Source: Hamadaea flava (GTDB taxonomy: Bacteria > Actinomycetota > Actinomycetes > Mycobacteriales > Micromonosporaceae). From it: a stretch of DNA of 64,000 nt. The position numbers were made by a program, and so were the translations under genes. The DNA is taken from positions 4,092,001-4,156,000 of the forward strand of contig NZ_JAMZDZ010000001.1 in NCBI RefSeq assembly GCF_024172085.1, given 5' to 3'. Positions 1-64,000 of this stretch are shown piece after piece; within the stretch, counting starts at the first letter, position 1, and every line of letters starts with the position of its first letter. The notes under the pieces are model-generated. The model saw nothing but the letters and a program-made list of their open reading frames with translations, searched no databases and was not told where the DNA came from.

Positions 1-55
1 GGCGCGGCGGCGCATGGCAGGCGGCACGGGTGCAGGCAACCAGCGGCACCGCACG

Positions 56-500
56 GCAGCGGCACGACACGACACGGTGGGCCGCGCGTCGCAGCGGCAC
101 GGCACACGGCACGACACGACACGGTGGGCCGCGCGTCGCAGCGGCACGGCACACGGCACGACACGACACGGTGCGCCGCGCGTCGCAGCGGCACGGCACA
201 CGGCACGACACGACACGGTGGGCCGCGCGTCGCAGCGGCACGGCACACGGCACGACACGACAAGGTGCGCCGCGCGTCGCAGCGGCACGGCACACGACAC
301 GACAGGTGCGCCGCGCGTCGCAGTGGCACGACACGACACGGTGCGCCGCGCGTCGCAGCGGCACGGCACGGCACGGCACGACACGGTGTGCCGCGCGTCG
401 CAGCGGCACGACACGACACGACACGGTGGTCCGCGCGTCGCAGCGGCACGACACGGCACGACACGGTGGGCCGCGCGTCGCAGCGGCACGGCACGACAGC
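56..500. repeat. Minisatellite, unit 35-47 bp, about ten copies
   Basis: Each unit begins GGTG(G/C)GCCGCGCGTCGCAG and continues with runs of GCACG and ACGAC. Unit starts can be read at 76, 123, 170, 217, 264, 305, 340, 385, 425 and 465, giving spacings of 47, 47, 47, 47, 41, 35, 45, 40 and 40. The first units are nearly identical and later ones are shortened in the GCACG/ACGAC tail. Most spacings are not multiples of three, so the long open frames across it are composition artefacts. GTG..CCGC and GCGGCAC in each unit can form an imperfect hairpin. I see no gene in 1-566. Confidence 0.9.
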
Positions 501-566
501 ACGGCGGACGGCGGACGGCGGACGGCGCGGCGGTACAGATGGCGTGACGCGGGTGGAACAGGTGGG

Positions 567-938
567 CTAGGGGTAGGGCAGGGAGCGGGGGCCGACGACG
601 GTCGCGCCGACGGCTTCCACGCGTTGGCGGAGCCCCCGATCGGCGGTCACCACCACGACACCGCCGTCCCGGTCGCGCTCGGCGGCGGCGAGCGCTGCGA
701 TCGTGTCGTCGCCTGATCCGGGCGAGTGCTCTATGCGTACCCCTGGGATTGGAGAAATGCCGCGGGCCTTGCCCTCGACCACGAGAATGATGTCGAGCGG
801 GCCTTCGTGGCCCGCGAATCCGGTGGTCGCCAGCGGGGCGAGGGCGTCCCGGAGCCGGCGCGCCGCCCCCGCGCGATCACGCCACCAGCCGTCCGGAACC
901 GACCCGACGACATTGGCGGCGTCGACGATCAACAACAT
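567..938 (-). CDS. Small NYN/PIN-like domain protein
   Basis: A 123-residue single-domain protein. It opens with a beta strand ending in the acidic motif LLIVDAANVVG, has a central GSGDD acidic motif (about residues 75-79) and a later VTADRGL strand. This spacing of acidic residues is typical of NYN/PIN-like metal-dependent RNases of the YacP type. The RNase activity is inferred from the fold signature only. The ATG start at 938 diverges from the DUF998 gene starting at 976, leaving 37 bp for both promoters. Its 3' end lies next to the minisatellite. It could be a regulatory or toxin-like RNase; no antitoxin is adjacent. Confidence 0.7.
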   Translation of the reverse strand: MLLIVDAANVVGSVPDGWWRDRAGAARRLRDALAPLATTGFAGHEGPLDIILVVEGKARGISPIPGVRIEHSPGSGDDTIAALAAAERDRDGGVVVVTADRGLRQRVEAVGATVVGPRSLPYP

Positions 939-975
939 GCGATGAGTTTCCCCCGACGCGGCCGTCTAACCGGGC

Positions 976-1548
976 ATGACCCCTCGGACACTTCTTTCGC
1001 TCGGCGCGCTGGCCGGCCCGATCTATGTCATCGCTGGGTTGGCGCAGGCCGTCACCCGCGACGGCTTCGACCTCACGAAGCACGCCTGGAGCCTGCTCAG
1101 CAACGGCGACCTCGGCTGGATCCAGATCGCCAACTTCCTCATCGCGGGCGTGCTCACCGTGCTCGGCGCGATCGGCCTCCGCAGCGTCCTCATCGGAATC
1201 TACGGGGCCAGCCTGATGGGCGCCGGAATATTCCGCGCCGACCCCGCAGAGGGCTTCCCGGCCGGTACGGCGACCGGCGTCATGAGCTGGCACGGCACGC
1301 TGCACTTCGTCGTCGGCGGGATCGGTTTTCTGTGCCTGATCGCGGCGTGCGTCGTCCTCGGACGGCGGTACCTGGCGGCCGGTCGGCGGGGATTCGCGTG
1401 GTTCTCGTGGATCACCGGCGTCGTGTTCCTCGCCGGGTTCGCGGGCATCGCCAGCGGCTCGCACGGGCCGACCACGATCGGCTTCGTGATCGCAGTCGTC
1501 CTCGCCTGGACCTGGTTGACCTCGGTGTTCTGGACGTCCCGCTCCTGA
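976..1548 (+). CDS. DUF998-type integral membrane protein
   Basis: A 190-residue protein made almost entirely of hydrophobic segments, about six, starting with a first segment after MTPRTLL. The sequence carries the DUF998 pattern: a WSLLSNGDLGW-like loop after helix 1, a GAGIFRADPAEGFP loop after helix 3, and an H-G-T-L-H motif entering helix 4. The function of DUF998 proteins is not established; they are polytopic inner-membrane proteins. It diverges from the NYN gene. A GC-rich hairpin follows the stop directly. Confidence 0.75.
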   Translation: MTPRTLLSLGALAGPIYVIAGLAQAVTRDGFDLTKHAWSLLSNGDLGWIQIANFLIAGVLTVLGAIGLRSVLIGIYGASLMGAGIFRADPAEGFPAGTATGVMSWHGTLHFVVGGIGFLCLIAACVVLGRRYLAAGRRGFAWFSWITGVVFLAGFAGIASGSHGPTTIGFVIAVVLAWTWLTSVFWTSRS

Positions 1549-1550
1549 GA

Positions 1551-1571
1551 CGCCGCCTTCCCCCGGCGGCG
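1551..1571. terminator. Hairpin between convergent genes
   Basis: CGCCGCC (1551-1557) pairs with GGCGGCG (1565-1571) around a 7-nt loop. It lies between the convergent DUF998 and MFS-like genes. There is no T tract, so it is only a candidate bidirectional terminator. Confidence 0.5.
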
Positions 1572-1573
1572 CT

Positions 1574-1624
1574 CGTCAGGCGGGCTTCTTCGTCAGGCGG
1601 GCTTCTTCGTCAGGCGGGCTTCTT
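1574..1624. repeat. Three tandem copies of a 17-bp unit, each with a stop codon
   Basis: CGTCAGGCGGGCTTCTT occurs at 1574, 1591 and 1608 without a mismatch. On the minus strand each copy reads Lys-Lys-Pro-Ala-stop. The copy at 1608 is the real C terminus of the upstream MFS-like gene. The other two are duplicates lying past the stop. Confidence 0.95.
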
Positions 1625-2200
1625 GGTGAGCGCGACGATCCCGCCGGCTCCGGTGACGACGAGCGAGACCAGCGCCATCGGCACCGCCATGAAGTACACC
1701 CAGCGCCAGCTGACCGCGGTCGTCATGAACCAGCCGAAGACCAGCCCGAACAGCAGGCCGACGAAGGCGACCGCGGCTACGGCGATCAGCATCGCCGTAC
1801 GCCGTGCGCCCGCCTGACCGGCCAGCGCGAGCGCGGTGCCGAGCACCGCACCGCTGCCGAAGCCGATGAACAGTGACGCCGCCATGACCATGACCGCGTT
1901 CGCGGCGAGCGCCAGGACGAGTACGCCGAGCAGCATCAGTCCGATCGCCGGGGCGGCGACGGCGTTGGGCGCCCGCCGGCCGAGCAGCAGCGCGGGCACG
2001 ATCCCCGTAGCCAGGGTCAGGAAGTGAATCGCCAGCACGATGAGGTTCACCATCGTGCTGTAGCCCATGTCTCGTTCTAGCGTTTCGCGCAACGGCCCGA
2101 TCAACGCTCCGAGGAGATACGCCGCCAGCATGGTCCCGAGGGCCGGACCAGAGATCATCCACAGTGGACGGGGGGCGGCGGGGCTCTGCTCGATCATCAC
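1610..2200 (-). CDS. Half-length MFS-type membrane protein
   Basis: A 196-residue protein with about six transmembrane segments. The loop LLLGRRAPNA, the glycine-rich GFGSGAVLGTALALAGQAGARRTA and the SWRWVYFMAVP motif resemble the region between helices 1 and 6 of major facilitator drug exporters. Full members have 12-14 segments, so this is either a six-segment half protein or a truncated transporter; substrate unknown. The start is GTG at 2200 with an ATG directly after it at 2197. It ends KKPA, in the 17-bp triplicated sequence. It follows the membrane protein at 2327-3466 on the same strand, separated by a hairpin region. Confidence 0.6.
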   Translation of the reverse strand: MMIEQSPAAPRPLWMISGPALGTMLAAYLLGALIGPLRETLERDMGYSTMVNLIVLAIHFLTLATGIVPALLLGRRAPNAVAAPAIGLMLLGVLVLALAANAVMVMAASLFIGFGSGAVLGTALALAGQAGARRTAMLIAVAAVAFVGLLFGLVFGWFMTTAVSWRWVYFMAVPMALVSLVVTGAGGIVALTKKPA

Positions 2201-2220
2201 CCGGCCATCTAAGCACGGAC

Positions 2221-2284
2221 GCGGGTGCCCGTCCGGTCCGGTCAGGCACCCGCCCGCTCAGTCTCGTCGAGTCGGTCAGCGGGC
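2221..2284. terminator. Two overlapping hairpins downstream of the PadR operon
   Basis: GCGGGTGCC (2221-2229) pairs with GGCACCCGC (2245-2253). A second pair, GCCCGCT (2252-2258) and AGCGGGC (2278-2284), overlaps the first by two bases. They lie past the stop at 2327 of the minus-strand gene and before the MFS-like start. They are candidate terminators without a T tract. Confidence 0.45.
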
Positions 2285-2326
2285 TGAGGCGGGTTCATAG
2301 TCGGTCGCGGTCGATCAAGGTGATCC

Positions 2327-3466
2327 TCAGCGGCGGGCCAGACTTCCGACTGCGGCGCCGATCACGCCGAACGGGAGCGCCACCAGTGGCACGGCGAACA
2401 GAATCCACACGATCGCGTCGCGTACGTGCCCGCCCCCGGCGGCACCATCCAACAGGGACGTCCCATGAGCCGCAGACCAGCGCATCGCTTCGAACACCCA
2501 GATGGCGAACCCGAGCAACCCGGCGATCGTCACCGTCCAGACCATCGACTGCAGCCCCGCCGCGAAGGATCGTTCGAGTCGGGCGACCACGAGAGCGGCG
2601 ACCAGTACGACGCCGATCGAAACGACGAGGGGGACGAAGAGGATGCCCCCGCCGTCGTTCGTGCGCGCGGCGACGAAGACCGTTGCGGCGAGGGTGACTC
2701 CGGCGCCCAGACCCGTCCAGCGAGCGAGCCGACTAGTGGTCAGCGACCGTGGCGGAGCCACGGAGAGCCACAATCCCATGCCCAGCAACAGCGCGAGCCA
2801 GACGGCCGGGCCAGTCCCCAAGGACGCGGCCGGGTCCCGGCTGAGGTCGTATCCCGTCACTCCGACTCCGGCGGCGACGGCGCCTCCGCCGACGACCATC
2901 AGCGCCTTCGCATGACCCGGGCGGCGTACGCGCCACGACCGGGCGACGCCCACCGTCGCGAGGAGCCCGACGATCCCGACGAACACCACGGCGAACAGCC
3001 GCATCCCCGGTAGGGCTCGGTGAACCACCAGGGCGGTCACCACGGCGAGCACGACCGTCCCGCCGGCCACGACGAGGGCCGGAGCCCGGTTGCCTCGCGG
3101 CGGGAACAGGGCGGTACGCGTACAGCCGAGGGCGAAACGCCATCGATCCGTCGTGACCTGCTCCAGTTCGGCCGTCATCGCGGCGCCCCAGTCGCGGCGC
3201 TCCGTCGGAAGCGTGGCGACCGCGAGGGCCAGTACCCGCGCCGGGCCATCCACACCAGACATGCGTACGCCCACCCAGCGGCTTGCGGCGTACCAGAGGA
3301 TGGCGGCGGCGACCATCCACGGCCCGGAGACGGCCGCGAGCCCCAGGAGATAACCGGCCGGGGCCTCGTCGTCGCCGCGCGGGCTGGACCAGGCGAGCAG
3401 GAGCACGAGCGCCGCGCCGGCGGCGAGCGCCGCGGGCACCGCGCCCCAGAGACCGAGCCTTTTCAT
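2327..3466 (-). CDS. Polytopic membrane protein co-transcribed with PadR
   Basis: About 379 residues with roughly eight to nine hydrophobic segments and no recognised catalytic motif. A soluble loop near residue 95 reads ERRDWGAAMTAELEQV, a pattern seen in actinobacterial membrane proteins encoded beside PadR regulators. I start it at the ATG at 3466 and not at the upstream TTG (3478). The ATG overlaps the PadR stop as ATGA, and GGGAGG lies about four bases before it, so the two genes are translationally coupled. A lipid- or drug-stress role is possible but not shown. Confidence 0.7.
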   Translation of the reverse strand: MKRLGLWGAVPAALAAGAALVLLLAWSSPRGDDEAPAGYLLGLAAVSGPWMVAAAILWYAASRWVGVRMSGVDGPARVLALAVATLPTERRDWGAAMTAELEQVTTDRWRFALGCTRTALFPPRGNRAPALVVAGGTVVLAVVTALVVHRALPGMRLFAVVFVGIVGLLATVGVARSWRVRRPGHAKALMVVGGGAVAAGVGVTGYDLSRDPAASLGTGPAVWLALLLGMGLWLSVAPPRSLTTSRLARWTGLGAGVTLAATVFVAARTNDGGGILFVPLVVSIGVVLVAALVVARLERSFAAGLQSMVWTVTIAGLLGFAIWVFEAMRWSAAHGTSLLDGAAGGGHVRDAIVWILFAVPLVALPFGVIGAAVGSLARR

Positions 3467-3795
3467 ACGCCCTCCCAACGCACGCGCAATCCCTTGCGCT
3501 CAGTCGCCGCCGGCGCCGCGTCAGTCGCGGTCGCGGAAGCCGTCTCCGCGGTGGCGATGCCCTCGCGGGTGAGCCGATAGAGATGGCGCGCAGGCCGACC
3601 CGGCGGCGGTTCGGCCTCCCACGCGGTCTCCAACAGCCCGCGGTCGGCCAGCCGGATCAGGATCGGATACATCGACCCGGCCTTGACGTCGAGCATCTGG
3701 CAGAGTTCGTAGCCGTATCGCCAGGTGGTGGGCTCTTCCGCCAGCGCTTGCAAGACGGCGATGGTCTGGGGCGACGGACGCCGCAACCGGGTCAT
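3463..3795 (-). CDS. PadR-family transcriptional regulator
   Basis: A 110-residue winged-helix protein. The N-terminal half has the PadR signature: LQAL..EP..WRYGYEL, then GSMYPILIRLADRGLLE as the recognition helix and wing, and PGRPARHLYRLTREG. The C-terminal dimerisation helix is short, as in PadR subfamily 2. It is the first gene of a two-gene operon with the membrane protein, overlapping it by four bases. A perfect 12-bp inverted repeat lies immediately before its ATG, strongly suggesting autorepression. There is no Shine-Dalgarno sequence, and the -10-like TATAGAGT inside the palindrome places transcription start near the ATG, so it may be leaderless. Confidence 0.88.
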   Translation of the reverse strand: MTRLRRPSPQTIAVLQALAEEPTTWRYGYELCQMLDVKAGSMYPILIRLADRGLLETAWEAEPPPGRPARHLYRLTREGIATAETASATATDAAPAATERKGLRVRWEGV

Positions 3796-3796
3796 G

Positions 3797-3824
3797 CGAT
3801 AACTCTATATAGATAGAGTTATCG
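3797..3824. promoter_or_regulatory. Probable PadR operator, perfect 12-bp palindrome
   Basis: CGATAACTCTAT (3797-3808), the spacer ATAG and ATAGAGTTATCG (3813-3824) form an exact inverted repeat, strikingly AT-rich for this sequence. It ends one base before the PadR start codon and overlaps the likely -10 element. Binding there would block transcription of the operon. Confidence 0.8.
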
Positions 3825-3875
3825 GCGATAGAGACGCAGTGTGCCATTCGCTGCTTCCTCAGCTCGGCCATGGCC

Positions 3876-4640
3876 TCAGCCGGCCGACGCGATCAACAGG
3901 TCACCCGAGCGGGTCCTCCGGTAGAGCACCGATCGCCCCACCCGCGACCGGACGACCAAGCCGCTGCCAAGCAGTACTGACAGATGCTGACTGACCCCAC
4001 CGGGAGTGATCGCGAGACGACGGGCGAGCACCGTGGTGGAGGTCGGCTCCGCCAAGGCCACCAGCATCGCAGCTCTGGTCCGCCCGAGCAGCGCGTCGAT
4101 CGCCGCCGGCACTGGGGGCCGCCCGCTTTCCCAGAGCGTGGCGATCCCGCGGACCGGATACATGATCGTCGACTGGTACGGCCCGATCATCTTTCGCACG
4201 TCCGGCCAGCACATCGTGCTCGGCACGAGCAGCAAGCCCTCACCCGACACCGGGCCGGTGAAGTCACCCGCGCCCGCCGCGAATAGCCGGTCGCCTTGCC
4301 AGGTGACACTCTCATGAAGGTCGTCGAACAACGCCCGGGCTCCGCCGATGGCCAGCCGGTTGGCACGCCAAAGCACGTCGGCTTCGAGCAACGTCCGGAT
4401 GCGCGGCCAGTGCTCGGCGAAGGCAAGGTCCCAATAGGACTGCATGGTGTCCGCGAGGCGGCCGGCCGCGGCGGCCGGGTCATCGGTGATGCGCCGCACG
4501 ACCGGCGCCGGGATGCCGCGAACCTCGGCCGGGTCCGCGACAAGTCGCTGCGGAGGAGTACGCCGAAGCAGGTCGAGTTCATCGGCGAAGTCCGCTGGAT
4601 TCGGCACCGGCGTTGCCCTCACCATCGCCACCGACGCCAT
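3876..4640 (-). CDS. ArsR-type winged-helix regulator, N terminus replaced
   Basis: The C-terminal third is a clear ArsR winged helix: LLGRTRAAMLVALAEP, TTVLARRLAITPGGVSQHL and SGLVVRSRVGRSVLYRRT. It is preceded by the about 150-residue domain that accompanies it in actinobacterial DUF5937/ArsR proteins. True family sequence begins only around position 4595 (residues PADFADELDLL). Upstream codons are the antisense of the neighbouring membrane-protein gene. The usual roughly 50 N-terminal residues are therefore missing and the start is uncertain: ATG at 4640 or 4625, or GTG at 4700. The helix-turn-helix is intact, but the protein may be non-functional. Confidence 0.65.
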   Translation of the reverse strand: MASVAMVRATPVPNPADFADELDLLRRTPPQRLVADPAEVRGIPAPVVRRITDDPAAAAGRLADTMQSYWDLAFAEHWPRIRTLLEADVLWRANRLAIGGARALFDDLHESVTWQGDRLFAAGAGDFTGPVSGEGLLLVPSTMCWPDVRKMIGPYQSTIMYPVRGIATLWESGRPPVPAAIDALLGRTRAAMLVALAEPTSTTVLARRLAITPGGVSQHLSVLLGSGLVVRSRVGRSVLYRRTRSGDLLIASAG

Positions 4641-4947
4641 GCTCGAACAGTTCGGCGTCCTGCCGCGCGGGCCGCACACGATCTTCGTCCTGCACCTCAC
4701 CGAGGTCGCCTACCGCAGCTTCTACGCCGTGATCGGCGGCTATGTCGCCGCACGCCTCGCACCGTCTCATCCGCTCCGCCACGCGACCGCGCTCGGCATC
4801 ATCAGCCTCATCGTGAACATCGCCGGCGCCCTGGCCACTTGGCAGCTGAACCTCGCCCCGGCCTGGTTCACCCTGGCCCTGGTCGTCCTCGCGCTGCCGT
4901 TGGCGTGGACCGGTGGCAATCTCCGGAGCACCGGCAGACCGGCATGA
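4600..4947 (+). pseudogene. 5'-truncated membrane protein
   Basis: From about 4605 the plus strand encodes a well-formed membrane protein: ALTIATDAMLEQFGVLP, then a segment with YRSFYAVIGGYVAARLAP, then two more hydrophobic helices ending at LALPLAWTGGNL. Proteins of this type normally begin with a transmembrane helix leading into ATDA. Here codons upstream of 4600 are only the antisense of the ArsR-type gene. The gene therefore lost its promoter, start and first helix at the same junction. Any expressed product would need a start such as the ATG at 4639. Confidence 0.65.
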
Positions 4948-4992
4948 AAATGGCGGAACCCCAGACACGGTGTGCCTGGGGTTCCGCCATTT
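4948..4992. terminator. Strong bidirectional terminator
   Basis: A perfect 17-bp stem (4948-4964 with 4976-4992) encloses an 11-nt loop. It sits between the truncated membrane-protein gene and the minus-strand tRNA gene. On the minus strand the stem ends in TTTT, a normal intrinsic terminator for the tRNA. Confidence 0.88.
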
Positions 4993-5005
4993 CACCAAAC
5001 AATCG

Positions 5006-5079
5006 TAGCGGGGACAGGATTTGAACCTGCGACCTCTGGGTTATGAGCCCAGCGAGCTACCGAGTTGCTCCACCCCGCG
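5006..5079 (-). tRNA. tRNA-fMet (CAT), copy 1
   Basis: The minus strand reads CGCGGGGTGGAGC at the 5' end, then the anticodon arm CTGGGCTCATAACCCAG, and TTCAAAT in the T loop. The three G:C pairs GGG/CCC at the base of the anticodon loop and the unpaired C1 mark an initiator tRNA. CCA is not encoded. It is 74 nt. It differs from copy 2 only at 5065 in the D loop. It lies 50 bp downstream of recQ on the same strand. Confidence 0.95.
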
Positions 5080-5129
5080 TCGAAGACACCACCTTACCCC
5101 GCTGAACGCCCAGCCCGCCAACTCGGTGG

Positions 5130-6941
5130 TCACGGCTCCGCGAGCGCCGCCAGGATCTGGTCGCCATACTTGGCGAGCTTGTTCTCCCCCACCCCGGTCA
5201 CGGTGCCCAGGGCCGCCAACGAAACGGGCGCCTCGGTGGCGATCTGCCGCAGCGTCGCGTCGTGGAAGATCACGTACGCCGGGACGCCCTGTTCCTTCGC
5301 GGTCGCCGCCCGCCACGCGCGCAGCCGCTCGAAGACCGGCACGGCCGCTGGGCTGAGGTCGGCGGAGGCAGCCGCCTTCTTCGCCGATCCGGCCGCGGCT
5401 CGACGCGTACGCTCAGGTTCCTTGCGGAGCAGGACCTCGCGTTGCCGGCTGAGCACCGCGGCGCTGCCGTCGGTGAGCGAGATGGTGCCGTAGCCGCCTT
5501 CCACGGCGAGCAGGCCCTGGGCGAGCAGTTGGCGAACCACCGCACGCCATTCGGATTCCTGGAGTTCGGTGCCGATGCCGAAGACGGACAGCTCGTCGTG
5601 CCGATGCTGCACCACCTTGTCGGTCTTGCGGCCCAGGAGGATGTCGATCGACTGACCGGCGCCGAACCGCTGGTTGCGTTCGCGTTGCAGCCGGAGCACC
5701 GTCGACAGCAGTTTCTGCGCGGGGATCGTGCCGTCCCAGGACTGCGGCGGCTCCAGGCAGGTGTCACAGTTCGCGCAGCTCGCGCTCGCTTCCCCGAAGT
5801 ACGCCAGCAGTTGCGCCCGGCGGCATTCGGTCGTCTCGCAGAGAGCGAGCATGGCGTCCAGATGCGCGGCGAGCCCCCGCCGGTACGCGTTGTCGCCCTC
5901 GGACGAGTCGATCATCTTCCGTTGCTGGACGACGTCTTGTAGCCCGTACGCCAGCCAGGCGGTGGCCGGCAGCCCGTCCCGGCCGGCTCGACCGGTCTCC
6001 TGGTAGTAGCCCTCGACCGATTTCGGCAGGTCGAGATGGGCCACGAAGCGTACGTCGGGCTTGTCGATGCCCATGCCGAACGCGATCGTCGCCACCATGA
6101 TCAGGCCGTCTTCGCGCAGGAAGCGGGCCTGGTGCGCGGCACGCGTCGCGGCGTCCAGCCCGGCGTGGTACGCGAGCGCCTCGACACCGTTGGCCCTGAG
6201 AAACTCGGCGGTCTTGTCGACGGACGCGCGCGACAGGCAGTAGACGATGCCCGCGTCACCAGGGTGTTCGGTCCGCAGCAGGTCGAGGAGCTGTTTCCGC
6301 GGGTCGACCTTGGGCACGATGCGATAGCGGATGTTGGGACGGTCGAAGCTGGACACGAATCGCCGCGCCTCGGTCAGCTTCAGCCGGGTGGCTATCTCGT
6401 TCCGGGTCGCGGTAGTCGCGGTGGCCGTCAAGGCGATCCGCGGCACCTCCGGCCAGCGCTCATGCAGCACCGACAGCGCCAGATAGTCGGGCCGGAAGTC
6501 GTGGCCCCACTGCGAGACACAATGAGCCTCGTCGATAGCAAAGAGCGATATCCGGCCACGCTCCAGCAATCGCATCGCGGAACCGCCGCTCAGCGCCTCA
6601 GGCGCGAGATAGAGCAGGTCAAGATCACCGCCGAGGAACGCCGTCTCGACCTCGCGACGCGTCTCAAGATCCTGGGTCGAATTCAGGAAACCAGCTCGTA
6701 CGCCGAGCGCGGTCAACGCGTCGACCTGGTCCTGCATCAGCGCGATCAACGGCGACACGACCACGGCGACACCGTCTCGAACCAGCGCCGGGATCTGGTA
6801 GCACAACGATTTGCCACCGCCGGTCGGCATCAGCACGAGGGCGTCGCCGCCGCCGATGACGTGGTCGATGATCTCCTGCTGCTCGCCGCGGAAGGAGTCG
6901 TAGCCGAAGATCTTGCGGAGTACTTCCCGGGGCTCCTGCAC
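5130..6941 (-). CDS. recQ: ATP-dependent DNA helicase RecQ
   Basis: A 603-residue 3'-5' DNA helicase. All RecQ parts are present in order: [13 protein letters not shown] (motif 0), [16 protein letters not shown] (Walker A, about residues 38-53), [20 protein letters not shown] (DEAH box), [14 protein letters not shown] (motif VI), the zinc-binding cluster C(R)RAQLL...SCANCDTC, the winged-helix RQC domain and a C-terminal HRDC domain ([12 protein letters not shown]). It probably acts in replication-fork repair and recombination. Its GTG start at 6941 leaves 87 bp to the upstream tRNA. A strong terminator in that gap gives recQ its own promoter. Confidence 0.95.
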
Positions 6942-6984
6942 CCGTCGATCCTACGGACCGGCTCCGACACCTTCGCAGAAGACG

Positions 6985-7021
6985 GTCAAGGGCGCTTATC
7001 CACTGGATAAGCGCCCTTGAC
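6985..7021 (-). terminator. Terminator of the second tRNA-fMet gene
   Basis: An 18-base arm at 6985-7002 is the exact complement of 7004-7021, nearly loopless and folding with a 5-nt loop in practice. It directly follows the tRNA on the minus strand and precedes recQ. Confidence 0.85.
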
Positions 7022-7028
7022 TACTGAG

Positions 7029-7102
7029 TAGCGGGGACAGGATTTGAACCTGCGACCTCTGGGTTATGAGCCCAGCGAGCTACCGAGCTGCTCCACCCCG
7101 CG
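7029..7102 (-). tRNA. tRNA-fMet (CAT), copy 2
   Basis: This is identical to the copy at 5006-5079 except for one D-loop base (7088). It has the same initiator features: CAT anticodon, three G:C pairs closing the anticodon loop, unpaired first base and no encoded CCA. It has its own terminator at 6985-7021. Confidence 0.95.
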
Positions 7103-7217
7103 TCGGCTTCTAAAGATTACCCCAGGGCGAACAGGCTGCCAAATCCATACTCGCCGTCATCTGGATCACCCCCACGAACCGCCGCCCCGACGGCGGGTGA
7201 TCATGCCGTCGCGGAGT

Positions 7218-7274
7218 TGATCAGGGAGCTGCGGACACGACACACCGGTCGATCACGACCACAAGTTCATGATC
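7218..7274 (-). repeat. 57-bp intergenic repeat, copy A
   Basis: Read on the minus strand, it starts GATCATGAACT, continues with the palindrome GGTCGTGATCGACC and then GGTGTGTCGTGTCC, and ends TGATCA. Copies B (39700-39756) and C (38030-38086) have the same 57-bp length and nearly the same sequence. It begins 24 bases past the stop codon of the UPF0182 gene, in the same direction as that gene. Confidence 0.9.
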
Positions 7275-7298
7275 GGCGGGACAGGGGGTGGGGGTGGG

Positions 7299-10151
7299 TT
7301 AGCCGGAGGGGGGAGGGGTCGCCGTGGGCGACGGCGACGCCCCCGCTGGGGGAGCCGAGGTGGCGGCCGAGAACGCCTGGACGGCGGCTTCCAAGTCGGC
7401 CAAGGCCTTCCCCTGGGCCACGAAGTCACCCGTACGCTGAGCGGCTTTCAGATCCGCGAGCGCCTTCTGGATCTTGGCGACCGCCGCCTGCACTGTGGAC
7501 GGGGATGACGGTGCGGCGCCGGCGAGCTGGGCGAGCGCCTCTTCCAGCGTGTCGGCGTACCCGATCTTCGTGCCGTAGAGCGCCAGGATCTTCCGGAGCT
7601 GCGGATACTTCGGGTCCGTGGTGTTGTTCACATAGAGCGGCTGGATGTAGAGCATGCCGTCGGCGTACGGGAGCGACAGCAGGTTGCCGCGCTGGACGTT
7701 CTTGCCCCAGATGTTGATGTCCGTACGCACCGCCTCCTGCCCCTCCATGAGCTGGGCGGCCTGGTTCGGCCCGGCGGTCTGGGTGTCCTTGGGCAGTTCC
7801 AGCACCCGGAGCCGGGGTTTCCCACCGGCGTATGACGCGGTGACGAGCGCCGCCAGGTTGTGCCGGTTGCCGCCCGGGGTCATCGCGGCGACCAGTTGGA
7901 ACTGCGGTTGCTTGTCGCCGGGGAACTGGGCGTAGAGGTAATAGGGCGGCTGTTTGGCGGTCTTGTCGGGCTGGGCCGGGTCGCTCGGCACCTTCCACTG
8001 GTCGCTGGCCGCGGCGAAGCTGGTCGCGTCGGCCACGTGATAGCGGGTGAGCAGGTCCCGCTGGACCTTGAACAGGTCTTCGGGGTACCGGAAGTGCGCA
8101 GCCAGTGCGGTCGGGATCGAGGCGTTCGGGGTGATGATCCCGCCGAACGCCTGGTTCCAGGCTTTCAGCACCGGGTCGTCCGGGTCGAATTCGTAGAGCG
8201 TGACCGTGCCGTCGTACGCGTCGACCGTCGCCTTGACGGAGTTGCGCAGGTAGGTGATCTCCTGCCCGGCCTGGGCTGTCGTGCCGGTGCCGGTCAACGC
8301 GTCGTTCGTGGCGTCGCGCAGGTTGACGCGCTGGGCGTACGGGTAGTGCGCGGAGGTCGTGTAGCCGTCCACGATCCACAGGACGCGTCCGTCGACGACG
8401 GCTGGGTAGGGGTCGCCGTCCAGGGTCAGGAACGGCGCGATCTTCTGTACGCGATCCCGCGGATCCCGCACGTAGAGGATCTTGGAGTCGTCGGTGACCC
8501 GGTCGTTCAGGAGGAACCGGGTCTCCATGTACGCCAACGAGTACAGGGTCTTCCGCCAGGCCGAGTCCAGGCGTACGCCGCCCGAGCCGGCGTAGGTGTA
8601 GTACGCCGCTTCGTCGGACGGCCGGTCGTACTCGATCGGCGCGTCGGTCGAGCCGCCGACGACGGCGTACTCGTCGAACCCTTCGCCGTAGTAGATCCGG
8701 GGTTCGGTGATGTCGAGCTGGTCGACCGCGGCCGAACAGTTCGACCCGGCCGCCGAGGTGCCGAGGAATCCGGAGACGAAGTACGGGCCGCCGCCGCAGC
8801 CCACCCGGTCGGCCGGCGCGGCGACCAGGCCGTACCCGTGGGTGTAGACCATGTGCTTGTTCTGCCAGTTGGCCTGCGGCCCGGTGAGCTTCGCGTAGTC
8901 GATCCCGCGCAGCCCGATCACGTAGTCGCCGGTCTGGCCCTTGACCGTGTAGCGGTCGACGTCCAGCTTGTCGCCGAAGTCGTACCAGGGCCGGACCTGC
9001 TGGAGCTGGGTGAACGACTCGTCGACGATCGCCGGGTCGAGCAGCCGCATGTTGCCGGCGATCGTCTGGTCGGCGAGCAACGTCGCGGGCGCCTCGGTGT
9101 TCGCCGAGTCGTAGCGTTCCACCGACATGTCGCCGAGCCCGTACGCGGCCCGCGTCGCCCGCAGCGCGTCCTGCACGTAGGGCTGTTCCAGCGTCGGGGT
9201 CTGGTTCACCTTGAACGTCTGCACCCACCACGGCACCACGCCGCCGATCGCGAACGCCGAGATGAGCAGCAGCCCGAGCGCGACGCCGGGCCAGACGAGG
9301 TTGCGGAGCACCGCGTTGGAGACGACGAGGATCGCGATCGCGACGACGATCGCCAGGTACGACAGGATCTCCTTGGCGGAGACGACCGCGTGGACGTCGG
9401 TGTAGCCCGCGCCGTTGAAGTCGTAGGTCGAGTTCCCGTCGAGGACCAGTGCGCTCTTGTCCAGCTCGTACGCCATCGCTTTCAACCCCACGTACGCCGC
9501 GATCAGGGCGGTCAGATGCGTACGCGCGCCGGGCGTGATCCGGTCGCCGCGCCCGCGAAGGCGTACGCCGCCGTAGACGACGTGCATCGCGGTCGAGCCC
9601 AGCAGCGCCAGGGTGATCAGGGTGAACCCGATGCCCAGCAGGAACTGCCAGAACGGCAGCTCGAAGACGTAGTACCCGATGTCGCGGTGGAACAGCGGAT
9701 CGGTCTGCCCGAACGGCTGCGCGTTGCGGAACAGCAGCCAGGTCTGCCAGTGCCCTTGGGCGGCGAGCCCGAACAAGGTCGCCACGATCGCGGCCGGCAG
9801 CACGAGCCAGCGGCCGAGCCGACCGGCCAGGGCGAACCGCATCCGGTCGAGCGTCTCCTCGGCCGGCGTACCGCCCGCGCCGGGCGGCATGAACGGGCGC
9901 AGGCGAACCGCCAGCGCGAGGTTGCCGATCAGGAAGAGGCCGGTCGCCAGGGTCGCCACGACGAAGAGCCCGACGCGAGTGCCGAGTTCCTTGGTGAGGA
10001 CCGCGCGGAAGCCGACCTCGTCGAACCACAGCCAGTCGGTCCACAGTGCGACGACCCAGCCGAGGACGAGCAGGAAGGCCAGCGAGCTGACGACCACCAC
10101 GAGGGCGGTGCGTCCGCGACGGCCCAGCGGGGGATGCTCAGCCAGAGTCAC
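7299..10151 (-). CDS. UPF0182-family large membrane protein
   Basis: A 950-residue protein matching the actinobacterial UPF0182 family (M. tuberculosis Rv3193c). The N-terminal third has about seven transmembrane segments (LVVVVSSLAFLLVLGWVVALW, VGLFVVATLATGLFLIGN and others). A large exported domain follows, with typical motifs such as DYVIGLRGIDYAKL and YTHGYGLVAAPADRV. The C terminus is acidic and then Pro/Ser/Thr-rich (PPAGASPSPTATPPPSG). The molecular function is unknown. The start is GTG at 10151. Together with the downstream-oriented PDZ protease it keeps the mycobacterial gene order. Confidence 0.9.
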   Translation of the reverse strand: MTLAEHPPLGRRGRTALVVVVSSLAFLLVLGWVVALWTDWLWFDEVGFRAVLTKELGTRVGLFVVATLATGLFLIGNLALAVRLRPFMPPGAGGTPAEETLDRMRFALAGRLGRWLVLPAAIVATLFGLAAQGHWQTWLLFRNAQPFGQTDPLFHRDIGYYVFELPFWQFLLGIGFTLITLALLGSTAMHVVYGGVRLRGRGDRITPGARTHLTALIAAYVGLKAMAYELDKSALVLDGNSTYDFNGAGYTDVHAVVSAKEILSYLAIVVAIAILVVSNAVLRNLVWPGVALGLLLISAFAIGGVVPWWVQTFKVNQTPTLEQPYVQDALRATRAAYGLGDMSVERYDSANTEAPATLLADQTIAGNMRLLDPAIVDESFTQLQQVRPWYDFGDKLDVDRYTVKGQTGDYVIGLRGIDYAKLTGPQANWQNKHMVYTHGYGLVAAPADRVGCGGGPYFVSGFLGTSAAGSNCSAAVDQLDITEPRIYYGEGFDEYAVVGGSTDAPIEYDRPSDEAAYYTYAGSGGVRLDSAWRKTLYSLAYMETRFLLNDRVTDDSKILYVRDPRDRVQKIAPFLTLDGDPYPAVVDGRVLWIVDGYTTSAHYPYAQRVNLRDATNDALTGTGTTAQAGQEITYLRNSVKATVDAYDGTVTLYEFDPDDPVLKAWNQAFGGIITPNASIPTALAAHFRYPEDLFKVQRDLLTRYHVADATSFAAASDQWKVPSDPAQPDKTAKQPPYYLYAQFPGDKQPQFQLVAAMTPGGNRHNLAALVTASYAGGKPRLRVLELPKDTQTAGPNQAAQLMEGQEAVRTDINIWGKNVQRGNLLSLPYADGMLYIQPLYVNNTTDPKYPQLRKILALYGTKIGYADTLEEALAQLAGAAPSSPSTVQAAVAKIQKALADLKAAQRTGDFVAQGKALADLEAAVQAFSAATSAPPAGASPSPTATPPPSG

Positions 10152-10188
10152 CCTGTCAGCTTAGGCATCAGGGGCCGTCGCGCACGCC

Positions 10189-10218
10189 TCTCAGCAGCTC
10201 GGCTCTCAGCAGCTCGGC
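10189..10218. repeat. 15-bp duplication over the PDZ protease stop codon
   Basis: TCTCAGCAGCTCGGC occurs twice in tandem (10189-10203 and 10204-10218). The second copy encodes the last residues and stop (Pro-Ser-Cys-stop) of the minus-strand protease. The first copy duplicates this just past the stop. Confidence 0.9.
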
Positions 10219-11222
10219 GTCGCCTTGCCCGCGCGGATGTCGGACAGCGCCTGCAACGCGCCGTCCAACGTCTCGACCTTGACCAGCTTCAGTCCCTTCA
10301 CCGCGTTGGCCTGGGCCTCCTCGCAGTTGCCGCCCGGGGTCAGGAAGAAGGTCGCGCCGTCGTCCTTGGCTCCGACCAGCTTCTGCGCGATGCCGCCGAT
10401 CACGCCGACATTGCCCTCGTCGTCGATGGTCCCGGTGCCGGCGATGACCTTGCCGCCGGTCAGATCCTCGGTGTTGAGGGTGTCGATGGTGCCCAGGGCG
10501 AACATCAGGCCGGCGCTCGGACCGCCGACGTTCTCCAGGTGGTAGGTGATCTCGAACGGGTGCGGCTGCTTGTTCTCGGCTGAGACGCCGATCCGGGGCG
10601 TGCCGTCGTCACCGGCCTTCGTGGTGATCTTCACCGTCTCGCTCGCGTCGCCCCGCTTACGGACGACGGTCAGTTCGGTGCCGACCGGCTTCGCGCGTAC
10701 CAGTTCTTGAAGCTTCTGGGTGGAGGTGACCTGCTGGCCGTCCACGGTCTGGACCACGTCGCCCGCGGCGAGCTTGCCGGCCGACGCGCCGTCCGAGGCG
10801 ACCTCCTTGACCGTGACCTGGACCGGGTAGCCGAGTTCCCGCAGCGCGGCCGTCTCCGCGCTGGACTGCGACTCCTGGAAGGCCTCCTTGTTCTCCTGCT
10901 CGACCTGCTCGTTGCTCTGGTCGGGCGGGTAGACCAGCTCGCGCGGGACGACCTTCTCCTGCGGGTCGAACCAGGCCTTGATCGCCGAGAGCAGGTCGAT
11001 GTCGTCGGTGACGTTCACCGTCACCATCCGCAGCTGACCGGTGCTCGTGCTGGTGGACGTGCCGGTGACCTGAATCACCTGCTTCTTGTCGTAGCTGCCG
11101 AGGGTGTTGAAGGTCGGTCCCGGTCCGAGGATCACGTACTTGACCGGCGCCTGACCGATCAGGAACACCAGCAGCGCGGCCAGCACGGCCCCCGCGACAA
11201 CGGTCCACCCGCGACGTCTCAT
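10206..11222 (-). CDS. PDZ domain, Lon-like (S16) membrane-anchored protease
   Basis: 338 residues. An N-terminal signal anchor (WTVVAGAVLAALLVFLIG) precedes an extracytoplasmic part. Near residues 140-200 there is a PDZ domain (VKEVASDGASAGKLAAGDVVQTVDG). The C-terminal Lon-like proteolytic domain has the serine motif GGPSAGLMFALG and the lysine in GGIAQKLVGAKDDG, so the Ser-Lys dyad looks intact. This is the YlbL/Rv3194c family, whose actinobacterial substrates are not settled. It shares the minus strand with UPF0182. Its ATG at 11222 diverges from the zincin-like gene across a 200-bp gap. Confidence 0.9.
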   Translation of the reverse strand: MRRRGWTVVAGAVLAALLVFLIGQAPVKYVILGPGPTFNTLGSYDKKQVIQVTGTSTSTSTGQLRMVTVNVTDDIDLLSAIKAWFDPQEKVVPRELVYPPDQSNEQVEQENKEAFQESQSSAETAALRELGYPVQVTVKEVASDGASAGKLAAGDVVQTVDGQQVTSTQKLQELVRAKPVGTELTVVRKRGDASETVKITTKAGDDGTPRIGVSAENKQPHPFEITYHLENVGGPSAGLMFALGTIDTLNTEDLTGGKVIAGTGTIDDEGNVGVIGGIAQKLVGAKDDGATFFLTPGGNCEEAQANAVKGLKLVKVETLDGALQALSDIRAGKATPSC

Positions 11223-11424
11223 GGCGACAACACTAGATCAGCGCTCCACGGTTCCTGTCCGCGTGCCCATAGGTCCGCACGAGCTTCAGCTTGTACGCCG
11301 GAGGCAGCTGAGCTGCCCGGGTTCGCCGGGGCGTCCGGCCGACGGCGAACGCACAGGGAACGTACAGCCAGGATCGGGGGCCTCCCTGAGTCAGTCGGAC
11401 TCAACTTCGCGTACCGTGGAGTAC

Positions 11425-12714
11425 GTGCCTGACACTCCTTTCGGCTTCAGCCTGCCGGGCGGGCAGCCCGACCCGAACGATCCGCAGCAGATGCAGCAGT
11501 TCCTCGCCGGTCTGCAGCACATGCTCGCGCAGAGCGCCGCCACCGACGGCCCGGTCAACTGGGACCTCGCCCGGCAGGTGGCGACCAGCCAGCTCAATTC
11601 GGCGGGCGGCGACCCCGGCGTCTCCCCGGCGGACCGCGCGGCGGTCACCGAGGCGTTGCGCCTGGCCGATCTGTGGCTGGAACCGCTGACGGCGTGGCCG
11701 ACCGGCCTGACGACGACGGCCGCGTGGAACCGCAACGAATGGCTCTTCCACACCCTCCCCGCGTGGAAGAAACTCTGTGACCCGGTCGCGTCCCGCATGG
11801 TCGGGGCGATGAGCGACCTCGTCCCCGAGGAGGCGCGGGCACAGCTGGGCATGATGCAGGGCATGTTGACCGCCTTGGGCAGCGCCGTCTTCGGCGGCCA
11901 GCTCGGGCAGGCGCTGGCCTCGCTCGCCGCCGAGGTGCTCTCCGCCGGTGACATCGGTCTCCCGTTGGGCCCGGCCGGCACCGGTGCGCTCGTTCCCGCC
12001 AACGTCCACGCGTACGGGGCAGGGCTGGAGATCGACCCGTCCGAGGTGCGCCTCTACGCCGCCCTCCGGGAAGCCGCTCACCAGCGCCTGTTCAGCCACG
12101 TCCCGTGGCTGCGCGGCCACGTCTTCGCCGCCGTCGAGGCGTACGCGGGCGGCATCCGCGTCGACCGCGACGCGATCGAGGAGGCGATGGGCCGCATCGA
12201 CCCGAGCGACCCGAGCTCGATGCAGGAACTCCAGATGGCCGGCATCTTCACGCCGGAGGACAGTCCGGCGCAGCAGGCCGCGCTGCGGCGGCTGGAGACC
12301 GTCCTGGCGCTCATCGAGGGCTGGGTGAGCCACGTCGTGGACACCGCGGCCGAGGGACGCCTGCCGAACGCGGCCAAGCTGGGCGAGGCGTTCCGCCGTC
12401 GCCGGGCCGCCGGTGGACCGGCCGAGCAGACCTTCGCCGCCCTGGTCGGGCTGGAGCTGCGGCCGCGCCGGCTGCGGGAGGCCGCCCGGCTCTGGGCCGC
12501 CCTGACCGAGCACCGGGGAGTCGCCGGCCGGGACGCCCTGTGGGGCCACCCCGACCTGCTGCCCACCGACGACGACTTCGCCGACCCCGAGGCGTACGCC
12601 GAGGGGCAGCTGTCGTTGGGCGATCTCGGCGACTTCGAGTCCGACCTGCGCAAGATGATGGAAGGCGAGTCGGGCTCGAACGACAAGCCCGACGACCCCG
12701 ACAACAAGAAGTAG
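11425..12714 (+). CDS. Zincin-like DUF2342 protein
   Basis: About 429 residues, related to M. tuberculosis Rv3195 and the DUF2342/zincin-like family. A glycine-rich start (PFGFSLPGGQPDPNDPQQM) is followed by a helical body. At the expected zinc helix the sequence reads LREAAHQRLFSHVPWLRGH: the HExxH position has Arg-Glu-Ala-Ala-His, so classical zinc ligation is doubtful. The C terminus is acidic. I start it at the GTG at 11425 because TACCGT (11412-11417) lies seven bases before it as a -10 element, implying a leaderless transcript. A start at 11416 is possible. Confidence 0.8.
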   Translation: MPDTPFGFSLPGGQPDPNDPQQMQQFLAGLQHMLAQSAATDGPVNWDLARQVATSQLNSAGGDPGVSPADRAAVTEALRLADLWLEPLTAWPTGLTTTAAWNRNEWLFHTLPAWKKLCDPVASRMVGAMSDLVPEEARAQLGMMQGMLTALGSAVFGGQLGQALASLAAEVLSAGDIGLPLGPAGTGALVPANVHAYGAGLEIDPSEVRLYAALREAAHQRLFSHVPWLRGHVFAAVEAYAGGIRVDRDAIEEAMGRIDPSDPSSMQELQMAGIFTPEDSPAQQAALRRLETVLALIEGWVSHVVDTAAEGRLPNAAKLGEAFRRRRAAGGPAEQTFAALVGLELRPRRLREAARLWAALTEHRGVAGRDALWGHPDLLPTDDDFADPEAYAEGQLSLGDLGDFESDLRKMMEGESGSNDKPDDPDNKK

Positions 12715-12745
12715 CCCTCGACCCCTCGACCCCGCCGCCCGCCTA

Positions 12746-12813
12746 CCGGTTGATCATGGAGTTGACTGCGGCCTCGACGGTGTGTCGGGGGTGCCGACTC
12801 CATGATCAACCGG
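12746..12813. terminator. Long inverted repeat between convergent genes
   Basis: CCGGTTGATCATGGAGT (12746-12762) is the exact complement of 12797-12813. The 34-base loop contains CTCGACGGTGTGTCG, resembling the core of the 57-bp repeat family. It separates the DUF2342 and YgjP-like genes, and probably works as a bidirectional terminator. It may be a diverged fourth copy of that repeat. Confidence 0.75.
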
Positions 12814-12836
12814 CGGTTGGACGGTGGTGGCGGGGG

Positions 12837-13370
12837 TCAGTCTTCGATGTAGGCGTTGCCGGCGACGGCTGCGACGCCTTCGAGGAAGCCCCGCGCCCGT
12901 TCGGTCTTCGGATAGCGGGCCACCAGCCGCCAGAAGGCCGCGCCGTGATTGGGCTCGATCAGGTGCGCCAGTTCATGGATGAGCACGTAGTCGCTGACCC
13001 AGAGAGGCATGTCACGCAGTCGATCGGAGAGCCGGATGGTCCGGTCGTCGGGTGAGCACGAGCCCCAGCGGCCGCGCTGATTGGAGACCCAGCGGACGCC
13101 GATCGGGAGCGCCTTGGCGTCGTAGTCGGCGAAGTATCGGGCGACGAGCTGGTTCGCCCGGGCCATCAGCGCATCGTCCGAGCGGGCGCCCTTTTTGTCC
13201 TTGGCTTCCAGCCTGGCCAGCATTTTGTCGACCCAGGCGGTTTCCTCGGCCCGGGAGAACTGGCTGGGTATGAGAACGACGACCGTCTCACCCTCGCGGT
13301 AGGCGGCAACCGTCCGGCGTCGGCGCTCACTGCGCCGCACCTCGACGACGGGCGTCCGGCTGTCCGCCAT
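12837..13370 (-). CDS. YgjP/WSS1-type metallopeptidase-like protein
   Basis: 177 residues with the YgjP-like (DUF45) architecture. An N-terminal beta region holds RRSERRRRTVAAYREG. A central motif reads RWVSNQRGRWGSCSPDDRTIRLS. The zinc site HELAHLIEPNHGAAFW gives the HExxH glutamate and two histidines plus the third His six residues on. It ends with a short helix. Relatives are cytoplasmic zinc peptidases of unknown substrate, often discussed with DNA-protein crosslink proteases. The ATG at 13370 diverges from the DUF5679 gene across 264 bp in which I see no further gene. Confidence 0.85.
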   Translation of the reverse strand: MADSRTPVVEVRRSERRRRTVAAYREGETVVVLIPSQFSRAEETAWVDKMLARLEAKDKKGARSDDALMARANQLVARYFADYDAKALPIGVRWVSNQRGRWGSCSPDDRTIRLSDRLRDMPLWVSDYVLIHELAHLIEPNHGAAFWRLVARYPKTERARGFLEGVAAVAGNAYIED

Positions 13371-13634
13371 TCGATGGCAGGTTCAGCTCACGCCGGCGGT
13401 GACGTTCAGCCGGTTCATGCGTTGGACGGTAGCGGGCGGAGTGCAGGGGTGCGCAAGACCTGTCCCACGCCTTTTTTCTTCGCAAAACTCGGGTACTGGA
13501 CAAAAGCGCCGAAGATCATCTCGGGCTCGCCCGGCGTGTCCCGGCGTACCTGACATATCCGAAGACGTGGGGAAGGCACACTTCCGGGCGAGCCTGTCGC
13601 ATATGGGCGGGCGAAAGGGCAACAGGAGGACATC

Positions 13635-13787
13635 GTGGCTGAGATGTACAACGGGTACTGCGTGAAGTGCAAGGAGAAGCGCGACTTCCAGGGCACCGTT
13701 ACTGTCTCGAAGACCGGAATGAGGATGGCGAAGGGCCCCTGCCCCGTCTGCGGGACCACGGTGAACCGCATTCTGGGCAAGGCCTGA
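13635..13787 (+). CDS. DUF5679 zinc-ribbon protein, 50 residues
   Basis: A 50-residue protein beginning with GTG at 13635 behind AGGAGG. Two cysteine pairs, CVKC and CPVC, about 25 residues apart, form a zinc ribbon. The ATCs around them (MYNGYCVKCKEKRDF and GPCPVCGTTVNRILGK) match the DUF5679 family, which is conserved in actinobacteria near this locus. Function unknown; nucleic-acid or ribosome binding would fit the size and charge. A 15-bp hairpin follows. Confidence 0.85.
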   Translation: MAEMYNGYCVKCKEKRDFQGTVTVSKTGMRMAKGPCPVCGTTVNRILGKA

Positions 13788-13800
13788 CAAGTCCGACTTC

Positions 13801-13838
13801 CGGGCCTCGGCTGTCGGTGACCAGACAGCCGAGGCCCG
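13801..13838 (+). terminator. Hairpin after the DUF5679 gene
   Basis: A perfect 15-bp stem (13801-13815 with 13824-13838) with an 8-nt loop starts 13 bases after the stop codon. There is no T tract. Confidence 0.75.
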
Positions 13839-13843
13839 AACCC

Positions 13844-13905
13844 TGTGGATAACCGGCCATTTTCTGTGGATAACCCGCGTCGGGTTGTGCATAACCTGTG
13901 GATCG
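13844..13905 (+). promoter_or_regulatory. Cluster of four DnaA-box-like sites
   Basis: TGTGGATAA, the complement of the TTATCCACA DnaA box, occurs exactly at 13844-13852 and 13865-13873. One-mismatch TGTGCATAA lies at 13886-13894, and TGTGGATCG at 13897-13905. All have the same orientation at 21, 21 and 11 bp spacing, i.e. two, two and one helical turns. The cluster is directly upstream of the gene starting at 13946. Confidence 0.7.
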
Positions 13906-13945
13906 GCCGGTGACGGGCGGCCGCGTACCGCCCAGAATCGCGATC

Positions 13946-14881
13946 ATGAGCCATCGCCGACAGTCCCGGCCGCTGCTGTTGCCGGGCGTACGCCCGCTCT
14001 GGCGGGATCGTCGGCGGGTGCAGCTCGGGCTGGATCAACGCCGGGCGGTCGTCCTCGAATTGGCGCACCCGTCGGCCGGTCGGCTGCTCGACCTGCTGGA
14101 CGGCTCGCGTACCGAACGAATGCTGCTGGACCAGGCCGCGTCGCTGGGCATGGGCGAGGACGCCACGCGTACCCTGCTGCGCGATCTGATGGACCGCGGT
14201 CTGGTGATCACCGCGGACACCCTGCTCCCGGCGGGGCTGCCGGCCGCGGACCGCGAGCGGCTGAGCCCTGAGGCGGGCGCGCTGGCGCTGGAGCAGCCAC
14301 CGCGGACGCCGGCGGAGGTGCTGCGGCGGCGAGCCCGGTCGCGGGTCGTGATCGGCGGTGGCGGACGGCTGGCCGGGACGGTGGCCGACGGGCTCCGCGA
14401 AGCTGGAGTACGCCGAGTCGCGGAAGCGATCGAGCCCCAAGCCCTGCTTCCCGATCGCGTCGGCGGCCCCCGAGTACGCGCGGGCGGCGCTGCCCTGCGG
14501 ATCGAGATCTCCGGCGGGCGGCTGCCGGCGATTCGATCTCTGCCCCTCTTGTTGGTGACGGTACGCGAAGCCGCCGTCACCGTCGGTCCGATGGTGGTCG
14601 CAGCTCACGGCCCCTGTCTGCGGTGCCTGGGCCTGCACCGGATCGACCGCGACCCGAGATGGCCGCACCTGGAGACCCAGCTGCCCGCGTCGATCGAGAC
14701 GGAGCCGCCGTGTTCGGCGGTGACCGTGCTCGCGGGAGCTGCGCGGACGGTCGCCGAAGCGCTCACCCTGCTCGATGGGGGGCCATCCGCGCTGATCGGG
14801 GCTAGTGTGGAGATCTCCGGCGCCGACGAGATCCGCCGACGGCGATGGGAGAGGCATCCGGCTTGCGCATGCCCGCCGTGA
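13946..14881 (+). CDS. ThiF/E1-like or TOMM leader-binding-like protein
   Basis: About 311 residues. An N-terminal winged-helix-like region (LLDLLDGSRTERMLLDQA) leads to a Rossmann-like stretch (RSRVVIGGGGRLAGTVADGLREAGV). The C-terminal half has a cysteine-rich zinc site CLRCLGLHRIDRDPRWP, closed by HPACACPP at the very end. This arrangement is seen in E1-like and cyclodehydratase-docking proteins and in M. tuberculosis Rv3196 at the same map position. No precursor-peptide gene is obvious nearby, so the peptide-modification role is only suggestive. ATG at 13946, 40 bp past the DnaA-box cluster. Confidence 0.65.
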   Translation: MSHRRQSRPLLLPGVRPLWRDRRRVQLGLDQRRAVVLELAHPSAGRLLDLLDGSRTERMLLDQAASLGMGEDATRTLLRDLMDRGLVITADTLLPAGLPAADRERLSPEAGALALEQPPRTPAEVLRRRARSRVVIGGGGRLAGTVADGLREAGVRRVAEAIEPQALLPDRVGGPRVRAGGAALRIEISGGRLPAIRSLPLLLVTVREAAVTVGPMVVAAHGPCLRCLGLHRIDRDPRWPHLETQLPASIETEPPCSAVTVLAGAARTVAEALTLLDGGPSALIGASVEISGADEIRRRRWERHPACACPP

Positions 14882-14927
14882 GGATGTCGGACCGATGATG
14901 GACGATCGGATGAGGGAGAATGGCCCG

Positions 14928-16262
14928 GTGACCGACATTCCACGCCGAGCCGTAGCCCGCACTGCCAAGCTCGCGTCGCTGCCCCTCGGCTTCGCCGGGC
15001 GTACCGTTCTCGGGTTCGGCAAGCGGGTCACCGGGATGGCGGCCGACGTGGTGGCAGCCGGGATTCAAGAGCGGACGGCCGAGCAGCTGTTCAGCGTGTT
15101 GGGGCAGCTCAAGGGCGGTGCGATGAAGCTCGGCCAGGCGCTGAGCGTCTTCGAGGCCGCGTTGCCCGAGGAGTTGGCCGGGCCTTATCGGCAGGCCCTG
15201 ACGAAGCTGCAGGAGGCGGCTCCGCCGCTGCCGGCCGCCAGTGTCCACAAGGTCCTCGCCGACCAGCTCGGCCCGGACTGGCGCAGTCTCTTCAAGGAGT
15301 TCGACGACCATCCGGCCGCCGCGGCCAGCATCGGCCAGGTCCACCGGGCCGAGTGGAAGCTGCCGCGCAGGCGTACCGGGCTGCCCGTCGCGGTGAAGGT
15401 GCAATATCCCGGCGCGGGCGACGCCCTGATCGCCGATCTCGCTCAGCTGGCCCGGTTCTCCGCGCTCTTCGGCGTCATCCAGCCCGGCCTCGACGTGAAG
15501 CCGTTGGTCACCGAGTTGAAGGCGCGAGTCGTCGAGGAACTCGACTACGACCTCGAAGCCGCCTCGCAGACCACCTTCGCCGAGGCGTACGCCGACGACG
15601 AGCAGTTCCACATCCCTCGGGTGCTCATGAGCGCGCCCCGGGTGCTGGTCACCGAGTGGATCGAGGGCACTCCCCTGTCGGCGGTCATCAACTCCGGCAC
15701 GGTCGGCGAACGGGACCAGGCCGGCCAGCTGCTGGCGACCTTGGCGTTCTCGGCGCCCAGCCGGGCCGGGATGCTGCACGCCGACCCGCATCCGGGCAAC
15801 TTCCGGCTGATGCCCGACGGCCGGCTCGGCGTCATCGACTTCGGCGCGGTCGCCCGGCTCCCCGGCGGGCTGCCGGAGCCGATCGGGCGGCTCACCCGGC
15901 TCGCGCTCGAAGGCGATTCCGACGGCGTACTGAAGGGACTGCGCGAGGAAGGCTTCGTCAAGCCCGACGTCGACATCGACGCGCCCGCCATCCTGGAGTG
16001 GATCGACCCGATGCTCGAACCGCTGCGCGCCGAGGAATTCCGGTTCACCCGGTCCTGGCTGCGGGGCGAGGCGGCCCGGATCGCCAGCCCGAAGAGCCCG
16101 GCGTACGCGATGGGCCGGCAGCTCAACCTGCCACCGGCGTATCTGATGATCCAGCGCGTCACCATGGGCACCATCGGGGTGCTGTGCCAGCTGGAGGCCA
16201 AGGCCTCCTATCGCGACGTGATCGCGGAGTACCTGCCGGGCTTCGAGTCCGAACCCGTCTAG
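14928..16262 (+). CDS. ABC1/AarF-family atypical kinase
   Basis: About 444 residues of the ABC1 (AarF/UbiB/COQ8) family. Visible motifs in order are KLGQALSVFEAALPEE (KxGQ), the alanine-rich loop AAAASIGQVHRA replacing the glycine loop, VAVKVQYPG (ATP lysine), EELDYDLEA, LHADPHPGNF (catalytic loop) and GVIDFGAVARL (metal aspartate). The family acts as a membrane-associated ATPase in isoprenoid-lipid or quinone biology; the substrate here is not known. It corresponds to Rv3197 upstream of whiB7. GTG at 14928 is favoured behind GAGGGAGAA; ATG at 14895 is the alternative. Confidence 0.88.
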   Translation: MTDIPRRAVARTAKLASLPLGFAGRTVLGFGKRVTGMAADVVAAGIQERTAEQLFSVLGQLKGGAMKLGQALSVFEAALPEELAGPYRQALTKLQEAAPPLPAASVHKVLADQLGPDWRSLFKEFDDHPAAAASIGQVHRAEWKLPRRRTGLPVAVKVQYPGAGDALIADLAQLARFSALFGVIQPGLDVKPLVTELKARVVEELDYDLEAASQTTFAEAYADDEQFHIPRVLMSAPRVLVTEWIEGTPLSAVINSGTVGERDQAGQLLATLAFSAPSRAGMLHADPHPGNFRLMPDGRLGVIDFGAVARLPGGLPEPIGRLTRLALEGDSDGVLKGLREEGFVKPDVDIDAPAILEWIDPMLEPLRAEEFRFTRSWLRGEAARIASPKSPAYAMGRQLNLPPAYLMIQRVTMGTIGVLCQLEAKASYRDVIAEYLPGFESEPV

Positions 16263-16276
16263 CACCGGAATGTGGC

Positions 16277-16337
16277 GCTGGATCAGGGTTCCCGATCGAA
16301 TCTTGACCCAAGATTCGACCCAGAACCCTGATCCAGC
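16277..16337 (+). terminator. Compound hairpin after the ABC1 kinase gene
   Basis: An outer 15-bp stem (16277-16291 with 16323-16337) encloses an inner 9-bp stem built from CGAATCTTG and CAAGATTCG around ACC. CCTGTTTT follows. It starts 15 bases after the stop. Confidence 0.85.
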
Positions 16338-16358
16338 CCTGTTTTGGGGAGACAAGAA

Positions 16359-16392
16359 AGCGCCCGGGCCGCGTACTCGCGGACCGGGCGCT
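16359..16392 (-). terminator. Terminator of the 51-residue gene
   Basis: AGCGCCCGG (16359-16367) pairs with CCGGGCGCT (16384-16392), with a further inner CCGCG/CGCGG stem. On the minus strand TTTCTTG follows. It lies 24 bases past the stop of the small gene. Confidence 0.75.
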
Positions 16393-16416
16393 GGTGTTTG
16401 GTCGTCGATCTACCGA

Positions 16417-16572
16417 TCAGAAGGAGCCCGACTGGCGGGCCTGCTTACGCAGCGCCTTCATGGCGATGCGCTTCGCGGTGCGGGGTGCCTCGGTCTGAGG
16501 CTCAGGCATTCGCGCCCGCGTCAGCGCTTCGCTCAGTAGATACATATCGCCCATTCCACTGGTGGGATTCAT
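16417..16572 (-). CDS. 51-residue basic protein downstream of whiB7
   Basis: Too short for most gene finders but well supported. It has an ATG at 16572 behind GAAGGA, an in-frame stop at 16417 and a terminator directly after. The product begins MNPTSGMGDMYLLSEALTRA and ends with a strongly basic half containing AKRIAMKALRKQARQ. It follows whiB7 by 85 bp on the same strand and could be part of its transcript. I do not recognise a family. A short helical nucleic-acid- or membrane-associated protein is possible. Confidence 0.65.
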   Translation of the reverse strand: MNPTSGMGDMYLLSEALTRARMPEPQTEAPRTAKRIAMKALRKQARQSGSF

Positions 16573-16657
16573 TTCCTTCTCGCTCTCTCAATCATCTATT
16601 TCGGATGTAGCCGGTAAGACCCGGCTGGGTTGGTGCTTCGCTGCTGTGCTGTTCGGT

Positions 16658-17017
16658 TCAGGCGGCCAGTCGTACCGACTCGCGGCCGGTGACCGTCGCC
16701 ACCCGGGCGACCGTCTCGGCCCGCAGGTCAGCGTCACGGGCGAGGTCCTCCTTGCGCGGACGGCCACGAGGACGCTTGCGCGCCACGATCGCACCGCGGT
16801 CGAAGATCTCACCACCCCAGACGCCCCAGGGCTCGGCCCGCTCCAACGCGCCCGCCAGGCACTCGGCCCGCAGCGGGCAGTCGCCGCAGAGGGCTCGGGC
16901 CAGCTCCAGCTCGGCCGGAGCGTCGGCGAACCACAGGTCGGGGTCGAACTTCCGGCAGGGCAGCTCCGCACCCAGCTCGACGGGGACGTCGAGAGCTGGG
17001 GCCAACGCCAGACTCAT
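16658..17017 (-). CDS. whiB7: WhiB7 redox-sensing transcription factor
   Basis: 119 residues from the ATG at 17017. The four iron-sulfur cysteines are C21, C44, C47 and C53 (C-x22-C-x2-C-x5-C). The tryptophan/glycine turn GVWGGE (residues 65-70) contacts the principal sigma factor in this family. An AT-hook RPRGRPRK (82-89) distinguishes WhiB7 from other WhiB proteins. In actinobacteria it activates intrinsic antibiotic-resistance genes after translation stress. The neighbours are the usual ones: ABC1 kinase on one side and uvrD2 on the other. A terminator-like hairpin 59 bases upstream points to attenuation control. Confidence 0.95.
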   Translation of the reverse strand: MSLALAPALDVPVELGAELPCRKFDPDLWFADAPAELELARALCGDCPLRAECLAGALERAEPWGVWGGEIFDRGAIVARKRPRGRPRKEDLARDADLRAETVARVATVTGRESVRLAA

Positions 17018-17075
17018 AGTCCTACTCACCTCTTCTTCCTTCTTGGGGGTTCTTCCCCAGGGGTGGCCGTAGTGG

Positions 17076-17121
17076 CAAATAAATGAGGCCGCGGATCCCG
17101 GTGTACGGGTTCCGCGGCCTC
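17076..17121 (-). promoter_or_regulatory. Attenuator in the whiB7 leader
   Basis: An 11-bp stem GAGGCCGCGGA/TCCGCGGCCTC (17085-17095 with 17111-17121) is extended inside by CCCG/CGGG. On the minus strand it is followed by ATTTATTT. It is a complete intrinsic terminator lying before the whiB7 start. A second stem formed by CGAGGT and ACCTCG plus GGTCT/AGACC (about 17119-17168) touches its first arm and could act as an antiterminator. Leader attenuation of whiB7 is established in mycobacteria and streptomycetes. Confidence 0.8.
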
Positions 17122-17144
17122 GAGGTGAGCCGGTGGTCTGTTTT

Positions 17145-17456
17145 CTAGACCGGCCTACCTCGAGGCGGAACACCGCGGAGTCCATCGACCTTGATCGACA
17201 TGAACTCCGGCTTCTTCGCGTAGCCGCCGCGCGGGTCCTGGACCTGGATCTGCTCCGGGCTCAGGACGGTCTGCGGCTGCTGCGCGGCCAGCGGAGACAC
17301 TGCTCCGATGACGTGACCCGGCTTACGGGCCATCAACACATCGCCACCCAGGCTCAGCTGGGCGATAGTGGGCAGACTGGTGCCACCGTTCGACGCGCAG
17401 GCAGAAGCGAGCATCGGCAGTCTCTGCGGCGTCATCGTCCACGTCTTCAGGCCCAC
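17145..17456 (-). CDS. 103-residue protein, possible whiB7 leader ORF
   Basis: This open frame has strongly GC-biased third positions and a good GAGGAG site nine bases before the GTG at 17456; an earlier in-frame GTG at 17465 lies too close to that site. The product starts with the 12 residues MGLKTWTMTPQR, has a Gly/Leu/Ile-rich middle (TSLPTIAQLSLGGDVL) and a Pro/Gly/Arg-rich tail. No family is recognised. It lies between uvrD2 and whiB7, and its stop is only 24 bases before the attenuator stem, inside the possible antiterminator. It may be an independent small protein, a long leader ORF coupling ribosome stalling to whiB7, or both. Confidence 0.55.
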   Translation of the reverse strand: MGLKTWTMTPQRLPMLASACASNGGTSLPTIAQLSLGGDVLMARKPGHVIGAVSPLAAQQPQTVLSPEQIQVQDPRGGYAKKPEFMSIKVDGLRGVPPRGRPV

Positions 17457-17570
17457 CTGGCTCACCTCCTCACTGCTCTCCGCGTCCGGCTCTCGCCGGT
17501 GTCGCGCTCGGGTCTAGCTCCCGGGCAGGATTGCTCCCGCCGCTCGAACTGGTGTGACCGAAGGTTATTC

Positions 17571-17588
17571 CGCCTGCTTGAGCAGGCG
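17571..17588 (-). terminator. Short hairpin after uvrD2
   Basis: CGCCTGCT (17571-17578) and AGCAGGCG (17581-17588) form a perfect stem with a 2-base gap, 10 bases past the uvrD2 stop. No T tract follows. It is a weak terminator or processing site. Confidence 0.4.
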
Positions 17589-17597
17589 CAAATGATT

Positions 17598-19709
17598 TTA
17601 CGGTTCCGTTGCCAAGTTTTTTTCGCCGACAAGATCGTCGACGTCCGCGCCGTTGAGAAGCGCCAATGTCGCGGGCCCGTACAACTCGATCTTCCGAGGC
17701 CCGATGCCGGCGATGCTCATCAGGTCATCGGTGCTGGTGGGACGGCGTTCGGCGAGGGCCGTGAGGGTGGCGTCGGTGAACACCACGTACGCCGGGACGC
17801 CCTGCTCGGCGGCGACCCGCGACCGCCACTCCCGGAGTCGTTCGAAAAGTTCCTCGTCCAGGTCGGCGGGGCAGGTCTGGCACCGGCCGAGCTTGCGTTC
17901 CGAGCCGCCGAGCAGGGTCGCGCCGCACACCCGGCAGGACACCGCGATGGCCCGCCGACGGTCGACCTTCGACGGACCCTTCCGCTGGGCCGGGGCGTCC
18001 GAGCCACCGAGGCTCGGCAAGAACCGGCACGGCTTGCGAGCCCGGCCGCCCGGCGACCGGGACTGCCCGTAGCTCAGCCACAGCCAGTGCCGGGCCCGGG
18101 TCACGCCGACGTAGAGCAGCCGACGTTCCTCCTCCACCGCCTGCGGCGTCTTCGCGTACGCCGTGGGCAGGGTGCCCTCGACGAGGCCGACGAGGAAGAC
18201 GGCGTCCCATTCAAGCCCCTTGGCGGAATGCAGGCTGGCCAGCGTCACCCCCTCGACGGTCGGGGCGTGCTGGGCGTCCGCCCGGCGGCCCAGCTCCGCG
18301 GTGAACTCCGTGAGCGTCGGCGAGCCGATCTCCTGGGCGAGCCGGTGCAGCGCCGCCAGCGCCTCCCAGCGTTCCCGGGCGGCCCCACCGGATGGCGGTT
18401 GCGCCGGTTCCCAGCCCAGACCGCGGAGGACCGCGGCGACCGCGTCCGGGACGGTGCCCTCCAGCTCGCCGCGGGAAGCCGACCGCAACGCGATCATCGC
18501 CTGGCGTACCTCGGCGCGTTCGAAGAACCGCTCCCCACCGCGTACGACATAGGGAACGCCCGCCTCGGCGAGCGCCTCTTCATATGCCTCCGACTGGGCG
18601 TTGGCCCGGAAGAGCACGGCGATCTCCGCGGCCGGGACGCCCGAGGCGATCAGCTCGGAGCAGCGGGCCGCGACCGCGGCCGCCTCGGTCGGCTCGTCGG
18701 CGAACTGCCGGATGTCCGGCGCGGGGCCGTCAGGCCGTTGGCCGACCAGGTCCAGGCGCAGCTTGGCCTCGACTCCTCCGGCCTGCCGGATCACCGCGTT
18801 GGCCAGACCTACCACTTGCGGGGTCGACCGATAGTCGCGGACCAACCGGACGACCGTGGCCTCGCGGAACTGGCGCGGGAAGTCGATGAGATAGCCGGAG
18901 GTCGCGCCGGTGAACGAGTAGATGGTCTGGGCGGCGTCCCCGACGACCGTCAGATCCCGGCGACCGCCGAGCCACGCGTCGAGCAGCCGCTGCTGCAACG
19001 GGTTGACGTCCTGGTACTCGTCGACGACGAAATGCCGGTACTGCGACCGGATCTGCTCGGCGACGTCGGAGTGCTCCTCGATCCCCCACACGATCGCGCG
19101 CAGCAGATCTTCGAAGTCCATCATGCCGGCCGCCCGCTTGACCTGCTCGTACGCCGTGAACACCTTGGCGATCTCGGCGGCCGGCAACGGCGTCTCGCGT
19201 TGGGCCTTGGCCGCCGCGACCTCGTATTCGCTCGGCTCGATGAGGCTGGACTTCGCCCACTCGATCTCGGAGGAGAGGTCGCGTGCGGTGGTGCGGTCGG
19301 CCCGTACGCCGGCCCGCGAGCCCGCCAGCGTGACCAGCCGCGCCTTGCTGTCGACCAGTTCCGGCATCTCGCGGCCGCGCAACAGGCGGGGGGCGAAGTA
19401 GCGCAGCTGACGAAGCGCGGCGGCGTGGAAGGTACGGGCCGATACGCCGGTCGCGCTCAAGGCGGCCAGCCGTTCGCGGAGCTGGGCCGCGGCGCGGGCG
19501 GTGAATGTGACGGCGAGCACATGCCGGGCCTGGACCTGGTCGTCGACCACCCGATGGGCGATGCGATGGGTGATCGCCCGGGTCTTGCCGGTGCCCGCCC
19601 CGGCGAGGATGCAGACCGGACCGGCCGGCGCGGTCACCGCCGCCAGCTGCTCCGGATCGAGTCCACGGAGTGGATCATGCCGTCCTGAGTCACCTGCCAC
19701 AGCGTGCAA
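17598..19709 (-). CDS. uvrD2: UvrD2-type SF1 DNA helicase with HRDC domain
   Basis: 703 residues. SF1A motifs: Q motif GLDPEQLAAV, ILAGAGTGKTRAITHRI (Walker A, about residues 34-50), VVDEYQDVNPLQQ (DExx box), VVGDAAQTIYSFTGA (motif III), TLASLHSAKGLEWDAVFLVG (motif V) and LLYVGVTRAR (motif VI). A zinc-type cluster CRVCGATLLGGSERKLGRC..CP follows near residue 590. A C-terminal HRDC domain (residues about 620-695) is the hallmark of actinobacterial UvrD2, which in mycobacteria is an essential 3'-5' helicase. It is transcribed away from mrx1 and toward whiB7. Confidence 0.95.
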   Translation of the reverse strand: MHAVAGDSGRHDPLRGLDPEQLAAVTAPAGPVCILAGAGTGKTRAITHRIAHRVVDDQVQARHVLAVTFTARAAAQLRERLAALSATGVSARTFHAAALRQLRYFAPRLLRGREMPELVDSKARLVTLAGSRAGVRADRTTARDLSSEIEWAKSSLIEPSEYEVAAAKAQRETPLPAAEIAKVFTAYEQVKRAAGMMDFEDLLRAIVWGIEEHSDVAEQIRSQYRHFVVDEYQDVNPLQQRLLDAWLGGRRDLTVVGDAAQTIYSFTGATSGYLIDFPRQFREATVVRLVRDYRSTPQVVGLANAVIRQAGGVEAKLRLDLVGQRPDGPAPDIRQFADEPTEAAAVAARCSELIASGVPAAEIAVLFRANAQSEAYEEALAEAGVPYVVRGGERFFERAEVRQAMIALRSASRGELEGTVPDAVAAVLRGLGWEPAQPPSGGAARERWEALAALHRLAQEIGSPTLTEFTAELGRRADAQHAPTVEGVTLASLHSAKGLEWDAVFLVGLVEGTLPTAYAKTPQAVEEERRLLYVGVTRARHWLWLSYGQSRSPGGRARKPCRFLPSLGGSDAPAQRKGPSKVDRRRAIAVSCRVCGATLLGGSERKLGRCQTCPADLDEELFERLREWRSRVAAEQGVPAYVVFTDATLTALAERRPTSTDDLMSIAGIGPRKIELYGPATLALLNGADVDDLVGEKNLATEP

Positions 19710-19769
19710 TCATTCCAGGCGGCTCTGACGTTGCACTCGCCAGACACCCCTGCGTAGAAAGGTCCGTCG

Positions 19770-20003
19770 ATGTTGACGATGTACTCCACCTCTTGGTGCG
19801 GTTACTGCCACCGGCTCAAGTCGCAGCTGGACCGGGAGGGCATCGGCTACACCGTGGTCGACATCGAGCAGGACCCCACTGCGGCCGAGTTCGTGATGAG
19901 CGTCAACGGCGGCAACCAGACCGTGCCGACAGTGCGGTTCGCCGACGGGACGACGATGACGAACCCGAGCATCGCCCAGGTGAAGCTGGCGCTCGCCGGC
20001 TGA
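19770..20003 (+). CDS. mrx1: Mycoredoxin Mrx1
   Basis: 77 residues with a glutaredoxin fold. The active site is STSWCGYCHRLK, a CxxC pair near residues 10-13, with the cis-proline motif NQTVPTVRF and the C-terminal DGTTMTNPS. Mycoredoxins use mycothiol instead of glutathione to reduce protein-mycothiol mixed disulfides; mshB in this window supports mycothiol production. It diverges from uvrD2 by 60 bp, as in M. tuberculosis (Rv3198A). Its 3' sixty-odd bases are repeated in degenerate form at 20864-20934. Confidence 0.93.
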   Translation: MLTMYSTSWCGYCHRLKSQLDREGIGYTVVDIEQDPTAAEFVMSVNGGNQTVPTVRFADGTTMTNPSIAQVKLALAG

Positions 20004-20008
20004 CTCAC

Positions 20009-20830
20009 GTGACGGACAGGACGACCGAGGACGACGCGGACCGCGAGGCACTGGCCGGCGGCCTGGCGAACGCGGGGGCGGTCTTCCGTCGCGGTGCGGT
20101 GGTGGAGCGCCCGGCGCCGCCCAGCGCGCCGGCGCTCCATGCCCACCTCCTCGCACTGAAGGACCACGGCTTCGACGCTGCTCCGACTCCCGTGAGGCTC
20201 ACTGCTGACGGGCGTGAGCAGCTGACCTTCGTCCCCGGCGAGGTGGCTCTGCCACCCTTTCCGGCCTGGGCACTGACGACGACCGCGCTCGAATCGGTGG
20301 GGAACCTGCTGCGCCGCCTGCATGAGGCCAGCGCGACCATCGCCGTCGACGCGGACGCCGAGTGGCCCCGGGATCTCGCCGACCCGGAGGGCGGAACGAT
20401 GCTGTGCCACAACGACGTGTGCCCGGAGAACGTCGTCTTCCGCGACGGTCGCGCCGCCGCCTTGATCGACTTCGACCTCGCGGCTCCGGGCCGTCCACTC
20501 TGGGACGTCGCCATGGCCGCGCGCTACTGGGTGCCCACGCTCGATCCGGTGTCCGCGGCCGAACAGTTTCCCACCCGACTGGACACACCGGCACGGCTGC
20601 GGATCCTCGCCGACGGCTACGGCCTCTCGCCGGGCGAACGCGCCGAGCTGCCCGGCGTGATCGAACAGGCCACGGAGGTCTGCCGGGCGTTCGTCGCCCG
20701 CCGCGTGGCGGACGGTGACCCCGTCTTCCGCCGAGCGCTGGCCGACCGGGGCGGATGGGGACGCTGGGACCGCGTACAGAACTGGCTGAGCGGTCATCGC
20801 GAGATGTTCACTGCCGCGCTGCTGGACTGA
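20009..20830 (+). CDS. Phosphotransferase (APH/choline-kinase fold)
   Basis: About 273 residues. The kinase-like catalytic loop is CHNDVCPENVVFRDGRAAALIDFDLAAPG: HNDxxxxN supplies the catalytic Asp and metal Asn, and IDFD is the metal-binding Asp motif. The N lobe is short. Proteins of this type phosphorylate small molecules, including aminoglycosides and choline, or are of unknown substrate; antibiotic resistance is only a possibility. GTG at 20009 is five bases past the mrx1 stop, suggesting co-transcription. It lies between mrx1 and a broken copy of the mrx1 3' end, as though inserted by a duplication. Confidence 0.75.
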   Translation: MTDRTTEDDADREALAGGLANAGAVFRRGAVVERPAPPSAPALHAHLLALKDHGFDAAPTPVRLTADGREQLTFVPGEVALPPFPAWALTTTALESVGNLLRRLHEASATIAVDADAEWPRDLADPEGGTMLCHNDVCPENVVFRDGRAAALIDFDLAAPGRPLWDVAMAARYWVPTLDPVSAAEQFPTRLDTPARLRILADGYGLSPGERAELPGVIEQATEVCRAFVARRVADGDPVFRRALADRGGWGRWDRVQNWLSGHREMFTAALLD

Positions 20831-20863
20831 CCTGCTCGGGCGCTGACCCCGCCGCACTCGGCG

Positions 20864-20934
20864 ATGCGGTTCGTCGACGGACGACGATGACGGACCCGAG
20901 CATCGCTCAAGTCAAGGACCGCCTCGGCGTGTAG
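20864..20934 (+). pseudogene. Remnant of a second mycoredoxin 3' end
   Basis: This 71-bp stretch aligns with the last 68 bases of mrx1. ATGCGGTTCGTCGACGG corresponds to the mrx1 bases for VRFADG. One base is then missing, and ACGACGATGACGGACCCGAG follows, so TMTDPSIAQVK is read in a shifted frame before ending in TAG. Only the C-terminal part survives. The rest of 20831-21137 contains nothing recognisable apart from the ribosome site of the next gene. Confidence 0.75.
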
Positions 20935-21137
20935 TGCCATCACCTGCTGTCGGCTTCCCGGCCCGGCTCGGCACGCGCGGCGTACCGAGCGGTAACCGCA
21001 TATGGGGCCTATGCTCTGTCCTCGGTCACTGTGCGTGCCCGGACCGTCGCAATCCCAGCGAAGCCCGCGTCGAGGCCGAACCGGGAAGCTCGCGTCGACC
21101 CAGGGCCAGTGCGGCGCACGCGAGGAGGTCCGCCCCG

Positions 21138-22034
21138 ATGCAGCGAACGCCCAGTCCGGTCATGCGCCGGCGCCGCCTCGGTCTCGAGTTGCGGCGCCTG
21201 CGCATCGCCGCTGGTCTCACCGGCGATCAGGTGGTCGAACAGGTCGGCTGGGCGGCGAAGTCGAAGCTGTCCCGGCTGGAGAACGGCAAGAGCCGGCCCG
21301 ACCTGGCCGACATCCTCGATCTCCTCGACCTCTACCAGGTACGCGGAGAGGGCCGCGACGAACTGGTCGCCATCGCCCGGGAGGCGGGCAACACCCGCTG
21401 GATCCGGGCGTACGCCGTGATGACGGCCCGCCAGCGGGGGTACGCCGAGCTGGAGGGCGGCGCCACCCAGATCCGGGAGTACGCCGCCGCCACGATCCCC
21501 GGCCTCCTCCAGACCCCGGAGTACGCCCGCATCCGGATCATGTCCTCGCGGCCGCTCCAGACCTTGCCGAGTCAGCGGAACGAGGACGACGAACGGCATG
21601 ATCCGCAGGCCGAGGTGGAAGCGCGGATGGCCCGGCAGTCCATCCTCACGCGGGAGGCCGATCCGCCCGCGTACGAGGCCGTGCTGGACGAGGCGGCGCT
21701 GGCCGGGCGCAGTGCCCCAGCCGATGTCCTTTCCGGACAGATTCACCACCTTCGTGCGGTGGCATCGTTACCGAACGTAACTTTGCGGGTGCTGCCTCGC
21801 GAGGCCCGAGTGGGCGAATTCTTCCAACCGCAGCACGGTTTCTCGATCTATACCTTCGCCGATCCCGGTGACCTTCCGACCGTCGCGGTGGAGGCGCTAG
21901 CGAGTGATCTGACCCTCACCGACAGGACTGCGGCCAGCAGATATGCCAAGGTTTACGAGTGGCTGCGGTCGGCCGCGCTGGACCCTGTGGCGACAGTGGA
22001 CTGGCTCAGCCGGCATGTCAACGCGACGCGCTGA
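21138..22034 (+). CDS. XRE-family regulator with DUF5753 domain
   Basis: About 298 residues. The N terminus has a Cro/CI helix-turn-helix: LGLELRRLRIAAGLTGDQVVEQVGWAAKSKLSRLENGKSRP is the full span, with the recognition helix at KSKLSRLENG. The rest is DUF5753, recognisable by IPGLLQTPEYARI, ILTREADPPAYEAVLDEAAL and LPNVTLRVLP. Such regulators are very numerous in filamentous actinomycetes and often paired with a small partner protein. ATG at 21138 has GAGGAGG nine bases upstream. The 81-residue gene at 22218 may be its partner. Confidence 0.9.
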   Translation: MQRTPSPVMRRRRLGLELRRLRIAAGLTGDQVVEQVGWAAKSKLSRLENGKSRPDLADILDLLDLYQVRGEGRDELVAIAREAGNTRWIRAYAVMTARQRGYAELEGGATQIREYAAATIPGLLQTPEYARIRIMSSRPLQTLPSQRNEDDERHDPQAEVEARMARQSILTREADPPAYEAVLDEAALAGRSAPADVLSGQIHHLRAVASLPNVTLRVLPREARVGEFFQPQHGFSIYTFADPGDLPTVAVEALASDLTLTDRTAASRYAKVYEWLRSAALDPVATVDWLSRHVNATR

Positions 22035-22217
22035 CATCCGCTGAACGAACCCGAGAGATCACCCGAACGGGCGGGCCTGAACCCCGATCGGGGTGAAGTC
22101 CTTGTTAACGCTCCGTGGTTTACCGCACCATAGTCCTCACCACTCGTGGAAGTTCCACCAATGGATCTCCCTCGAGCACCCTCCGCCGCCCTGGGCAGAC
22201 ACACGGAGAGACGTCAC

Positions 22218-22463
22218 ATGCGGTACCTCATAATCCGGACCGAGGTCAGGCCGGTTGACCTGACCGACCTCAACGCGCTCTGGTCTGAGGACGCACCGCT
22301 TCGCGACGAGACCGAATCGCCCGAGCCACGTCGGCAGACCGCCGAGGCGGATTCACTCGAAGCCGCTCTGCGCCTCGCCCGCGCCTTGGCCTCCGTAGGC
22401 GCCGTACGCGCCGGCCGTCAGCGAGTGAAGGTACTGAAACTCGGCCAGCCCCGCCTGATCTGA
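22218..22463 (+). CDS. 81-residue protein downstream of the XRE regulator
   Basis: Start at ATG 22218 behind GGAG; an in-frame ATG at 22161 would add 19 residues. The product starts with a strand MRYLIIRTEVRPVDLTDL, has an acidic/Arg middle, and ends in a helix ALRLARALASVGAVRAGRQR followed by VKVLKLGQPRLI. No family is recognised. The pattern of strand, helix and strand suggests a small compact domain, not a DUF397 partner. It lies 183 bp past the XRE gene on the same strand and ends just before an intrinsic terminator. Confidence 0.6.
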   Translation: MRYLIIRTEVRPVDLTDLNALWSEDAPLRDETESPEPRRQTAEADSLEAALRLARALASVGAVRAGRQRVKVLKLGQPRLI

Positions 22464-22480
22464 CAGTCCACCGGCGCGAC

Positions 22481-22507
22481 GCCCCTCCCCGGACGGAGGG
22501 GCTTTTT
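22481..22507 (+). terminator. Intrinsic terminator
   Basis: GCCCCTCC (22481-22488) pairs with GGAGGGGC (22495-22502) around CCGGAC, followed by TTTTT. It is one of the few classic terminators with a T tract in the window. Confidence 0.93.
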
Positions 22508-22518
22508 AAACACCCCTT

Positions 22519-22553
22519 TTGAAAGAACCCTTTAATCGCGTACGCTGAAGGTA
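22519..22553 (+). promoter_or_regulatory. Promoter of the ArsR-MFS operon, probably leaderless
   Basis: TTGAAA (22519-22524), a 16-bp spacer and TACGCT (22541-22546) fit a housekeeping promoter. Transcription would start about six bases later, at the ATG at 22553. GAAGG directly before the ATG is too close to serve as a normal ribosome site. Confidence 0.65.
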
Positions 22554-23122
22554 TGGCCGAGTTCCGAATGCGCGAACACACCGATCCGCAGGCGCTGCGG
22601 GCGCTGGCCCATCCGCTGCGCATGAAGCTGCTCCAGGAGCTGGCGCTGCGGGGCCCGGCGACCGCCACCGAGCTGGCCGAGCGCCTCGGCGACACCGCGC
22701 CGAACTGCTCCTGGCACCTGCGTCAACTGGCGAAGTACGGCTACGTCGAGGACGCCCCCGGCGGTCAGGGCCGACAGCGACCGTGGCGGTTCGTGCCCGC
22801 CGGCAACCGCTGGGGCACCCCGGGCGAGGCGCCCGAGATCACCGCCGCCGGCGACGCGGTCTCCGAGGTCATGCTCCAGTACGAGCTGGCCGAGCTCCAG
22901 TCGTGGCAGGAGCGCCGCAGCAAGCACGACGCGAACTGGCGAGCCGCGGCATTCCTCAACCAGAGCATCACCTGGCTGACTCCCGAGGAGCTCGACGAGA
23001 TCGGTGCGCAGATCCAGGACCTCCTGCTGCGTCATCTCGACCGGCTCGCCGATCCGGAACTGCGCCCCGAGAACGCCCGACCGGTCCGGATGCTCGCCTG
23101 GGGCATCCCCGCCGAGCACTGA
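22553..23122 (+). CDS. ArsR-type winged-helix regulator
   Basis: 189 residues. The N-terminal winged helix reads LRALAHPLRMKLLQELAL, then TATELAERLGDTAPNCSWHLRQLAKYGYVED. A second domain of about 90 helical residues follows, with ELAELQSWQERRSKHD and LTPEELDEIGAQIQDLLLRHLDRL, as in many actinobacterial ArsR-like regulators of adjacent MFS exporters. No metal-binding cysteine pair is seen, so the ligand is probably organic. The MFS gene starts 34 bp after its stop, so they form an operon. Confidence 0.88.
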   Translation: MAEFRMREHTDPQALRALAHPLRMKLLQELALRGPATATELAERLGDTAPNCSWHLRQLAKYGYVEDAPGGQGRQRPWRFVPAGNRWGTPGEAPEITAAGDAVSEVMLQYELAELQSWQERRSKHDANWRAAAFLNQSITWLTPEELDEIGAQIQDLLLRHLDRLADPELRPENARPVRMLAWGIPAEH

Positions 23123-23156
23123 GCATCACCACGAGGACGAGAGGAGCGACGCCCAC

Positions 23157-24410
23157 ATGCGCACGGTGCTGCGCCGACCCGCCTTCCGGCTGCTGTTCGC
23201 CGGCTTGTTCTTCAGCATGACGGCCGAGTCCGTGCTGCTGTTGGCGCTGGGTATCTGGGTCAAGGACATGACCGGCTCGGACAGCCTCGCCGGCGCCACC
23301 TTCTTCGCCCTGGTCGCCCCGATCGTGCTCGCGCCGTTCATCGGCTTCGTCGCCGACCGCTACCAGCGCCGGCCCTTCCTCATCGCGACGAACATCTTCT
23401 CCGCGGTGATCCTGGCTCCGCTGTATCTCGTCCACGATCGAGGGACGCTCTGGATCATCTACGCCGTCGCGGCCGCGTACGGGCTGTCGTTCATCGCCGT
23501 GGGCGCGGCGCTCAACGGCCTCATCAAAGAGGTCATCCCGGTCGAGCTGCTCGCCGAGGCCAACGGCGCGCTCCAGACCGTCAAACAGGGCCTCCGGCTG
23601 TTCGCTCCGCTGCTGGGCGCCGGGCTCTACACCGCCTTCGGCGGCTGGGCCCTGGCCAGCCTCGGCATCGTCGGCTTCCTCATCGCGGCGGGCGTCATCA
23701 CCGCGCTGCGCGTTCATGAGGATCAACCGGTACGCACAGAGCAGCGCTGGATGTCCGAAGTAACCGCCGGGGTGCGCCAACTGTTCGGACAGCCGGGCCT
23801 TCGGCTGGCGGTGCTCGGCACCACCCTGGCCATCCTGGTCTTCGGCCTCGGCGAATCGGTCTTCTTCGCCTTCAACGACCAGGGTCTGCACAAGCCGGCG
23901 GCGTTCCTGGGCGTGCTGATCAGCGTCCAAGGCGTCGGCGGGCTGCTCGGCGGGCTGACCGCCGCCGCGGTGATGCGTCGCGTCGGCGAGGTCGGCACGG
24001 TCGCCGCCGGGCTCATGTTGTTCGTCCCGATGTACTTCGTCGGCGCGGTCTACCAGAACGTCTGGGCGGCCTTCCCGGCGATGGTGCTCTGCGGCTTCGG
24101 CCTGCCCTACCTGATCGTGGGCCTGCAGACGCTGTTGCAGCGCACGACGCCCGCCGAGCTGATGGGGCGTACGTCGGCGGCGATGGACGCCCTGATCAGT
24201 GGGCCGCAGGCGCTCTCGATCGGGGCCGGGGCGATCCTCGTCGGGATCGTCGACTACCGCATCCTGCTCGGCGTCATGGCGCTGGTCGTCTCGATCGCCG
24301 GCATCTGGGTCTGGGCGGGGCGGCGGCTCACCCCACCGGCCGCCGCCACGCCCACCCAGTCCACGGATGAGCCCGCGCTGGTCACCGAAGGTCGAGCCAG
24401 CGCTGGATGA
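23157..24410 (+). CDS. MFS transporter (MFS_3/enterobactin-exporter-like)
   Basis: About 417 residues and 12 predicted membrane segments. The loop after helix 2 is GFVADRYQRRPFLIATN, matching the MFS G-x-x-x-D-R-x-G/Q-R-R motif. The later ALQTVKQGLRLFAPLLGAGLYTAFGG and MGRTSAAMDALISGPQALSIGAGA regions are typical of MFS_3 exporters. ATG at 23157 has GAGGAG ten bases upstream. It is likely controlled by the upstream ArsR protein and exports an unknown compound. Its 3' end overlaps the convergent nudC gene by 29 bases. Confidence 0.88.
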   Translation: MRTVLRRPAFRLLFAGLFFSMTAESVLLLALGIWVKDMTGSDSLAGATFFALVAPIVLAPFIGFVADRYQRRPFLIATNIFSAVILAPLYLVHDRGTLWIIYAVAAAYGLSFIAVGAALNGLIKEVIPVELLAEANGALQTVKQGLRLFAPLLGAGLYTAFGGWALASLGIVGFLIAAGVITALRVHEDQPVRTEQRWMSEVTAGVRQLFGQPGLRLAVLGTTLAILVFGLGESVFFAFNDQGLHKPAAFLGVLISVQGVGGLLGGLTAAAVMRRVGEVGTVAAGLMLFVPMYFVGAVYQNVWAAFPAMVLCGFGLPYLIVGLQTLLQRTTPAELMGRTSAAMDALISGPQALSIGAGAILVGIVDYRILLGVMALVVSIAGIWVWAGRRLTPPAAATPTQSTDEPALVTEGRASAG

Positions 24411-25314
24411 GGAAGGTCGAGATCGCCGCTTTCATCGGCAGTGCGATCTCGGCCCCCTCCGGATCGGCCATCGCGGCCTCGATCTCGGCCCGCGTGAACC
24501 ACCGCGCATGGACGATCTCGCTCGGGTCGGTGGTGATCCTGGCCGCCGGATCGGCCTGCGCGAGGTAGCCCAGCATCAGCGACCGCGGGAACGGCCACGG
24601 CTGGCTGCAGATGTACGTGATGTCGAAGATCTCGACGCCGACCTCTTCGCGTACCTCCCGGGCGATGGCGGCCTCGCCGGACTCGCCCGGTTCGACGAAC
24701 CCCGCCAGCGTCGAGTAGCGCTTGCGAGCCGCCTTCGCCCACATCGCGTTGCTGCCGAGCAGCGCCCGGCCCTCAGGACCCGGCAGTCCATCGTGGACGA
24801 GCACGATCGACGCGACGTCCGTACGCGGAAAGTGCTGCGTTCCGTCCGCCTGCCGGCGGACCCACCCGCCGTCCGATACCTCGGTCTTCTCCCCGGTCGC
24901 CGGCGAGTAGAGATGGTCGCGGTGCCACTTGATCAGGGCGACCGCCTCGGTGAACAGCCCGGCGTCGAAGTCTGGCAGGGTGTCGCCGATCTGCCACAGG
25001 TGCTGCGGTTCGCCCAGCAGCTCCGGGGCCTCGCCGGTGACCGCCTCGGGCACGAGGTCCCCGTCTATGGCGAAGTACGGCTGGTCCTCGGCCATGCCGA
25101 GGAAGAGCCGCTCGCCCTGGGGCGCCTGGGCGGGCGGCAGGAGAACCAGCCGCCCGTCGCGGACCAGCGCCTTGTCGTCCGGGCCGACGACCAGCACGAG
25201 CCCGCGTTCCCACGCCTCGGCCAGCGCCTGCGGATCGCGCCGGAGGTGCGCCGCCCGGTCGATCGCCGACCGGGACAGCGGCGGCAGGTCGGGCAGCGCG
25301 GGCATCGGGCTCAT
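24382..25314 (-). CDS. nudC: NudC-type NADH/NAD diphosphatase
   Basis: 310 residues. The C-terminal Nudix box GFVEPGESGEAAIAREVREEVGVE is intact over residues about 205-228 (G-x5-E-x7-R-E-x2-E-E-x-G), and SQPWPFPRS follows, the SQPWPFPxS array specific to NADH-pyrophosphohydrolases. The usual zinc ribbon is not conserved: where FCxxCG is expected the protein has HLYSPATG, and the second pair is also missing. It hydrolyses NAD(H) to NMN(H) and AMP and may remove NAD caps from RNA. ATG at 25314 overlaps the M16 gene stop (ATGA). Its mycobacterial position is retained. Confidence 0.9.
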   Translation of the reverse strand: MSPMPALPDLPPLSRSAIDRAAHLRRDPQALAEAWERGLVLVVGPDDKALVRDGRLVLLPPAQAPQGERLFLGMAEDQPYFAIDGDLVPEAVTGEAPELLGEPQHLWQIGDTLPDFDAGLFTEAVALIKWHRDHLYSPATGEKTEVSDGGWVRRQADGTQHFPRTDVASIVLVHDGLPGPEGRALLGSNAMWAKAARKRYSTLAGFVEPGESGEAAIAREVREEVGVEIFDITYICSQPWPFPRSLMLGYLAQADPAARITTDPSEIVHARWFTRAEIEAAMADPEGAEIALPMKAAISTFLIQRWLDLR

Positions 25315-26636
25315 TCCTGCGTAGCGGCCTGAACCGTCACCGGCGCGACCGCCGACAACGACTCCTGCACGACCTTCGCGTCACCGAGCACGACCACCAC
25401 GCCCTTGGCCGGGCCGAGATACTTCTCGGCGGCCGCGGCGACGTCGGCGATGGACGCCGCGGCCAGCCGCGCGGAGTGCTCCGCCAGGAAGTCGAGCCGC
25501 AGACCGTAGCCGGCGTACGTGCTGGCCAGTCCGGCGAGCCCGCTCTGGGTGGACATGCCCAGCTGCAGGGTGCCCAGCGCGTACTGCCGGGCCTGCTCCA
25601 GCTCGGCCGCCTCGACCGGGGTGGTGGCGATGCGGCCCAGCTCGTAGAGCGTCTCCACCAACGCGGGCGCGGTCACCTCGGTGGCCACCTCGGCGCTCAC
25701 CAGCAGGGCGGACCCGGCGATCGAGTGGTCGATCAGCGAGTGCGGGCCGTAGGTGTAGCCCTTGTCCTCCCGGATGTTCTCCACCCAGCGGCTGGAGAAG
25801 TACCCGCCGAAGACCAGGTTGGCCAGCTGCAACGCGGCGTGGTCGGGGTGCATGCGCGGCACCGCCGGCAGCGCGATGCGCAGCGACGACTGCACCGAGT
25901 CCGGCCGGTCGGCAAGCAGCAGCGGACCCGGCACGAGCGCCGGCGTGGCCGGCAGCTCGACCGGAGCGCCGTTGCCGGACCAGTCGCCGAGCCTGCGCTC
26001 GGCCACCTCGATGACCTTCTCCGGGTCCAGGTCGCCGACGAGGATCAGGTGGGCGCCGAACGGGTGCAGCCGGGCGCCGTGCAGACCGAGCAACTGGTCG
26101 CGGTCGACCGCCTGGGCCTGCGCGACGGACGGCGTCTGCACGGCGTACGGGTGATCGCCGTACATGCGCTTCAGGAGTGCGACCCGAGCCAGGTGCGACG
26201 GCTGAGAGTGGGCGATCTGGATCCGGTCGACCAGGCGGGCCCGCTCGGTCTCTACTTCGGACTCCGGATAGGTCGCCCCGGTCAGCACCTGGGCGAGGAT
26301 CTCCATGAGCCGGTCGAGCCCGGAAGCGAGCGAGTTGCCCGAGATCATCGCCCGGTCGGGGTCGACCCCCGCGCCGAGCGCACCGCCGACCGCCTGCAGC
26401 TCGGCCGCGATCTGAACGGTCGTCAGCTCCGCGGTGCCGGAGAAGAGCGTGTTGGCCAGCAGCGCGGACCGGGCCAGGTCGGCCCCGGCGAACGGGATCC
26501 GCAGGCGGACCTCCACGAGCGGGACGGCCGCACGCCGGATCGCGATCACGGTCAGCCCGTTGGCCAGCGTCTTCTCCGCCTGCGGCGGGAGCGTCAGCGG
26601 CCGGTTGGGGCCGAGGTCGGGAAGCGTGTGGGTCAC
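25311..26636 (-). CDS. M16B peptidase, non-catalytic subunit
   Basis: 441 residues of the M16 fold. Where HxxEH should be it reads LLANTLFSGTAEL, so it has no zinc site. The C-terminal half retains the partner signature FSSRWVENIREDKGYTYG, the Arg/Tyr pair that binds substrate in heterodimeric M16B enzymes such as mitochondrial processing peptidase alpha. It therefore probably forms a heterodimer with the catalytic subunit encoded just upstream (26633-27973). GTG at 26636 overlaps that gene as GTGA. nudC overlaps it in turn as ATGA, making a three-gene coupled operon. Confidence 0.9.
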   Translation of the reverse strand: MTHTLPDLGPNRPLTLPPQAEKTLANGLTVIAIRRAAVPLVEVRLRIPFAGADLARSALLANTLFSGTAELTTVQIAAELQAVGGALGAGVDPDRAMISGNSLASGLDRLMEILAQVLTGATYPESEVETERARLVDRIQIAHSQPSHLARVALLKRMYGDHPYAVQTPSVAQAQAVDRDQLLGLHGARLHPFGAHLILVGDLDPEKVIEVAERRLGDWSGNGAPVELPATPALVPGPLLLADRPDSVQSSLRIALPAVPRMHPDHAALQLANLVFGGYFSSRWVENIREDKGYTYGPHSLIDHSIAGSALLVSAEVATEVTAPALVETLYELGRIATTPVEAAELEQARQYALGTLQLGMSTQSGLAGLASTYAGYGLRLDFLAEHSARLAAASIADVAAAAEKYLGPAKGVVVVLGDAKVVQESLSAVAPVTVQAATQE

Positions 26637-27973
26637 TGCTCGTCTCCTTGGGCTGCGCCGTTGGCGCCGTTTCCGGCACCGGGGATGACCTCGACGGAAG
26701 CGCGCCGGTTCGGGCGCAGCGCCGCCGCGGCGGTGACGATCTGCTCGTCGGTCACCGAGGCGATCAGGTGCGGCAGCTCGTTGAGCAGGTTCGCGTCGCC
26801 GCGCTGCTGCTCCAGGACGGCCATCCGCAGGGCACGGTTGAGCGCGGCGTCGTTGTCCCGCAGCAGATGCGTCGCCATCCGGGCCTGCGTCCGGGCCAGT
26901 TCTCCGGCGACCAGGCCGTCGGTGGCGAGGCGGTCCAGCTCCTCGTCGACGGTCGCGAGTACGCGGTCGATGTTCCCGCCCGGGGGCAGGTGCGACTGGA
27001 GCAGCAACGCGGTGGGGTCGCGGACCTCGAAGGGCTCGCCCATGAAGCCGATGTAGCCGCCGACGCTGGTGACCGTACGGTCCTTGAGGACCAGCCGCTC
27101 GACCAGGCGGGAGGCGTCGCCGTCGGTCAGCACCTCGGCGAGGACCACGTACGCCAGGTAACCCTGCAGATCCGTGGCCGGGTCCGGCACGCGCCAGGCC
27201 GAGGCGACCGCCGGCAACGGGGCCAGCCGGTCGGTGTAGGACTCCCGGCGCTCGCTGGTGAGATCGGGCTCGCTGAAGTCCGGGCGTACCGGGGCGGGGC
27301 GGGCCTCGACATCGCCGAAGTGCTTCTCGACGAGCTTGCGGGTCTCGTCGACGTCGAGGTCGCCGGCGACCGACAACACCGCGTTGCCGCAGGCGTAGAA
27401 GCGCTGGAAGAAGTCGGCCGCGTCCGCGACGGTCGCCGACTCCAGGTCGACGAAGGACCCGTAGCCGTCGTGCGCGTTGGGGAACGAGTCGAACATGACC
27501 GGCGGCAGCTTCAGCCAGGGGAAACCGCCATAGGGCCGGTTGAGCACGTTGACCCGGATCTCCTCCTTGACCACGTCGACCTGATTCCGCAGGTTCTCCT
27601 CGGTCAGGCGCGGCCCGCGCATGCGGTCGGCCTCCAGGAAGAGCGCCCGCTCGAGCGCGTTGCTCGGCAACGTCTCGAAGTAGTCGGTGTAGTCCAGGTG
27701 GGTCGAGCCGTTGAAGGTGCCGCCCGCGCCCTGCACGTGCCGGAAGTGCGCCAGCTTCTCCAGGTTGGCGCTGCCCTGGAACATCAGATGCTCGAAGAGG
27801 TGCGCGAAGCCGGTGCGGCCCTCGGGCTCGGAGCGGATGCCGACGTCGTAGACGACGGCCACCCCGATCACCGGGGCGCTGGCGTCCGGGGCGAGCACCA
27901 CCCGCAGGCCGTTGGGAAGAGTGAACTGTTCGACGGGATAGCGGGTGCGCGGGATCTCGATCGCCAAAGCCAC
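26633..27973 (-). CDS. M16B peptidase, catalytic subunit
   Basis: 446 residues. The inverted zinc motif HLFEH is at residues 58-62 and the third ligand Glu at 137/138 (VVKEEIRVNVL). These are the active-site residues of pitrilysin/processing-peptidase enzymes. It starts with GTG at 27973 right behind a G-rich ribosome site and pairs with the non-catalytic subunit by a 4-base overlap. Substrates of bacterial M16B heterodimers are mostly peptides or leader sequences. The neighbouring dead mycosin-like gene is transcribed in the same direction 29 bp upstream. Confidence 0.92.
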   Translation of the reverse strand: MALAIEIPRTRYPVEQFTLPNGLRVVLAPDASAPVIGVAVVYDVGIRSEPEGRTGFAHLFEHLMFQGSANLEKLAHFRHVQGAGGTFNGSTHLDYTDYFETLPSNALERALFLEADRMRGPRLTEENLRNQVDVVKEEIRVNVLNRPYGGFPWLKLPPVMFDSFPNAHDGYGSFVDLESATVADAADFFQRFYACGNAVLSVAGDLDVDETRKLVEKHFGDVEARPAPVRPDFSEPDLTSERRESYTDRLAPLPAVASAWRVPDPATDLQGYLAYVVLAEVLTDGDASRLVERLVLKDRTVTSVGGYIGFMGEPFEVRDPTALLLQSHLPPGGNIDRVLATVDEELDRLATDGLVAGELARTQARMATHLLRDNDAALNRALRMAVLEQQRGDANLLNELPHLIASVTDEQIVTAAAALRPNRRASVEVIPGAGNGANGAAQGDEQ

Positions 27974-28002
27974 CCCCCGACCCTAGCGCAGAGTCGGGCC
28001 CG

Positions 28003-29088
28003 TCAAGCCTTGCGGCGGAAGGCGTACGCGCCGAGCCCCGCGAGGAAGATCACCAGTGGCACGACGACGAGCCATCTGCGCCAATCGCGGCTCTCCGTCA
28101 GGGCGACCCCGACCGGGCGCTGCTCCGGCGTGACCACGGCGTGCGAGGCGCTCGGCGACCCGCTCGGCGCGGCGGTCGCCCCCGCCAACGCCGCCTTCAG
28201 GTTCAGCACGCCCGCACCGTATTGGCTGTCGGGGCCGACCGTGCCCTTGTCGGTCGCCGTCTCCCGCAGCCGGTCGGCGACCTGCTCGGCCGACATCTGC
28301 GGGTACGCCGACCGCACGAGCGCGGCCGCGCCGCAGAGGAGGCCGGTGCCGGTGGCCCCCGTTTGCAGCCGGTAGCCGCCGCCGGAGGTGGCGGAGATGA
28401 GGTCCGTCCCCGGTACGCCGACACCGCTGGTCTGGCGGCTGGCCGGCGGCACGGCGACGTTGCCCGCGCGGTCGAGCGGGATGGCGGTCAGCACGCCCAG
28501 GATGGACGACGGCCACGGCGAGAACACCCCGTTGGGCACGTCGCCGTCGGCCGCCACCACGAGGACGTCGGCGTCGAGGGCGTCCTCGACGGCCTCTCGC
28601 AGCCGCGGGTTCGGCGCGACGCCACGGCCTACGCAGACCACTTTGGCGCCCTTGGAGACGGCCAGGTCGATGCCGGCGGCCAGGGCTGCCGGGTCGCCCG
28701 CCTCGCCTGCCTTGGGGGCGAAGGCGACCGGCAGGATCTGGGCGCCCGGCGCGACCCCGAGTACGCCGTCAGCCCCGCCCGCGCCATGGCCGTGCCCGGC
28801 CACCAGCGAGGCGAGCGCGGTCCCCCGCCCGTCGGCGTCCTTCGTCCCGGCGGTCTCCGTCCCGGACAGGACCGAGCCCTGCAGATCGGGATGAGTGACG
28901 TCCACTCCGGAGTCGACCACGGCCACGACCACGCCGGTCCCCTTCGTGACGGCGTGCGCCGCCGGAAGGTCCAGCGAGGACAGGTACCACTGCTGGGAAC
29001 GGACCCCGTCGGCGTACGCCGGGGCGCTGGTGACCAGCCCGATCAGGCCGGCGGCGACCAGGACGAGGGTGCCACGCTTGGCAGACAT
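28003..29088 (-). CDS. Mycosin-like S8 protein lacking catalytic His and Ser
   Basis: 361 residues laid out like a type VII secretion mycosin: signal peptide (residues 1-26, ending APAYA), subtilisin-like domain, a Ser/Pro linker, and a C-terminal membrane helix (about 332-352) with FRRKA. The catalytic Asp is present (VVDSGVDVTHPDL, D59). The His motif reads DGRGTALAS, with Arg88 in place of His. The Ser motif reads GTGLLCGAAAL, with Gly249 where GTSxAAP is expected. It should be proteolytically dead. No ESX genes are in the window. ATG at 29088 has GGGAGGG nine bases upstream. Confidence 0.85.
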   Translation of the reverse strand: MSAKRGTLVLVAAGLIGLVTSAPAYADGVRSQQWYLSSLDLPAAHAVTKGTGVVVAVVDSGVDVTHPDLQGSVLSGTETAGTKDADGRGTALASLVAGHGHGAGGADGVLGVAPGAQILPVAFAPKAGEAGDPAALAAGIDLAVSKGAKVVCVGRGVAPNPRLREAVEDALDADVLVVAADGDVPNGVFSPWPSSILGVLTAIPLDRAGNVAVPPASRQTSGVGVPGTDLISATSGGGYRLQTGATGTGLLCGAAALVRSAYPQMSAEQVADRLRETATDKGTVGPDSQYGAGVLNLKAALAGATAAPSGSPSASHAVVTPEQRPVGVALTESRDWRRWLVVVPLVIFLAGLGAYAFRRKA

Positions 29089-29165
29089 CAACGACCGCCC
29101 TCCCGGCGGGACCAAGGGGTGAAGCGAGGGTTGTGGAGAGAGGACAGGCTACCTCGCCCAAGTGA

Positions 29166-29312
29166 TCAACGGTGGGGCGCGTACACCTCGACGACCGCGT
29201 TCGTGGCGGGCAGATGCGGGTGCCACGGAATGAGGACGATCGCGCCCGCGATGGTGACGCCGGCCGTCGCCACCGCCAGCACCATCAGGAGTTCCCTGGT
29301 CGCCCCCTTCAC
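29166..29312 (-). CDS. 48-residue single-pass membrane protein
   Basis: GTG at 29312 to TGA at 29166 encodes MKGATRELLMVLAVATAG followed by a hydrophobic run to about residue 28, then the periplasmic-side PWHPHLPATNAVVEVYAP. It has one transmembrane helix and a positively charged N terminus, so the C terminus faces outward. The ribosome site is poor; an ATG ten codons later is an alternative. It lies between the mycosin-like gene and adnB on the same strand. I do not recognise a family. Confidence 0.55.
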   Translation of the reverse strand: MKGATRELLMVLAVATAGVTIAGAIVLIPWHPHLPATNAVVEVYAPHR

Positions 29313-29369
29313 AAGATCAATGATGCCGGGCGGTTGTGACAGGATCAGTCAGGAACCGGACGCCGTCGG

Positions 29370-32300
29370 TTATCCGGCTTCCGGCAACCCGGCGATCAGC
29401 TCGATCAGCCCGGCCTCGTCCAGCAGGTCGACCGGGCGCACGGTCACCTTGTCCGCGACGTAGTAGAACGCCGCCCGCACCTTCGCCACCGGCACCCCAG
29501 CGAGCGAGGCCCAGGCCAGCCGATACGCGGCCAGCTGCACCGACGCGGCGGTGGCGGCCAGGCCGGCCGGGCGTCCCCCGGTCTTCCAGTCGACCACGTC
29601 GTAGGTGCCGTCCGGCTCGGCGAACACGGCGTCCATGCGGCCCCGGACCACCACTCCACCCAGGACCGTCGCGAACGGCACCTCGACCTCGGCCGGCGTA
29701 CGCTCGGCCCATTCGCCGGCGAGGAATGCCTCCTGCAGGGCGGCCAGCCGTTCGTCGTCGGCCGCGTCGGCGTCGGCCGACCCGGGCAGCTCGTCGACGT
29801 CGAGCAGCCGATCGGCCCCGAACCGTTGTTCCAGCCAGAGGTGGAAGGCGGTGCCGCGGCGGGCGTACGGGTTGGGCCGGTGCGGCAGCGGACGCCGGAG
29901 CGACCGGGCCAGGTCCCGCGGATCCCGGCGCAGCATGACGAGCTGCGACACCGACAGCTGCCGGGGCACGGGCACCTCGATGACGTTGCCCGTACGCCGT
30001 TGCAGCGCCCGCTCGGCGAGCAGCAGCTCGACCTCGTGTCCCCAGCGTTGCGCCTGTTCGTCGGCGAACCCGGACACCTTCCGCTCGGCCTGCCGCCCGA
30101 TCCGGGACAGCCCGTCCCCGGTGACGTCGAGGTAGGACCGGACGAGTTCGCCCGCCGCCGCGACCACCGGCCGACGTCGGCCCAGGGGATCCTGCGGCCA
30201 TTCGATCTCAGCCGTCGCGCCCAGCGCCGGGTTGGTCTCGTCGGGGCCGGGCGGCGGCGCCCAGACCTCCACGATCCCGTCACCTTGGCGGCACAGCTCG
30301 GCGACCTCCGCCAGGAACGGCGACGGTCCCCGAGGGCGTACGCCGTCGCCCCACCACGCGCCGCTGGCCAGCAACCAGCGCCGGGGGCGGGTCACCGCCA
30401 CGTACGCCAGCCGCCGTTCCTCTCGTTCGTCGTGCTCGCCCCATTCCGCCCGGAACTTCTCGACCGCGTCCCGGAGCGCCTTCTGGTCGGCGTCCGCGCC
30501 GGTCGGAACCGCGAGCGCGGGCAGACCGTCATGGTCGCCACGCAACGGGAACGGCAGTACGCCGAGCCCGTCGAGGTAGTGGTCGCTGTTCTTGGTCTTG
30601 CCCGGCCACACCCCCTGGGTCAGCCCGGCCACCGCGACGAGGTCCCATTCGAGCCCCTTGGCGGCGTGCGCGGTGAGGAGCTGGACGGCGCCCTCGACGA
30701 CCTCGACCTCGCCCGGGGCGAGCCCGCGTTCCTCCTCCTCGGCGGCGCGCAGGTAGGCCAGGAACGCCGACAGCGTCGCGCCCTCGGTCTCGGCGGCGAA
30801 CCGGGCCGCGACGTCGCCGAAGGCGTCCAGATGCGCCCGGCTCAGCGCCGACTCGCCCCCGCGCAGGAGGACTTCGACCTCCAGTCCGCTGGCCCGTTCG
30901 ATCTCCGAGATCAGGTCCGGCAGCGGCTGGTCGAGGTGCTGCCGCAGCTCGGCCAGCTCCTTGGCGTACCGGCGGAAACGGATGTAGCCGTGCGTCGAGT
31001 AGGCCGCCGGATCGCCGAGATCGTCGAGCGCCTCACTCAGCGCCGCCTCGTCGAGCCGGTCGGTCACGACGGGTTCGGGATCTCCCCGACGGTCGGCCGC
31101 GATCTTCCGGGAACGCCGGTGCAGCGCCACGAGATCCCGGGGACCGATCCGCCAGCGGGGTCCGGTCAGCATCCGCAGCAGCGACGCGCCGTCGGCCGGA
31201 TCGGCCAGTACGCGCAAAGTGCAGACCACATCGCGTACCTCGGGAGTGTCGAGCAGGCCGCCGAGGCCGACCACCTCGACGGGCAGTCCCCGGGCCCGCA
31301 GCGCCTGCTCGATCGGCTCGATCTGAGCGCGTACGCGGACGAGGACGGCCGTGGTCGGCGGCGGAGCCGTCACATTTGCCCGCTCCGCTTCGTCGGCCAC
31401 CTCCTGCCAGATCTCGTCGATCCGGCGCGCGATCCACTCCGCCTCGTCCTGGGTGGTCTGCGTGAGTGCACAGTGGACGAATCCGGTGCGCCCGTCGCCG
31501 CGCAGCGCGGTCACCCGGGCGCCCCGCTGCCGCAGGGGCTCGGAGACCGCGTTGGCGACGTGCAGGATCTGCTGCCGGTTACGGAACGAGCGGCTGAGCG
31601 CCATCGCGGTCGCCGGACCGCCCCCGGCCTGACGGAAATCGTCGGGGAACCGGTCCAGGGTGCCCGCGCTCGCCCCGCGCCAACCGTAAATGGATTGGCC
31701 GGGATCGCCGACCGCGGTCACGGGGTGGCCGCCGCCGAACAGCGAGCGCAGCAGCACCACCTGCGCGTGACTCGTGTCCTGGTACTCGTCCAGGAGCACC
31801 ACGGTGAACCGCTGCCGCTCGATCGCGCCGACCTCGGGATGGTCCCGTGCCACTCGCGCCGCCCTCGACAGCTGATCGCCGAAGTCCATCGCCTCCAACG
31901 CCGCTTTGCGTTGTGCGTACAAGCGGATCATGGGCATGAGCGCGAGGCGCGCCCGCTGGGTCGCGAGCAGAGCTTGGACCGGGGCGTAGACGCGGCCGGG
32001 CAGGCCGGTCAGCTCGGCCGAGAAACGGCCGGTCCACGCGGAAAGCTCGTCGGGGCCGACCAGATGTTCGGCCATCTCCGCGGCCAGGTCGAGGACGGCC
32101 TTGGTGACCGTCGACTTGGCCTTGTCCACCGCGGACATGTCGCCGTCGTACGCCGCGACCACCTCGTCCGCGAGCTGCCACGCGGCGGCCTGGGACAGCA
32201 GCCGCGCACTGGGCTCGAATCCGGCGCGCAGCCCGTGCTCGGCGACGATGCGCGCCGCGAACGAGTGGTAGGTCGAGATCGTGGGCTCCCCGGCGCCCCG

Positions 32301-32615
32301 GTGCGGACCGGGTTCGGGCATGCGCCGGCGCAGCTGCCCCAGCCGCAGCCGGACCCGATGGGCCAGCTCACCGGCGGCCTTGCGGGTGAAGGTGAGGCCG
32401 AGGATCTGCTCCGGCCGCACGTGCGAGTTGGCGACCAGCCACAGCACGCGCGCAGCCATGGTCTCGGTCTTGCCCGAGCCCGCGCCCGCCACCACGAGCA
32501 GTGGTGCGACCGGGGCCGAGATGACCCGGGCCTGCTCGTCGGTGGGCCGGGTGAGGCCGAGCCGGGTCGCCAGCTCGTGCGGGGTGAACCGGGGACCGGA
32601 GTCGAACAGGCTCAC
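29370..32615 (-). CDS. adnB: AdnB, helicase-nuclease subunit
   Basis: About 1081 residues. N-terminal SF1A helicase: RPTDEQARVISAPVAPLLVV, VVAGAGSGKTETMAARV (Walker A), VVLLDEYQDTSHAQVVLL (DExx), AVGDPGQSIYGWRGA and LLTAHAAKGLEWDLVAVAGL. A C-terminal RecB-family nuclease follows with GRMDAVFAEPDGTYDVVDWKTG, which contains the D..D-x-K residues. In mycobacteria AdnA and AdnB form the heterodimer that resects double-strand breaks. GTG at 32615 overlaps the adnA stop (GTGA), so the two are coupled. The length fits the mycobacterial protein (about 1100). Confidence 0.93.
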   Translation of the reverse strand: MSLFDSGPRFTPHELATRLGLTRPTDEQARVISAPVAPLLVVAGAGSGKTETMAARVLWLVANSHVRPEQILGLTFTRKAAGELAHRVRLRLGQLRRRMPEPGPHRGAGEPTISTYHSFAARIVAEHGLRAGFEPSARLLSQAAAWQLADEVVAAYDGDMSAVDKAKSTVTKAVLDLAAEMAEHLVGPDELSAWTGRFSAELTGLPGRVYAPVQALLATQRARLALMPMIRLYAQRKAALEAMDFGDQLSRAARVARDHPEVGAIERQRFTVVLLDEYQDTSHAQVVLLRSLFGGGHPVTAVGDPGQSIYGWRGASAGTLDRFPDDFRQAGGGPATAMALSRSFRNRQQILHVANAVSEPLRQRGARVTALRGDGRTGFVHCALTQTTQDEAEWIARRIDEIWQEVADEAERANVTAPPPTTAVLVRVRAQIEPIEQALRARGLPVEVVGLGGLLDTPEVRDVVCTLRVLADPADGASLLRMLTGPRWRIGPRDLVALHRRSRKIAADRRGDPEPVVTDRLDEAALSEALDDLGDPAAYSTHGYIRFRRYAKELAELRQHLDQPLPDLISEIERASGLEVEVLLRGGESALSRAHLDAFGDVAARFAAETEGATLSAFLAYLRAAEEEERGLAPGEVEVVEGAVQLLTAHAAKGLEWDLVAVAGLTQGVWPGKTKNSDHYLDGLGVLPFPLRGDHDGLPALAVPTGADADQKALRDAVEKFRAEWGEHDEREERRLAYVAVTRPRRWLLASGAWWGDGVRPRGPSPFLAEVAELCRQGDGIVEVWAPPPGPDETNPALGATAEIEWPQDPLGRRRPVVAAAGELVRSYLDVTGDGLSRIGRQAERKVSGFADEQAQRWGHEVELLLAERALQRRTGNVIEVPVPRQLSVSQLVMLRRDPRDLARSLRRPLPHRPNPYARRGTAFHLWLEQRFGADRLLDVDELPGSADADAADDERLAALQEAFLAGEWAERTPAEVEVPFATVLGGVVVRGRMDAVFAEPDGTYDVVDWKTGGRPAGLAATAASVQLAAYRLAWASLAGVPVAKVRAAFYYVADKVTVRPVDLLDEAGLIELIAGLPEAG

Positions 32616-35600
32616 GGCTCCACCACCTGCCGCCCCTTGCCGGAGACCGGGCAGCTCGGCCGGACCGGGCAGACCCGGCACTTGTCGTTGGCCTTCGCCA
32701 CGAAGGTCGACGCGGCCATGGTCGCGCCCGTCTTGCGGACCATCTCGGCGGCCCACTCCGGGTTCTCGACCACGCCGATCGCCTCCTGGATCTGCTCCCG
32801 GGCGTCGCGGCGCTCACCGCCGAGCTGCACCAGGGCCGCGCCGCCGGACTCGGCGCCCTCCTCGAACGCGCCCGCCTCCACCGCGACCTGGTACGCCCCC
32901 AGCTGCGGATGCTCCGGCAGCTCCTGCGCGGTGGCGACCGTGCTGGCCCCAGTCTTGAGGTCGATGACGACGAGCCGGCCCTGGTCGTCGACCTCCAGCC
33001 GGTCCACCCGGCCCTTGAGGTCGATCGGGCGGGCCTCGTCGTCGGTGACCCGGACGAGGAAGTCCCGTTCGATGGAGAGCAGCCGTCGCGGGTTGACCGC
33101 GATCCAGCGAACCAGTTTGTCGATCATCTGCTCGGCCTTGTGCTGCTCCCGGGGGGCGAGCCACTTGGCGGCCAGCTCGATGACGTCGAACCGCTCGTTG
33201 ACGTACTCCATCAGGGCGGCGCGGTCGACGCTCACGTCGTCGGCCAGCATCGCCGCCGCGTGCACGAGGTTGCCGACGCCCTGGGCGAAGCTGTCCGGCG
33301 CCTTGCCGCCGTGCCGTTCGAGCAGCCAACGCAGGCTGCATCGCAACGCGGACTCCATCGTGGACGGTGTGACCACGACGGGATCGCCGTCGTCGGCCAG
33401 CGGCCGGTCGTCCGACAACGGCGGCAGCCCCCACCACTGGTCGGGATCGGCCCCCGGTACGCCCGCCGCCGCCAGCCGGGCCAGCTGCACGGCGGCCGCC
33501 TCCCGCTTCCGAGGCGGCGTACGCGGACTGGTGATGGCGATCCGCAACTCGGCGACCAGGGCGGGCAACGTGAGCGCCCGTGGCGGCTTCTGGACGGGGA
33601 GGTCCTCGGCCTCCTCCGGCTCCCGGTCATCGGCCGCGGCGACGTCCTCGCCGGCCAGCTCATAGAGGAATCGGCTCGGGCGCTCCTCACCGCTGTCCCC
33701 GCCGACCGCTCCGGTGTCGACCGCAGTCACCAGCAGCCGCCGCCGCGCCCGCGTAATCGCGACGTGGAACAACCGCCGTTCCTCGTCGAGCAGCGCCGCC
33801 GACTGGGCGGTCACCACCTCCCGCTGGGTCTCTCCAGCCCGTTCGGCGAGGACGTCCACCAGTTGCTCGGAGCCGAGCAGACTGCCGCGTAGCCGCAGGT
33901 CCGGCCAGATGCCTTCCTGCACCCCGGCGACCACGACGACATCCCACTCGAGCCCTTTCGCGGCGTGCGCGGTGAGGAGGCGTACCGCCTCGCCCCGGTC
34001 GGCGTTGGGCGCGAGGCTGTCCGCCGGAAGCTGCTGACTCAGCACGTGTTCGAGGAACGTGTCGAGCTTCGCGCCCGGCAGCCGGTCGGTGAACCGGGCG
34101 GCCGCGTCGAACAGCACCACGACGGCGTCGAGATCCCGGTCGGCGCCCTCAGCCCGCCGTCGCTGATCCGGCCCACTCGCCGGGGTAGTGGCCAGCGCGG
34201 CCCAGCGCTCGGCCAAACCACTGGCCCGCCACACGTTCCAGAGCACGTCCTCGGCGGTCGCACCGGGGCGGGCCGCGGTCTCCCGGCCGGTCGCCAGCAG
34301 CTGCGCGATCCGGCTGGCCGGGGCGGCCCATCTCTTGTCGATCACGGCCAACTCGGTCGGATCACGAAGGGCGTCGACCAGCAGTTCCCCGCTCGGCCGG
34401 GGGTCGCCGGCGGCATGGGCCAAGGCGCGCAAACCTTGGCGCAGCTTGCGCTCCCCGAACGGGTCGGCCCCGCCCAACGGCGAATGCAGCAGCGCGACCG
34501 CCGTCTCCTCAGTCAAGTCCTCCGGCTTGAGCGCGCAGCGGAGCAAGGTGAGGAACGGGCGTACGGCAGGCTGCTCGTGCAGGGGCAGATCCTCGGCGAG
34601 CACCACCGTCGGCACCCCGGCCTGACGCAGCCCACGCTGGAGACTGACCAGCTGCACCGCGGTGGACCGCTGGATCACCGCCATCTTCGACCAGCTCACA
34701 CCGTCGACCAGATGGGCCTCGCGGAGCCGATGCGCGATGTACGCCGCCTCGCTCGCCACGCTGCGAAGGCTCACCACCTCCACCGCCCTCTCCTGCAGAT
34801 CACGGTTACGCAGGGGTCGGTGGCCGTTTTTAGGCTGCGGATCCGTGATCTGCCGCTCAACGACAGCGGCGGTAGGCGGGGAGACGGCAGGTATGACGCG
34901 GCGGTGGGACACGCCGACGCCGGCCGAGGCGCGAAGGCGTACGGAGATCCGGGCGGCTGCGCCGAGGAGCGCCTCCGGCGCCCGGTGATTCACCCCGAGC
35001 AGTTGCACCGGCGCGTCCGATCCGTCCACCCGGGGGAAGCTCGCTGGGAACCTGCCGACGAGGGCCGGATCGGATCCCCGGAAGGCGAAGGTCGACGAGT
35101 CGGGGTCGGCCAGGGCGACGACGGTCGCCCCGCCCCCGGCCACGAGTTCGAGCAGCTCGACCTGGGCGGGGTCGGTGTCGGCGTACTCGTCGACGTAGAC
35201 CGCCCGCAGCCGGCGTCGTTCAGCCGCCAACCGAGCGGGGTCATCACGCAACATCGCCGCCGCCGCCCGCACCAACTCGGCCGGGTCGTACGCCGCCGAA
35301 CTCCGGGTCGTCGTCTCCCGCAGTGCCAAGACCTGCTCGTACTCGCCGAGGAATTCGGCCGCCGCCAGCCAGTCGGCCCGGCCGTGGCGTACGCCGCGCT
35401 CGTGCAGCCCGTTCGGGCCGAGCCCGCGTTCCGCCGCCCGTTGCAGCAGGTCCCGAAGCTGTTCGGCGAAGGCCCGCGTACGCAGCGCGGGGCGTACGTC
35501 GTCGGGCCAGGCGACCTCGCCGTCCTCCAGCAGTTCCCGGATGACGAGGTCTTGTTCAGGCCCGGTGAGCAGCCGGGGTGCGGGCTCGCCTCGCGTCGCG

Positions 35601-35944
35601 GCCGCGGCCCGCAGCAGGCCGAAGGCGTAACCGTGGAAGGTCCGGACCATCGGTTCGCGGATGACGCGGCGCTCGGCGACGGCGCTGACCCGGGCTTCGA
35701 TCCGCCGGCGCAGCGACATGGCGGCCCGCCGCCCGAACGTCAGAATCAGTACGCCTTCCGGATCGTCGCCGTCGGCGATGCGCGTGGCGACCGATTCGAC
35801 GAGCACGGTGGTCTTCCCCGTCCCCGGACCGCCCAGGACGAGCAGCGGACCCTCCCGATGGGCGACCACGCGAGCCTGCGCCTCATCGAGCACGGGCGCG
35901 CCGGCGGTGGCGGCCGCGGGCCGCACCAGCCGAAACGTGCTCAT
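32612..35944 (-). CDS. adnA: AdnA, helicase-nuclease subunit carrying an inserted palindromic element
   Basis: About 1110 residues from the ATG at 35944. Helicase motifs include VLGGPGTGKTTVLVESV (Walker A, residues 36-46) and VYVDEYADTDPAQVELLEL. The C-terminal nuclease has GRVDRLEVDDQGRLVVIDLKTG, plus four iron-sulfur cysteines: one in ALRCSLRWLLERHGG and three in CRVCPVRPSCPV. Residues about 365-384 (QITDPQPKNGHRPLRNRDLQ) are encoded by a 59-bp palindromic repeat also found at 36043 and 43982. They fall in a linker between helicase subdomains. It is the first gene of the adnAB operon. Mycobacterial AdnA is about 1055 residues. Confidence 0.92.
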   Translation of the reverse strand: MSTFRLVRPAAATAGAPVLDEAQARVVAHREGPLLVLGGPGTGKTTVLVESVATRIADGDDPEGVLILTFGRRAAMSLRRRIEARVSAVAERRVIREPMVRTFHGYAFGLLRAAAATRGEPAPRLLTGPEQDLVIRELLEDGEVAWPDDVRPALRTRAFAEQLRDLLQRAAERGLGPNGLHERGVRHGRADWLAAAEFLGEYEQVLALRETTTRSSAAYDPAELVRAAAAMLRDDPARLAAERRRLRAVYVDEYADTDPAQVELLELVAGGGATVVALADPDSSTFAFRGSDPALVGRFPASFPRVDGSDAPVQLLGVNHRAPEALLGAAARISVRLRASAGVGVSHRRVIPAVSPPTAAVVERQITDPQPKNGHRPLRNRDLQERAVEVVSLRSVASEAAYIAHRLREAHLVDGVSWSKMAVIQRSTAVQLVSLQRGLRQAGVPTVVLAEDLPLHEQPAVRPFLTLLRCALKPEDLTEETAVALLHSPLGGADPFGERKLRQGLRALAHAAGDPRPSGELLVDALRDPTELAVIDKRWAAPASRIAQLLATGRETAARPGATAEDVLWNVWRASGLAERWAALATTPASGPDQRRRAEGADRDLDAVVVLFDAAARFTDRLPGAKLDTFLEHVLSQQLPADSLAPNADRGEAVRLLTAHAAKGLEWDVVVVAGVQEGIWPDLRLRGSLLGSEQLVDVLAERAGETQREVVTAQSAALLDEERRLFHVAITRARRRLLVTAVDTGAVGGDSGEERPSRFLYELAGEDVAAADDREPEEAEDLPVQKPPRALTLPALVAELRIAITSPRTPPRKREAAAVQLARLAAAGVPGADPDQWWGLPPLSDDRPLADDGDPVVVTPSTMESALRCSLRWLLERHGGKAPDSFAQGVGNLVHAAAMLADDVSVDRAALMEYVNERFDVIELAAKWLAPREQHKAEQMIDKLVRWIAVNPRRLLSIERDFLVRVTDDEARPIDLKGRVDRLEVDDQGRLVVIDLKTGASTVATAQELPEHPQLGAYQVAVEAGAFEEGAESGGAALVQLGGERRDAREQIQEAIGVVENPEWAAEMVRKTGATMAASTFVAKANDKCRVCPVRPSCPVSGKGRQVVEP
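34795..34853 (-). repeat. 59-bp palindromic element, copy P1 (inside adnA)
   Basis: GCAGATCACGG at 34795-34805 pairs exactly with CCGTGATCTGC at 34843-34853. A second inner pair is CGCAG/CTGCG. On the minus strand it matches P3 base for base at its ends: a first 12-base arm GCAGATCACGGA and a last 18-base arm TGCGTAACCGTGATCTGC. It is read in frame by adnA as QITD...RNRDL. Confidence 0.92.
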
Positions 35945-36042
35945 GGCTCGCCGGGTCACGGCTATATGCAACCACGGCGGTGCGACGCGCCGACGGACCC
36001 CGGCCCGCCGTCGCCGCCGCGCCCGGCATTCGGGGTCCTCAT

Positions 36043-36101
36043 GCAGATCACGGTCACGCATGCCTCAGCCAGCCAAGATCGCCTGCGTAACCCTGATCCG
36101 C
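36043..36101 (+). repeat. 59-bp palindromic element, copy P2 (upstream of adnA)
   Basis: It starts GCAGATCACGG and ends TGCGTAACCCTGATCCGC, two changes from P1/P3, with the same 59-bp length and a different middle. It is about 100 bp upstream of the adnA start in the 353-bp gap 35945-36297. That gap holds no convincing gene. It also contains the exact inverted repeat CCGATCGGCCC (36162-36172) / GGGCCGATCGG (36189-36199), possibly a terminator for the DUF3152 gene on the minus strand. Confidence 0.85.
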
Positions 36102-36297
36102 AGCGAAAAGGCCGCCCCGACAAGGCGGGCGAAAGGGGCAAAGGAGGAATCGCGCAAAAGCCCGATCGGCCCAGGCATGGCGGAGACCGGGCCGATCGGA
36201 CCTATGACATCCAATAGCACTCCGGAATCGGTTACAAGACCTTCAGGCCAACTGATTCCGTCGTCGCAGGAAGAATCCGTTGAACCCGCCCGTGTCG

Positions 36298-37020
36298 TCA
36301 GCGCGACTGCGGGTACGGCCAGGCGTTCGGGACGCACCCGTCCAGGCCGTAGTACTGCGGCATCATCGCTGGCGCCGGTCGGCCCCGGCCGGGACAGCCC
36401 GCGTGCCCGAACCCGAGAAAGTGGCCGACCTCATGGTTGACCACGAGGTGCTGATAGTCCCGGAGACGGCCGGCGTACGGGGGGATCGCAAGCAACCAGC
36501 GGCGCAGGTTGATCACCACATTGCCGCCGGCTCGGCAGGAGACCTCGCCGCTCGTCTGGATGCCGGCCGCGCCGCAGATCTTGTCGACCGTCGCGGGCGT
36601 CGCCAGCTTCACCACGAAATGGTGCGGCTCGCCCGGCCCGACCCGCCGGAAACCCCAGCGGCCGCGGGCGGTCCAGCTCCGCGGATCGGCTAACGTCGCC
36701 TCGACCGCGGTCGCGAAATCGGCGGCGGCCAGCCCCGCACCGGTCTCGACCGCGACCTGGTAGGCGTGCACGAGGCCACGGCCCACCACCGGACCGTCGC
36801 CCGGCGCGATCACGAACTTCCCGGTCCCGCTCTTCGGCCCACCCGAGGTCTGGCGGGCCGCCACGGTCACCACCGGCGCCGCGGCAGACCGGCTCTTCTC
36901 CACCACGGGTACGCCAGACGCACTTTCCGGATTCCGGGCGCGGCCGGCGGCGTACCCGAGGAATGCGAGAAGGACCAGCGCGAACAGGGCGAGAGCCAGC
37001 GCGCGGGACTTGTCAGTCAC
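36298..37020 (-). CDS. Secreted DUF3152 metalloprotease-like protein
   Basis: 240 residues. An N-terminal hydrophobic segment (ALALALFALVLLAFLGYAAG, about residues 6-25) is a signal anchor without an obvious cleavage site. The rest is DUF3152, with the zincin motif NHEVGHFLGFGHAGCPG, which has the full HExxHxxGxxH of metzincins, followed by a met-turn-like PAMMPQYY. Two cysteine pairs probably form disulfides. Proteolytic activity is likely from the motif but untested for the family as far as I know. The start is GTG at 37020, overlapping the small gene upstream by eight bases. Confidence 0.88.
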   Translation of the reverse strand: MTDKSRALALALFALVLLAFLGYAAGRARNPESASGVPVVEKSRSAAAPVVTVAARQTSGGPKSGTGKFVIAPGDGPVVGRGLVHAYQVAVETGAGLAAADFATAVEATLADPRSWTARGRWGFRRVGPGEPHHFVVKLATPATVDKICGAAGIQTSGEVSCRAGGNVVINLRRWLLAIPPYAGRLRDYQHLVVNHEVGHFLGFGHAGCPGRGRPAPAMMPQYYGLDGCVPNAWPYPQSR

Positions 37021-37141
37021 GCGGCTCGGGCTCGGCGGGGGTTTCGACCGGCACGGCCGGGATGCGACGCTGCGCGACGACGACGCGGATGCGCTGCCGC
37101 ATGGCCGCGCGCCGCTTCAGCATTTCGGTCCGGCTCAGCAC
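37013..37141 (-). CDS. 42-residue basic peptide upstream of DUF3152
   Basis: GTG at 37141 with GGAGGGG six bases upstream, and the stop overlaps the DUF3152 start by eight bases, so the two are likely translationally coupled. The product starts MLSRTEMLKRRAAMRQRIR, a basic amphipathic helix, and ends in an acidic PVETPAEPEPRD tail. No family is recognised. It could simply feed ribosomes to the next gene. The 112-bp divergent gap to the LOG gene contains an AAAGCGG/CCGCTTT inverted repeat. Confidence 0.5.
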   Translation of the reverse strand: MLSRTEMLKRRAAMRQRIRVVVAQRRIPAVPVETPAEPEPRD

Positions 37142-37253
37142 TCTCGTCCCCTCCACCGCCAGGCTGTACCCATTTAAAGCGGTCGGCAACCGCTTTTGGT
37201 TGCCCGACGCGCCGGATGCGGTTAGCTGACACTTAGCGGGATAAGTTCTTGAG

Positions 37254-37988
37254 ATGAGCAACCGAGAACGCCACTCCGGAGCAGTGACCCTCCGCGGCTC
37301 GGTGACCCGGTCGAGCACCGCTGACCAGGCGTTGCTCGACTCGCGCGGCCGGCCCGACTGGAAGACCAAGGACGCGTGGCGGACGCTGCGCATCCTCAGC
37401 GAATTCGTCGAAGGCTTCGAGACGATGGCGGACCTGCCCCCGTCGGTCAGCGTCTTCGGATCCGCGCGCAGCGCAGAGAACAGCGCCGAATGCCGACTGG
37501 GCTACGAACTGGGCGGCGCACTCGCCCGCGCCGGTTATGCAGTCATCACCGGGGGCGGGCCCGGCGTGATGGAAGCGGCGAACAAAGGCGTCGCCGAAGC
37601 CGGCGGCCTGTCCGTCGGCCTCGGCATCGAGCTGCCGTTCGAGCAGGGCCTCAACGACTGGGTCGAACTGGGCATCGACTTCCGCTACTTCTTCGTGCGC
37701 AAGACCATGTTCGTGAAGTACGCCCAAGGCTTCGTCGTCCTCCCCGGCGGATACGGCACGATGGACGAACTGTTCGAGGCGCTCACCCTGGTCCAGACCC
37801 GGAAGGTGACACAGTTCCCGGTCGTGCTGATGGGGACGTCGTACTGGGGCGGTCTGATCGACTGGCTGCGTACGACGATGCTCGGCGAGGGGAAGATCAG
37901 CAAGGAGGACCTCGACCTCATGATGCTGACGGACGACGTCGACGAGGCCGTCAACCACATCGTGAACACCAGCGAAACCGCCCCCTAG
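37254..37988 (+). CDS. LOG-family (TIGR00730) Rossmann-fold protein
   Basis: 244 residues. The lysine-decarboxylase-like/LOG motifs are intact: ITGGGPGVMEAANKG and, further on, VVLPGGYGTMDELFEALTL (PGGxGTxxE). LOG enzymes cleave nucleoside 5'-monophosphates, releasing the base from ribose 5-phosphate; the plant-hormone role is one case. The N-terminal 60 residues (RGSVTRSSTADQALLDSRG) are the extension common in actinobacterial homologues. It is followed 41 bp later by copy C of the 57-bp repeat. Confidence 0.9.
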   Translation: MSNRERHSGAVTLRGSVTRSSTADQALLDSRGRPDWKTKDAWRTLRILSEFVEGFETMADLPPSVSVFGSARSAENSAECRLGYELGGALARAGYAVITGGGPGVMEAANKGVAEAGGLSVGLGIELPFEQGLNDWVELGIDFRYFFVRKTMFVKYAQGFVVLPGGYGTMDELFEALTLVQTRKVTQFPVVLMGTSYWGGLIDWLRTTMLGEGKISKEDLDLMMLTDDVDEAVNHIVNTSETAP

Positions 37989-38029
37989 CCCGACTCCCTC
38001 TCCCCCACGCCCCCCGTTGTTTTCCGCGT

Positions 38030-38086
38030 GATCATGAACTAACGGTCGTGATCGACCGGTGTGTCGTGTCCCTGCGACCCTGATCG
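38030..38086 (+). repeat. 57-bp intergenic repeat, copy C
   Basis: It starts GATCATGAACT, continues with AAC, then GGTCGTGATCGACC and GGTGTGTCGTGTCC, and ends with TGATC. It is almost identical to copy B at 39700-39756 in inverted orientation, so the pair flanks the DUF4407 gene. It lies 41 bp past the stop of the LOG gene in that gene's direction. Confidence 0.92.
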
Positions 38087-38103
38087 TTCCCACGCCGCCC
38101 TGA

Positions 38104-39597
38104 TCAACGGCGGGTGCCGTCGAGGCGGTCGGCGGCTGCGCTCAGCCGGTCGCCGAGGAATGCCTTGTGCTCCAGCACTTCGAGGTCGATCTCGGCTCGG
38201 CGTTTGCGCAGCACGGCGGCCCGTTCGTCCATCTCGTGGGCCAGATCGTGCTCGAAGGTGGCTTCGGCGTACCGGAGTCGCTGGTCGACGAGGCGGTCGT
38301 AGGTCGTGGTGCCGCCGACGTACTTCACGAGGATCGGCATGCAGTCCACCAAGATGAAGAACAGGCGTACCGCCCAGATCCCCAAGGCCAGCGTGATGTT
38401 CAGCCCCGCCAGCTCGTGCAGCGCACCCAGCCGTTCCAGCAGACCGATCGGACCCTGGTGGCTGCGGGCCTGCTCCACTCGCGCCGCGATCTGCCGACCG
38501 CGCTCCTGCTCGAACGCCGCCTGATTCTGCTGGGCCGCACCTTCTAATGTGGAGATCTGCTGGCCGAGTACGCCGAGCCGGGCGGTGTTCGCCGCGATGC
38601 GGTGCGTCTTGGCGTACTCGTCGGCTTCGCCGCGCAGCCGGTGGCAGTTCGGCCCCTCGCCGACCCGGCCGGTGAGCCCGGCGCCCCTCGTCCCGTTGCA
38701 CTCCCGGCGGGCCAGCTCGTTCAGCTCGGCGTACCGCTTGGCGTCGGCGGTCACCTGCGCCTTGAGCTCGGCCGCGTCCGCGCGTACGGCCGCGAGCTGC
38801 TGGGTCGTGGCGACCGGGGTCTGGCCGAACGAGAGCACGTCGGTCGAAGTGCATCCGGCGGGCGGCGGAGCGTCCGGCGCGGTGGGCGCCGGGTTGCACT
38901 TCTTGAGCCGCCCGGCGAGGTCGGCGAGTTGTGCGGCTCGCTCGTCCCGGATGTGCTGTTCGACGGCCGTCTGGAAGACCCGCAGCACCAGCGGCTCGGC
39001 GATGATGATGCCGAACAGGACCGCCATGCCGATCCGCATGAACAGCACCGGCAGACGTTTGCGGCCCTCGCCGCCGATCCGGCTGGAGACCAGCCAGCGG
39101 TCGACGCTGAGGATGAAGAAGAACCACACCAGGACCGGGATGACGGCCCAGCCGCTGGTGACCCCGACCGCCTGGGTGATCGCGAACCACATCGAGAACG
39201 CGGCGATCGTCGCCGTCCCCAGCACGACGCCGCCGAGCGAGGTGTACCAGGCTCGCTCCTGCGGGGCGTACGCCAGCAGCTTCTCGTCCACTCCGGCCAG
39301 TGCACGCAGGCGCCGGCCCAGGTTGAGCGGCGGCGGCACCGGTACGCGACGCTTCGGCCGCTCCCGGGTCTCCGCGCGTTCCGGCTTCGCCTGCTGCCCT
39401 TGGGTCTCTGAGGCCGCCGACTTCTGGGTCTCTGAGGCTTCCGGCTTCTGGGTCTCTGAGGCTTCCGGCTTCTGGGTCTCTGAGGCTTCCGGCTTCTGGG
39501 TCTCTGAGGCCGCCGACTTCTGGGTCTCTGAGGCTTCCGGCTTCGCCGGGACCTCCACAGTTTCCGGTTCCTCGCCGCGTTCCGCGTTCTCCCCCAT
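38104..39597 (-). CDS. DUF4407 membrane protein with repeat-bearing N terminus
   Basis: About 497 residues. The cytoplasmic N terminus has six 8-residue repeats ending in ASETQK (residues about 18-65), then a basic linker. The DUF4407 core has membrane segments AWYTSLGGVVLGTATIAAF, the following WAVIPVLVWFFFILSVDRWL, and MAVLFGIIIAEPLVLRVF. A long Cys/Ala/Gln-rich coiled region and a last segment (LALGIWAVRLFFILVDCMPILVKY) precede a charged C-terminal helix. Function unknown. ATG at 39597 is chosen for its GAGGGGGAA site; a GTG/ATG at 39633 would add 12 residues. Confidence 0.85.
   Translation of the reverse strand: MGENAERGEEPETVEVPAKPEASETQKSAASETQKPEASETQKPEASETQKPEASETQKSAASETQGQQAKPERAETRERPKRRVPVPPPLNLGRRLRALAGVDEKLLAYAPQERAWYTSLGGVVLGTATIAAFSMWFAITQAVGVTSGWAVIPVLVWFFFILSVDRWLVSSRIGGEGRKRLPVLFMRIGMAVLFGIIIAEPLVLRVFQTAVEQHIRDERAAQLADLAGRLKKCNPAPTAPDAPPPAGCTSTDVLSFGQTPVATTQQLAAVRADAAELKAQVTADAKRYAELNELARRECNGTRGAGLTGRVGEGPNCHRLRGEADEYAKTHRIAANTARLGVLGQQISTLEGAAQQNQAAFEQERGRQIAARVEQARSHQGPIGLLERLGALHELAGLNITLALGIWAVRLFFILVDCMPILVKYVGGTTTYDRLVDQRLRYAEATFEHDLAHEMDERAAVLRKRRAEIDLEVLEHKAFLGDRLSAAADRLDGTRR
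39401..39544. repeat. Six 24-bp tandem repeats in the DUF4407 gene
   Basis: Copies of TGGGTCTCTGAGG(C/G) begin at 39401, 39425, 39449, 39473, 39497 and 39521. Each 24-bp unit encodes eight residues, (PE/SA)ASETQK, so copy-number change keeps the frame. The three central copies are identical. Confidence 0.95.
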
Positions 39598-39699
39598 CGT
39601 TCCCCCTCGTCCGGCGGCCGCAGCGGGCCGCACCGGAGAAGACGCTCAACGACGGTCGATTGGTTGGCGCGACCGTTGTCGATCATCGACCTGCGGGAG

Positions 39700-39756
39700 T
39701 GATCAGGGCCGGGGGGACACGACACACCGGTCGATCACGACCGTTAGTTCATGATC
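39700..39756 (-). repeat. 57-bp intergenic repeat, copy B
   Basis: On the minus strand it reads GATCATGAACTAAC, GGTCGTGATCGACC, GGTGTGTCGTGTCC and then ends TGATCA. It lies 24 bp past the dapE stop in dapE's direction and upstream of the DUF4407 start. The match with copy C extends a few bases beyond (TTTCCGCGT). Confidence 0.92.
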
Positions 39757-39780
39757 ACGCGGAAAACACGGGGCTGGGGG

Positions 39781-40866
39781 TTAGCGGGAGAGCCAGGTGC
39801 GGAGGGTGGTGGCGGATTCGACGATCTTCACGATCTCGACGTGTTCGTCCACCTTGTGGGCGAGGTTCGGGTCGCCCGGCCCGAAGTTCAGCGCCGGTAC
39901 GCCCAGCGCGGAGAACCGGGCCACGTCGGTCCAGCCGAGTTTGGCGGCGGGTGTGGTGCCGGTCGCGGCGATGAACGCGGCCGCGGGCGGCAGGGTGAGG
40001 CCGGGCAGGGCGCCGGGGGCGGAGTCGGTCAGCTTCACGTCGAAGCCGTGGAAGACGTCGACCAGGTGTTCCAGGGCCTCGTTGACTGACCGCGACGGGG
40101 CGAACCGGTAGTTGACCTCGATCTCACAGCGGTCGGGGACGACGTTGCCGGCCACGCCGCCGGTGATGGCGACCGCGTTGAGGCCCTCCCGATAGAGGCA
40201 CCCGTCGATTTCGACTTCCCGCGCCCGGTACGCGGACAGCCGCGCGAGGATCTCCCCGGCGGCGTGGATGGCGTTGACGCCGAGCCACGACCGGGCCGAG
40301 TGCGCGCGCTTGCCTTCGGAGCTGACGATCACACGCATGGTGCCCTGGCAGCCTGCCTCGACGACGCCGTAGGTGGGTTCCAGCAGGATCGCGAAGTCGG
40401 CGGCCAGCAGCTCCGGGCGTTGCTGCGAGAGGATGAACAGGCCGTTCCGGACGGCTTCGACCTCTTCGGCCTCGTAGAAGAGGTAGGTGACGTCGAACTT
40501 CGGCTCGGTGACGGTGATCGCCAGATGCAGGGCGATGGCTGTGCCGCTCTTCATGTCCGAGGTCCCGCAGCCCCACATCAGCTCGACGCCCTCGGCGGTC
40601 ATGGACGGGTGCGACGGGAAGTTGCCCGCGATCGGCACGGTGTCGAGGTGTCCGGCCAGCACCACCCGCGACGACCGGCCCAGCTGCGTACGCGCGACGA
40701 CGGTGTGGCCGACCCGCTCCACGGTCAGGTGGGCGCACGTACGGAGGGCTGCCTCGACCGCGTCGGCGATCTCCTTCTCGTTCCCCGAGACGGACTCGAT
40801 GTCGACCAGCGCGCGGGTCAACGCCACGGGGTCGGCGAGCACCTCTGAAGTAAGAACGTCAGCCAT
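39781..40866 (-). CDS. dapE: Succinyl-diaminopimelate desuccinylase
   Basis: 361 residues, M20 metallopeptidase fold. Zinc ligands and catalytic residues are visible: LAGHLDTVP (His and Asp), [11 protein letters not shown] (bridging Asp), [10 protein letters not shown] (catalytic Glu and Glu ligand) and, near the end, [15 protein letters not shown] (His ligand). It removes succinate from N-succinyl-LL-DAP in lysine/meso-DAP synthesis. ATG at 40866 is likely leaderless from the shared promoter with dapD, which diverges 14 bp away. dapC of the same pathway is about 8 kb downstream. Confidence 0.95.
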
Positions 40867-40872
40867 GACCGG

Positions 40873-40879
40873 TAGCCTA
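40873..40879. promoter_or_regulatory. Symmetric -10 element shared by dapE and dapD
   Basis: TAGCCTA contains TAGCCT on the plus strand and TAGGCT on the minus strand, each fitting TANNNT. On the minus strand it is seven bases before the dapE ATG (40866). On the plus strand it is two bases before GTG 40881 and eight before GTG 40887. Both genes could be transcribed leaderless from this one site. Confidence 0.6.
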
Positions 40880-40880
40880 G

Positions 40881-41813
40881 GTGACCGTGAGCAGACTCGA
40901 TGACGCAGCTTGGGGTCATGGCCTGGCCACCGTCACCGCCGACGGGCAGGTTCTCGACGTGTGGTACCCGGCCGGGCAGTTGGGCCTCGGCGCGCCCGGC
41001 CCGAAGCCGGCCTACGCCACCGACGTCCAGAAGCCGCTGGATCTGAAGGTCGTGCAGGTGGAGACGGTCGTCGGCAGCCTGGCCGAGTCGCCGGCCGACA
41101 CCGCCGACGCGTACTTGCGGCTGCACCTGCTCTCGCATCGGATCGTCAAGCCGCACCAGGCCAACCTCGACGGGATCTTCGGCGCGCTGGCCAACATCGC
41201 CTGGACGAGCCTCGGCCCGTGCCCGGTGGACCGGGTCGACGAGCTGCGCTTCGAGGTCCGGGCGGCCGGCGGGCACCTGGCGGTCTACGGGGTCGACAAG
41301 TTCCCCCGGATGACCGACTACGTGGTGCCGAGCGGGGTCCGCATCGCCGACGCCGACCGTGTCCGCCTCGGCGCCCACCTGGCCGAGGGCACCACGGTGA
41401 TGCACGAGGGATTCGTGAACTTCAACGCCGGGACGCTCGGGACCAGCATGGTCGAGGGCCGGATCGTCGCCGGCGTGGTCGTGGGCGACGGTTCCGACAT
41501 CGGCGCGGGCTCGTCGATCATGGGCACGCTGTCCGGGGGCGGTAAGGAGATCATCTCCATCGGCAAGCGCTGCCTGCTCGGCGCGAACGGCGGCATCGGC
41601 ATCTCGCTCGGCGACGACTGCGTGGTCGAGGCCGGCTGCTACATCACCGCCGGCTCGAAGATCACCCTGCCGGACGGCCGGGTCGTCAAGGCCCGCGACC
41701 TGTCCGGCTCCAGCGGCATCCGCTACTGGCGCAACTCGGTCACCGGCGCGCTGGAGGCCACGCCGCGCGAAGGCCACGGCATCACCCTCAACTCGGCGCT
41801 CCACAGCAATTAG
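40881..41813 (+). CDS. dapD: Tetrahydrodipicolinate N-succinyltransferase
   Basis: 310 residues. The C-terminal left-handed beta-helix is visible as hexapeptide turns ([43 protein letters not shown]). The middle contains [32 protein letters not shown], typical of the actinobacterial DapD branch. The enzyme uses succinyl-CoA to open tetrahydrodipicolinate in the DAP pathway. GTG at 40881 or 40887 is the start; the latter gives a leaderless transcript from TAGCCT. It shares a bidirectional promoter with dapE. The RecB-like gene abuts it with no gap. Confidence 0.94.
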
Positions 41814-44084
41814 GTGGTCGACTCCCTCACCCCACGAGGGGTGGCCGGCTTGCTGGCCACCCCCGGGTGTGAGCGCCGCTCACGGCTCGTCGCCACCGGC
41901 GTCGACCTCGACTCGCTCGCCGTCTCGCTCGGCGGCGAGGAGGTCGGTCAATCGCCGTTCGCCCTCGCCCGGTCCGCGCAATTCGAGGCCCGTCTCAAGA
42001 GCCAGGGATACGCCGAACTCCGCGACCTGATTCAGCGACATCTCGGCATCGAGGTGGCCGGCGCAGTGGCCTCCGATCTGGCGAGCTGTCTCGCCGACCG
42101 GACGCCCCGGCTGCACATCCTGGGGCCGCAGCGACTCGGCTGGCCCGGTGGCGGCCTGGAGACCGACGGCCTGCTCGTGGTCTCCGGGGAGACGCTGCAC
42201 CTCGTCGGCGTACGCACCTATGCGATGGTCGGCGAGGTCGCCGATCCGGCCAAGGTCGCCGCCACGTCGCGGGAGCTGGCGGTCGAGATCGTGGCGCTGC
42301 GTTCCCAACTCCCAGAAGTGGGGCGCTGCTCTACGCGTACCCTCCTGGTGCTGCCGAAGAACTTCGGGCTGAGCCCGACCGCCGCCGTGCTCGACGTGGC
42401 GCCCCAGGTGGCCCGCGTGCGGGCGTTGTCGACGGGTCTGGAGTGGGGCGGCGAAGCGCCGGAGTGGAGCGAGCTGCGCCCGAAGTTCGGCGACGGCTGC
42501 CCGCAGTGCCCGATGATGGGGGCGTGCGCCGGGGAACTGGTCGAGCAACGGCGAGTGGCGCGTCTCGGCAGCGCGGTGGCGAACGTCGTCGGCGGCACGG
42601 TGGACGAGGCGCTGCTCGACCCGCCGCCGGATCTCGGTGTGCGGCAACGGTTGCAGGCCATGCGCGACGGCCGCTCGGTACGCCGCACCACCCGCCGCCA
42701 CGTCCATCTGCACGACAGACCGCTGGTCGTGGTGGGCTATCACCTGGCCGGCGAGCCCGCTGCGGTGCTGGCGCTCCACTATGGGACATCACCCGAGGAC
42801 GGCAAGCTCCTCGTCGCCGCCGAGCCCCGGGACCGTGAGCAGCGGCTGGCCCTCCTGCGGGAGTTCGCCGCCGATCTGAGTTCCTATGTGGAGGAATTTG
42901 CGGCGGTCGAGCCGATCGTCCGGCGGGACATGACGGTCGTGGAGTGCGCAGTCGACGCGCCGCAGCTGATCACGCCCAACAGCGCGACCGCGCAGTGGCT
43001 GACCGACCTGCTCGCCCGCTACCTGCGCGGCTCCGAGGACCTCGCGGCCCAGCATCTGAGCTGGTTCGGGTCGCGGCGCGTACTGCCCGGGTCGTCGGTG
43101 ACGACCGCCATGACGGATGTGCTGACGACGCACTGGGCGACCGGCCAGCTGCCCGCCGAGGATGTTCACCTGCCGTCGCTGCTGTCCTGGCTCGGGGAGA
43201 CGGTCGACGATGTGCCGATGGGGCCGATCCCCGACCCGCACTGGGACTCGGGCGTACTCGCGCCGGCGCTCGGCGCGCCCGGCCTGGTCACCGCGGCCGT
43301 CTCCGGCCCGTTGGCGACGGCGTGGTCCGCGACGTGGCGTTCGCTGGGACTCGTCCGGGCGGAGCTGCCCGAGATCGGCGCGCACGTCGGTGACCGGTGG
43401 GAACGCGATCGCTGGTCCTTCACCCGGCACCGGGAGCGCGTCGCCGAGGGGACGGCTTCGGTCGCCGCCCGGCTGTCCGGCGTACCGGCGTTCCGGTTCC
43501 TGCATGAGCTGGAGACCCGCACGGTCGCCCTCGAACGGCAGATGGCGCTCGACGATCCGCTGGTCATGACGGGCTACCTGATCAGCGGGGACGCCCTGAG
43601 CGGCACGGTGTCCAAGGTGGACCGGGAGCACACGCTCGCCTCGCCGACCGGGCGCGAGCTGCTGCGTCCGCGCATCTGGCTGCACAGCGACGCGGAGTTC
43701 GGCCGCCCGCTCGGGACGCAACTCTGGCTCGCCACCGATCCCCGCGTGATGGTGACGGTGACCGCTGTCGAACCGGGCGGCGTCGAGCTGCTCGTCCAGA
43801 AGGGCGCGGTGCAGCGCAACGCCCTCGGGCGGCTGCCCCAGATCGGCGAGGAGGTCGTGTTCGCGCCGTTCGGCGGAGAGGACGCGTTTCCGAGCCGGCT
43901 GCCCGAACAGCTCCCCTGGCAGTTCGGCACCGCCTCCCCCGACCCCGCCGACGCTCCCGCCGACCCCGCCGCCGATGAGCAGCAGATCACGGATGTGCAG
44001 GCTACGACGGCCCAGGTTCGCATGCGTAACCGTGATCTGCCGCCTACGCCCGGGACGGCGGAAGGCGGTGGCGCGAGTGAGTGA
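41814..44084 (+). CDS. RecB/Cas4-like iron-sulfur nuclease-type protein, active site degenerate
   Basis: 756 residues. A cysteine near residue 19 (PGCERRSRL) and three in CPQCPMMGAC (about 228-237) match the four-cysteine iron-sulfur cradle of Cas4/AddB/Dna2-type nucleases. The nuclease core between them has GGLETDGLLVVSGETLHLVGVRTY, where the usual D..(E-x-K) gives Gly-Val-Arg, so catalysis is doubtful. A long C-terminal region follows. Residues about 723-742 (QQITDVQ...RMRNRDL) come from the 59-bp element P3. It starts with GTG directly after dapD and overlaps the SF1 helicase gene. Product length and pairing suggest a split Dna2-like complex. Confidence 0.7.
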   Translation: MVDSLTPRGVAGLLATPGCERRSRLVATGVDLDSLAVSLGGEEVGQSPFALARSAQFEARLKSQGYAELRDLIQRHLGIEVAGAVASDLASCLADRTPRLHILGPQRLGWPGGGLETDGLLVVSGETLHLVGVRTYAMVGEVADPAKVAATSRELAVEIVALRSQLPEVGRCSTRTLLVLPKNFGLSPTAAVLDVAPQVARVRALSTGLEWGGEAPEWSELRPKFGDGCPQCPMMGACAGELVEQRRVARLGSAVANVVGGTVDEALLDPPPDLGVRQRLQAMRDGRSVRRTTRRHVHLHDRPLVVVGYHLAGEPAAVLALHYGTSPEDGKLLVAAEPRDREQRLALLREFAADLSSYVEEFAAVEPIVRRDMTVVECAVDAPQLITPNSATAQWLTDLLARYLRGSEDLAAQHLSWFGSRRVLPGSSVTTAMTDVLTTHWATGQLPAEDVHLPSLLSWLGETVDDVPMGPIPDPHWDSGVLAPALGAPGLVTAAVSGPLATAWSATWRSLGLVRAELPEIGAHVGDRWERDRWSFTRHRERVAEGTASVAARLSGVPAFRFLHELETRTVALERQMALDDPLVMTGYLISGDALSGTVSKVDREHTLASPTGRELLRPRIWLHSDAEFGRPLGTQLWLATDPRVMVTVTAVEPGGVELLVQKGAVQRNALGRLPQIGEEVVFAPFGGEDAFPSRLPEQLPWQFGTASPDPADAPADPAADEQQITDVQATTAQVRMRNRDLPPTPGTAEGGGASE
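43982..44040 (+). repeat. 59-bp palindromic element, copy P3 (inside the RecB-like gene)
   Basis: GCAGATCACGG (43982-43992) is complementary to CCGTGATCTGC (44030-44040). It aligns with P1 read on the minus strand: the first 12 and last 18 bases are identical and the middle differs. It is translated in the same frame as P1, giving QITD at the left end and RNRDL at the right. Confidence 0.92.
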
Positions 44085-45366
44085 GGCGCGGGCGGCGCAC
44101 GAGGGGGCGGTCGACGAGATCTGGCGGCTGCTCACCTCCGGCGAGCGGACGGTCGTCGTGGACTCCCCGCCCGGCGCGGGGAAGTCCACCCTGGTCCGGG
44201 AACTGACCCGGCGGCTTCTGGCGGACGGCGTACGTGTGCCGGTGGTGGTGCAGACCAACGACCAGGCGGACGACCTCGTCGGCGGGCTGGTCCGCGAGCT
44301 GGCCGAGGCCGGGCTGCCCGCCGAGGTGGGCCGGTTGCATGCCAGCGGCTGGGAACCGCCGACCGGATTCCCCCGCCGGGGCGTACGCACCAGCGCCAAG
44401 CTCGCCGAGCTGGCCGGCTGCCCGATCGTCGTCGCGACCGCCGCGAAATGGGCGTTCAGCCCGGGTGAGACGTTCGAGCTGGGGATCATCGACGAGGCGT
44501 ACCAGATGTCGGCGGCAGCGCTGGTCCGCGTGGGCGACCTGTTCGACCGCCTGCTGCTGGTCGGCGACCCCGGTCAGCTCTCCCCGTTCACCGTCGCCGA
44601 CGAGCACACCGTGCGGTCGCTGTCGGCCTGGCCGCTGTCCACCGCCGCCGGGGTCGTGCTCCGCCATCACCCCGGTACGCCGATCGTCCCGTTGCCGGTG
44701 AGCTGGCGGTTGGCTCCGCACACCGCGCCGGTGGTGTCCGACGCCTTCTACGTCCGGCCGTTCCGCGCCGGGGTGGATCCGGGCGTACGCCGTCTCGAAG
44801 TCCCGGCCTCGGCGCATCCTGCCGTGCGGAGCGCTGCCGAACACGGCTGGGGACTGCTGGAACTGCCTTCGGCGTACCAGCCGAGAACTGATCCGGAGAT
44901 GGTGGCCCACCTGGTCGAGCTGGCCCGCGGTCTGTGCGCCGGGGCGGCCGTGACCGCCGACGAGCGGCGCACACGGGGGCTGAAATCGCGCGACATCGCG
45001 ATCGGGGTGGCGCACACCGACCAGCGCGACCATGTCCGCGCGGCCTTGGACCGGGCGGCGTTGCCGCAGGTCACCGTGGACACCGCCAATCGGCTGCAGG
45101 GCCGCCAGTTCGAGATCACGCTGGTCTGGCATCCGCTGTCCGGCCGCCGCGACGCGACCGCCTTCCATCTGGAGACCGGGCGGCTGTGTGTGCTCGCCTC
45201 CCGGCATCGCCAGGCCTGCATCGTGGTGACGCGCGCCGGGATCGCGTCCCAGCTGCACGAGTTTCCCGCCGCCGAGCCGGTTTGGCTGGGGTCGGACCCG
45301 CCGCCGATCGACGGCTGGGCGGCCAATCTGTCGTTCCTCGACCATCTGGAGAAGTTCCGAGCTTGA
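44077..45366 (+). CDS. SF1 (Upf1/Dna2-like) helicase
   Basis: About 429 residues. Motif I is VVDSPPGAGKSTLV (about residues 23-35), motif II GIIDEAYQMS, motif III LLLVGDPGQLSPF, an arginine motif VSWRLAPHTAPVV, and near the end DTANRLQGRQFEITLVWHP with LCVLASRHRQACIVVTRAG as motifs V-VI. The pattern is SF1B, closer to Upf1/Dna2 than to UvrD. GTG at 44077 overlaps the preceding RecB-like gene by eight bases (GTG at 44068 possible), implying coupled synthesis. A defence or fork-processing role is plausible; nothing in the sequence decides. Confidence 0.8.
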   Translation: MSEARAAHEGAVDEIWRLLTSGERTVVVDSPPGAGKSTLVRELTRRLLADGVRVPVVVQTNDQADDLVGGLVRELAEAGLPAEVGRLHASGWEPPTGFPRRGVRTSAKLAELAGCPIVVATAAKWAFSPGETFELGIIDEAYQMSAAALVRVGDLFDRLLLVGDPGQLSPFTVADEHTVRSLSAWPLSTAAGVVLRHHPGTPIVPLPVSWRLAPHTAPVVSDAFYVRPFRAGVDPGVRRLEVPASAHPAVRSAAEHGWGLLELPSAYQPRTDPEMVAHLVELARGLCAGAAVTADERRTRGLKSRDIAIGVAHTDQRDHVRAALDRAALPQVTVDTANRLQGRQFEITLVWHPLSGRRDATAFHLETGRLCVLASRHRQACIVVTRAGIASQLHEFPAAEPVWLGSDPPPIDGWAANLSFLDHLEKFRA

Positions 45367-45400
45367 CCTTGAGCGCGCTCTAGCTCGTAGCGTCGCCCTC

Positions 45401-46396
45401 ATGCAGACAACGACACTCGGAAACACCGGTACGCAGGTCAGCAAGCTCGCCCTAGGGTGCATGTTGATGGGGACGGCGACCTCCGAGGCGGACTCCGTCG
45501 AGATGCTGCACCGCTACGTCGACGGCGCGGGCGGCAGCTTCCTCGACACGGCCGACTGTTACGCCTGGTGGAGCCGTCCCGAGTCGCAGGGCGGCGAGAG
45601 CGAGGAGTTGCTCGGCCGATGGTTCGCCCAGACCGGGCGGCGCGACGAGATCTTCCTCGCGACCAAGGGCACGGCGCTGCCCCGGGACCTGCCCGGGCTG
45701 TGGTCGAACCCGCAGGAGCCCGACTGGGCCAAGGCCCGGCAGCAGTTCGCCGGCGCCTCCCGAGCGGCGCTGACCTCGGCGCTGGAGGCGAGCCTGCGAC
45801 GCCTGGGCACAGACTATGTGGACCTGTACTACGTGCATGTCGACGATTTGGCCACGCCGCTGGAGGAGACGCTCGAAACGCTGGCGGGCTTCGTGACCGC
45901 CGGCAAGGTGAAGCACCTCGGCTGGTCCAACGTACGCACCTGGCGGCTGGAGAGCATCCGGCAGCTCTGCGACCGTTACGGCTGGCCGGCCCCGGTCGCC
46001 GTCCAGCAGCAGCACTCGTACCTGCGCCCACGGCCCGGCTCCGAGTCGGCGTCCATCGTCGGCTACGACCAGCTCGACTACCTTCAGCGGCACGCGCAGA
46101 CTCTGGTGGCGTACTCGCCGATTTTGAAGGGCGTCTACGACGTCCCGGAGAAGCGGACCACCTCGCACGTCATGACGGAGTACGCCGGACCGGACACCGA
46201 CGCTCGGTTCGCCGCTGTGGAGAAGATCGCCGCCGAGGTCGGGGCGACCCCGAACCAGGTCGTGCTGGCCTGGTTGCTCCGGCAAGACCTCGTGACCCTG
46301 ATCGGCCCGCGGACGCTGCCGCAGTACGACTCCGCGGTGCCGGCGGTCGGGCCGTCGCTGACGGACGCGCAGGTCGCGTACCTCGACGCCGCCTGA
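45401..46396 (+). CDS. Aldo/keto reductase
   Basis: 331 residues, (beta/alpha)8 barrel. Signatures: LGNTGTQVSKLALGCMLMGT at the N terminus, FLDTADCYAWW (catalytic Asp and Tyr), LATKGTAL (catalytic Lys), YVDLYYVHVDD (catalytic His region), VKHLGWSNV and the NADP site ATPNQVVLAWLLRQD..LIGPRT. The catalytic tetrad D-Y-K-H looks complete. It reduces carbonyls with NADPH; the substrate is unknown. ATG at 45401 is 34 bp past the helicase stop. A strong hairpin follows. Confidence 0.9.
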   Translation: MQTTTLGNTGTQVSKLALGCMLMGTATSEADSVEMLHRYVDGAGGSFLDTADCYAWWSRPESQGGESEELLGRWFAQTGRRDEIFLATKGTALPRDLPGLWSNPQEPDWAKARQQFAGASRAALTSALEASLRRLGTDYVDLYYVHVDDLATPLEETLETLAGFVTAGKVKHLGWSNVRTWRLESIRQLCDRYGWPAPVAVQQQHSYLRPRPGSESASIVGYDQLDYLQRHAQTLVAYSPILKGVYDVPEKRTTSHVMTEYAGPDTDARFAAVEKIAAEVGATPNQVVLAWLLRQDLVTLIGPRTLPQYDSAVPAVGPSLTDAQVAYLDAA

Positions 46397-46406
46397 GTTC
46401 CCGCTC

Positions 46407-46435
46407 GGAGCGGCCGCTGGGCGAGCGGCCGCTCC
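46407..46435 (+). terminator. Hairpin after the aldo/keto reductase gene
   Basis: GGAGCGGCCGCT (46407-46418) and AGCGGCCGCTCC (46424-46435) form a perfect 12-bp stem with a 5-nt loop, ten bases past the stop. There is no T tract. Confidence 0.75.
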
Positions 46436-46543
46436 GGAGTGGCCCTTCACAGGGCGCAGACCCTGGTCTAGCGGCATATAGACGGTTGCGATACCGTACA
46501 GCCTCACCGTCCAGATCGGCCGGAACACGGGGAGGCCGTCCCA

Positions 46544-47482
46544 GTGACCTTGCGCATCGCGTACCTCGGGCCGCCGGGCACGTTCACCTATCTGGCCGCG
46601 GCGCAGCTCTGGGAACGGACCGACGAGTTGCTGCCCAGCACCACTGTGCCCGAAGTCATCGACCGCGTCCGCTGGGGCGACTGCGACTTCGGCGTCGTCC
46701 CGGTGGAGAACACGGTCGAGGGGATCGTCACGGCCAGCCTCGACCAGCTGGTCTTCGGCAGCGGAGACGTCGTCGTCCTGCGCGAGATCTCGGTGCCCAC
46801 CACGTTCCACGTGTACCGCGCCACCGGGGCGTCCGGGCCGCCGACCGGCATCGCCAGCCACCCGCACGGGCTCGCGCAGTGCACCCGATACGTCAACGCC
46901 GCCGGGCTGCCGACGAGGGTCTTCCAGTCCACGGCCGCCGCAGTCGAGGCTGCCGCCGCCGACCCGGGGCTGCTGGCGATCGCCGCCCCCGACCTGGCCG
47001 GCCGATACGCGGTCAGCCTCGTCGACAGCGGGATCGAGGACCACCCCGGCGTCGTCACCCGGTTCGCGTGTCTGGGTTCCCGGCGTCGGCAGGCCGACCT
47101 GCCCGCCCCGGACGAGGGGCTGAGCTGGAAGACGCTGCTGGCACTCACCCCGGCCACCCGGCCCGGCACCCTGGCCGACGTCTGCGTCCAGTTCTCCGAC
47201 CAAGGCGTGAACATCCTGTCGTTGACGTCGCGTCCGCTGCCGGGCTTCGCCGGGGCGTACGTCTTCGTGCTGGCGCTGGCCGACACGCGTACCTCGGCGG
47301 GGTTGGCCCGCGCGGTCAACGGACTCCTCTACACCGGCGTACGCGTCAAGTTCCTGGGCAGCTTCCTCTCGGACCACCTGCTGCGGCCGTCCCGGCCGGA
47401 TCGGCCGTTGTCGGCGCCGGCGGGCAGCTTCGGGCTCCGGGATCTGCACGAGGTCAGTGCGGTGTTCCCGGGCCGCCCCTAA
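46544..47482 (+). CDS. pheA: Prephenate dehydratase
   Basis: 312 residues. The periplasmic-binding-like catalytic domain opens RIAYLGPPGTFTYLAA and has GVVPVENTVEGIVTASLD and the essential Thr-Arg-Phe (VTRFACLG). A C-terminal ACT domain follows (KTLLALTPATRPGTLADVCVQFSDQGVNILSLTSRPLPG), the phenylalanine-binding ESRP-like region being SRPLPG. It converts prephenate to phenylpyruvate and is probably feedback-inhibited by phenylalanine. The tyrosine-branch gene tyrA is next (104 bp), so the two branches from prephenate are neighbours. Confidence 0.95.
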   Translation: MTLRIAYLGPPGTFTYLAAAQLWERTDELLPSTTVPEVIDRVRWGDCDFGVVPVENTVEGIVTASLDQLVFGSGDVVVLREISVPTTFHVYRATGASGPPTGIASHPHGLAQCTRYVNAAGLPTRVFQSTAAAVEAAAADPGLLAIAAPDLAGRYAVSLVDSGIEDHPGVVTRFACLGSRRRQADLPAPDEGLSWKTLLALTPATRPGTLADVCVQFSDQGVNILSLTSRPLPGFAGAYVFVLALADTRTSAGLARAVNGLLYTGVRVKFLGSFLSDHLLRPSRPDRPLSAPAGSFGLRDLHEVSAVFPGRP

Positions 47483-47586
47483 GCTCGGCACGAGACCGAC
47501 CGCCGCGCTGGCATACTCGTGACGAACTGGTGGAAGACTCCTGTGCAGGACTTCATGACGAGTGACAGACGGGACAAGGGAGCACG

Positions 47587-48606
47587 ATGGCACGTGACGG
47601 GCTGCCGACGCTCCGGATCGCCGTCGTCGGAACCGGTCTGATCGGCGGATCCGTCCTCCGGCGCCTGGCCCAGACCGAGCACGAGGTCGTCGGCTGGGAT
47701 CTCGACCCCGGTACGCGCACCACCGGGACCGATCTGGGGCTGGCGTTCGCCGATCGGCTCGACGACGCCCTCGCCGGGCGGGACGTCGTCTTTCTCTGCG
47801 GACCGCTGTCGTCGCTGCCCACCGGGTTGGCCGAAGTGGTCGCCGCGGCTCCGAAGCACTGCGTGATCACGGACGTCGGCAGCACCAAGATGGCCGTCGC
47901 GGTGGCGGCGGAGCGGGCCGGGCTGGCCGGTCGCTTCGTCGGCGGTCACCCGATGGCGGGTTCGGAACGGGCGGGGCTCGCCGCCGCCACGCCCGATCTC
48001 TACGTCGGGGCGCCGTGGGTGCTGACGCCGCTCGGCGTACCGGGGCTGCCCGCGTTCCGGCTGCTGGCCCGGCTCGTCCTGGAGTCGTTCGACGCGCGGG
48101 TGGTGCCGCTGGACGCGACCGTTCACGACGACATCGTGGCGCTCGCGTCGCACATCCCGCACATCCTGGCCGGTGCGCTGGCGACGGCCACCGATCGGTC
48201 CGACGTTCGCGCGGCGGTGCTGAGTCTCGCCGCGGGCAGCTTCTCCGACGGCACCCGAGTCGCCGGTACGCCCAGCGCCCGCACCACGGACATGCTGATC
48301 AACAACCGGGCCGCGATCGCGCGCCGGATCGGGCTGGTCCGATCGGCCCTCGACGATCTCGTGGACGCCGTCGTCGCTGGGGACGCCGAGCGCCTGCTGA
48401 GCTGCCTGAGCGAGGGGCGGCACGCCCGGCTGGACCTGCTGGCCCGGCATACCGAACCCGCGTCCCGGACGTTCACCGCCGGCGAAAGCTACAACGAGGA
48501 GCTCACTTACCTCTTGGAGTTGGGCGCGTCCGGTGGCTGCGTCACCGGTTGCCAGATCGACGGCGATCGCGTCACGTATGCCGTGCTGAAGCCGGCGACT
48601 CCATGA
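47587..48606 (+). CDS. tyrA: Prephenate dehydrogenase
   Basis: 339 residues. NAD-binding VVGTGLIGGSVLRRLAQ at the N terminus, ITDVGSTKMAVA, and the GGHPMAGSERAGLAAATPDLY substrate motif with its His and Ser. The helical dimer domain contains HDDIVALASHIPHILAGAL. A C-terminal about 50-residue ACT-like tail (SYNEELTYLLELGASGGCVTGCQIDG) is present. It makes 4-hydroxyphenylpyruvate for tyrosine. It could be an arogenate dehydrogenase, as specificity is not readable. Its stop is inside the inverted repeat that separates it from dapC. Confidence 0.93.
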   Translation: MARDGLPTLRIAVVGTGLIGGSVLRRLAQTEHEVVGWDLDPGTRTTGTDLGLAFADRLDDALAGRDVVFLCGPLSSLPTGLAEVVAAAPKHCVITDVGSTKMAVAVAAERAGLAGRFVGGHPMAGSERAGLAAATPDLYVGAPWVLTPLGVPGLPAFRLLARLVLESFDARVVPLDATVHDDIVALASHIPHILAGALATATDRSDVRAAVLSLAAGSFSDGTRVAGTPSARTTDMLINNRAAIARRIGLVRSALDDLVDAVVAGDAERLLSCLSEGRHARLDLLARHTEPASRTFTAGESYNEELTYLLELGASGGCVTGCQIDGDRVTYAVLKPATP

Positions 48607-48657
48607 TCATGGTCAATTTCCGGTTGCTATGACACCACGGAAATGACCATGATCATG
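48602..48657. terminator. Long inverted repeat between convergent tyrA and dapC
   Basis: CATGATCATGGTCA-TTTCCG arms at 48602-48622 and 48638-48657 are complementary apart from one extra A. The first arm includes the tyrA stop codon. It shares the ATGATCAT theme of the other intergenic palindromes. Probably a bidirectional terminator. Confidence 0.7.
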
Positions 48658-48679
48658 AAAAGCACGAATCGCGAGCCGA

Positions 48680-49789
48680 TTAGGGAAGCGCGAGGATGCG
48701 GTCGGCCGCCGCCGCGATGCGTTCGTCGGACGCGGTGAGCGCGAGCCGCACGAAAGGCTCTCCGGCCGGGCCGTAGAACTCGCCCGGTACGCCCAGGACG
48801 CCCCGATCGGCCAGCCAGCCGACCGTTCGCAGACCGGGTTCGTCGCGGGTGGCCCACAGGTACAGGCCGGCCGTCGAGTGCTCGATGCGGAAGCCGGCCT
48901 TCTCCAGTGCCGGCCGCAGCACCCCGCGACGGGCTCGGTAGATCTCCCGCTGCCGGTCGGCGTGCGCCTCGTCGCCCAGTGCGGCGACCATGGCGGCCTG
49001 GACCGGAGCCGGCACGATCATCCCGGCGTGCTTGCGCAGCAGGAGGAGGTCCGCGACCAACTCCGGGTCGCCCGCGACCAGGCCCGCCCGATAGCCGGCC
49101 AGGTTCGACCGCTTCGACAGCGAGTGGATGGCGAGCAGGCCGGCTGCCGACCCGTCACAGACCTCGGGATCGAGGATCGAGACCGGCGTCTGTTCCCACG
49201 GCAGGCTGAGGTAGCACTCGTCGGAGGCGATGACCGCGCCGCAGTCCCGGGCCCAGGCCACCCACGCGCGCATCTGGGCGACGGTGGCGACCCGGCCGTG
49301 CGGGTTGCCCGGCGAGTTCAGCCAGACCAACGCCGCGGGCTCGGCAGGCGGCGTGTCGGCCCGGACGACGGTCGTCCCGGCCAGCAGCGCGCCGACCTCG
49401 TAGGTGGGGTAACAGACCTCGGGGATGACGACGGTGTCCCCCGGGCCCAACCCCAGAAAGCGTGGCAACCAGGCGACCAGCTCCTTGGAGCCGATCGTCG
49501 GCAGGACCCCCAGCTCGCCGCCGGCCCGGCAGTAACGCCGGACGTAGGCGAGCATCGCGTCCCGCAGCGCCACGCTGCCTGCGGTGAGCGGATAGCCGGG
49601 CGAGTCGGCCGCGCCGCTGAGCGCCGCCTGGAGCAGCGGGTCCACCGAGTCCACCGGGGTGCCCATCGACAAGTCGACGAGCCCGTCCGGATGCGCGGCG
49701 GCAACCGCCTTGAGCGGCTCCAGGCGGTCCCAGGGCACGTCGGGCAGCCCGGCGGCCGGTGAACGGCGGCCGGCGCTCGCCCGGCTCAT
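48680..49789 (-). CDS. dapC: Succinyldiaminopimelate transaminase
   Basis: 369 residues, class I/II PLP aminotransferase. The PLP lysine is in AIHSLSKRSNLAGYRAG, the substrate Asn/Asp motifs in WLNSPGNPHGRVA and VIASDECYLSLPWE, and the second Arg is near FVRLALT. The gene follows fdxA by two bases on the same strand, the conserved fdxA-dapC order of mycobacteria (Rv1177-Rv1178) that identifies this aminotransferase as DapC. It supplies the third DAP gene in the window besides dapD and dapE. Confidence 0.93.
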   Translation of the reverse strand: MSRASAGRRSPAAGLPDVPWDRLEPLKAVAAAHPDGLVDLSMGTPVDSVDPLLQAALSGAADSPGYPLTAGSVALRDAMLAYVRRYCRAGGELGVLPTIGSKELVAWLPRFLGLGPGDTVVIPEVCYPTYEVGALLAGTTVVRADTPPAEPAALVWLNSPGNPHGRVATVAQMRAWVAWARDCGAVIASDECYLSLPWEQTPVSILDPEVCDGSAAGLLAIHSLSKRSNLAGYRAGLVAGDPELVADLLLLRKHAGMIVPAPVQAAMVAALGDEAHADRQREIYRARRGVLRPALEKAGFRIEHSTAGLYLWATRDEPGLRTVGWLADRGVLGVPGEFYGPAGEPFVRLALTASDERIAAAADRILALP

Positions 49790-49791
49790 GC

Positions 49792-50118
49792 TCAGTGTCC
49801 CTCGCCTCGCGGCGGCAGGCCGGCGATGAATGCGGCGTCAGCGTTGATCTTGCCGATCTTCGAGGCACCGCCGGGCGAACCGAGGTCGTTGAAGAACTCG
49901 TAGTTCGCCGGGGTGTAGTCGCGCCACTGCTCGGGAACGTCGTCCTCGTAGAAGATGGCTTCGACGGGGCAGACCGGCTCGCAGGCACCGCAGTCGACAC
50001 ACTCATCGGGGTGGATGTACAGCATCCGGTTGCCCTCGTAGATGCAGTCCACCGGGCACTCCTCGATGCACGCCTTGTCGAGGACGTCGACGCAGGGCTC
50101 GGCGATGATGTAGGTCAC
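49792..50118 (-). CDS. fdxA: 7Fe ferredoxin FdxA/FdxC type
   Basis: 108 residues from GTG 50118 behind AAGGACG. N-terminal ferredoxin domain with [23 protein letters not shown] and [19 protein letters not shown], giving the cysteine set for one [3Fe-4S] and one [4Fe-4S] cluster. The C-terminal extension ([22 protein letters not shown]) is typical of actinobacterial FdxA. It donates electrons to cytochrome P450s or other oxidoreductases. It leads the fdxA-dapC operon. Confidence 0.95.
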
Positions 50119-50187
50119 GGGTCGTCCTTCCAGCTGGCGATGGCGGGCAGCCACCGACAGCTTAGTATCGCGCCCGGGAGGTGGTCG

Positions 50188-51204
50188 ATGGTGCTGGCCC
50201 TCAGTGCGCGCGACATCGGATCTCGGGTAGTCGTCCGGAGACGGGTCCAGACGGGTGAACGCCCCCTTTATACCGATTTGTTGGGCGAGCTAACCGAAAT
50301 CACGCCCGCCGAAGTCGTGATTCTCACCTCCGCCGGTGCGGTGCGCGTACCAGTGGATGAGATCCATCGTGCGAAGCCGGTGCCCGCGCGCCGGGGCCCG
50401 ACCGCCCGCGAGATCGCGGAGGTCGAGCGAGCCGCCACGCGCGCCTGGCCCCCTGCGGAGCTGGCGTGGCTGGGCGACTGGCGGTTGCGCGCCGCCGGCG
50501 GCTACACCGGCCGGGCCAACTCCGCGCTGCCCGTCGGCGACCCGGGCGTGCCGCTCAGCGCGGCGATCGAGCAGGTGGTGGCGTTCTACACCGAGCGTGA
50601 CCTGCCGCCGCAGGTAGACGTGCCACTGCCGCTCGCGGCTACCGTCCAGCGCGAGCTGCTGAAGGCGGGCTGGCACGAGGAATGCGCCGTGCACGTCCAG
50701 ACCATCGACCTCGACCAGCTCATCGCGGCCACCGACGCCGTCGGCTCGCTGTCCGCGCGGCCGTCACCCGCCGCGCTCGCCTTGATCGAAGGACGGCGCG
50801 GACCGTTGCCCGAGGCCGCGCATCACGTCCTGACCGCGGTCCCCACGCTTGCCTTCTGCGAGTACGCGGACGCCGGGGAGCCTCTTGGGCGAGCCGCCAG
50901 GAGTGCAGTCAGCGGCGACCTGCTCGCGATGGGTCGTGGCACCGTCACCGCCGCCGGTCACGCCGACGACGAAGGGGCACGCTGGCTCGGGCTGTTCGCG
51001 ATCGAGACCGTGCCCGCGGCCCGTCGCCGCGGGCTGGCCCAACAGGTCGTCGGGCAGCTGGCGCGGTGGGGTCGCGAGCACGGCGCGAGCCACGCGTTCC
51101 TGCAGGTGGAGTCGACGAACGAAGCCGCGCAGGCACTGTACGCGAAGCTCGGCTTCACGACGCACCACAGCTACCTGCGCTATCGCCTCCGGCAGCGGCG
51201 TTAG
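50188..51204 (+). CDS. GNAT acetyltransferase with N-terminal SH3-like domain
   Basis: About 338 residues. The first 70 form a small beta domain ([33 protein letters not shown]), a GNAT-associated SH3-like fold. The C-terminal GNAT domain has [31 protein letters not shown] (R-x-x-G-x-A/G acetyl-CoA loop) and [29 protein letters not shown]. Acetyl acceptor unknown. ATG 50188 has GGGAGG upstream. It diverges from fdxA (69 bp). Its stop overlaps the convergent membrane-protein stop. Confidence 0.88.
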
Positions 51205-51656
51205 ACGCGCTTGGGCTTCGCCTTCGCGGTACGCGCGAACTGGCGGAGCTGCTTGGTCCGGATGTCCTGACCGGTGGCGACGAGGAGCAGCCCACCGAGC
51301 AGCGAGGCGCCGACCGCGATCGCGGCGTATTGCCAGATCTGCTCGAAGAAGTCGCCCGCGCCCATCTTGAACGGGCCCTCGCCGATGATGAGCGGTCCGG
51401 CCAGCACGATGAGGGCGCAGGACACGACCGCCGCCATCGCGAGGTCGAAGGCGACCGCGCCCATCGGCCGGCTGCGTCCCCAGAGGAAGGCGAGGACCGC
51501 GAACGCCAACGCGATCGCGCTCAGCCCGACGATGGGGACGAGATCCTGCTTGCTGGAGTTCTCCTCCAGCACGAACTTCGAGACGAGCCGTCCCGCCAAG
51601 TTGATCGCGAAGAGCGCTCCGGCCAAGATGCCGATCCGCTTCCACCTCTGCGCCAT
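51201..51656 (-). CDS. Four-helix membrane protein of unknown function
   Basis: 151 residues from ATG 51656 (GGGAGGCGG four bases upstream). Four hydrophobic helices: IGILAGALFAINLAGRLVS, LVPIVGLSAIALAFAVLAFLWG, AMAAVVSCALIVLAGPLIIG and YAAIAVGASLLGGLLLVATG. A basic C-terminal tail follows (RTKQLRQFARTAKAKPKR). No family recognised. The likely -10 TATAAG is about 34 bp before the start. The TAA at 51201-51203 overlaps the GNAT stop tail to tail. Confidence 0.75.
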   Translation of the reverse strand: MAQRWKRIGILAGALFAINLAGRLVSKFVLEENSSKQDLVPIVGLSAIALAFAVLAFLWGRSRPMGAVAFDLAMAAVVSCALIVLAGPLIIGEGPFKMGAGDFFEQIWQYAAIAVGASLLGGLLLVATGQDIRTKQLRQFARTAKAKPKRV

Positions 51657-51754
51657 TCCGCCTCCCGCGCGCACATTCCGACGTGATCCTTATACGCCGT
51701 CGCCGGAAGATACACCAGGGGTCTCAAGGGCAGCTGGACGCCGACTTTCCGCTC

Positions 51755-52126
51755 TCAGACCACCCGACGTGGCTTGACCAGGCGCAGGAACGGAGTGGCG
51801 AAGCCGGCCATGCCCGCGACGACCGCCAGCGCACCCGCCCAATTGTCGGGCAGGATCAGCCAGTCGCCCTCGGGCCGCTCGGTCACCGCGGCGACCATCA
51901 CGACGCACCACGGCACGATGGCGAAGACCGGCGCCCAGGTTTTGTCCACGGTGTACCAGGCGAACCACGTCAGCCCGAAGTTGGCCGCGAACGCGACGAG
52001 CATCGTGGCGGGCACCAGCACCGAGCCGACCCGCAGGTTGCTGTAGAAGACCTCGAAGATCGCGGTCAGCGCGCCGAGGAGGAAGGCGACGACCGCCCCG
52101 TAGATCCGGGTGAGCCACTCGATCAT
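51755..52126 (-). CDS. Small membrane protein coupled to mshB (DUF6113-like)
   Basis: 123 residues with four hydrophobic segments, beginning [30 protein letters not shown] and containing the conserved-looking loop [19 protein letters not shown] at 52126 overlaps the mshB stop (ATGA). Actinomycete mshB genes are often followed by a protein of this kind (DUF6113, assigned tentatively from memory). A role linked to mycothiol export or to nothing at all is equally possible. Confidence 0.7.
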
Positions 52127-52983
52127 GCGTCCAAGCCCGAGAACAAGTCCGCTTCCCAGCCGTGCGCGCCGTCGCCCGGACCGCGCTCGCCGTACGCCAG
52201 CGTGTAGTACTCCACACCCATGAATTCGTCGCCGAAGTTGCCGGCGATCGAATAGAGCCAGGAGGTATCGGGAATCTGGGTGGCGTGCGCGTGCAGCGAA
52301 GCGACCTTCTTCTCGTGCTGGTCGGTGCCGTCGACGCAGGCGGCGATCTCGTCGTCTGGGGTGCCGAACGGGATGTCGTCGACGCTCGTGGCCTCGCCGA
52401 AGGGGTTGTCCGAGGAGTCCTTGAAGGCGTCCAGTCCCGCCTCCAGGACGCTCTTCGGCATCGCGCCCCAGTAGATCTTGGCCGGGCCGAAGCCCTCCGC
52501 CCGCGCCAGTTCGGCGGCGCGCATGGCGACCCGATGCGACTGAATGTGGTCGGGGTGGCCGTAGAAGCCGTTGGCGTCGTAGGTGACCAGCACCTGCGGC
52601 CGGGTCTCCCGCATGATCTCGACCAGGTGACCGGCGGCCTCGTCGAGGTCGGCCCGCCAGAAGCAGCGCGGGTGCTCGTTCGCGGGCGTGCCCATCATCC
52701 CGGAGTCCCGGTAGCGCCCGGCGCCGCCGAGGAAGCGGTGGTCGGCCACGCCCAGCGCGGCGCACGCCCGGTCCAGCTCGATCAGCCGGTAGCCGCCGAG
52801 CTGGTCGGCCTGGCTCGCCTCCAACTGGGCGAGGGCGGGCACGTGGATCTCGCCCTCCTCCCCGAGGGTGCAGGTCACGAGGGTCACCCGAGCGCCCTGG
52901 GCGGCGTAGTGGGCCATGGTCGCCCCGGTGCCGATCGACTCGTCGTCCGGGTGAGCGTGCACGAACAGAATGCTGCGATCCAC
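52123..52983 (-). CDS. mshB: MshB, GlcNAc-Ins deacetylase of mycothiol synthesis
   Basis: 286 residues of the LmbE/PIG-L zinc deacetylase fold. The metal site opens [14 protein letters not shown] (His, Asp-Asp) and the third ligand is in [14 protein letters not shown]. Further motifs are [13 protein letters not shown] and [14 protein letters not shown]. It removes acetyl from 1-O-(N-acetyl-glucosaminyl)-myo-inositol, the second step of mycothiol synthesis. The mycothiol-dependent Mrx1 in the same window is its functional partner. It is followed by a coupled small membrane protein. Confidence 0.95.
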
Positions 52984-53101
52984 CGGGCAACTCTAACGCC
53001 CGGCCGCGTCCGCCCCGCTGGTGCCGAGGCGTGGTGCATTCTGTCTAGGCAAACCGCCAAACCACCACGAATCGAACAGTCAGATGAATACGCTTCATGG
53101 T

Positions 53102-54979
53102 GTGACGGACCTTCAACCCCGGCGCATCGTCGTCGGGCGGGACGGCGAGCGGGTGGCGTACCTGCTCGGCGAGCGCCTCTGCGTCCTCGACACGGCCACC
53201 GGCGCGCTTCGCCCGGTCGCCGACGAGGTCGGGGCGTACGCCTGCGATCTGCACGCCACCGTCGCCGTCTTCGCCCGCCACGGACGCCTGCACCGCGTAC
53301 GCCTGACCGGCGAGCCCGAGGTCGTCGACCTCGGCGTCGAGGGCGAGCAGCCACAGCCCGACCCGACCGGGCGGCACATCGCGTACCGGCGCGGGCAGGC
53401 GCTGCACGTGCTCATGGAGGGCGCGCACAGCGACGCCCCGTCCCCGGTGCTGCTGGCCGGCGAGGAGAGCCCGACGGTGCGGTGGGGCGAAGTCGACGAC
53501 GACGCCATCGGCTTCGGCCGGAACCGCGGCTGGTGGTGGGCGCCCGACGGATCGGCGATCCTCGCCACGCGTACGGACGGCCCGCGCAGCACCTCGCTGC
53601 ATCTGCTGGAACTCGACGGCGGCTGGGTCGACGTGCACTGGGACCGCTGGGTCTACCCCTACGTCGCCGGAGCCGGCTGGTTCGACGGGCCACCCCTGGT
53701 GACCGTGCTGCGCCGAGGCCAGAACCACGGGCTCGTGCTCGCGGTCGATCCGCGTACCGGGGAGACCCAGGTGCACGCGGAACTCTCCGATCCCCGGTTC
53801 GTCCGCACGGTCGACGGCACGCCGTTACACCTGCCGGACGGCCGCGTACTGGTCGGCAGCGAGATCGCCCACGAGAGCTACGACTCACGGTGCCTGTTCG
53901 CCGACGGCACCCTGCTCACCCCGCCCAACCTCTACGTACGCCGAGTCGTCGGCCGGATCGGGCCGATGTGCCTCGGTCCCGGGCTGCCGGCCTTCTCCGG
54001 GATGCCGCCGACCGAACCCCGACGTGGCGCCGGGGAGCGCTCGCGCGAGACGCCAGGAGCGCAGTCAGCTCTGGACAACGAACTCGGCGACCTGCTGATC
54101 GAGGCGAGCACCGACCCCGCCGAACAGCACCTCTACCGCGTACGCGGAGCGCTGGGCCGGGGCGGCGGGATGGCCGCCCAGCGGCTGACCCACGAGCCCG
54201 GCTGGCACACCGGCGAATGCGGCGGCGAGACGATGGTGATCGGCTCGGCCGGCCTGGACCACCCCGGTACGCACTGGCTGGTGTTGCGGCGGGGACATCA
54301 GGTCGGTGTCCTCGGCGACCCCGCCGCCGGCCGAAAGGACACAGCTCAGCCGGCGGATCTCCCCCGCCCGGTCCTCGACCGCGTCACCGATCGGCGACTG
54401 CCGGTCGGCGTGCTCTATCCGGGACGTCACCTGGTCGGACGGCGGCTGCCGGTGCTGCTCGACCTGGCGACCGGACTCGGCGGGCAGAGCGTGCTGGCCA
54501 GATCCGACGCGTGGGCGCTGCGGCAGCGCTGGGCCGAAGCGGGGTACGCCGTGGTCGCGGTCGACACTCGCGGCAGCGCCGGCATCGCGCCGAGCTTCGA
54601 GAAGGTGGTGCACCGGCGGCTGGTCGACCTCGTCGTGGCCGACCTGGCCGAGACCGTGCACGAACTGGGCGCGAAGGATCCCGACCTGGACCTGGAATAC
54701 GTGCTGCTCCGGGGCACCGGCGTCGGCGGCTGGCTGGCCGCCCGGGCGGTGGCGGACCGGCCGGAGACCTTCCACGGCGCGGTCGTCCGCGACCCCGTAC
54801 GCGCCTGGACGACTCTGCCGTCGGTGCTGGCCGAACGGTACCTGGGCAACCCCGACGACAACTCCGAGGTCTGGCTGCATCACGAACTGCGTGACCTGCC
54901 GGTGCGCGTACGCGAAATCGCCGCCGACGCTCCGATCGACGTCGAACTATCCGCATTGGACGCCCTGCTGCACTCCTGA
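53102..54979 (+). CDS. S9 peptidase-like protein lacking the catalytic triad
   Basis: About 625 residues with the DPP IV/prolyl-oligopeptidase layout: an N-terminal propeller (RRIVVGRDGERVAYLLGER, then WWWAPDGSAILATRTDG) and an alpha/beta-hydrolase domain beginning LPVLLDLATG. The nucleophile elbow, normally G-x-S-x-G-G, reads RGTGVGGWLA, with Gly540 for Ser. The chain stops about 60 residues early, so the loops with catalytic Asp and His are absent. It is thus a pseudoenzyme. I take GTG 53102 because TACGCT lies seven bases before it (leaderless); ATG 53084 is possible. It diverges from mshB. Confidence 0.75.
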   Translation: MTDLQPRRIVVGRDGERVAYLLGERLCVLDTATGALRPVADEVGAYACDLHATVAVFARHGRLHRVRLTGEPEVVDLGVEGEQPQPDPTGRHIAYRRGQALHVLMEGAHSDAPSPVLLAGEESPTVRWGEVDDDAIGFGRNRGWWWAPDGSAILATRTDGPRSTSLHLLELDGGWVDVHWDRWVYPYVAGAGWFDGPPLVTVLRRGQNHGLVLAVDPRTGETQVHAELSDPRFVRTVDGTPLHLPDGRVLVGSEIAHESYDSRCLFADGTLLTPPNLYVRRVVGRIGPMCLGPGLPAFSGMPPTEPRRGAGERSRETPGAQSALDNELGDLLIEASTDPAEQHLYRVRGALGRGGGMAAQRLTHEPGWHTGECGGETMVIGSAGLDHPGTHWLVLRRGHQVGVLGDPAAGRKDTAQPADLPRPVLDRVTDRRLPVGVLYPGRHLVGRRLPVLLDLATGLGGQSVLARSDAWALRQRWAEAGYAVVAVDTRGSAGIAPSFEKVVHRRLVDLVVADLAETVHELGAKDPDLDLEYVLLRGTGVGGWLAARAVADRPETFHGAVVRDPVRAWTTLPSVLAERYLGNPDDNSEVWLHHELRDLPVRVREIAADAPIDVELSALDALLHS

Positions 54980-55011
54980 ACAGGAGCGGAAAGGAGCCCC
55001 GGAGAAGGGGC

Positions 55012-55041
55012 GAGGGCGGGCCCCCTGGGGTGCCCGCCCTC
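55012..55041. terminator. Hairpin between convergent genes
   Basis: GAGGGCGGGC (55012-55021) and GCCCGCCCTC (55032-55041) form a 10-bp stem, between the S9-like gene and the ABC ATPase gene. ATCTATTT follows on the plus strand. Confidence 0.8.
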
Positions 55042-55059
55042 CATCTATTTGGTGGTGCT

Positions 55060-56139
55060 TCAGTGCTCGTCTGCGCCGGTGGCGACCTCGTCGGAGTAGT
55101 CTTCCTGCTCGATCAGGATGCCCTCCTCGGGGAAGTGGCAGGCCCCCAGCGAACCGCTCGACTTGATGGTCAGCGGCGGCTCCTGCTGGGCGCAGATGTC
55201 CTGGGCCTTCCAGCAGCGCGTCCGGAATCGGCAGCCGGACGGCGGGTTGATCGGGGTGGGCACGTCGCCCACCAGGCGGATCCGGCCCGCCGACTCGCCG
55301 ATGTGCGCCGGGTCGGGCACCGCCGAGAGCAGCGCCTTCGTGTACGGGTGCGCCGGCCGCTCGTAGATCTGCTCACGCGAGCCGATCTCGACCAGCTTGC
55401 CCAGGTACATCACGCCGACGCGCTGGCAGAAGTGCCGGACGACGGACAGGTCGTGGGCGATGAAGACGAAGGCCAGGCCCATGTCCCGCTGAAGATCGCG
55501 CAGCAGGTTGATGACCTGCGCCTGGATCGACACATCGAGCGCCGACACCGGCTCGTCCGCCACGATGATCTTCGGGTTGAGCGCCAGCGACCGGGCGATG
55601 CCGATGCGCTGCCGCTGACCGCCGGAGAACTCGTGCGGGAAGCGGTTGTAGTGCTCGGGGTTGAGACCGACCAGCTCCAGCAGCTCCTGGACGCGCTTCT
55701 TCACGCCGCCGGGCGGGTTGATCCCGTTGACCTGCAACGGCATCGCCACGATCTTGCCGACCGTGTGACGCGGGTTCAGCGACGAGTACGGGTCCTGGAA
55801 GATGATCTGCATGTCCTGGCGGAGCCGTTGCAGCTTCGAACCCCGGGCCCGGGTGATGTCCTGACCCTCGAAGGTGATCTTGCCTTCGGTCGAGTCCAAC
55901 AGCCGGACCAGCATGCGTCCTGTGGTGGTCTTGCCACAGCCGGACTCGCCGACCAGGCCGAGCGTCTCACCCGGACGGACCTCGAACGAGACCCCGTCGA
56001 CCGCGCGGACGACCTGCTTGGCGCCGATCAGTCCACTGCCCCGCACCGGGAAGTGCTTGGTCAGGTTCTCCACCTTCAGCAGCGGCTCGGCGGAACTCTG
56101 GCCCTGCGGGCCACGCTGCTCGATCACCTGGGTGCTCAC
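55060..56139 (-). CDS. dppF: Oligopeptide ABC transporter ATPase (DppF/OppF type)
   Basis: About 359 residues. Walker [19 protein letters not shown] loop [15 protein letters not shown], signature [34 protein letters not shown] and H-loop FIAHDLSVV. The C-terminal oligopeptide-ABC extension ([31 protein letters not shown]) carries the cysteine cluster of this subfamily. GTG 56139 overlaps the DppD gene stop. It is the last gene of the dpp operon. Confidence 0.92.
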
Positions 56140-57197
56140 TGGGCGACTCCCACCGACGCGATTTCTTCCTGGTACGTCCGGTTGCGCTCCCGCTCGGGCA
56201 GGTGGCACGCGACCGTGTGGCCCGGCTCGTCGGCCAGCGCCAACGGCAGCAGCCGCGGCACGTCGACGTCGCACGGACCGCCGTTCAACATCGCGTACGC
56301 GCACCGCGGGTGGAACACGCAGCCGGACGGGATGTTGAGCAGGCTCGGCGGGTTGCCCTTGATGGGCAGCAGATCCGCGTCGGGGTCGCCGTGCAGCGAC
56401 GGCATGCTGGCCAGCAGGCCCCAGGTGTAGGGGTGCTGGGCCGACCGCATGATCTGCTCGACCGTGCCGAACTCGGCCACCCGGCCGCCGTACATCACGA
56501 GGACGTCGTCGGCGACCTGGCTCACGACACCGAGGTCGTGCGTGATCAGGATGACCGCGGAGTTGAACTCACGCTGGAGGTCTTCCAGCAGGTCCAGGAT
56601 CTGCGCCTGCACCGTCACGTCGAGAGCCGTGGTGGGCTCGTCCGCGATGAGCAGGTTGGGGTCGTTGACCAGGGACATCGCGATCATCGCGCGCTGTCGC
56701 ATACCGCCGGAGAATTCGTGCGGGTACTGCTTGAACCGGCGGTCCGGCTGCGGGATGCCGACCCGGTCGAGCATCTCGATCGCGCGCTTCTTGGCGACCG
56801 CCTTCGACGCGTCCGGATGGTGGATCCGGTACGCCTCAACGATCTGCCGCCCGATCGTGTAGAAGGGGTGCAGCGCGGTCAGCGGGTCCTGGAAGATCAT
56901 GGCGACGTCGCGGCCACGGAGCTTGCGCAGCTGGTCCTGGTTGAGCCCGATCAGCTCCTGCCCGCCCAGCTTGATGCTGCCCTTCATGGTGGTCGACTTG
57001 GGGTTGTGCAGACCCATGATGGACAGGCTCGTGACGCTCTTGCCGGAGCCGGACTCGCCCACGATGCCGAGGGTCTTGCCGCGTTCCACCGAGAAGCTCA
57101 CGCCGTTGACCGCCTGGACCTGGCCGTCCTCGGTGCGGAAACGGACCTGCAGGTCTTCGACCTCGAGGTAGGGGGACTCGTTCGCAGTCATTGTCAT
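56136..57197 (-). CDS. dppD: Oligopeptide ABC transporter ATPase (DppD/OppD type)
   Basis: About 353 residues. Walker [22 protein letters not shown] loop [19 protein letters not shown], signature [32 protein letters not shown] and H-loop LITHDLGVV, with the C-terminal [12 protein letters not shown] and [14 protein letters not shown] cysteines. ATG 57197 overlaps the DppB stop (ATGA); the second ATG at 57191 is better spaced from GGGAG and may be the real start. It pairs with DppF to energise the importer. Confidence 0.92.
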
Positions 57198-58198
57198 CTC
57201 CCGGAAGAGCCGAGCTTGACCCGCGGGTCGATAACGGCGTACAGCATGTCGACGATCACGTTGGACAGCACGATGAAGACCGCACCGAAGAGCACCGTCG
57301 CCATGACCACCGGCAGGTTCTGTGCGAAGACCGCGCCGACGGCGGTCTTGCCCATGCCGGGAAGGCTGAAGGTGGTCTCGGTGATCGCCACGCCGCCGAG
57401 CTGGCCACCGATGTCGATGCCGGCGATCGTCACGATCGGAGTGATCGCGGCCCGCAAAGCATGCCGGAGATACACCGCCTTCATCCTCAGGCCCTTGGCC
57501 CGGGCGGTGCGGATGTAGTCCTCGCTCAAGGTCTCGATCATCTGCGCCCGCGAGAATCGCGAGTAGCTCGCCGAGTTGATCAGGCCGAGCGCGATCCACG
57601 GCGTGATCATGCCGCCGATCCAGCCGAGCGGATCTTCGAACGGGCTGATGTACTGCGCTCTGGGCAGCCAGCCGAGGTTGTAGACGAAGATCGCCAAGAT
57701 GAGCGAGCCGAGGAAGAAGATCTGGGTCGACGCGAAGGTCAGGGCGGTGCCGGCGGCGATGCGGTCCAGCAGGGAGCCGCGTTTGATCGCGGAGGTCATC
57801 CCGAGCGCTGTACCGAACAGCACGTAGATGACGGCCGCGCCGAGCACGACGCTGAACGTGACCGGCAGCGTACGCCCGATGATGTCGGAGACTTTCTCAT
57901 ACGTCCGGAAGTTGATGCCCAGGCAGGGCGCGGGGCACTCGATCTTGTCCGGCCCGCTGCCGATGTCCCGGCCGACGAACACGCCTTTCATGTAGTTGGC
58001 GTATTGCGTCACCGGGCTTTTGTCGAGCTCGAGCGACTGCTCGATCTTGTCGTGCTGCGCCTGGGTGCATGCCTTGGTGCCGCACATCGTCGCCGCCGGG
58101 TCGGCGGGGCCGAGGAAGAACAGGCCGAAGACCGTCACTGAGATCGCGAAGAGCGTAAGGACGGCCAGGAGTGCCCGTTTGACGAAGAAGCGAAACAT
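57194..58198 (-). CDS. dppB: Oligopeptide ABC transporter permease (DppB type)
   Basis: 334 residues, six membrane helices, beginning MFRFFVKRALLAVLTLFAISVTVF. The EAA loop that docks to the ATPase is AQMIETLSEDYIRTARAKGLRMKAVYLRHALR. A large extracytoplasmic loop with two cysteine-containing stretches (ATMCGTKACTQ, ECPAPCLG) lies between helices 1 and 2, longer than in E. coli DppB. It overlaps dppD. Between it and the binding-protein gene upstream are two strong hairpins. Confidence 0.92.
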   Translation of the reverse strand: MFRFFVKRALLAVLTLFAISVTVFGLFFLGPADPAATMCGTKACTQAQHDKIEQSLELDKSPVTQYANYMKGVFVGRDIGSGPDKIECPAPCLGINFRTYEKVSDIIGRTLPVTFSVVLGAAVIYVLFGTALGMTSAIKRGSLLDRIAAGTALTFASTQIFFLGSLILAIFVYNLGWLPRAQYISPFEDPLGWIGGMITPWIALGLINSASYSRFSRAQMIETLSEDYIRTARAKGLRMKAVYLRHALRAAITPIVTIAGIDIGGQLGGVAITETTFSLPGMGKTAVGAVFAQNLPVVMATVLFGAVFIVLSNVIVDMLYAVIDPRVKLGSSGR

Positions 58199-58247
58199 GG
58201 GGATGGGCCTTCCGGAGGAGTCACCGTGCAGCCGGATCGCGGCTGGA

Positions 58248-58334
58248 CCGTGGCGGGCGGCCGTCGACCGCCCGCCACGGGTGGTGCGTGGTGATTCTCG
58301 GTCCCCGGTGACGAGCCGTTCAGCTCGTCACCGG
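58248..58334 (-). terminator. Two strong hairpins between dppA and dppB
   Basis: CCGGTGACGAG (58305-58315) pairs with CTCGTCACCGG (58324-58334), and a 13-bp stem joins 58248-58260 with 58268-58280. Both lie just past the dppA stop in its direction. They can partially terminate or protect the dppA message, so binding protein is made in excess over the membrane parts. Confidence 0.8.
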
Positions 58335-58360
58335 AGCGCCTGGATCAAACCTGACCGAGG

Positions 58361-60115
58361 TCAGGACTTGACGTAGGCGCCGAGGACGTCGAACTGGCTG
58401 AACTGGTTGACGAAGGTGCCGCCGACCTTCGGGCCGTAGATCGAGAAGTTACGGCCGTAGCGCAGCGGGATCACCGGGGCGTAGTCCTTCATGATCTGCT
58501 CGTCCAGCGGGCCGTACTGCTCGGAAGCGGCACCGCGGTCGGTCATCTCACGAAGCTCCTTGAGCTTGGCCACGATGGTCGGCTCGTTGAAGTAGGAGTA
58601 GTTGTTGTTGCCCTCGGGAACGATCTTCGAACCGTCCATCAGAACACCCAGGGTCGACTCAGCGTCGGACCAGTCCTGGCCCCACGCCGAGGTCATCAGG
58701 TCGCAGTCCACGCCCTTGACACCGATGGTGGTGTAGTAGTTCGCCCGCTCGATGAACTTGGTGGTGATGTCGAAACCAGCCCGCTTGAGGCCCTCGACGA
58801 TGACCGCGGCAACCGTCTGGTTCACCGTGGTGTTCGAGGTGCAGAAGGTCAGCTTCGGCACGGTCTTGCCCTCGAGGAGCTTCTTCGCCTTCTCGACGTC
58901 GCCGTGGTTGTCCGGCAGCGACGGGTAGACGTCGAACTTCTTGTAACCGGGCACCACCGGCGACAGGATCGTCGAGGCGGGGTCGGCGATGTCGTAACCA
59001 CCGACGGCCTTGAGGTAGGCGTCCCGGTCGAAGGCGTAGTTCAGCGCACGCCGCACGTCAACGTCGGTCACCCGAGTGGTGTTGATGTTGATGTAGTAGA
59101 CGTACTGGTTCGGGCCGGTCGCCACGCGCTTCATCAGCTCGGCGTTGCCCTTGACCTGCGGGATGGTGTCCGGCGGAACGTTGTCGATCATCACGGAGGC
59201 GGCGTCGTCGCCGGCGGCGGCGGTGAGCCGGTCGGTCTGCGCCTTCGCGTCACCGGTCATGTCGATCACGAACTGGTCGACGTACTGGTGACGGATCGGG
59301 TCCGACTTCGGGTCCCAGTTCGGGTTCTTCTCGAGAACCAGCTTGGTGCCCGGGACGTACTCCTTGGTCTTGTACGGACCCGACGAAACGAACTGGGTCT
59401 CGTACTTCTCCTTGGTGTCCTTCGCGGCCGGAACCGGCGTGGAGGTCGGGAACGCCAGGAGGAAGGGCAGCTCGGTGTGCGGCGCGTCGAACGTGAAGAT
59501 GATGGTCTTGTCGTCCGGCGTGCTGACGCCCGGGGCGTACGGCTTGTCCGCGGTCGGGCCGGCGTAGCCGCCGTCCTTGCCGTAGCTCTTGTCCAGGGCG
59601 GCCTGGAGGTACTGCGGGCCCTGCGCACCACGCGGTCCGAAGGAACGCGAGATCGAGTACGCGATGTCCTTGGAGGTGATGGCGGTGCCGTCGTCGAACT
59701 TGACGCCGTCACGCAGGGTGTACTTCCAGGTCTTACCGTTGTCGGTGGTCTCACCGGCGTTGGTCGCCAGGTCGCCGACCAGCTTCAGCGGCTCGCCCTC
59801 CTTGGGCGACTCGATGTAACCGGTCAGCGTGCGGTGGAACAGCTGGCTGTAAGAGAGCGCGTTCGACACGTAGATCATCTGCGGGTCGAGGTGCTCGAAA
59901 TCGCCGTCCTGAATGACGGTGATCTTGCCACCCGTGGTGTGGCCCTCGACGTCCGCGGCCGGCGTGACGGCCTCACCCTTGAAGTCGACGACGAAGGCTT
60001 GCTTCTTCGCCGTCTCGTTCTGGGTGCCGCCCCCGGTGTTCTTCGTGCAGGCTGCGCTCAACGCCACGCCCATGGCGAGCGCGCCAATGGCGACTGCCTT
60101 GAGGGTGTTTCGCAC
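58361..60115 (-). CDS. dppA: Oligopeptide-binding lipoprotein (family 5)
   Basis: 584 residues. Lipoprotein signal with lipobox LSAAC (Cys about 23), then a Gly/Thr linker. The mature part is a family-5 solute-binding protein, recognisable from GKTWKYTLRDGVKFDDGTAITSKDIAYSISR and the later VRRALNYAFDRDAYLKAVGG. It captures peptides outside the membrane and delivers them to DppBC. It is encoded between the two permeases, in the order dppC-dppA-dppB-dppD-dppF. The upstream gap (117 bp) carries AGGGTTTCTCC-like sequence without a clear hairpin. Confidence 0.93.
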   Translation of the reverse strand: MRNTLKAVAIGALAMGVALSAACTKNTGGGTQNETAKKQAFVVDFKGEAVTPAADVEGHTTGGKITVIQDGDFEHLDPQMIYVSNALSYSQLFHRTLTGYIESPKEGEPLKLVGDLATNAGETTDNGKTWKYTLRDGVKFDDGTAITSKDIAYSISRSFGPRGAQGPQYLQAALDKSYGKDGGYAGPTADKPYAPGVSTPDDKTIIFTFDAPHTELPFLLAFPTSTPVPAAKDTKEKYETQFVSSGPYKTKEYVPGTKLVLEKNPNWDPKSDPIRHQYVDQFVIDMTGDAKAQTDRLTAAAGDDAASVMIDNVPPDTIPQVKGNAELMKRVATGPNQYVYYININTTRVTDVDVRRALNYAFDRDAYLKAVGGYDIADPASTILSPVVPGYKKFDVYPSLPDNHGDVEKAKKLLEGKTVPKLTFCTSNTTVNQTVAAVIVEGLKRAGFDITTKFIERANYYTTIGVKGVDCDLMTSAWGQDWSDAESTLGVLMDGSKIVPEGNNNYSYFNEPTIVAKLKELREMTDRGAASEQYGPLDEQIMKDYAPVIPLRYGRNFSIYGPKVGGTFVNQFSQFDVLGAYVKS

Positions 60116-60232
60116 TAGGGTTTCTCCTTCCCATTTTACGCCCGGACACGTGGAGGGGTATCCGTCGGTGGCCGGGACGACTGTGGACCGAAGTTCTCCG
60201 CCGAGAACTCAGCGTTGCGATCAGCGAATCGA

Positions 60233-61300
60233 TCAGCGGTTGGACTTCGGGTCGAGGGCGTCTCGCATGGAGTCGCCGAAGAGGTTGAACGCGAGCACCA
60301 GGGCCCAGATCGAGACACCCGGGATGATCAGGTAGGCGAGGTCGCCGGACTGCATGTAACCGATGCTGTGGTTGATCATCCGGCCCCAGTCCGGTGTCGG
60401 CTGCTCCACGCCGATGCCAAGGAAGGACAGAGCCGCCTCGGCCGTGACCGTCGCCGGCAGGGCCAGCGAGAACGTCACCAGGATCGGCGCCCAGAGGTTC
60501 GGCAGGATCTGCTTGAACATGATGTGCCCACGACCGGCGCCGGCCGCGCGGGCGGCCTCGACGTACTCCCGCTCGCGCAGCGAGATCACCTGACCGCGGA
60601 CCAGCCGGGCGGTGCTCATCCAGCCGAAGACCGAGAAGACGACGATGATCGTGAGCATGCGCTCGGGCGCCGAGACGTAGCCGCTCGAGTCGGCGAGGTG
60701 GGTGTTGACGATCGGGATGATCGCGATCGCCATCAGCACGAACGGGAAGGCCAGCATGTAGTCGAAGAACCAGTTGAGGACCTGGTCGACCCAGCCGCCG
60801 AGGTAGCCGGCGACGATGCCGAGGACGACGCCGATCGCGACCGAGAGGATCGCGGCGAGGGACGCGACGATCAGCGACGTACGCGCGCCGTAGACGAACT
60901 GCATGAACAGGTCCCAGCCGGTCTGCGGCATGACGCCCAGGATGTGGATGTGGCCCGACGGGTTGTTGGTCGAGAAGTCGATGCCGCCGAAGTAGCCCAG
61001 CGGTAGGCCGTTGTTGTCCAGCAGGTCGGGGCTGTTGACCGTGGGACCGAGGCCGTAGATCTTCTCGATCAGCGGGGCCAGGATGGCGATGAGGATGAAG
61101 AAGCCCAGCACCCAGATGCTGCCCCGGGCGGTCCGGTCGCGACGCAGTCGCGACCAGGCGAGCTGGCCGGGTGACCGGCCGATGATCGCCTTCGGGGTCT
61201 TCGCACTCTCTTCCGTGGCCGCGACGTCGAGCACGCCCACGGCGCTGGAGTCGGCCGCGGGGGCCGCGGGCTCGGTGCCACGCGGGTTCGGCTCGCTCAT
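60233..61300 (-). CDS. dppC: Oligopeptide ABC transporter permease (DppC type)
   Basis: 355 residues. A long cytoplasmic N terminus (about 75 residues) with SPGQLAWSRLRRDRTARGS precedes six helices. The EAA loop is LREREYVEAARAAGAGRGHIMFKQILPNL. The C terminal GVSIWALVLAFNLFGDSMRDALDPK is typical of DppC/OppC. It is the promoter-proximal gene of the operon, diverging from tldD across 292 bp. Confidence 0.93.
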   Translation of the reverse strand: MSEPNPRGTEPAAPAADSSAVGVLDVAATEESAKTPKAIIGRSPGQLAWSRLRRDRTARGSIWVLGFFILIAILAPLIEKIYGLGPTVNSPDLLDNNGLPLGYFGGIDFSTNNPSGHIHILGVMPQTGWDLFMQFVYGARTSLIVASLAAILSVAIGVVLGIVAGYLGGWVDQVLNWFFDYMLAFPFVLMAIAIIPIVNTHLADSSGYVSAPERMLTIIVVFSVFGWMSTARLVRGQVISLREREYVEAARAAGAGRGHIMFKQILPNLWAPILVTFSLALPATVTAEAALSFLGIGVEQPTPDWGRMINHSIGYMQSGDLAYLIIPGVSIWALVLAFNLFGDSMRDALDPKSNR

Positions 61301-61580
61301 GCGCCCATCTCCTCATACGTAGGTTGCAGCGCACCCGGGGATGTGCTGCCCCAAGTGTCTGAGGGGACGGTAGTAGCAAGAAACGCCGTCGTGAAGGCTG
61401 CTCAACATCAGTTCGATAACAACCCCGTCACGGATGGGCTGACCGCCGCAACCTTCTGACGTGCTGTAAGCTGCCCTGCCAGGCCGCCCTGTGACGGTTG
61501 TTTCTCCTGTTACCTCTGTGAAACACAGGAAGACTTCCGTCCAAGATCAGGGAGTACGCAAAAGCGGGGAAACGGGCTTG

Positions 61581-61592
61581 TAGGGTCGGCAC
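61581..61592 (+). promoter_or_regulatory. -10 element of tldD, probably leaderless
   Basis: TAGGGT (61581-61586) fits TANNNT and lies six bases before the ATG of tldD (61593). There is no ribosome-binding sequence between. The remainder of 61301-61580 holds no recognisable gene; the dppC promoter must also lie there. Confidence 0.5.
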
Positions 61593-63029
61593 ATGTCGCA
61601 TTTCGACGTCGCCACCGTGGCAGTACAAGCCGCCCTCGACGCCGGTGCCCGATACGCGGACGCCCGTGTGATGCACCGACGCACGGAATCCATGAACGCG
61701 CGCAACGGCGAGATAGAGGATCTCACGCAGCAAGAAGACGCAGGCATCGGGGTACGCGCTCTGGTAGGGAGCGGTTGGGGCTTCTACGCGGTGCCCGACC
61801 TGAGCACCGCCGGGGCCCGCCTCGCCGGGCAGACCGCCGCCCGGATCGCGGCCGCCAGCACACAGGTCCCCGGGCCGCCGCTGGACCTCGTCCGGTCGCC
61901 GGCCACCACCGCCTCGTGGGCGTCCGCCTGCGAAGTCGACCCGTTGGGCGTACCCCTGGGGGAGAAGGGCGAGTTGCTGACCACGGCGACCCGCCTGATG
62001 GTCGAGCACGGCGCGGACCTGGCGGAGGGCCTGTACCAGGCTTGGGACACGCGCAAGTGGTTCGTGTCCAGCGAGGGCCACCGGATCGACCAGCACATCC
62101 GCGAGTGCGGCGGCGGCATCTCCGCCACCGTCGTGGGCGAGCACGAGACCCAGCGCCGGTCCTACCCCTCCTACCGCGGCCAGTACGGGACCCGCGGCTG
62201 GGAACTGGTCCGGGAGCTGGACCTGACCGCGCACGCGGCCCGGATCGCGGAGGAGGCGCGAGCACTGCTCACCGCCCCGGTCTGCCCGGCCGGCGAGACC
62301 ACGCTGATCCTCGGCGGCGAGCAGATGTGCCTGCAGATCCACGAGTCGGTCGGGCACGCCATCGAGCTGGACCGGATCCTGGGCTGGGAGGCGGCCTTCG
62401 CCGGCACGTCCTGGCTGGACCTGAGCAAGCTCGGCTCGCTGCGGTACGGCTCCGAGCTGATGAACATCACGATCGACCCGACGATCCCGGGTGCGCTGGG
62501 CTCGTTCGGCTTCGACGACGAGGGCACCCCGGCGCAGGCGCGCGATGCCGTCCGGGACGGCCGGTGGGTCGGCGTCCTGGCCGGCCGGGACTCCGCGGCT
62601 GTCGCCGGGCTGGACTATGGCGGCAGCGTCCGGTCCGACGGCTGGGCGCGGCTGCCCATGGTCCGGATGACCAACGTCGGCCTCGAACCCGGCCCGCACA
62701 CGCTGGAGGAGATCATCGCCGCCACCGACGACGGCATCCTCATGGACTTCAACCGGTCGTGGTCGATCGACGACAGGCGGCTCAACTTCCAGTTCGGCTG
62801 CGAGATCGGCTACGAGGTGAAGAACGGCAAGCTCGGCCGGATGCTGCGCAACCCGACCTACACCGGCATCGGCCCGCGGTTCTGGCAGTCGATGGACATG
62901 CTCTCCAACGAGACCGTCGCCTGGGGCACGCCCAACTGCGGCAAGGGACAACCCGGCCAGATCGGCCACACCGGGCACCCGGCGGCGCCGGCCCGATTCC
63001 AGAACGTCCGCGTGGGGGTCAAGGCATGA
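61593..63029 (+). CDS. tldD: TldD-type metallopeptidase subunit
   Basis: 478 residues. The N terminal half has the PmbA/TldD signature (ARYADARVMHRRTESMNARNGEIEDL, GIGVRALVGSGWGFYA). The zinc helix QMCLQIHESVGHAIELDRILG provides HExxxH. Near the C terminus there are GCEIGYEVKNGKLG and two cysteines, one in the CGKGQPGQIGHTG segment. TldD is the catalytic subunit of the TldD/TldE protease that trims unfolded peptides and, in some bacteria, matures modified peptides. tldE follows with an ATGA overlap. Confidence 0.93.
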   Translation: MSHFDVATVAVQAALDAGARYADARVMHRRTESMNARNGEIEDLTQQEDAGIGVRALVGSGWGFYAVPDLSTAGARLAGQTAARIAAASTQVPGPPLDLVRSPATTASWASACEVDPLGVPLGEKGELLTTATRLMVEHGADLAEGLYQAWDTRKWFVSSEGHRIDQHIRECGGGISATVVGEHETQRRSYPSYRGQYGTRGWELVRELDLTAHAARIAEEARALLTAPVCPAGETTLILGGEQMCLQIHESVGHAIELDRILGWEAAFAGTSWLDLSKLGSLRYGSELMNITIDPTIPGALGSFGFDDEGTPAQARDAVRDGRWVGVLAGRDSAAVAGLDYGGSVRSDGWARLPMVRMTNVGLEPGPHTLEEIIAATDDGILMDFNRSWSIDDRRLNFQFGCEIGYEVKNGKLGRMLRNPTYTGIGPRFWQSMDMLSNETVAWGTPNCGKGQPGQIGHTGHPAAPARFQNVRVGVKA

Positions 63030-64000
63030 GCTCCTCTCTCGCTGATCTCGCCCACCAGGTTCTCGATCTGGTACGCACAGCGGCGCCGACCGCCGAGGCA
63101 GCCGTCTCGGCCGACCGCACCGAACAGTGGCTGACCCGGTTCGCGACCTCCTTCATCCACCAGAACGTCGCCGATGAGACGACCTCGGTGACGCTGACCG
63201 TCCACGTCGACGGGCGTACCACCGTCGCGTCGACGACGCTGACCGACGACGCCGGACTCCGGGCGCTGGTCGAGCGGACGGTCGGCGCGACCCGGCTCGC
63301 CCCGCTCGACGCCGCCTGGCCCGGTCTCGTGCCGCCGGCGTCGCTCGCCGGGACGGGCACCGTCGACCAGTCCGTCCTGGCCGCCACACCCGACGACCGC
63401 GCCGGGGTCGTGCAGGCGTTCGTCCGGGCCGCCGGTGGCCTGGAGACCGCCGGCTACTGCCGCACCAAACACTGGACCGGGGCGTACGCGAACTCGGCCG
63501 GGCACTTCGTCGAAGGCGAGGCGACCTCGGCCGACTTCGACGGGATCGCCCGGAACGACGGCGCCGACTCGGCCGCCCGGATCTCGTCGACGCGCATGTC
63601 CGACCTGGACGGAGCGGCGCTCGGCGACCGGGTCGGCCGCAACGCGCGCACGCTCGCTTCGGCGATCGAACTCCCGGCCGGCGAGTACGAGGTCGTGCTG
63701 ATGCCGGAGGCGGTCGCTGACATCCTGACGAACTTCGCGTTCTACGGATTCAACGGAAAGCAGCACAACGAGGGCCGGTCCTTCGCCCGGCTCGGCGAGG
63801 CGCAGTTCGACCCGGCGATCACGCTCACCGACGACCCCGTCACGCCCGGCAACATCGGCCAGCCCTACGACGCCGAAGGCACGCCGCGGGGCGTATTGAG
63901 TCTGGTGGACGCCGGTGTCACGGCGGCGGTCGCCCACGATCGGCGTACGGCGGCGAAGGCTGAAGCGGCCAGCACCGGGCACTTCAGCGAAGGCGGCTGG
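63026..64000 (+). CDS. tldE: TldE/PmbA-type partner, 3' end beyond window
   Basis: ATG at 63026 overlaps the tldD stop. 325 codons are seen and the frame is open at the window end. The sequence is of the non-catalytic PmbA/TldE type: ARRYAD-like motifs are replaced by EAAVSADRTEQWLTRF, and GEYEVVLMPEAVADILTNFAFYGFNGKQ takes the place of the zinc helix, having no HExxxH. It forms the heterodimer with TldD and shapes the substrate channel. Confidence 0.9.
   Translation, partial: MSSSLADLAHQVLDLVRTAAPTAEAAVSADRTEQWLTRFATSFIHQNVADETTSVTLTVHVDGRTTVASTTLTDDAGLRALVERTVGATRLAPLDAAWPGLVPPASLAGTGTVDQSVLAATPDDRAGVVQAFVRAAGGLETAGYCRTKHWTGAYANSAGHFVEGEATSADFDGIARNDGADSAARISSTRMSDLDGAALGDRVGRNARTLASAIELPAGEYEVVLMPEAVADILTNFAFYGFNGKQHNEGRSFARLGEAQFDPAITLTDDPVTPGNIGQPYDAEGTPRGVLSLVDAGVTAAVAHDRRTAAKAEAASTGHFSEGGW

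Follow-up and report, generated by a model that had tools for sequence, protein, structure and literature searches.

A dispersed family of 59-bp palindromic elements in Hamadaea, found mostly at gene ends and occasionally in frame within proteins

The window analyzed here is a stretch of 64 kb (C1:4092001-4156000) from the complete Hamadaea genome G000 (8,864,410 bases, one contig). It contains a minus-strand gene at 32612..35944 that we take to be adnA, the name given in the first-pass annotation of this DNA. Its product joins a UvrD-type helicase to a PD-(D/E)XK nuclease (PF00580, PF13361, PF12705), and its closest solved chains are 7sjr_A and 6ppj_A (UvrD/REP-type helicase). A plus-strand gene at 41814..44084 had been labeled RecB-like, a label for which we found no Pfam or NCBIfam match. 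Three element copies of exactly 59 bp had been reported at this locus, and we verified their coordinates and lengths. P1 (34795..34853) lies inside adnA and is read on the minus strand in frame 2 as residues QITDPQPKNGHRPLRNRDL. P2 (36043..36101) is intergenic, as described, between adnA and the upstream gene and ~100 nt before the adnA ATG. P3 (43982..44040) is read on the plus strand in frame 2 as residues QITDVQATTAQVRMRNRDL in the C-terminal tail of the RecB-like gene product. All three are of a subtype that we call A. Their ends had been described as conserved, which is accurate for P1 and P3; P2 ends in CCTGATCCGC, not in CGTGATCTGC. A fourth copy, P4 (16278..16336; G000:4108278), was absent from the earlier list and differs in subtype from the other three, being B-type with arms CTGGATCAGGG...CCCTGATCCAG; it is intergenic and, by eye, directly follows a plus-strand stop codon. 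Predicted RNA folds of P1, P2 and P3 have energies of -26.7, -20.0 and -28.0 kcal/mol, and an Rfam scan of window positions 28000-48000 gave no match at the 59-bp elements.

Other repeats share the window. Positions 13-552 hold tandem copies of a 47-bp unit in which GGCACGACACG is abundant, and 24-bp repeats at 39377-39568 encode an octapeptide (SETQKPEA type) in the gene at 38104-39633. A second dispersed repeat of ~90-120 bp (TGATCAGGG..GGACACGACACGCCGGTCGATCACGACCGTTAGTTCATGATCGCGCGGAAAG) lies at 7188-7308 (+), 39670-39790 (+) and 38013-38113 (-), with about 30 places in the 3.6-4.65 Mb portion of G000 and some in G002. In 38/47 classed G000 copies the right-hand gene runs towards this repeat, that is, the repeat stands behind its 3′ end. 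Two of its copies fell in the Rfam-scanned stretch without a match, and it has GATCA words in common with the 59-bp family.

Four Hamadaea genomes were compared: G000, the drafts G001 (87% complete) and G002, which we take to be Hamadaea sp. Bin8.36 and Bin2.24, and G003, taken as H. tsunoensis. The sequence around the element is identical at G001 locus L200 and G002 locus L187, and one contig may be common to both metagenome drafts. Relatives of AdnA occur in Hamadaea sp. Bin8.36 (95%), Hamadaea sp. Bin2.24 (89%) and H. tsunoensis (75%). The P1 residues fall in a stretch unaligned to the helicase of 7sjr_A and 6ppj_A, and they are absent from the aligned AdnAs of H. tsunoensis and the outgroups, which have gaps or unrelated residues across this poorly conserved region. 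At the DNA level the P1 site is empty in H. tsunoensis and holds a B-type 59-bp element in place of A in G002, while the G001 adnA contigs break at this site. The orthologous place of P2 carries an A-type element in G001 (center 74% identical) and in G002 (center 35%), and is without an element in H. tsunoensis. P3 is likewise missing from the G002 and G003 orthologues, both of which stop at the corresponding GAGTGA; no orthologue of its host gene was found in the G001 draft. For P4, the orthologous places in G002 and G003 hold no element.

Scans beyond the window recovered many further copies. Across the whole of G000, the pattern GCAGATCACGGNNNNGCA (at most 2 mismatches) gave 335 forward and 370 reverse matches, counts in which a single copy can match on both strands, compared with 49 and 56 for a backwards control. 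A position-weight scan of 1.68 Mb of G000 returned 98 copies at a score of at least 14 and 0 in the reversed sequence. A half-arm scan accepting total lengths of 57-61 only found 123 copies in 1,677,427 bases of G000 (59 bp in 115, 58 bp in 6 and 60 bp in 2). The same scan found 20 copies over 534 kb of G002 and 10 over 240 kb of G003, and 0 in the reversed-sequence controls of all three. The first 30 loci, and some of the stretches, were picked for a copy already listed in them. The 3.6-4.65 Mb block runs unbroken around the window; its 57 copies (54 per Mb) give, by rough extrapolation, a G000 total near 480. The three window palindromes are thus members of a dispersed family with hundreds of copies in Hamadaea, a genus of soil bacteria. 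Half-arms lacking a regular partner (score at least 17) numbered only 6 across about 2.5 Mb of G000, G002 and G003, which makes the two-arm pair the copied unit. Among these 6, the sole long form is at G000:4558530-4558625, where B-type arms flank a lengthened center (~96 bp in all).

The family falls into subtypes, called by the best half-arm score. Type A reads GCAGATCACGGTTACGCATGC and type B CTGGATCAGGGTTCTCGGTCGAATCTTGG, each arm being followed by a center and then by its near-complement; type C, from G003, reads TTGGATCAGGGAAATCACCCGAATCTTGG with ~12 further conserved bases on either side. With the C profile included, arm pairs in the loci collected, some of which overlap or were fetched for holding a copy, were AA 109, BA 4 and BB 39 in G000, AA 15 and BB 10 in G001, AA 28, BB 30 and mixed 2 in G002, and CC 18 in G003. 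A pattern for the center, CGAATCWTGGNCCWWGATTCG (at most 2 mismatches), matched in the forward direction 90 times in G000, 182 in G001, 145 in G002 and 239 in G003; of the 117 other genomes searched from the bacterial family, two (G017 and G072) had a single site each. An A-type model, R1, searched with at most 36 candidates scored per genome and so informative on presence rather than copy number, matched G000, G001, G002 and, weakly, G055, with none in the other 146/150 genomes; the G055 match looks by eye like ordinary sequence. Further matches outside the genus number one each in G134, G161 and G164. Around base 1501 of L188 (G161) and L189 (G164), in another genus, single-copy GGTCACGGATGTGGGTCGAATCATGG and a near match to it lie in similar surroundings; these B-arm-like stretches may be chance resemblances. 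As far as searched, the 59-bp family is restricted to the genus Hamadaea, with the superfamily in all four genomes.

Palindromy is kept by covariation of the arms. Over 63 A-type rows and 27 pairs, 82.5% of cells were paired, compared with 25.9-37.8% when the arms were slid, and doubly changed cells numbered 125 against 79.5 ± 8.4 in shuffled rows. One near-perfect copy has a predicted RNA fold of -53.8 kcal/mol. We also considered whether the palindrome continues beyond 59 bp; flank pairing in types A and B was at the shuffled level, and longer conserved ends occur in type C only. Insertion into terminator loops was rejected as a general rule, long outer stems being present at few sites only (12, 13 and 16 pairs at 1433468, 7012607 and 7012843).

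Copies are strongly biased in their position relative to genes. Using a simple codon-usage caller built for this analysis, which called 88% of the G000 stretches coding, we found 8/123 G000 copies overlapping called genes by at least 40 nt, with ~108 expected by length, and the in-gene share was 2/20 in G002 and 1/10 in G003; the idea of a mainly coding element is not supported by these counts. Convergent gaps held 41 G000 copies against 18.0 expected by length (p = 2 × 10−7) and divergent gaps 9 against 34.3 (p = 2 × 10−8). In tandem gaps, 58 of 65 copies were closer to the 3′ end (p = 4 × 10−11; median 21 nt), so that the hairpins stand close behind stop codons, as intrinsic terminators do. 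Four called genes take their stop codon from the element they end in (3239278, 3313595, 4513913 and 4571709).

Position and predicted RNA folding suggest a terminator role, and a reading in which that role is the whole explanation deserves to be weighed: the elements would be immobile host transcription terminators or mRNA 3′-end stems that selection favors at gene ends, with a DNA- or RNA-binding protein keeping them alike. The 3′-end and convergent-gap bias agrees with this, as do the covarying arms and a symmetric hairpin that would work on both strands; moreover, seven picked in-gene copies have a mean of 19.6/29 pairs compared with 22.4 in 108 others (p = 0.013). However, copies within AdnA, CydC, CydD and an adenylation-like protein cannot terminate, some sites carry an element in one species but not in another, and hundreds of long, similar copies in one genus, with single core-pattern sites in 2/117 other genomes of the bacterial family, make convergence unlikely. 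We consider it unlikely that terminator function alone accounts for the family.

Comparison of sites between species revealed both inheritance and turnover. One G000 block was compared with its syntenic G002 contig, C30, chosen for holding adnA. The block contains 10 copies in G000 and 12 in G002; 8/10 G000 sites are also occupied in G002, and four further G002 copies are without a paired G000 copy. With 14/123 gene ends near an element in C30, the probability of sharing 8/10 sites by chance is 1 × 10−6. A rate of site sharing can be drawn from contiguous contigs only, short-locus pairs having been fetched for their copies. Copies may therefore be old rather than active, most block sites being common to G000 and G002. 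Subtype was the same at four of the eight shared sites (4040826, 4046407, 4128043 and 4156391) and different at the other four (4070941, 4075076, 4081383 and 4126795), among which 4070941 is the least exact site match, with much diverged surroundings. On G002 contigs C106 and C119, three G000 sites could be compared: cydD has the same subtype, cydC a different one, and 3823836 no detected element; two C106 copies have no counterpart in G000. Over 36 site pairs, most found because both hold a copy, subtype differs in 11. In the cydC linker the subtype is A in G000 and G001, B in G002 and C in G003; at cydD, both G000 and G002 carry an A-type copy and G003 lacks one. Between G000 and G003, 8/9 compared sites are empty in G003.

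Sequence identity between paired copies adds a further form of change. At site 1399804, the G000 and G001 copies are 76% identical as placed and 97% (57/59) once one copy is reversed; an identity of 57 or more occurred once in 5,696 A-A comparisons, at this site alone, which indicates that the orthologous copy is inverted between the two genomes. The G002 sites 3885349 and 4128043 lean towards inversion, though not beyond chance. Same-subtype pairs that are clearly inherited include 4046407 (97%), 3288104 (92%) and 4246090 in G001 (90%), and other such pairs are no more alike than random ones. The subtype changes could each reflect independent insertion at favored places, loss followed by re-insertion, or hairpin-to-hairpin copying via the shared GATCA-GG core, and the cydC series could arise by parallel insertion into a permissive linker. 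As a tentative possibility, sites may be standing docking places in which whole 59-bp hairpins are exchanged and flipped, so that the site is inherited and the subtype often is not, even in cydC, whose in-frame hairpin in each of the four species is of a subtype that recurs elsewhere in that genome.

No mover came to light in the searches made. The RAYT domain PF01797 (Y1 transposase) was matched in 0/4 Hamadaea genomes, the complete G000 among them, and in 5/14 control genomes, and RAYT as driver was set aside on this result. Likewise, the exact 20-base A-arm pattern, a single pattern, had 0 matches in viral contigs, and one A-type 59-mer had 0 matches among plasmids, speaking against phage and plasmid carriers. 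An autonomous relative with the same ends was not seen in about 2.5 Mb. We regard it as quite improbable that the element is a classical MITE, a relative of an insertion sequence that has lost its interior, is mobilized by that sequence's transposase and leaves target duplications. Such an origin fits its small size, inverted repeats, lack of a gene of its own and many copies, yet the 6 solo half-arms in about 2.5 Mb include no arm pair at kilobase spacing, and the filled and empty sites compared show no readable target duplication. Neither clean empty sites nor target duplications, both of which the first-pass annotation had proposed to look for, were found at the sites compared, and the printed filled/empty pairs differ by tens of flanking bases.

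Copies read in frame form a small but varied set. In G000 they lie in adnA (4126795), the P3 host gene (4135982), cydD (4244393), cydC (4246090), a subtilase gene (4481123), an MFS protein gene (4605405) and a permease gene (906797) whose FtsX match is below the Pfam cut-off; 4542478 is perhaps an N-terminal coding copy, the gene start being uncertain. G002 has coding copies in adnA, cydC, cydD and one histidine kinase-like gene (by eye), and G001 and G003 each have one in cydC. The names CydC and CydD rest on NCBIfam matches above cut-off. A further G000 gene, adenylation-like by eye (L253:1105-2802), carries a B-type element in frame, with four tandem VDPVS units ahead of it, and some element flanks elsewhere hold short tandem duplications of arm-like or neighboring sequence; together these suggest slippage beside the hairpin. 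In-frame insertion into unrelated proteins, as originally proposed, is thus borne out by AdnA, CydC, CydD, the adenylation-like protein and the subtilase, and in the three cases compared (AdnA, the P3 gene and CydD in G003) the insert is absent from homologues. The hint that RecB-family or helicase hosts are special is not upheld: the link is coincidental, since other in-gene hosts include CydC, CydD, a subtilase, and MFS, FtsX-like permease and adenylation-like proteins.

The element's sequence constrains how it can be read. Among 286 readings taken from 143 copies, frame 1 was open once, frame 2 in 265 and frame 3 in 242. Ten copies score well for coding on both flanks (cut at a downstream score above 20, with three of the genes counted in several species), and of these nine are in frame 2 and one is in frame 3. 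The recognizable peptides are QIT..RNRDL for A and GRI[LM]..DST..PDP for B. P1 and P3 do share a phase, codons starting at element position 2 in both; because frame 1 is nearly always closed, this is one choice of two and no sign of special function, and their shared orientation, also remarked on earlier, means little because the element is nearly symmetric. As 59 is not a multiple of three, in-frame insertion must gain or lose other bases too. We judge it very unlikely that protein-coding DNA is the main niche of a selfish element like the Rickettsia palindromic elements (RPEs). In-frame copies with a recognizable peptide, and occupation of the same CydC linker in four species, speak for such a niche, but called genes hold far fewer copies than their length predicts (8/123 against about 108), and the frames used are those the arms leave open. 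The coding copies look like a side effect of the hairpin family. That the in-gene stretches are ordinary ancestral coding sequence resembling the repeat by chance, a view with nothing in its favor beyond poor conservation of the host stretches, is refuted by AdnA homologues without the residues, by 123 copies in 1.68 Mb of a family hundreds strong to which the DNA matches, and by different subtypes at the same place between species.

We favor, with a probability of about 0.62, a REPIN-like, non-autonomous short interspersed hairpin that occasionally becomes protein-coding as RPEs do. Dispersal, unit length and lineage-specific sites point to mobility. Two inverted arms with a variable center and a nearly fixed total of 59 bp would have dispersed in one piece to hundreds of Hamadaea sites, the copied form perhaps being a folded single strand moved by some enzyme or during replication. 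Copies would persist mostly at gene 3′ ends, where the hairpin may do no harm or may serve as a terminator or as an mRNA 3′ cap. In-gene copies would survive where frame 2 (or 3) of the arm is free of stops, the insertion changes the length by a multiple of three overall and the host segment is a linker or tail. An occupied site would often be kept, with the hairpin there replaceable by another subtype or flipped.

The Hamadaea family places protein-coding palindromes in a high-GC actinobacterium, for which searches of an open-access library showed no report; none of five actinobacterial names looked for appears in PMC3733652. The CydC, CydD and AdnA copies offer a direct handle on protein tolerance of repeat insertion, and the cydC linker, with different subtypes across four species, is a natural test of hairpin spread and replacement without RAYT.

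Among known systems, REPIN/REP-RAYT elements of Pseudomonas and others are described as two inverted conserved ends at a fixed distance with a variable spacer, extragenic and with a predicted hairpin (PMC3116915). The Hamadaea element shares the inverted ends at fixed distance, the variable center, a mostly extragenic location, the predicted hairpin and the lack of its own gene; it differs from that description in the absence of PF01797 from four genomes, the strong 3′-end bias and the in-frame coding copies. The REPIN tag GTAG/CGTC is absent from the subtype consensus sequences, the only sequences inspected for it (by eye), which end in GCAG, CTGG and TTGG. RPEs are about 105-150 bp (PMC2229807, PMC10969869), and nearly half of those in R. 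conorii are reported to lie in ORFs (PMC10969869). Compared with them, the Hamadaea element is likewise palindromic, genus-restricted as searched and in frame in unrelated conserved proteins with a recognizable peptide, but it is 59 bp with near-constant length, has a small in-gene share, a 3′-end location and another sequence, and belongs to an actinobacterium. The RPE resemblance noted in the first-pass annotation therefore holds for dispersed palindromes that are sometimes in frame, and fails for a mainly coding habit, element size and in-ORF share. ERIC and the Yersinia palindromic MITEs, at 127 and 168 bp and with target duplications listed for both (PMC2229807), are likewise short interspersed palindromes, intergenic with occasional in-frame fusions. 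They are longer than the Hamadaea element and have target duplications, none of which we found. Fungal and algal mitochondria also harbor mobile GC-rich hairpins, which are short, spread by an unexplained process and sometimes lie in genes; these differ in residing in organelle genomes and in their sequences. The 59-bp family is real and best filed among the short interspersed palindromes, and its turnover is the surprise.
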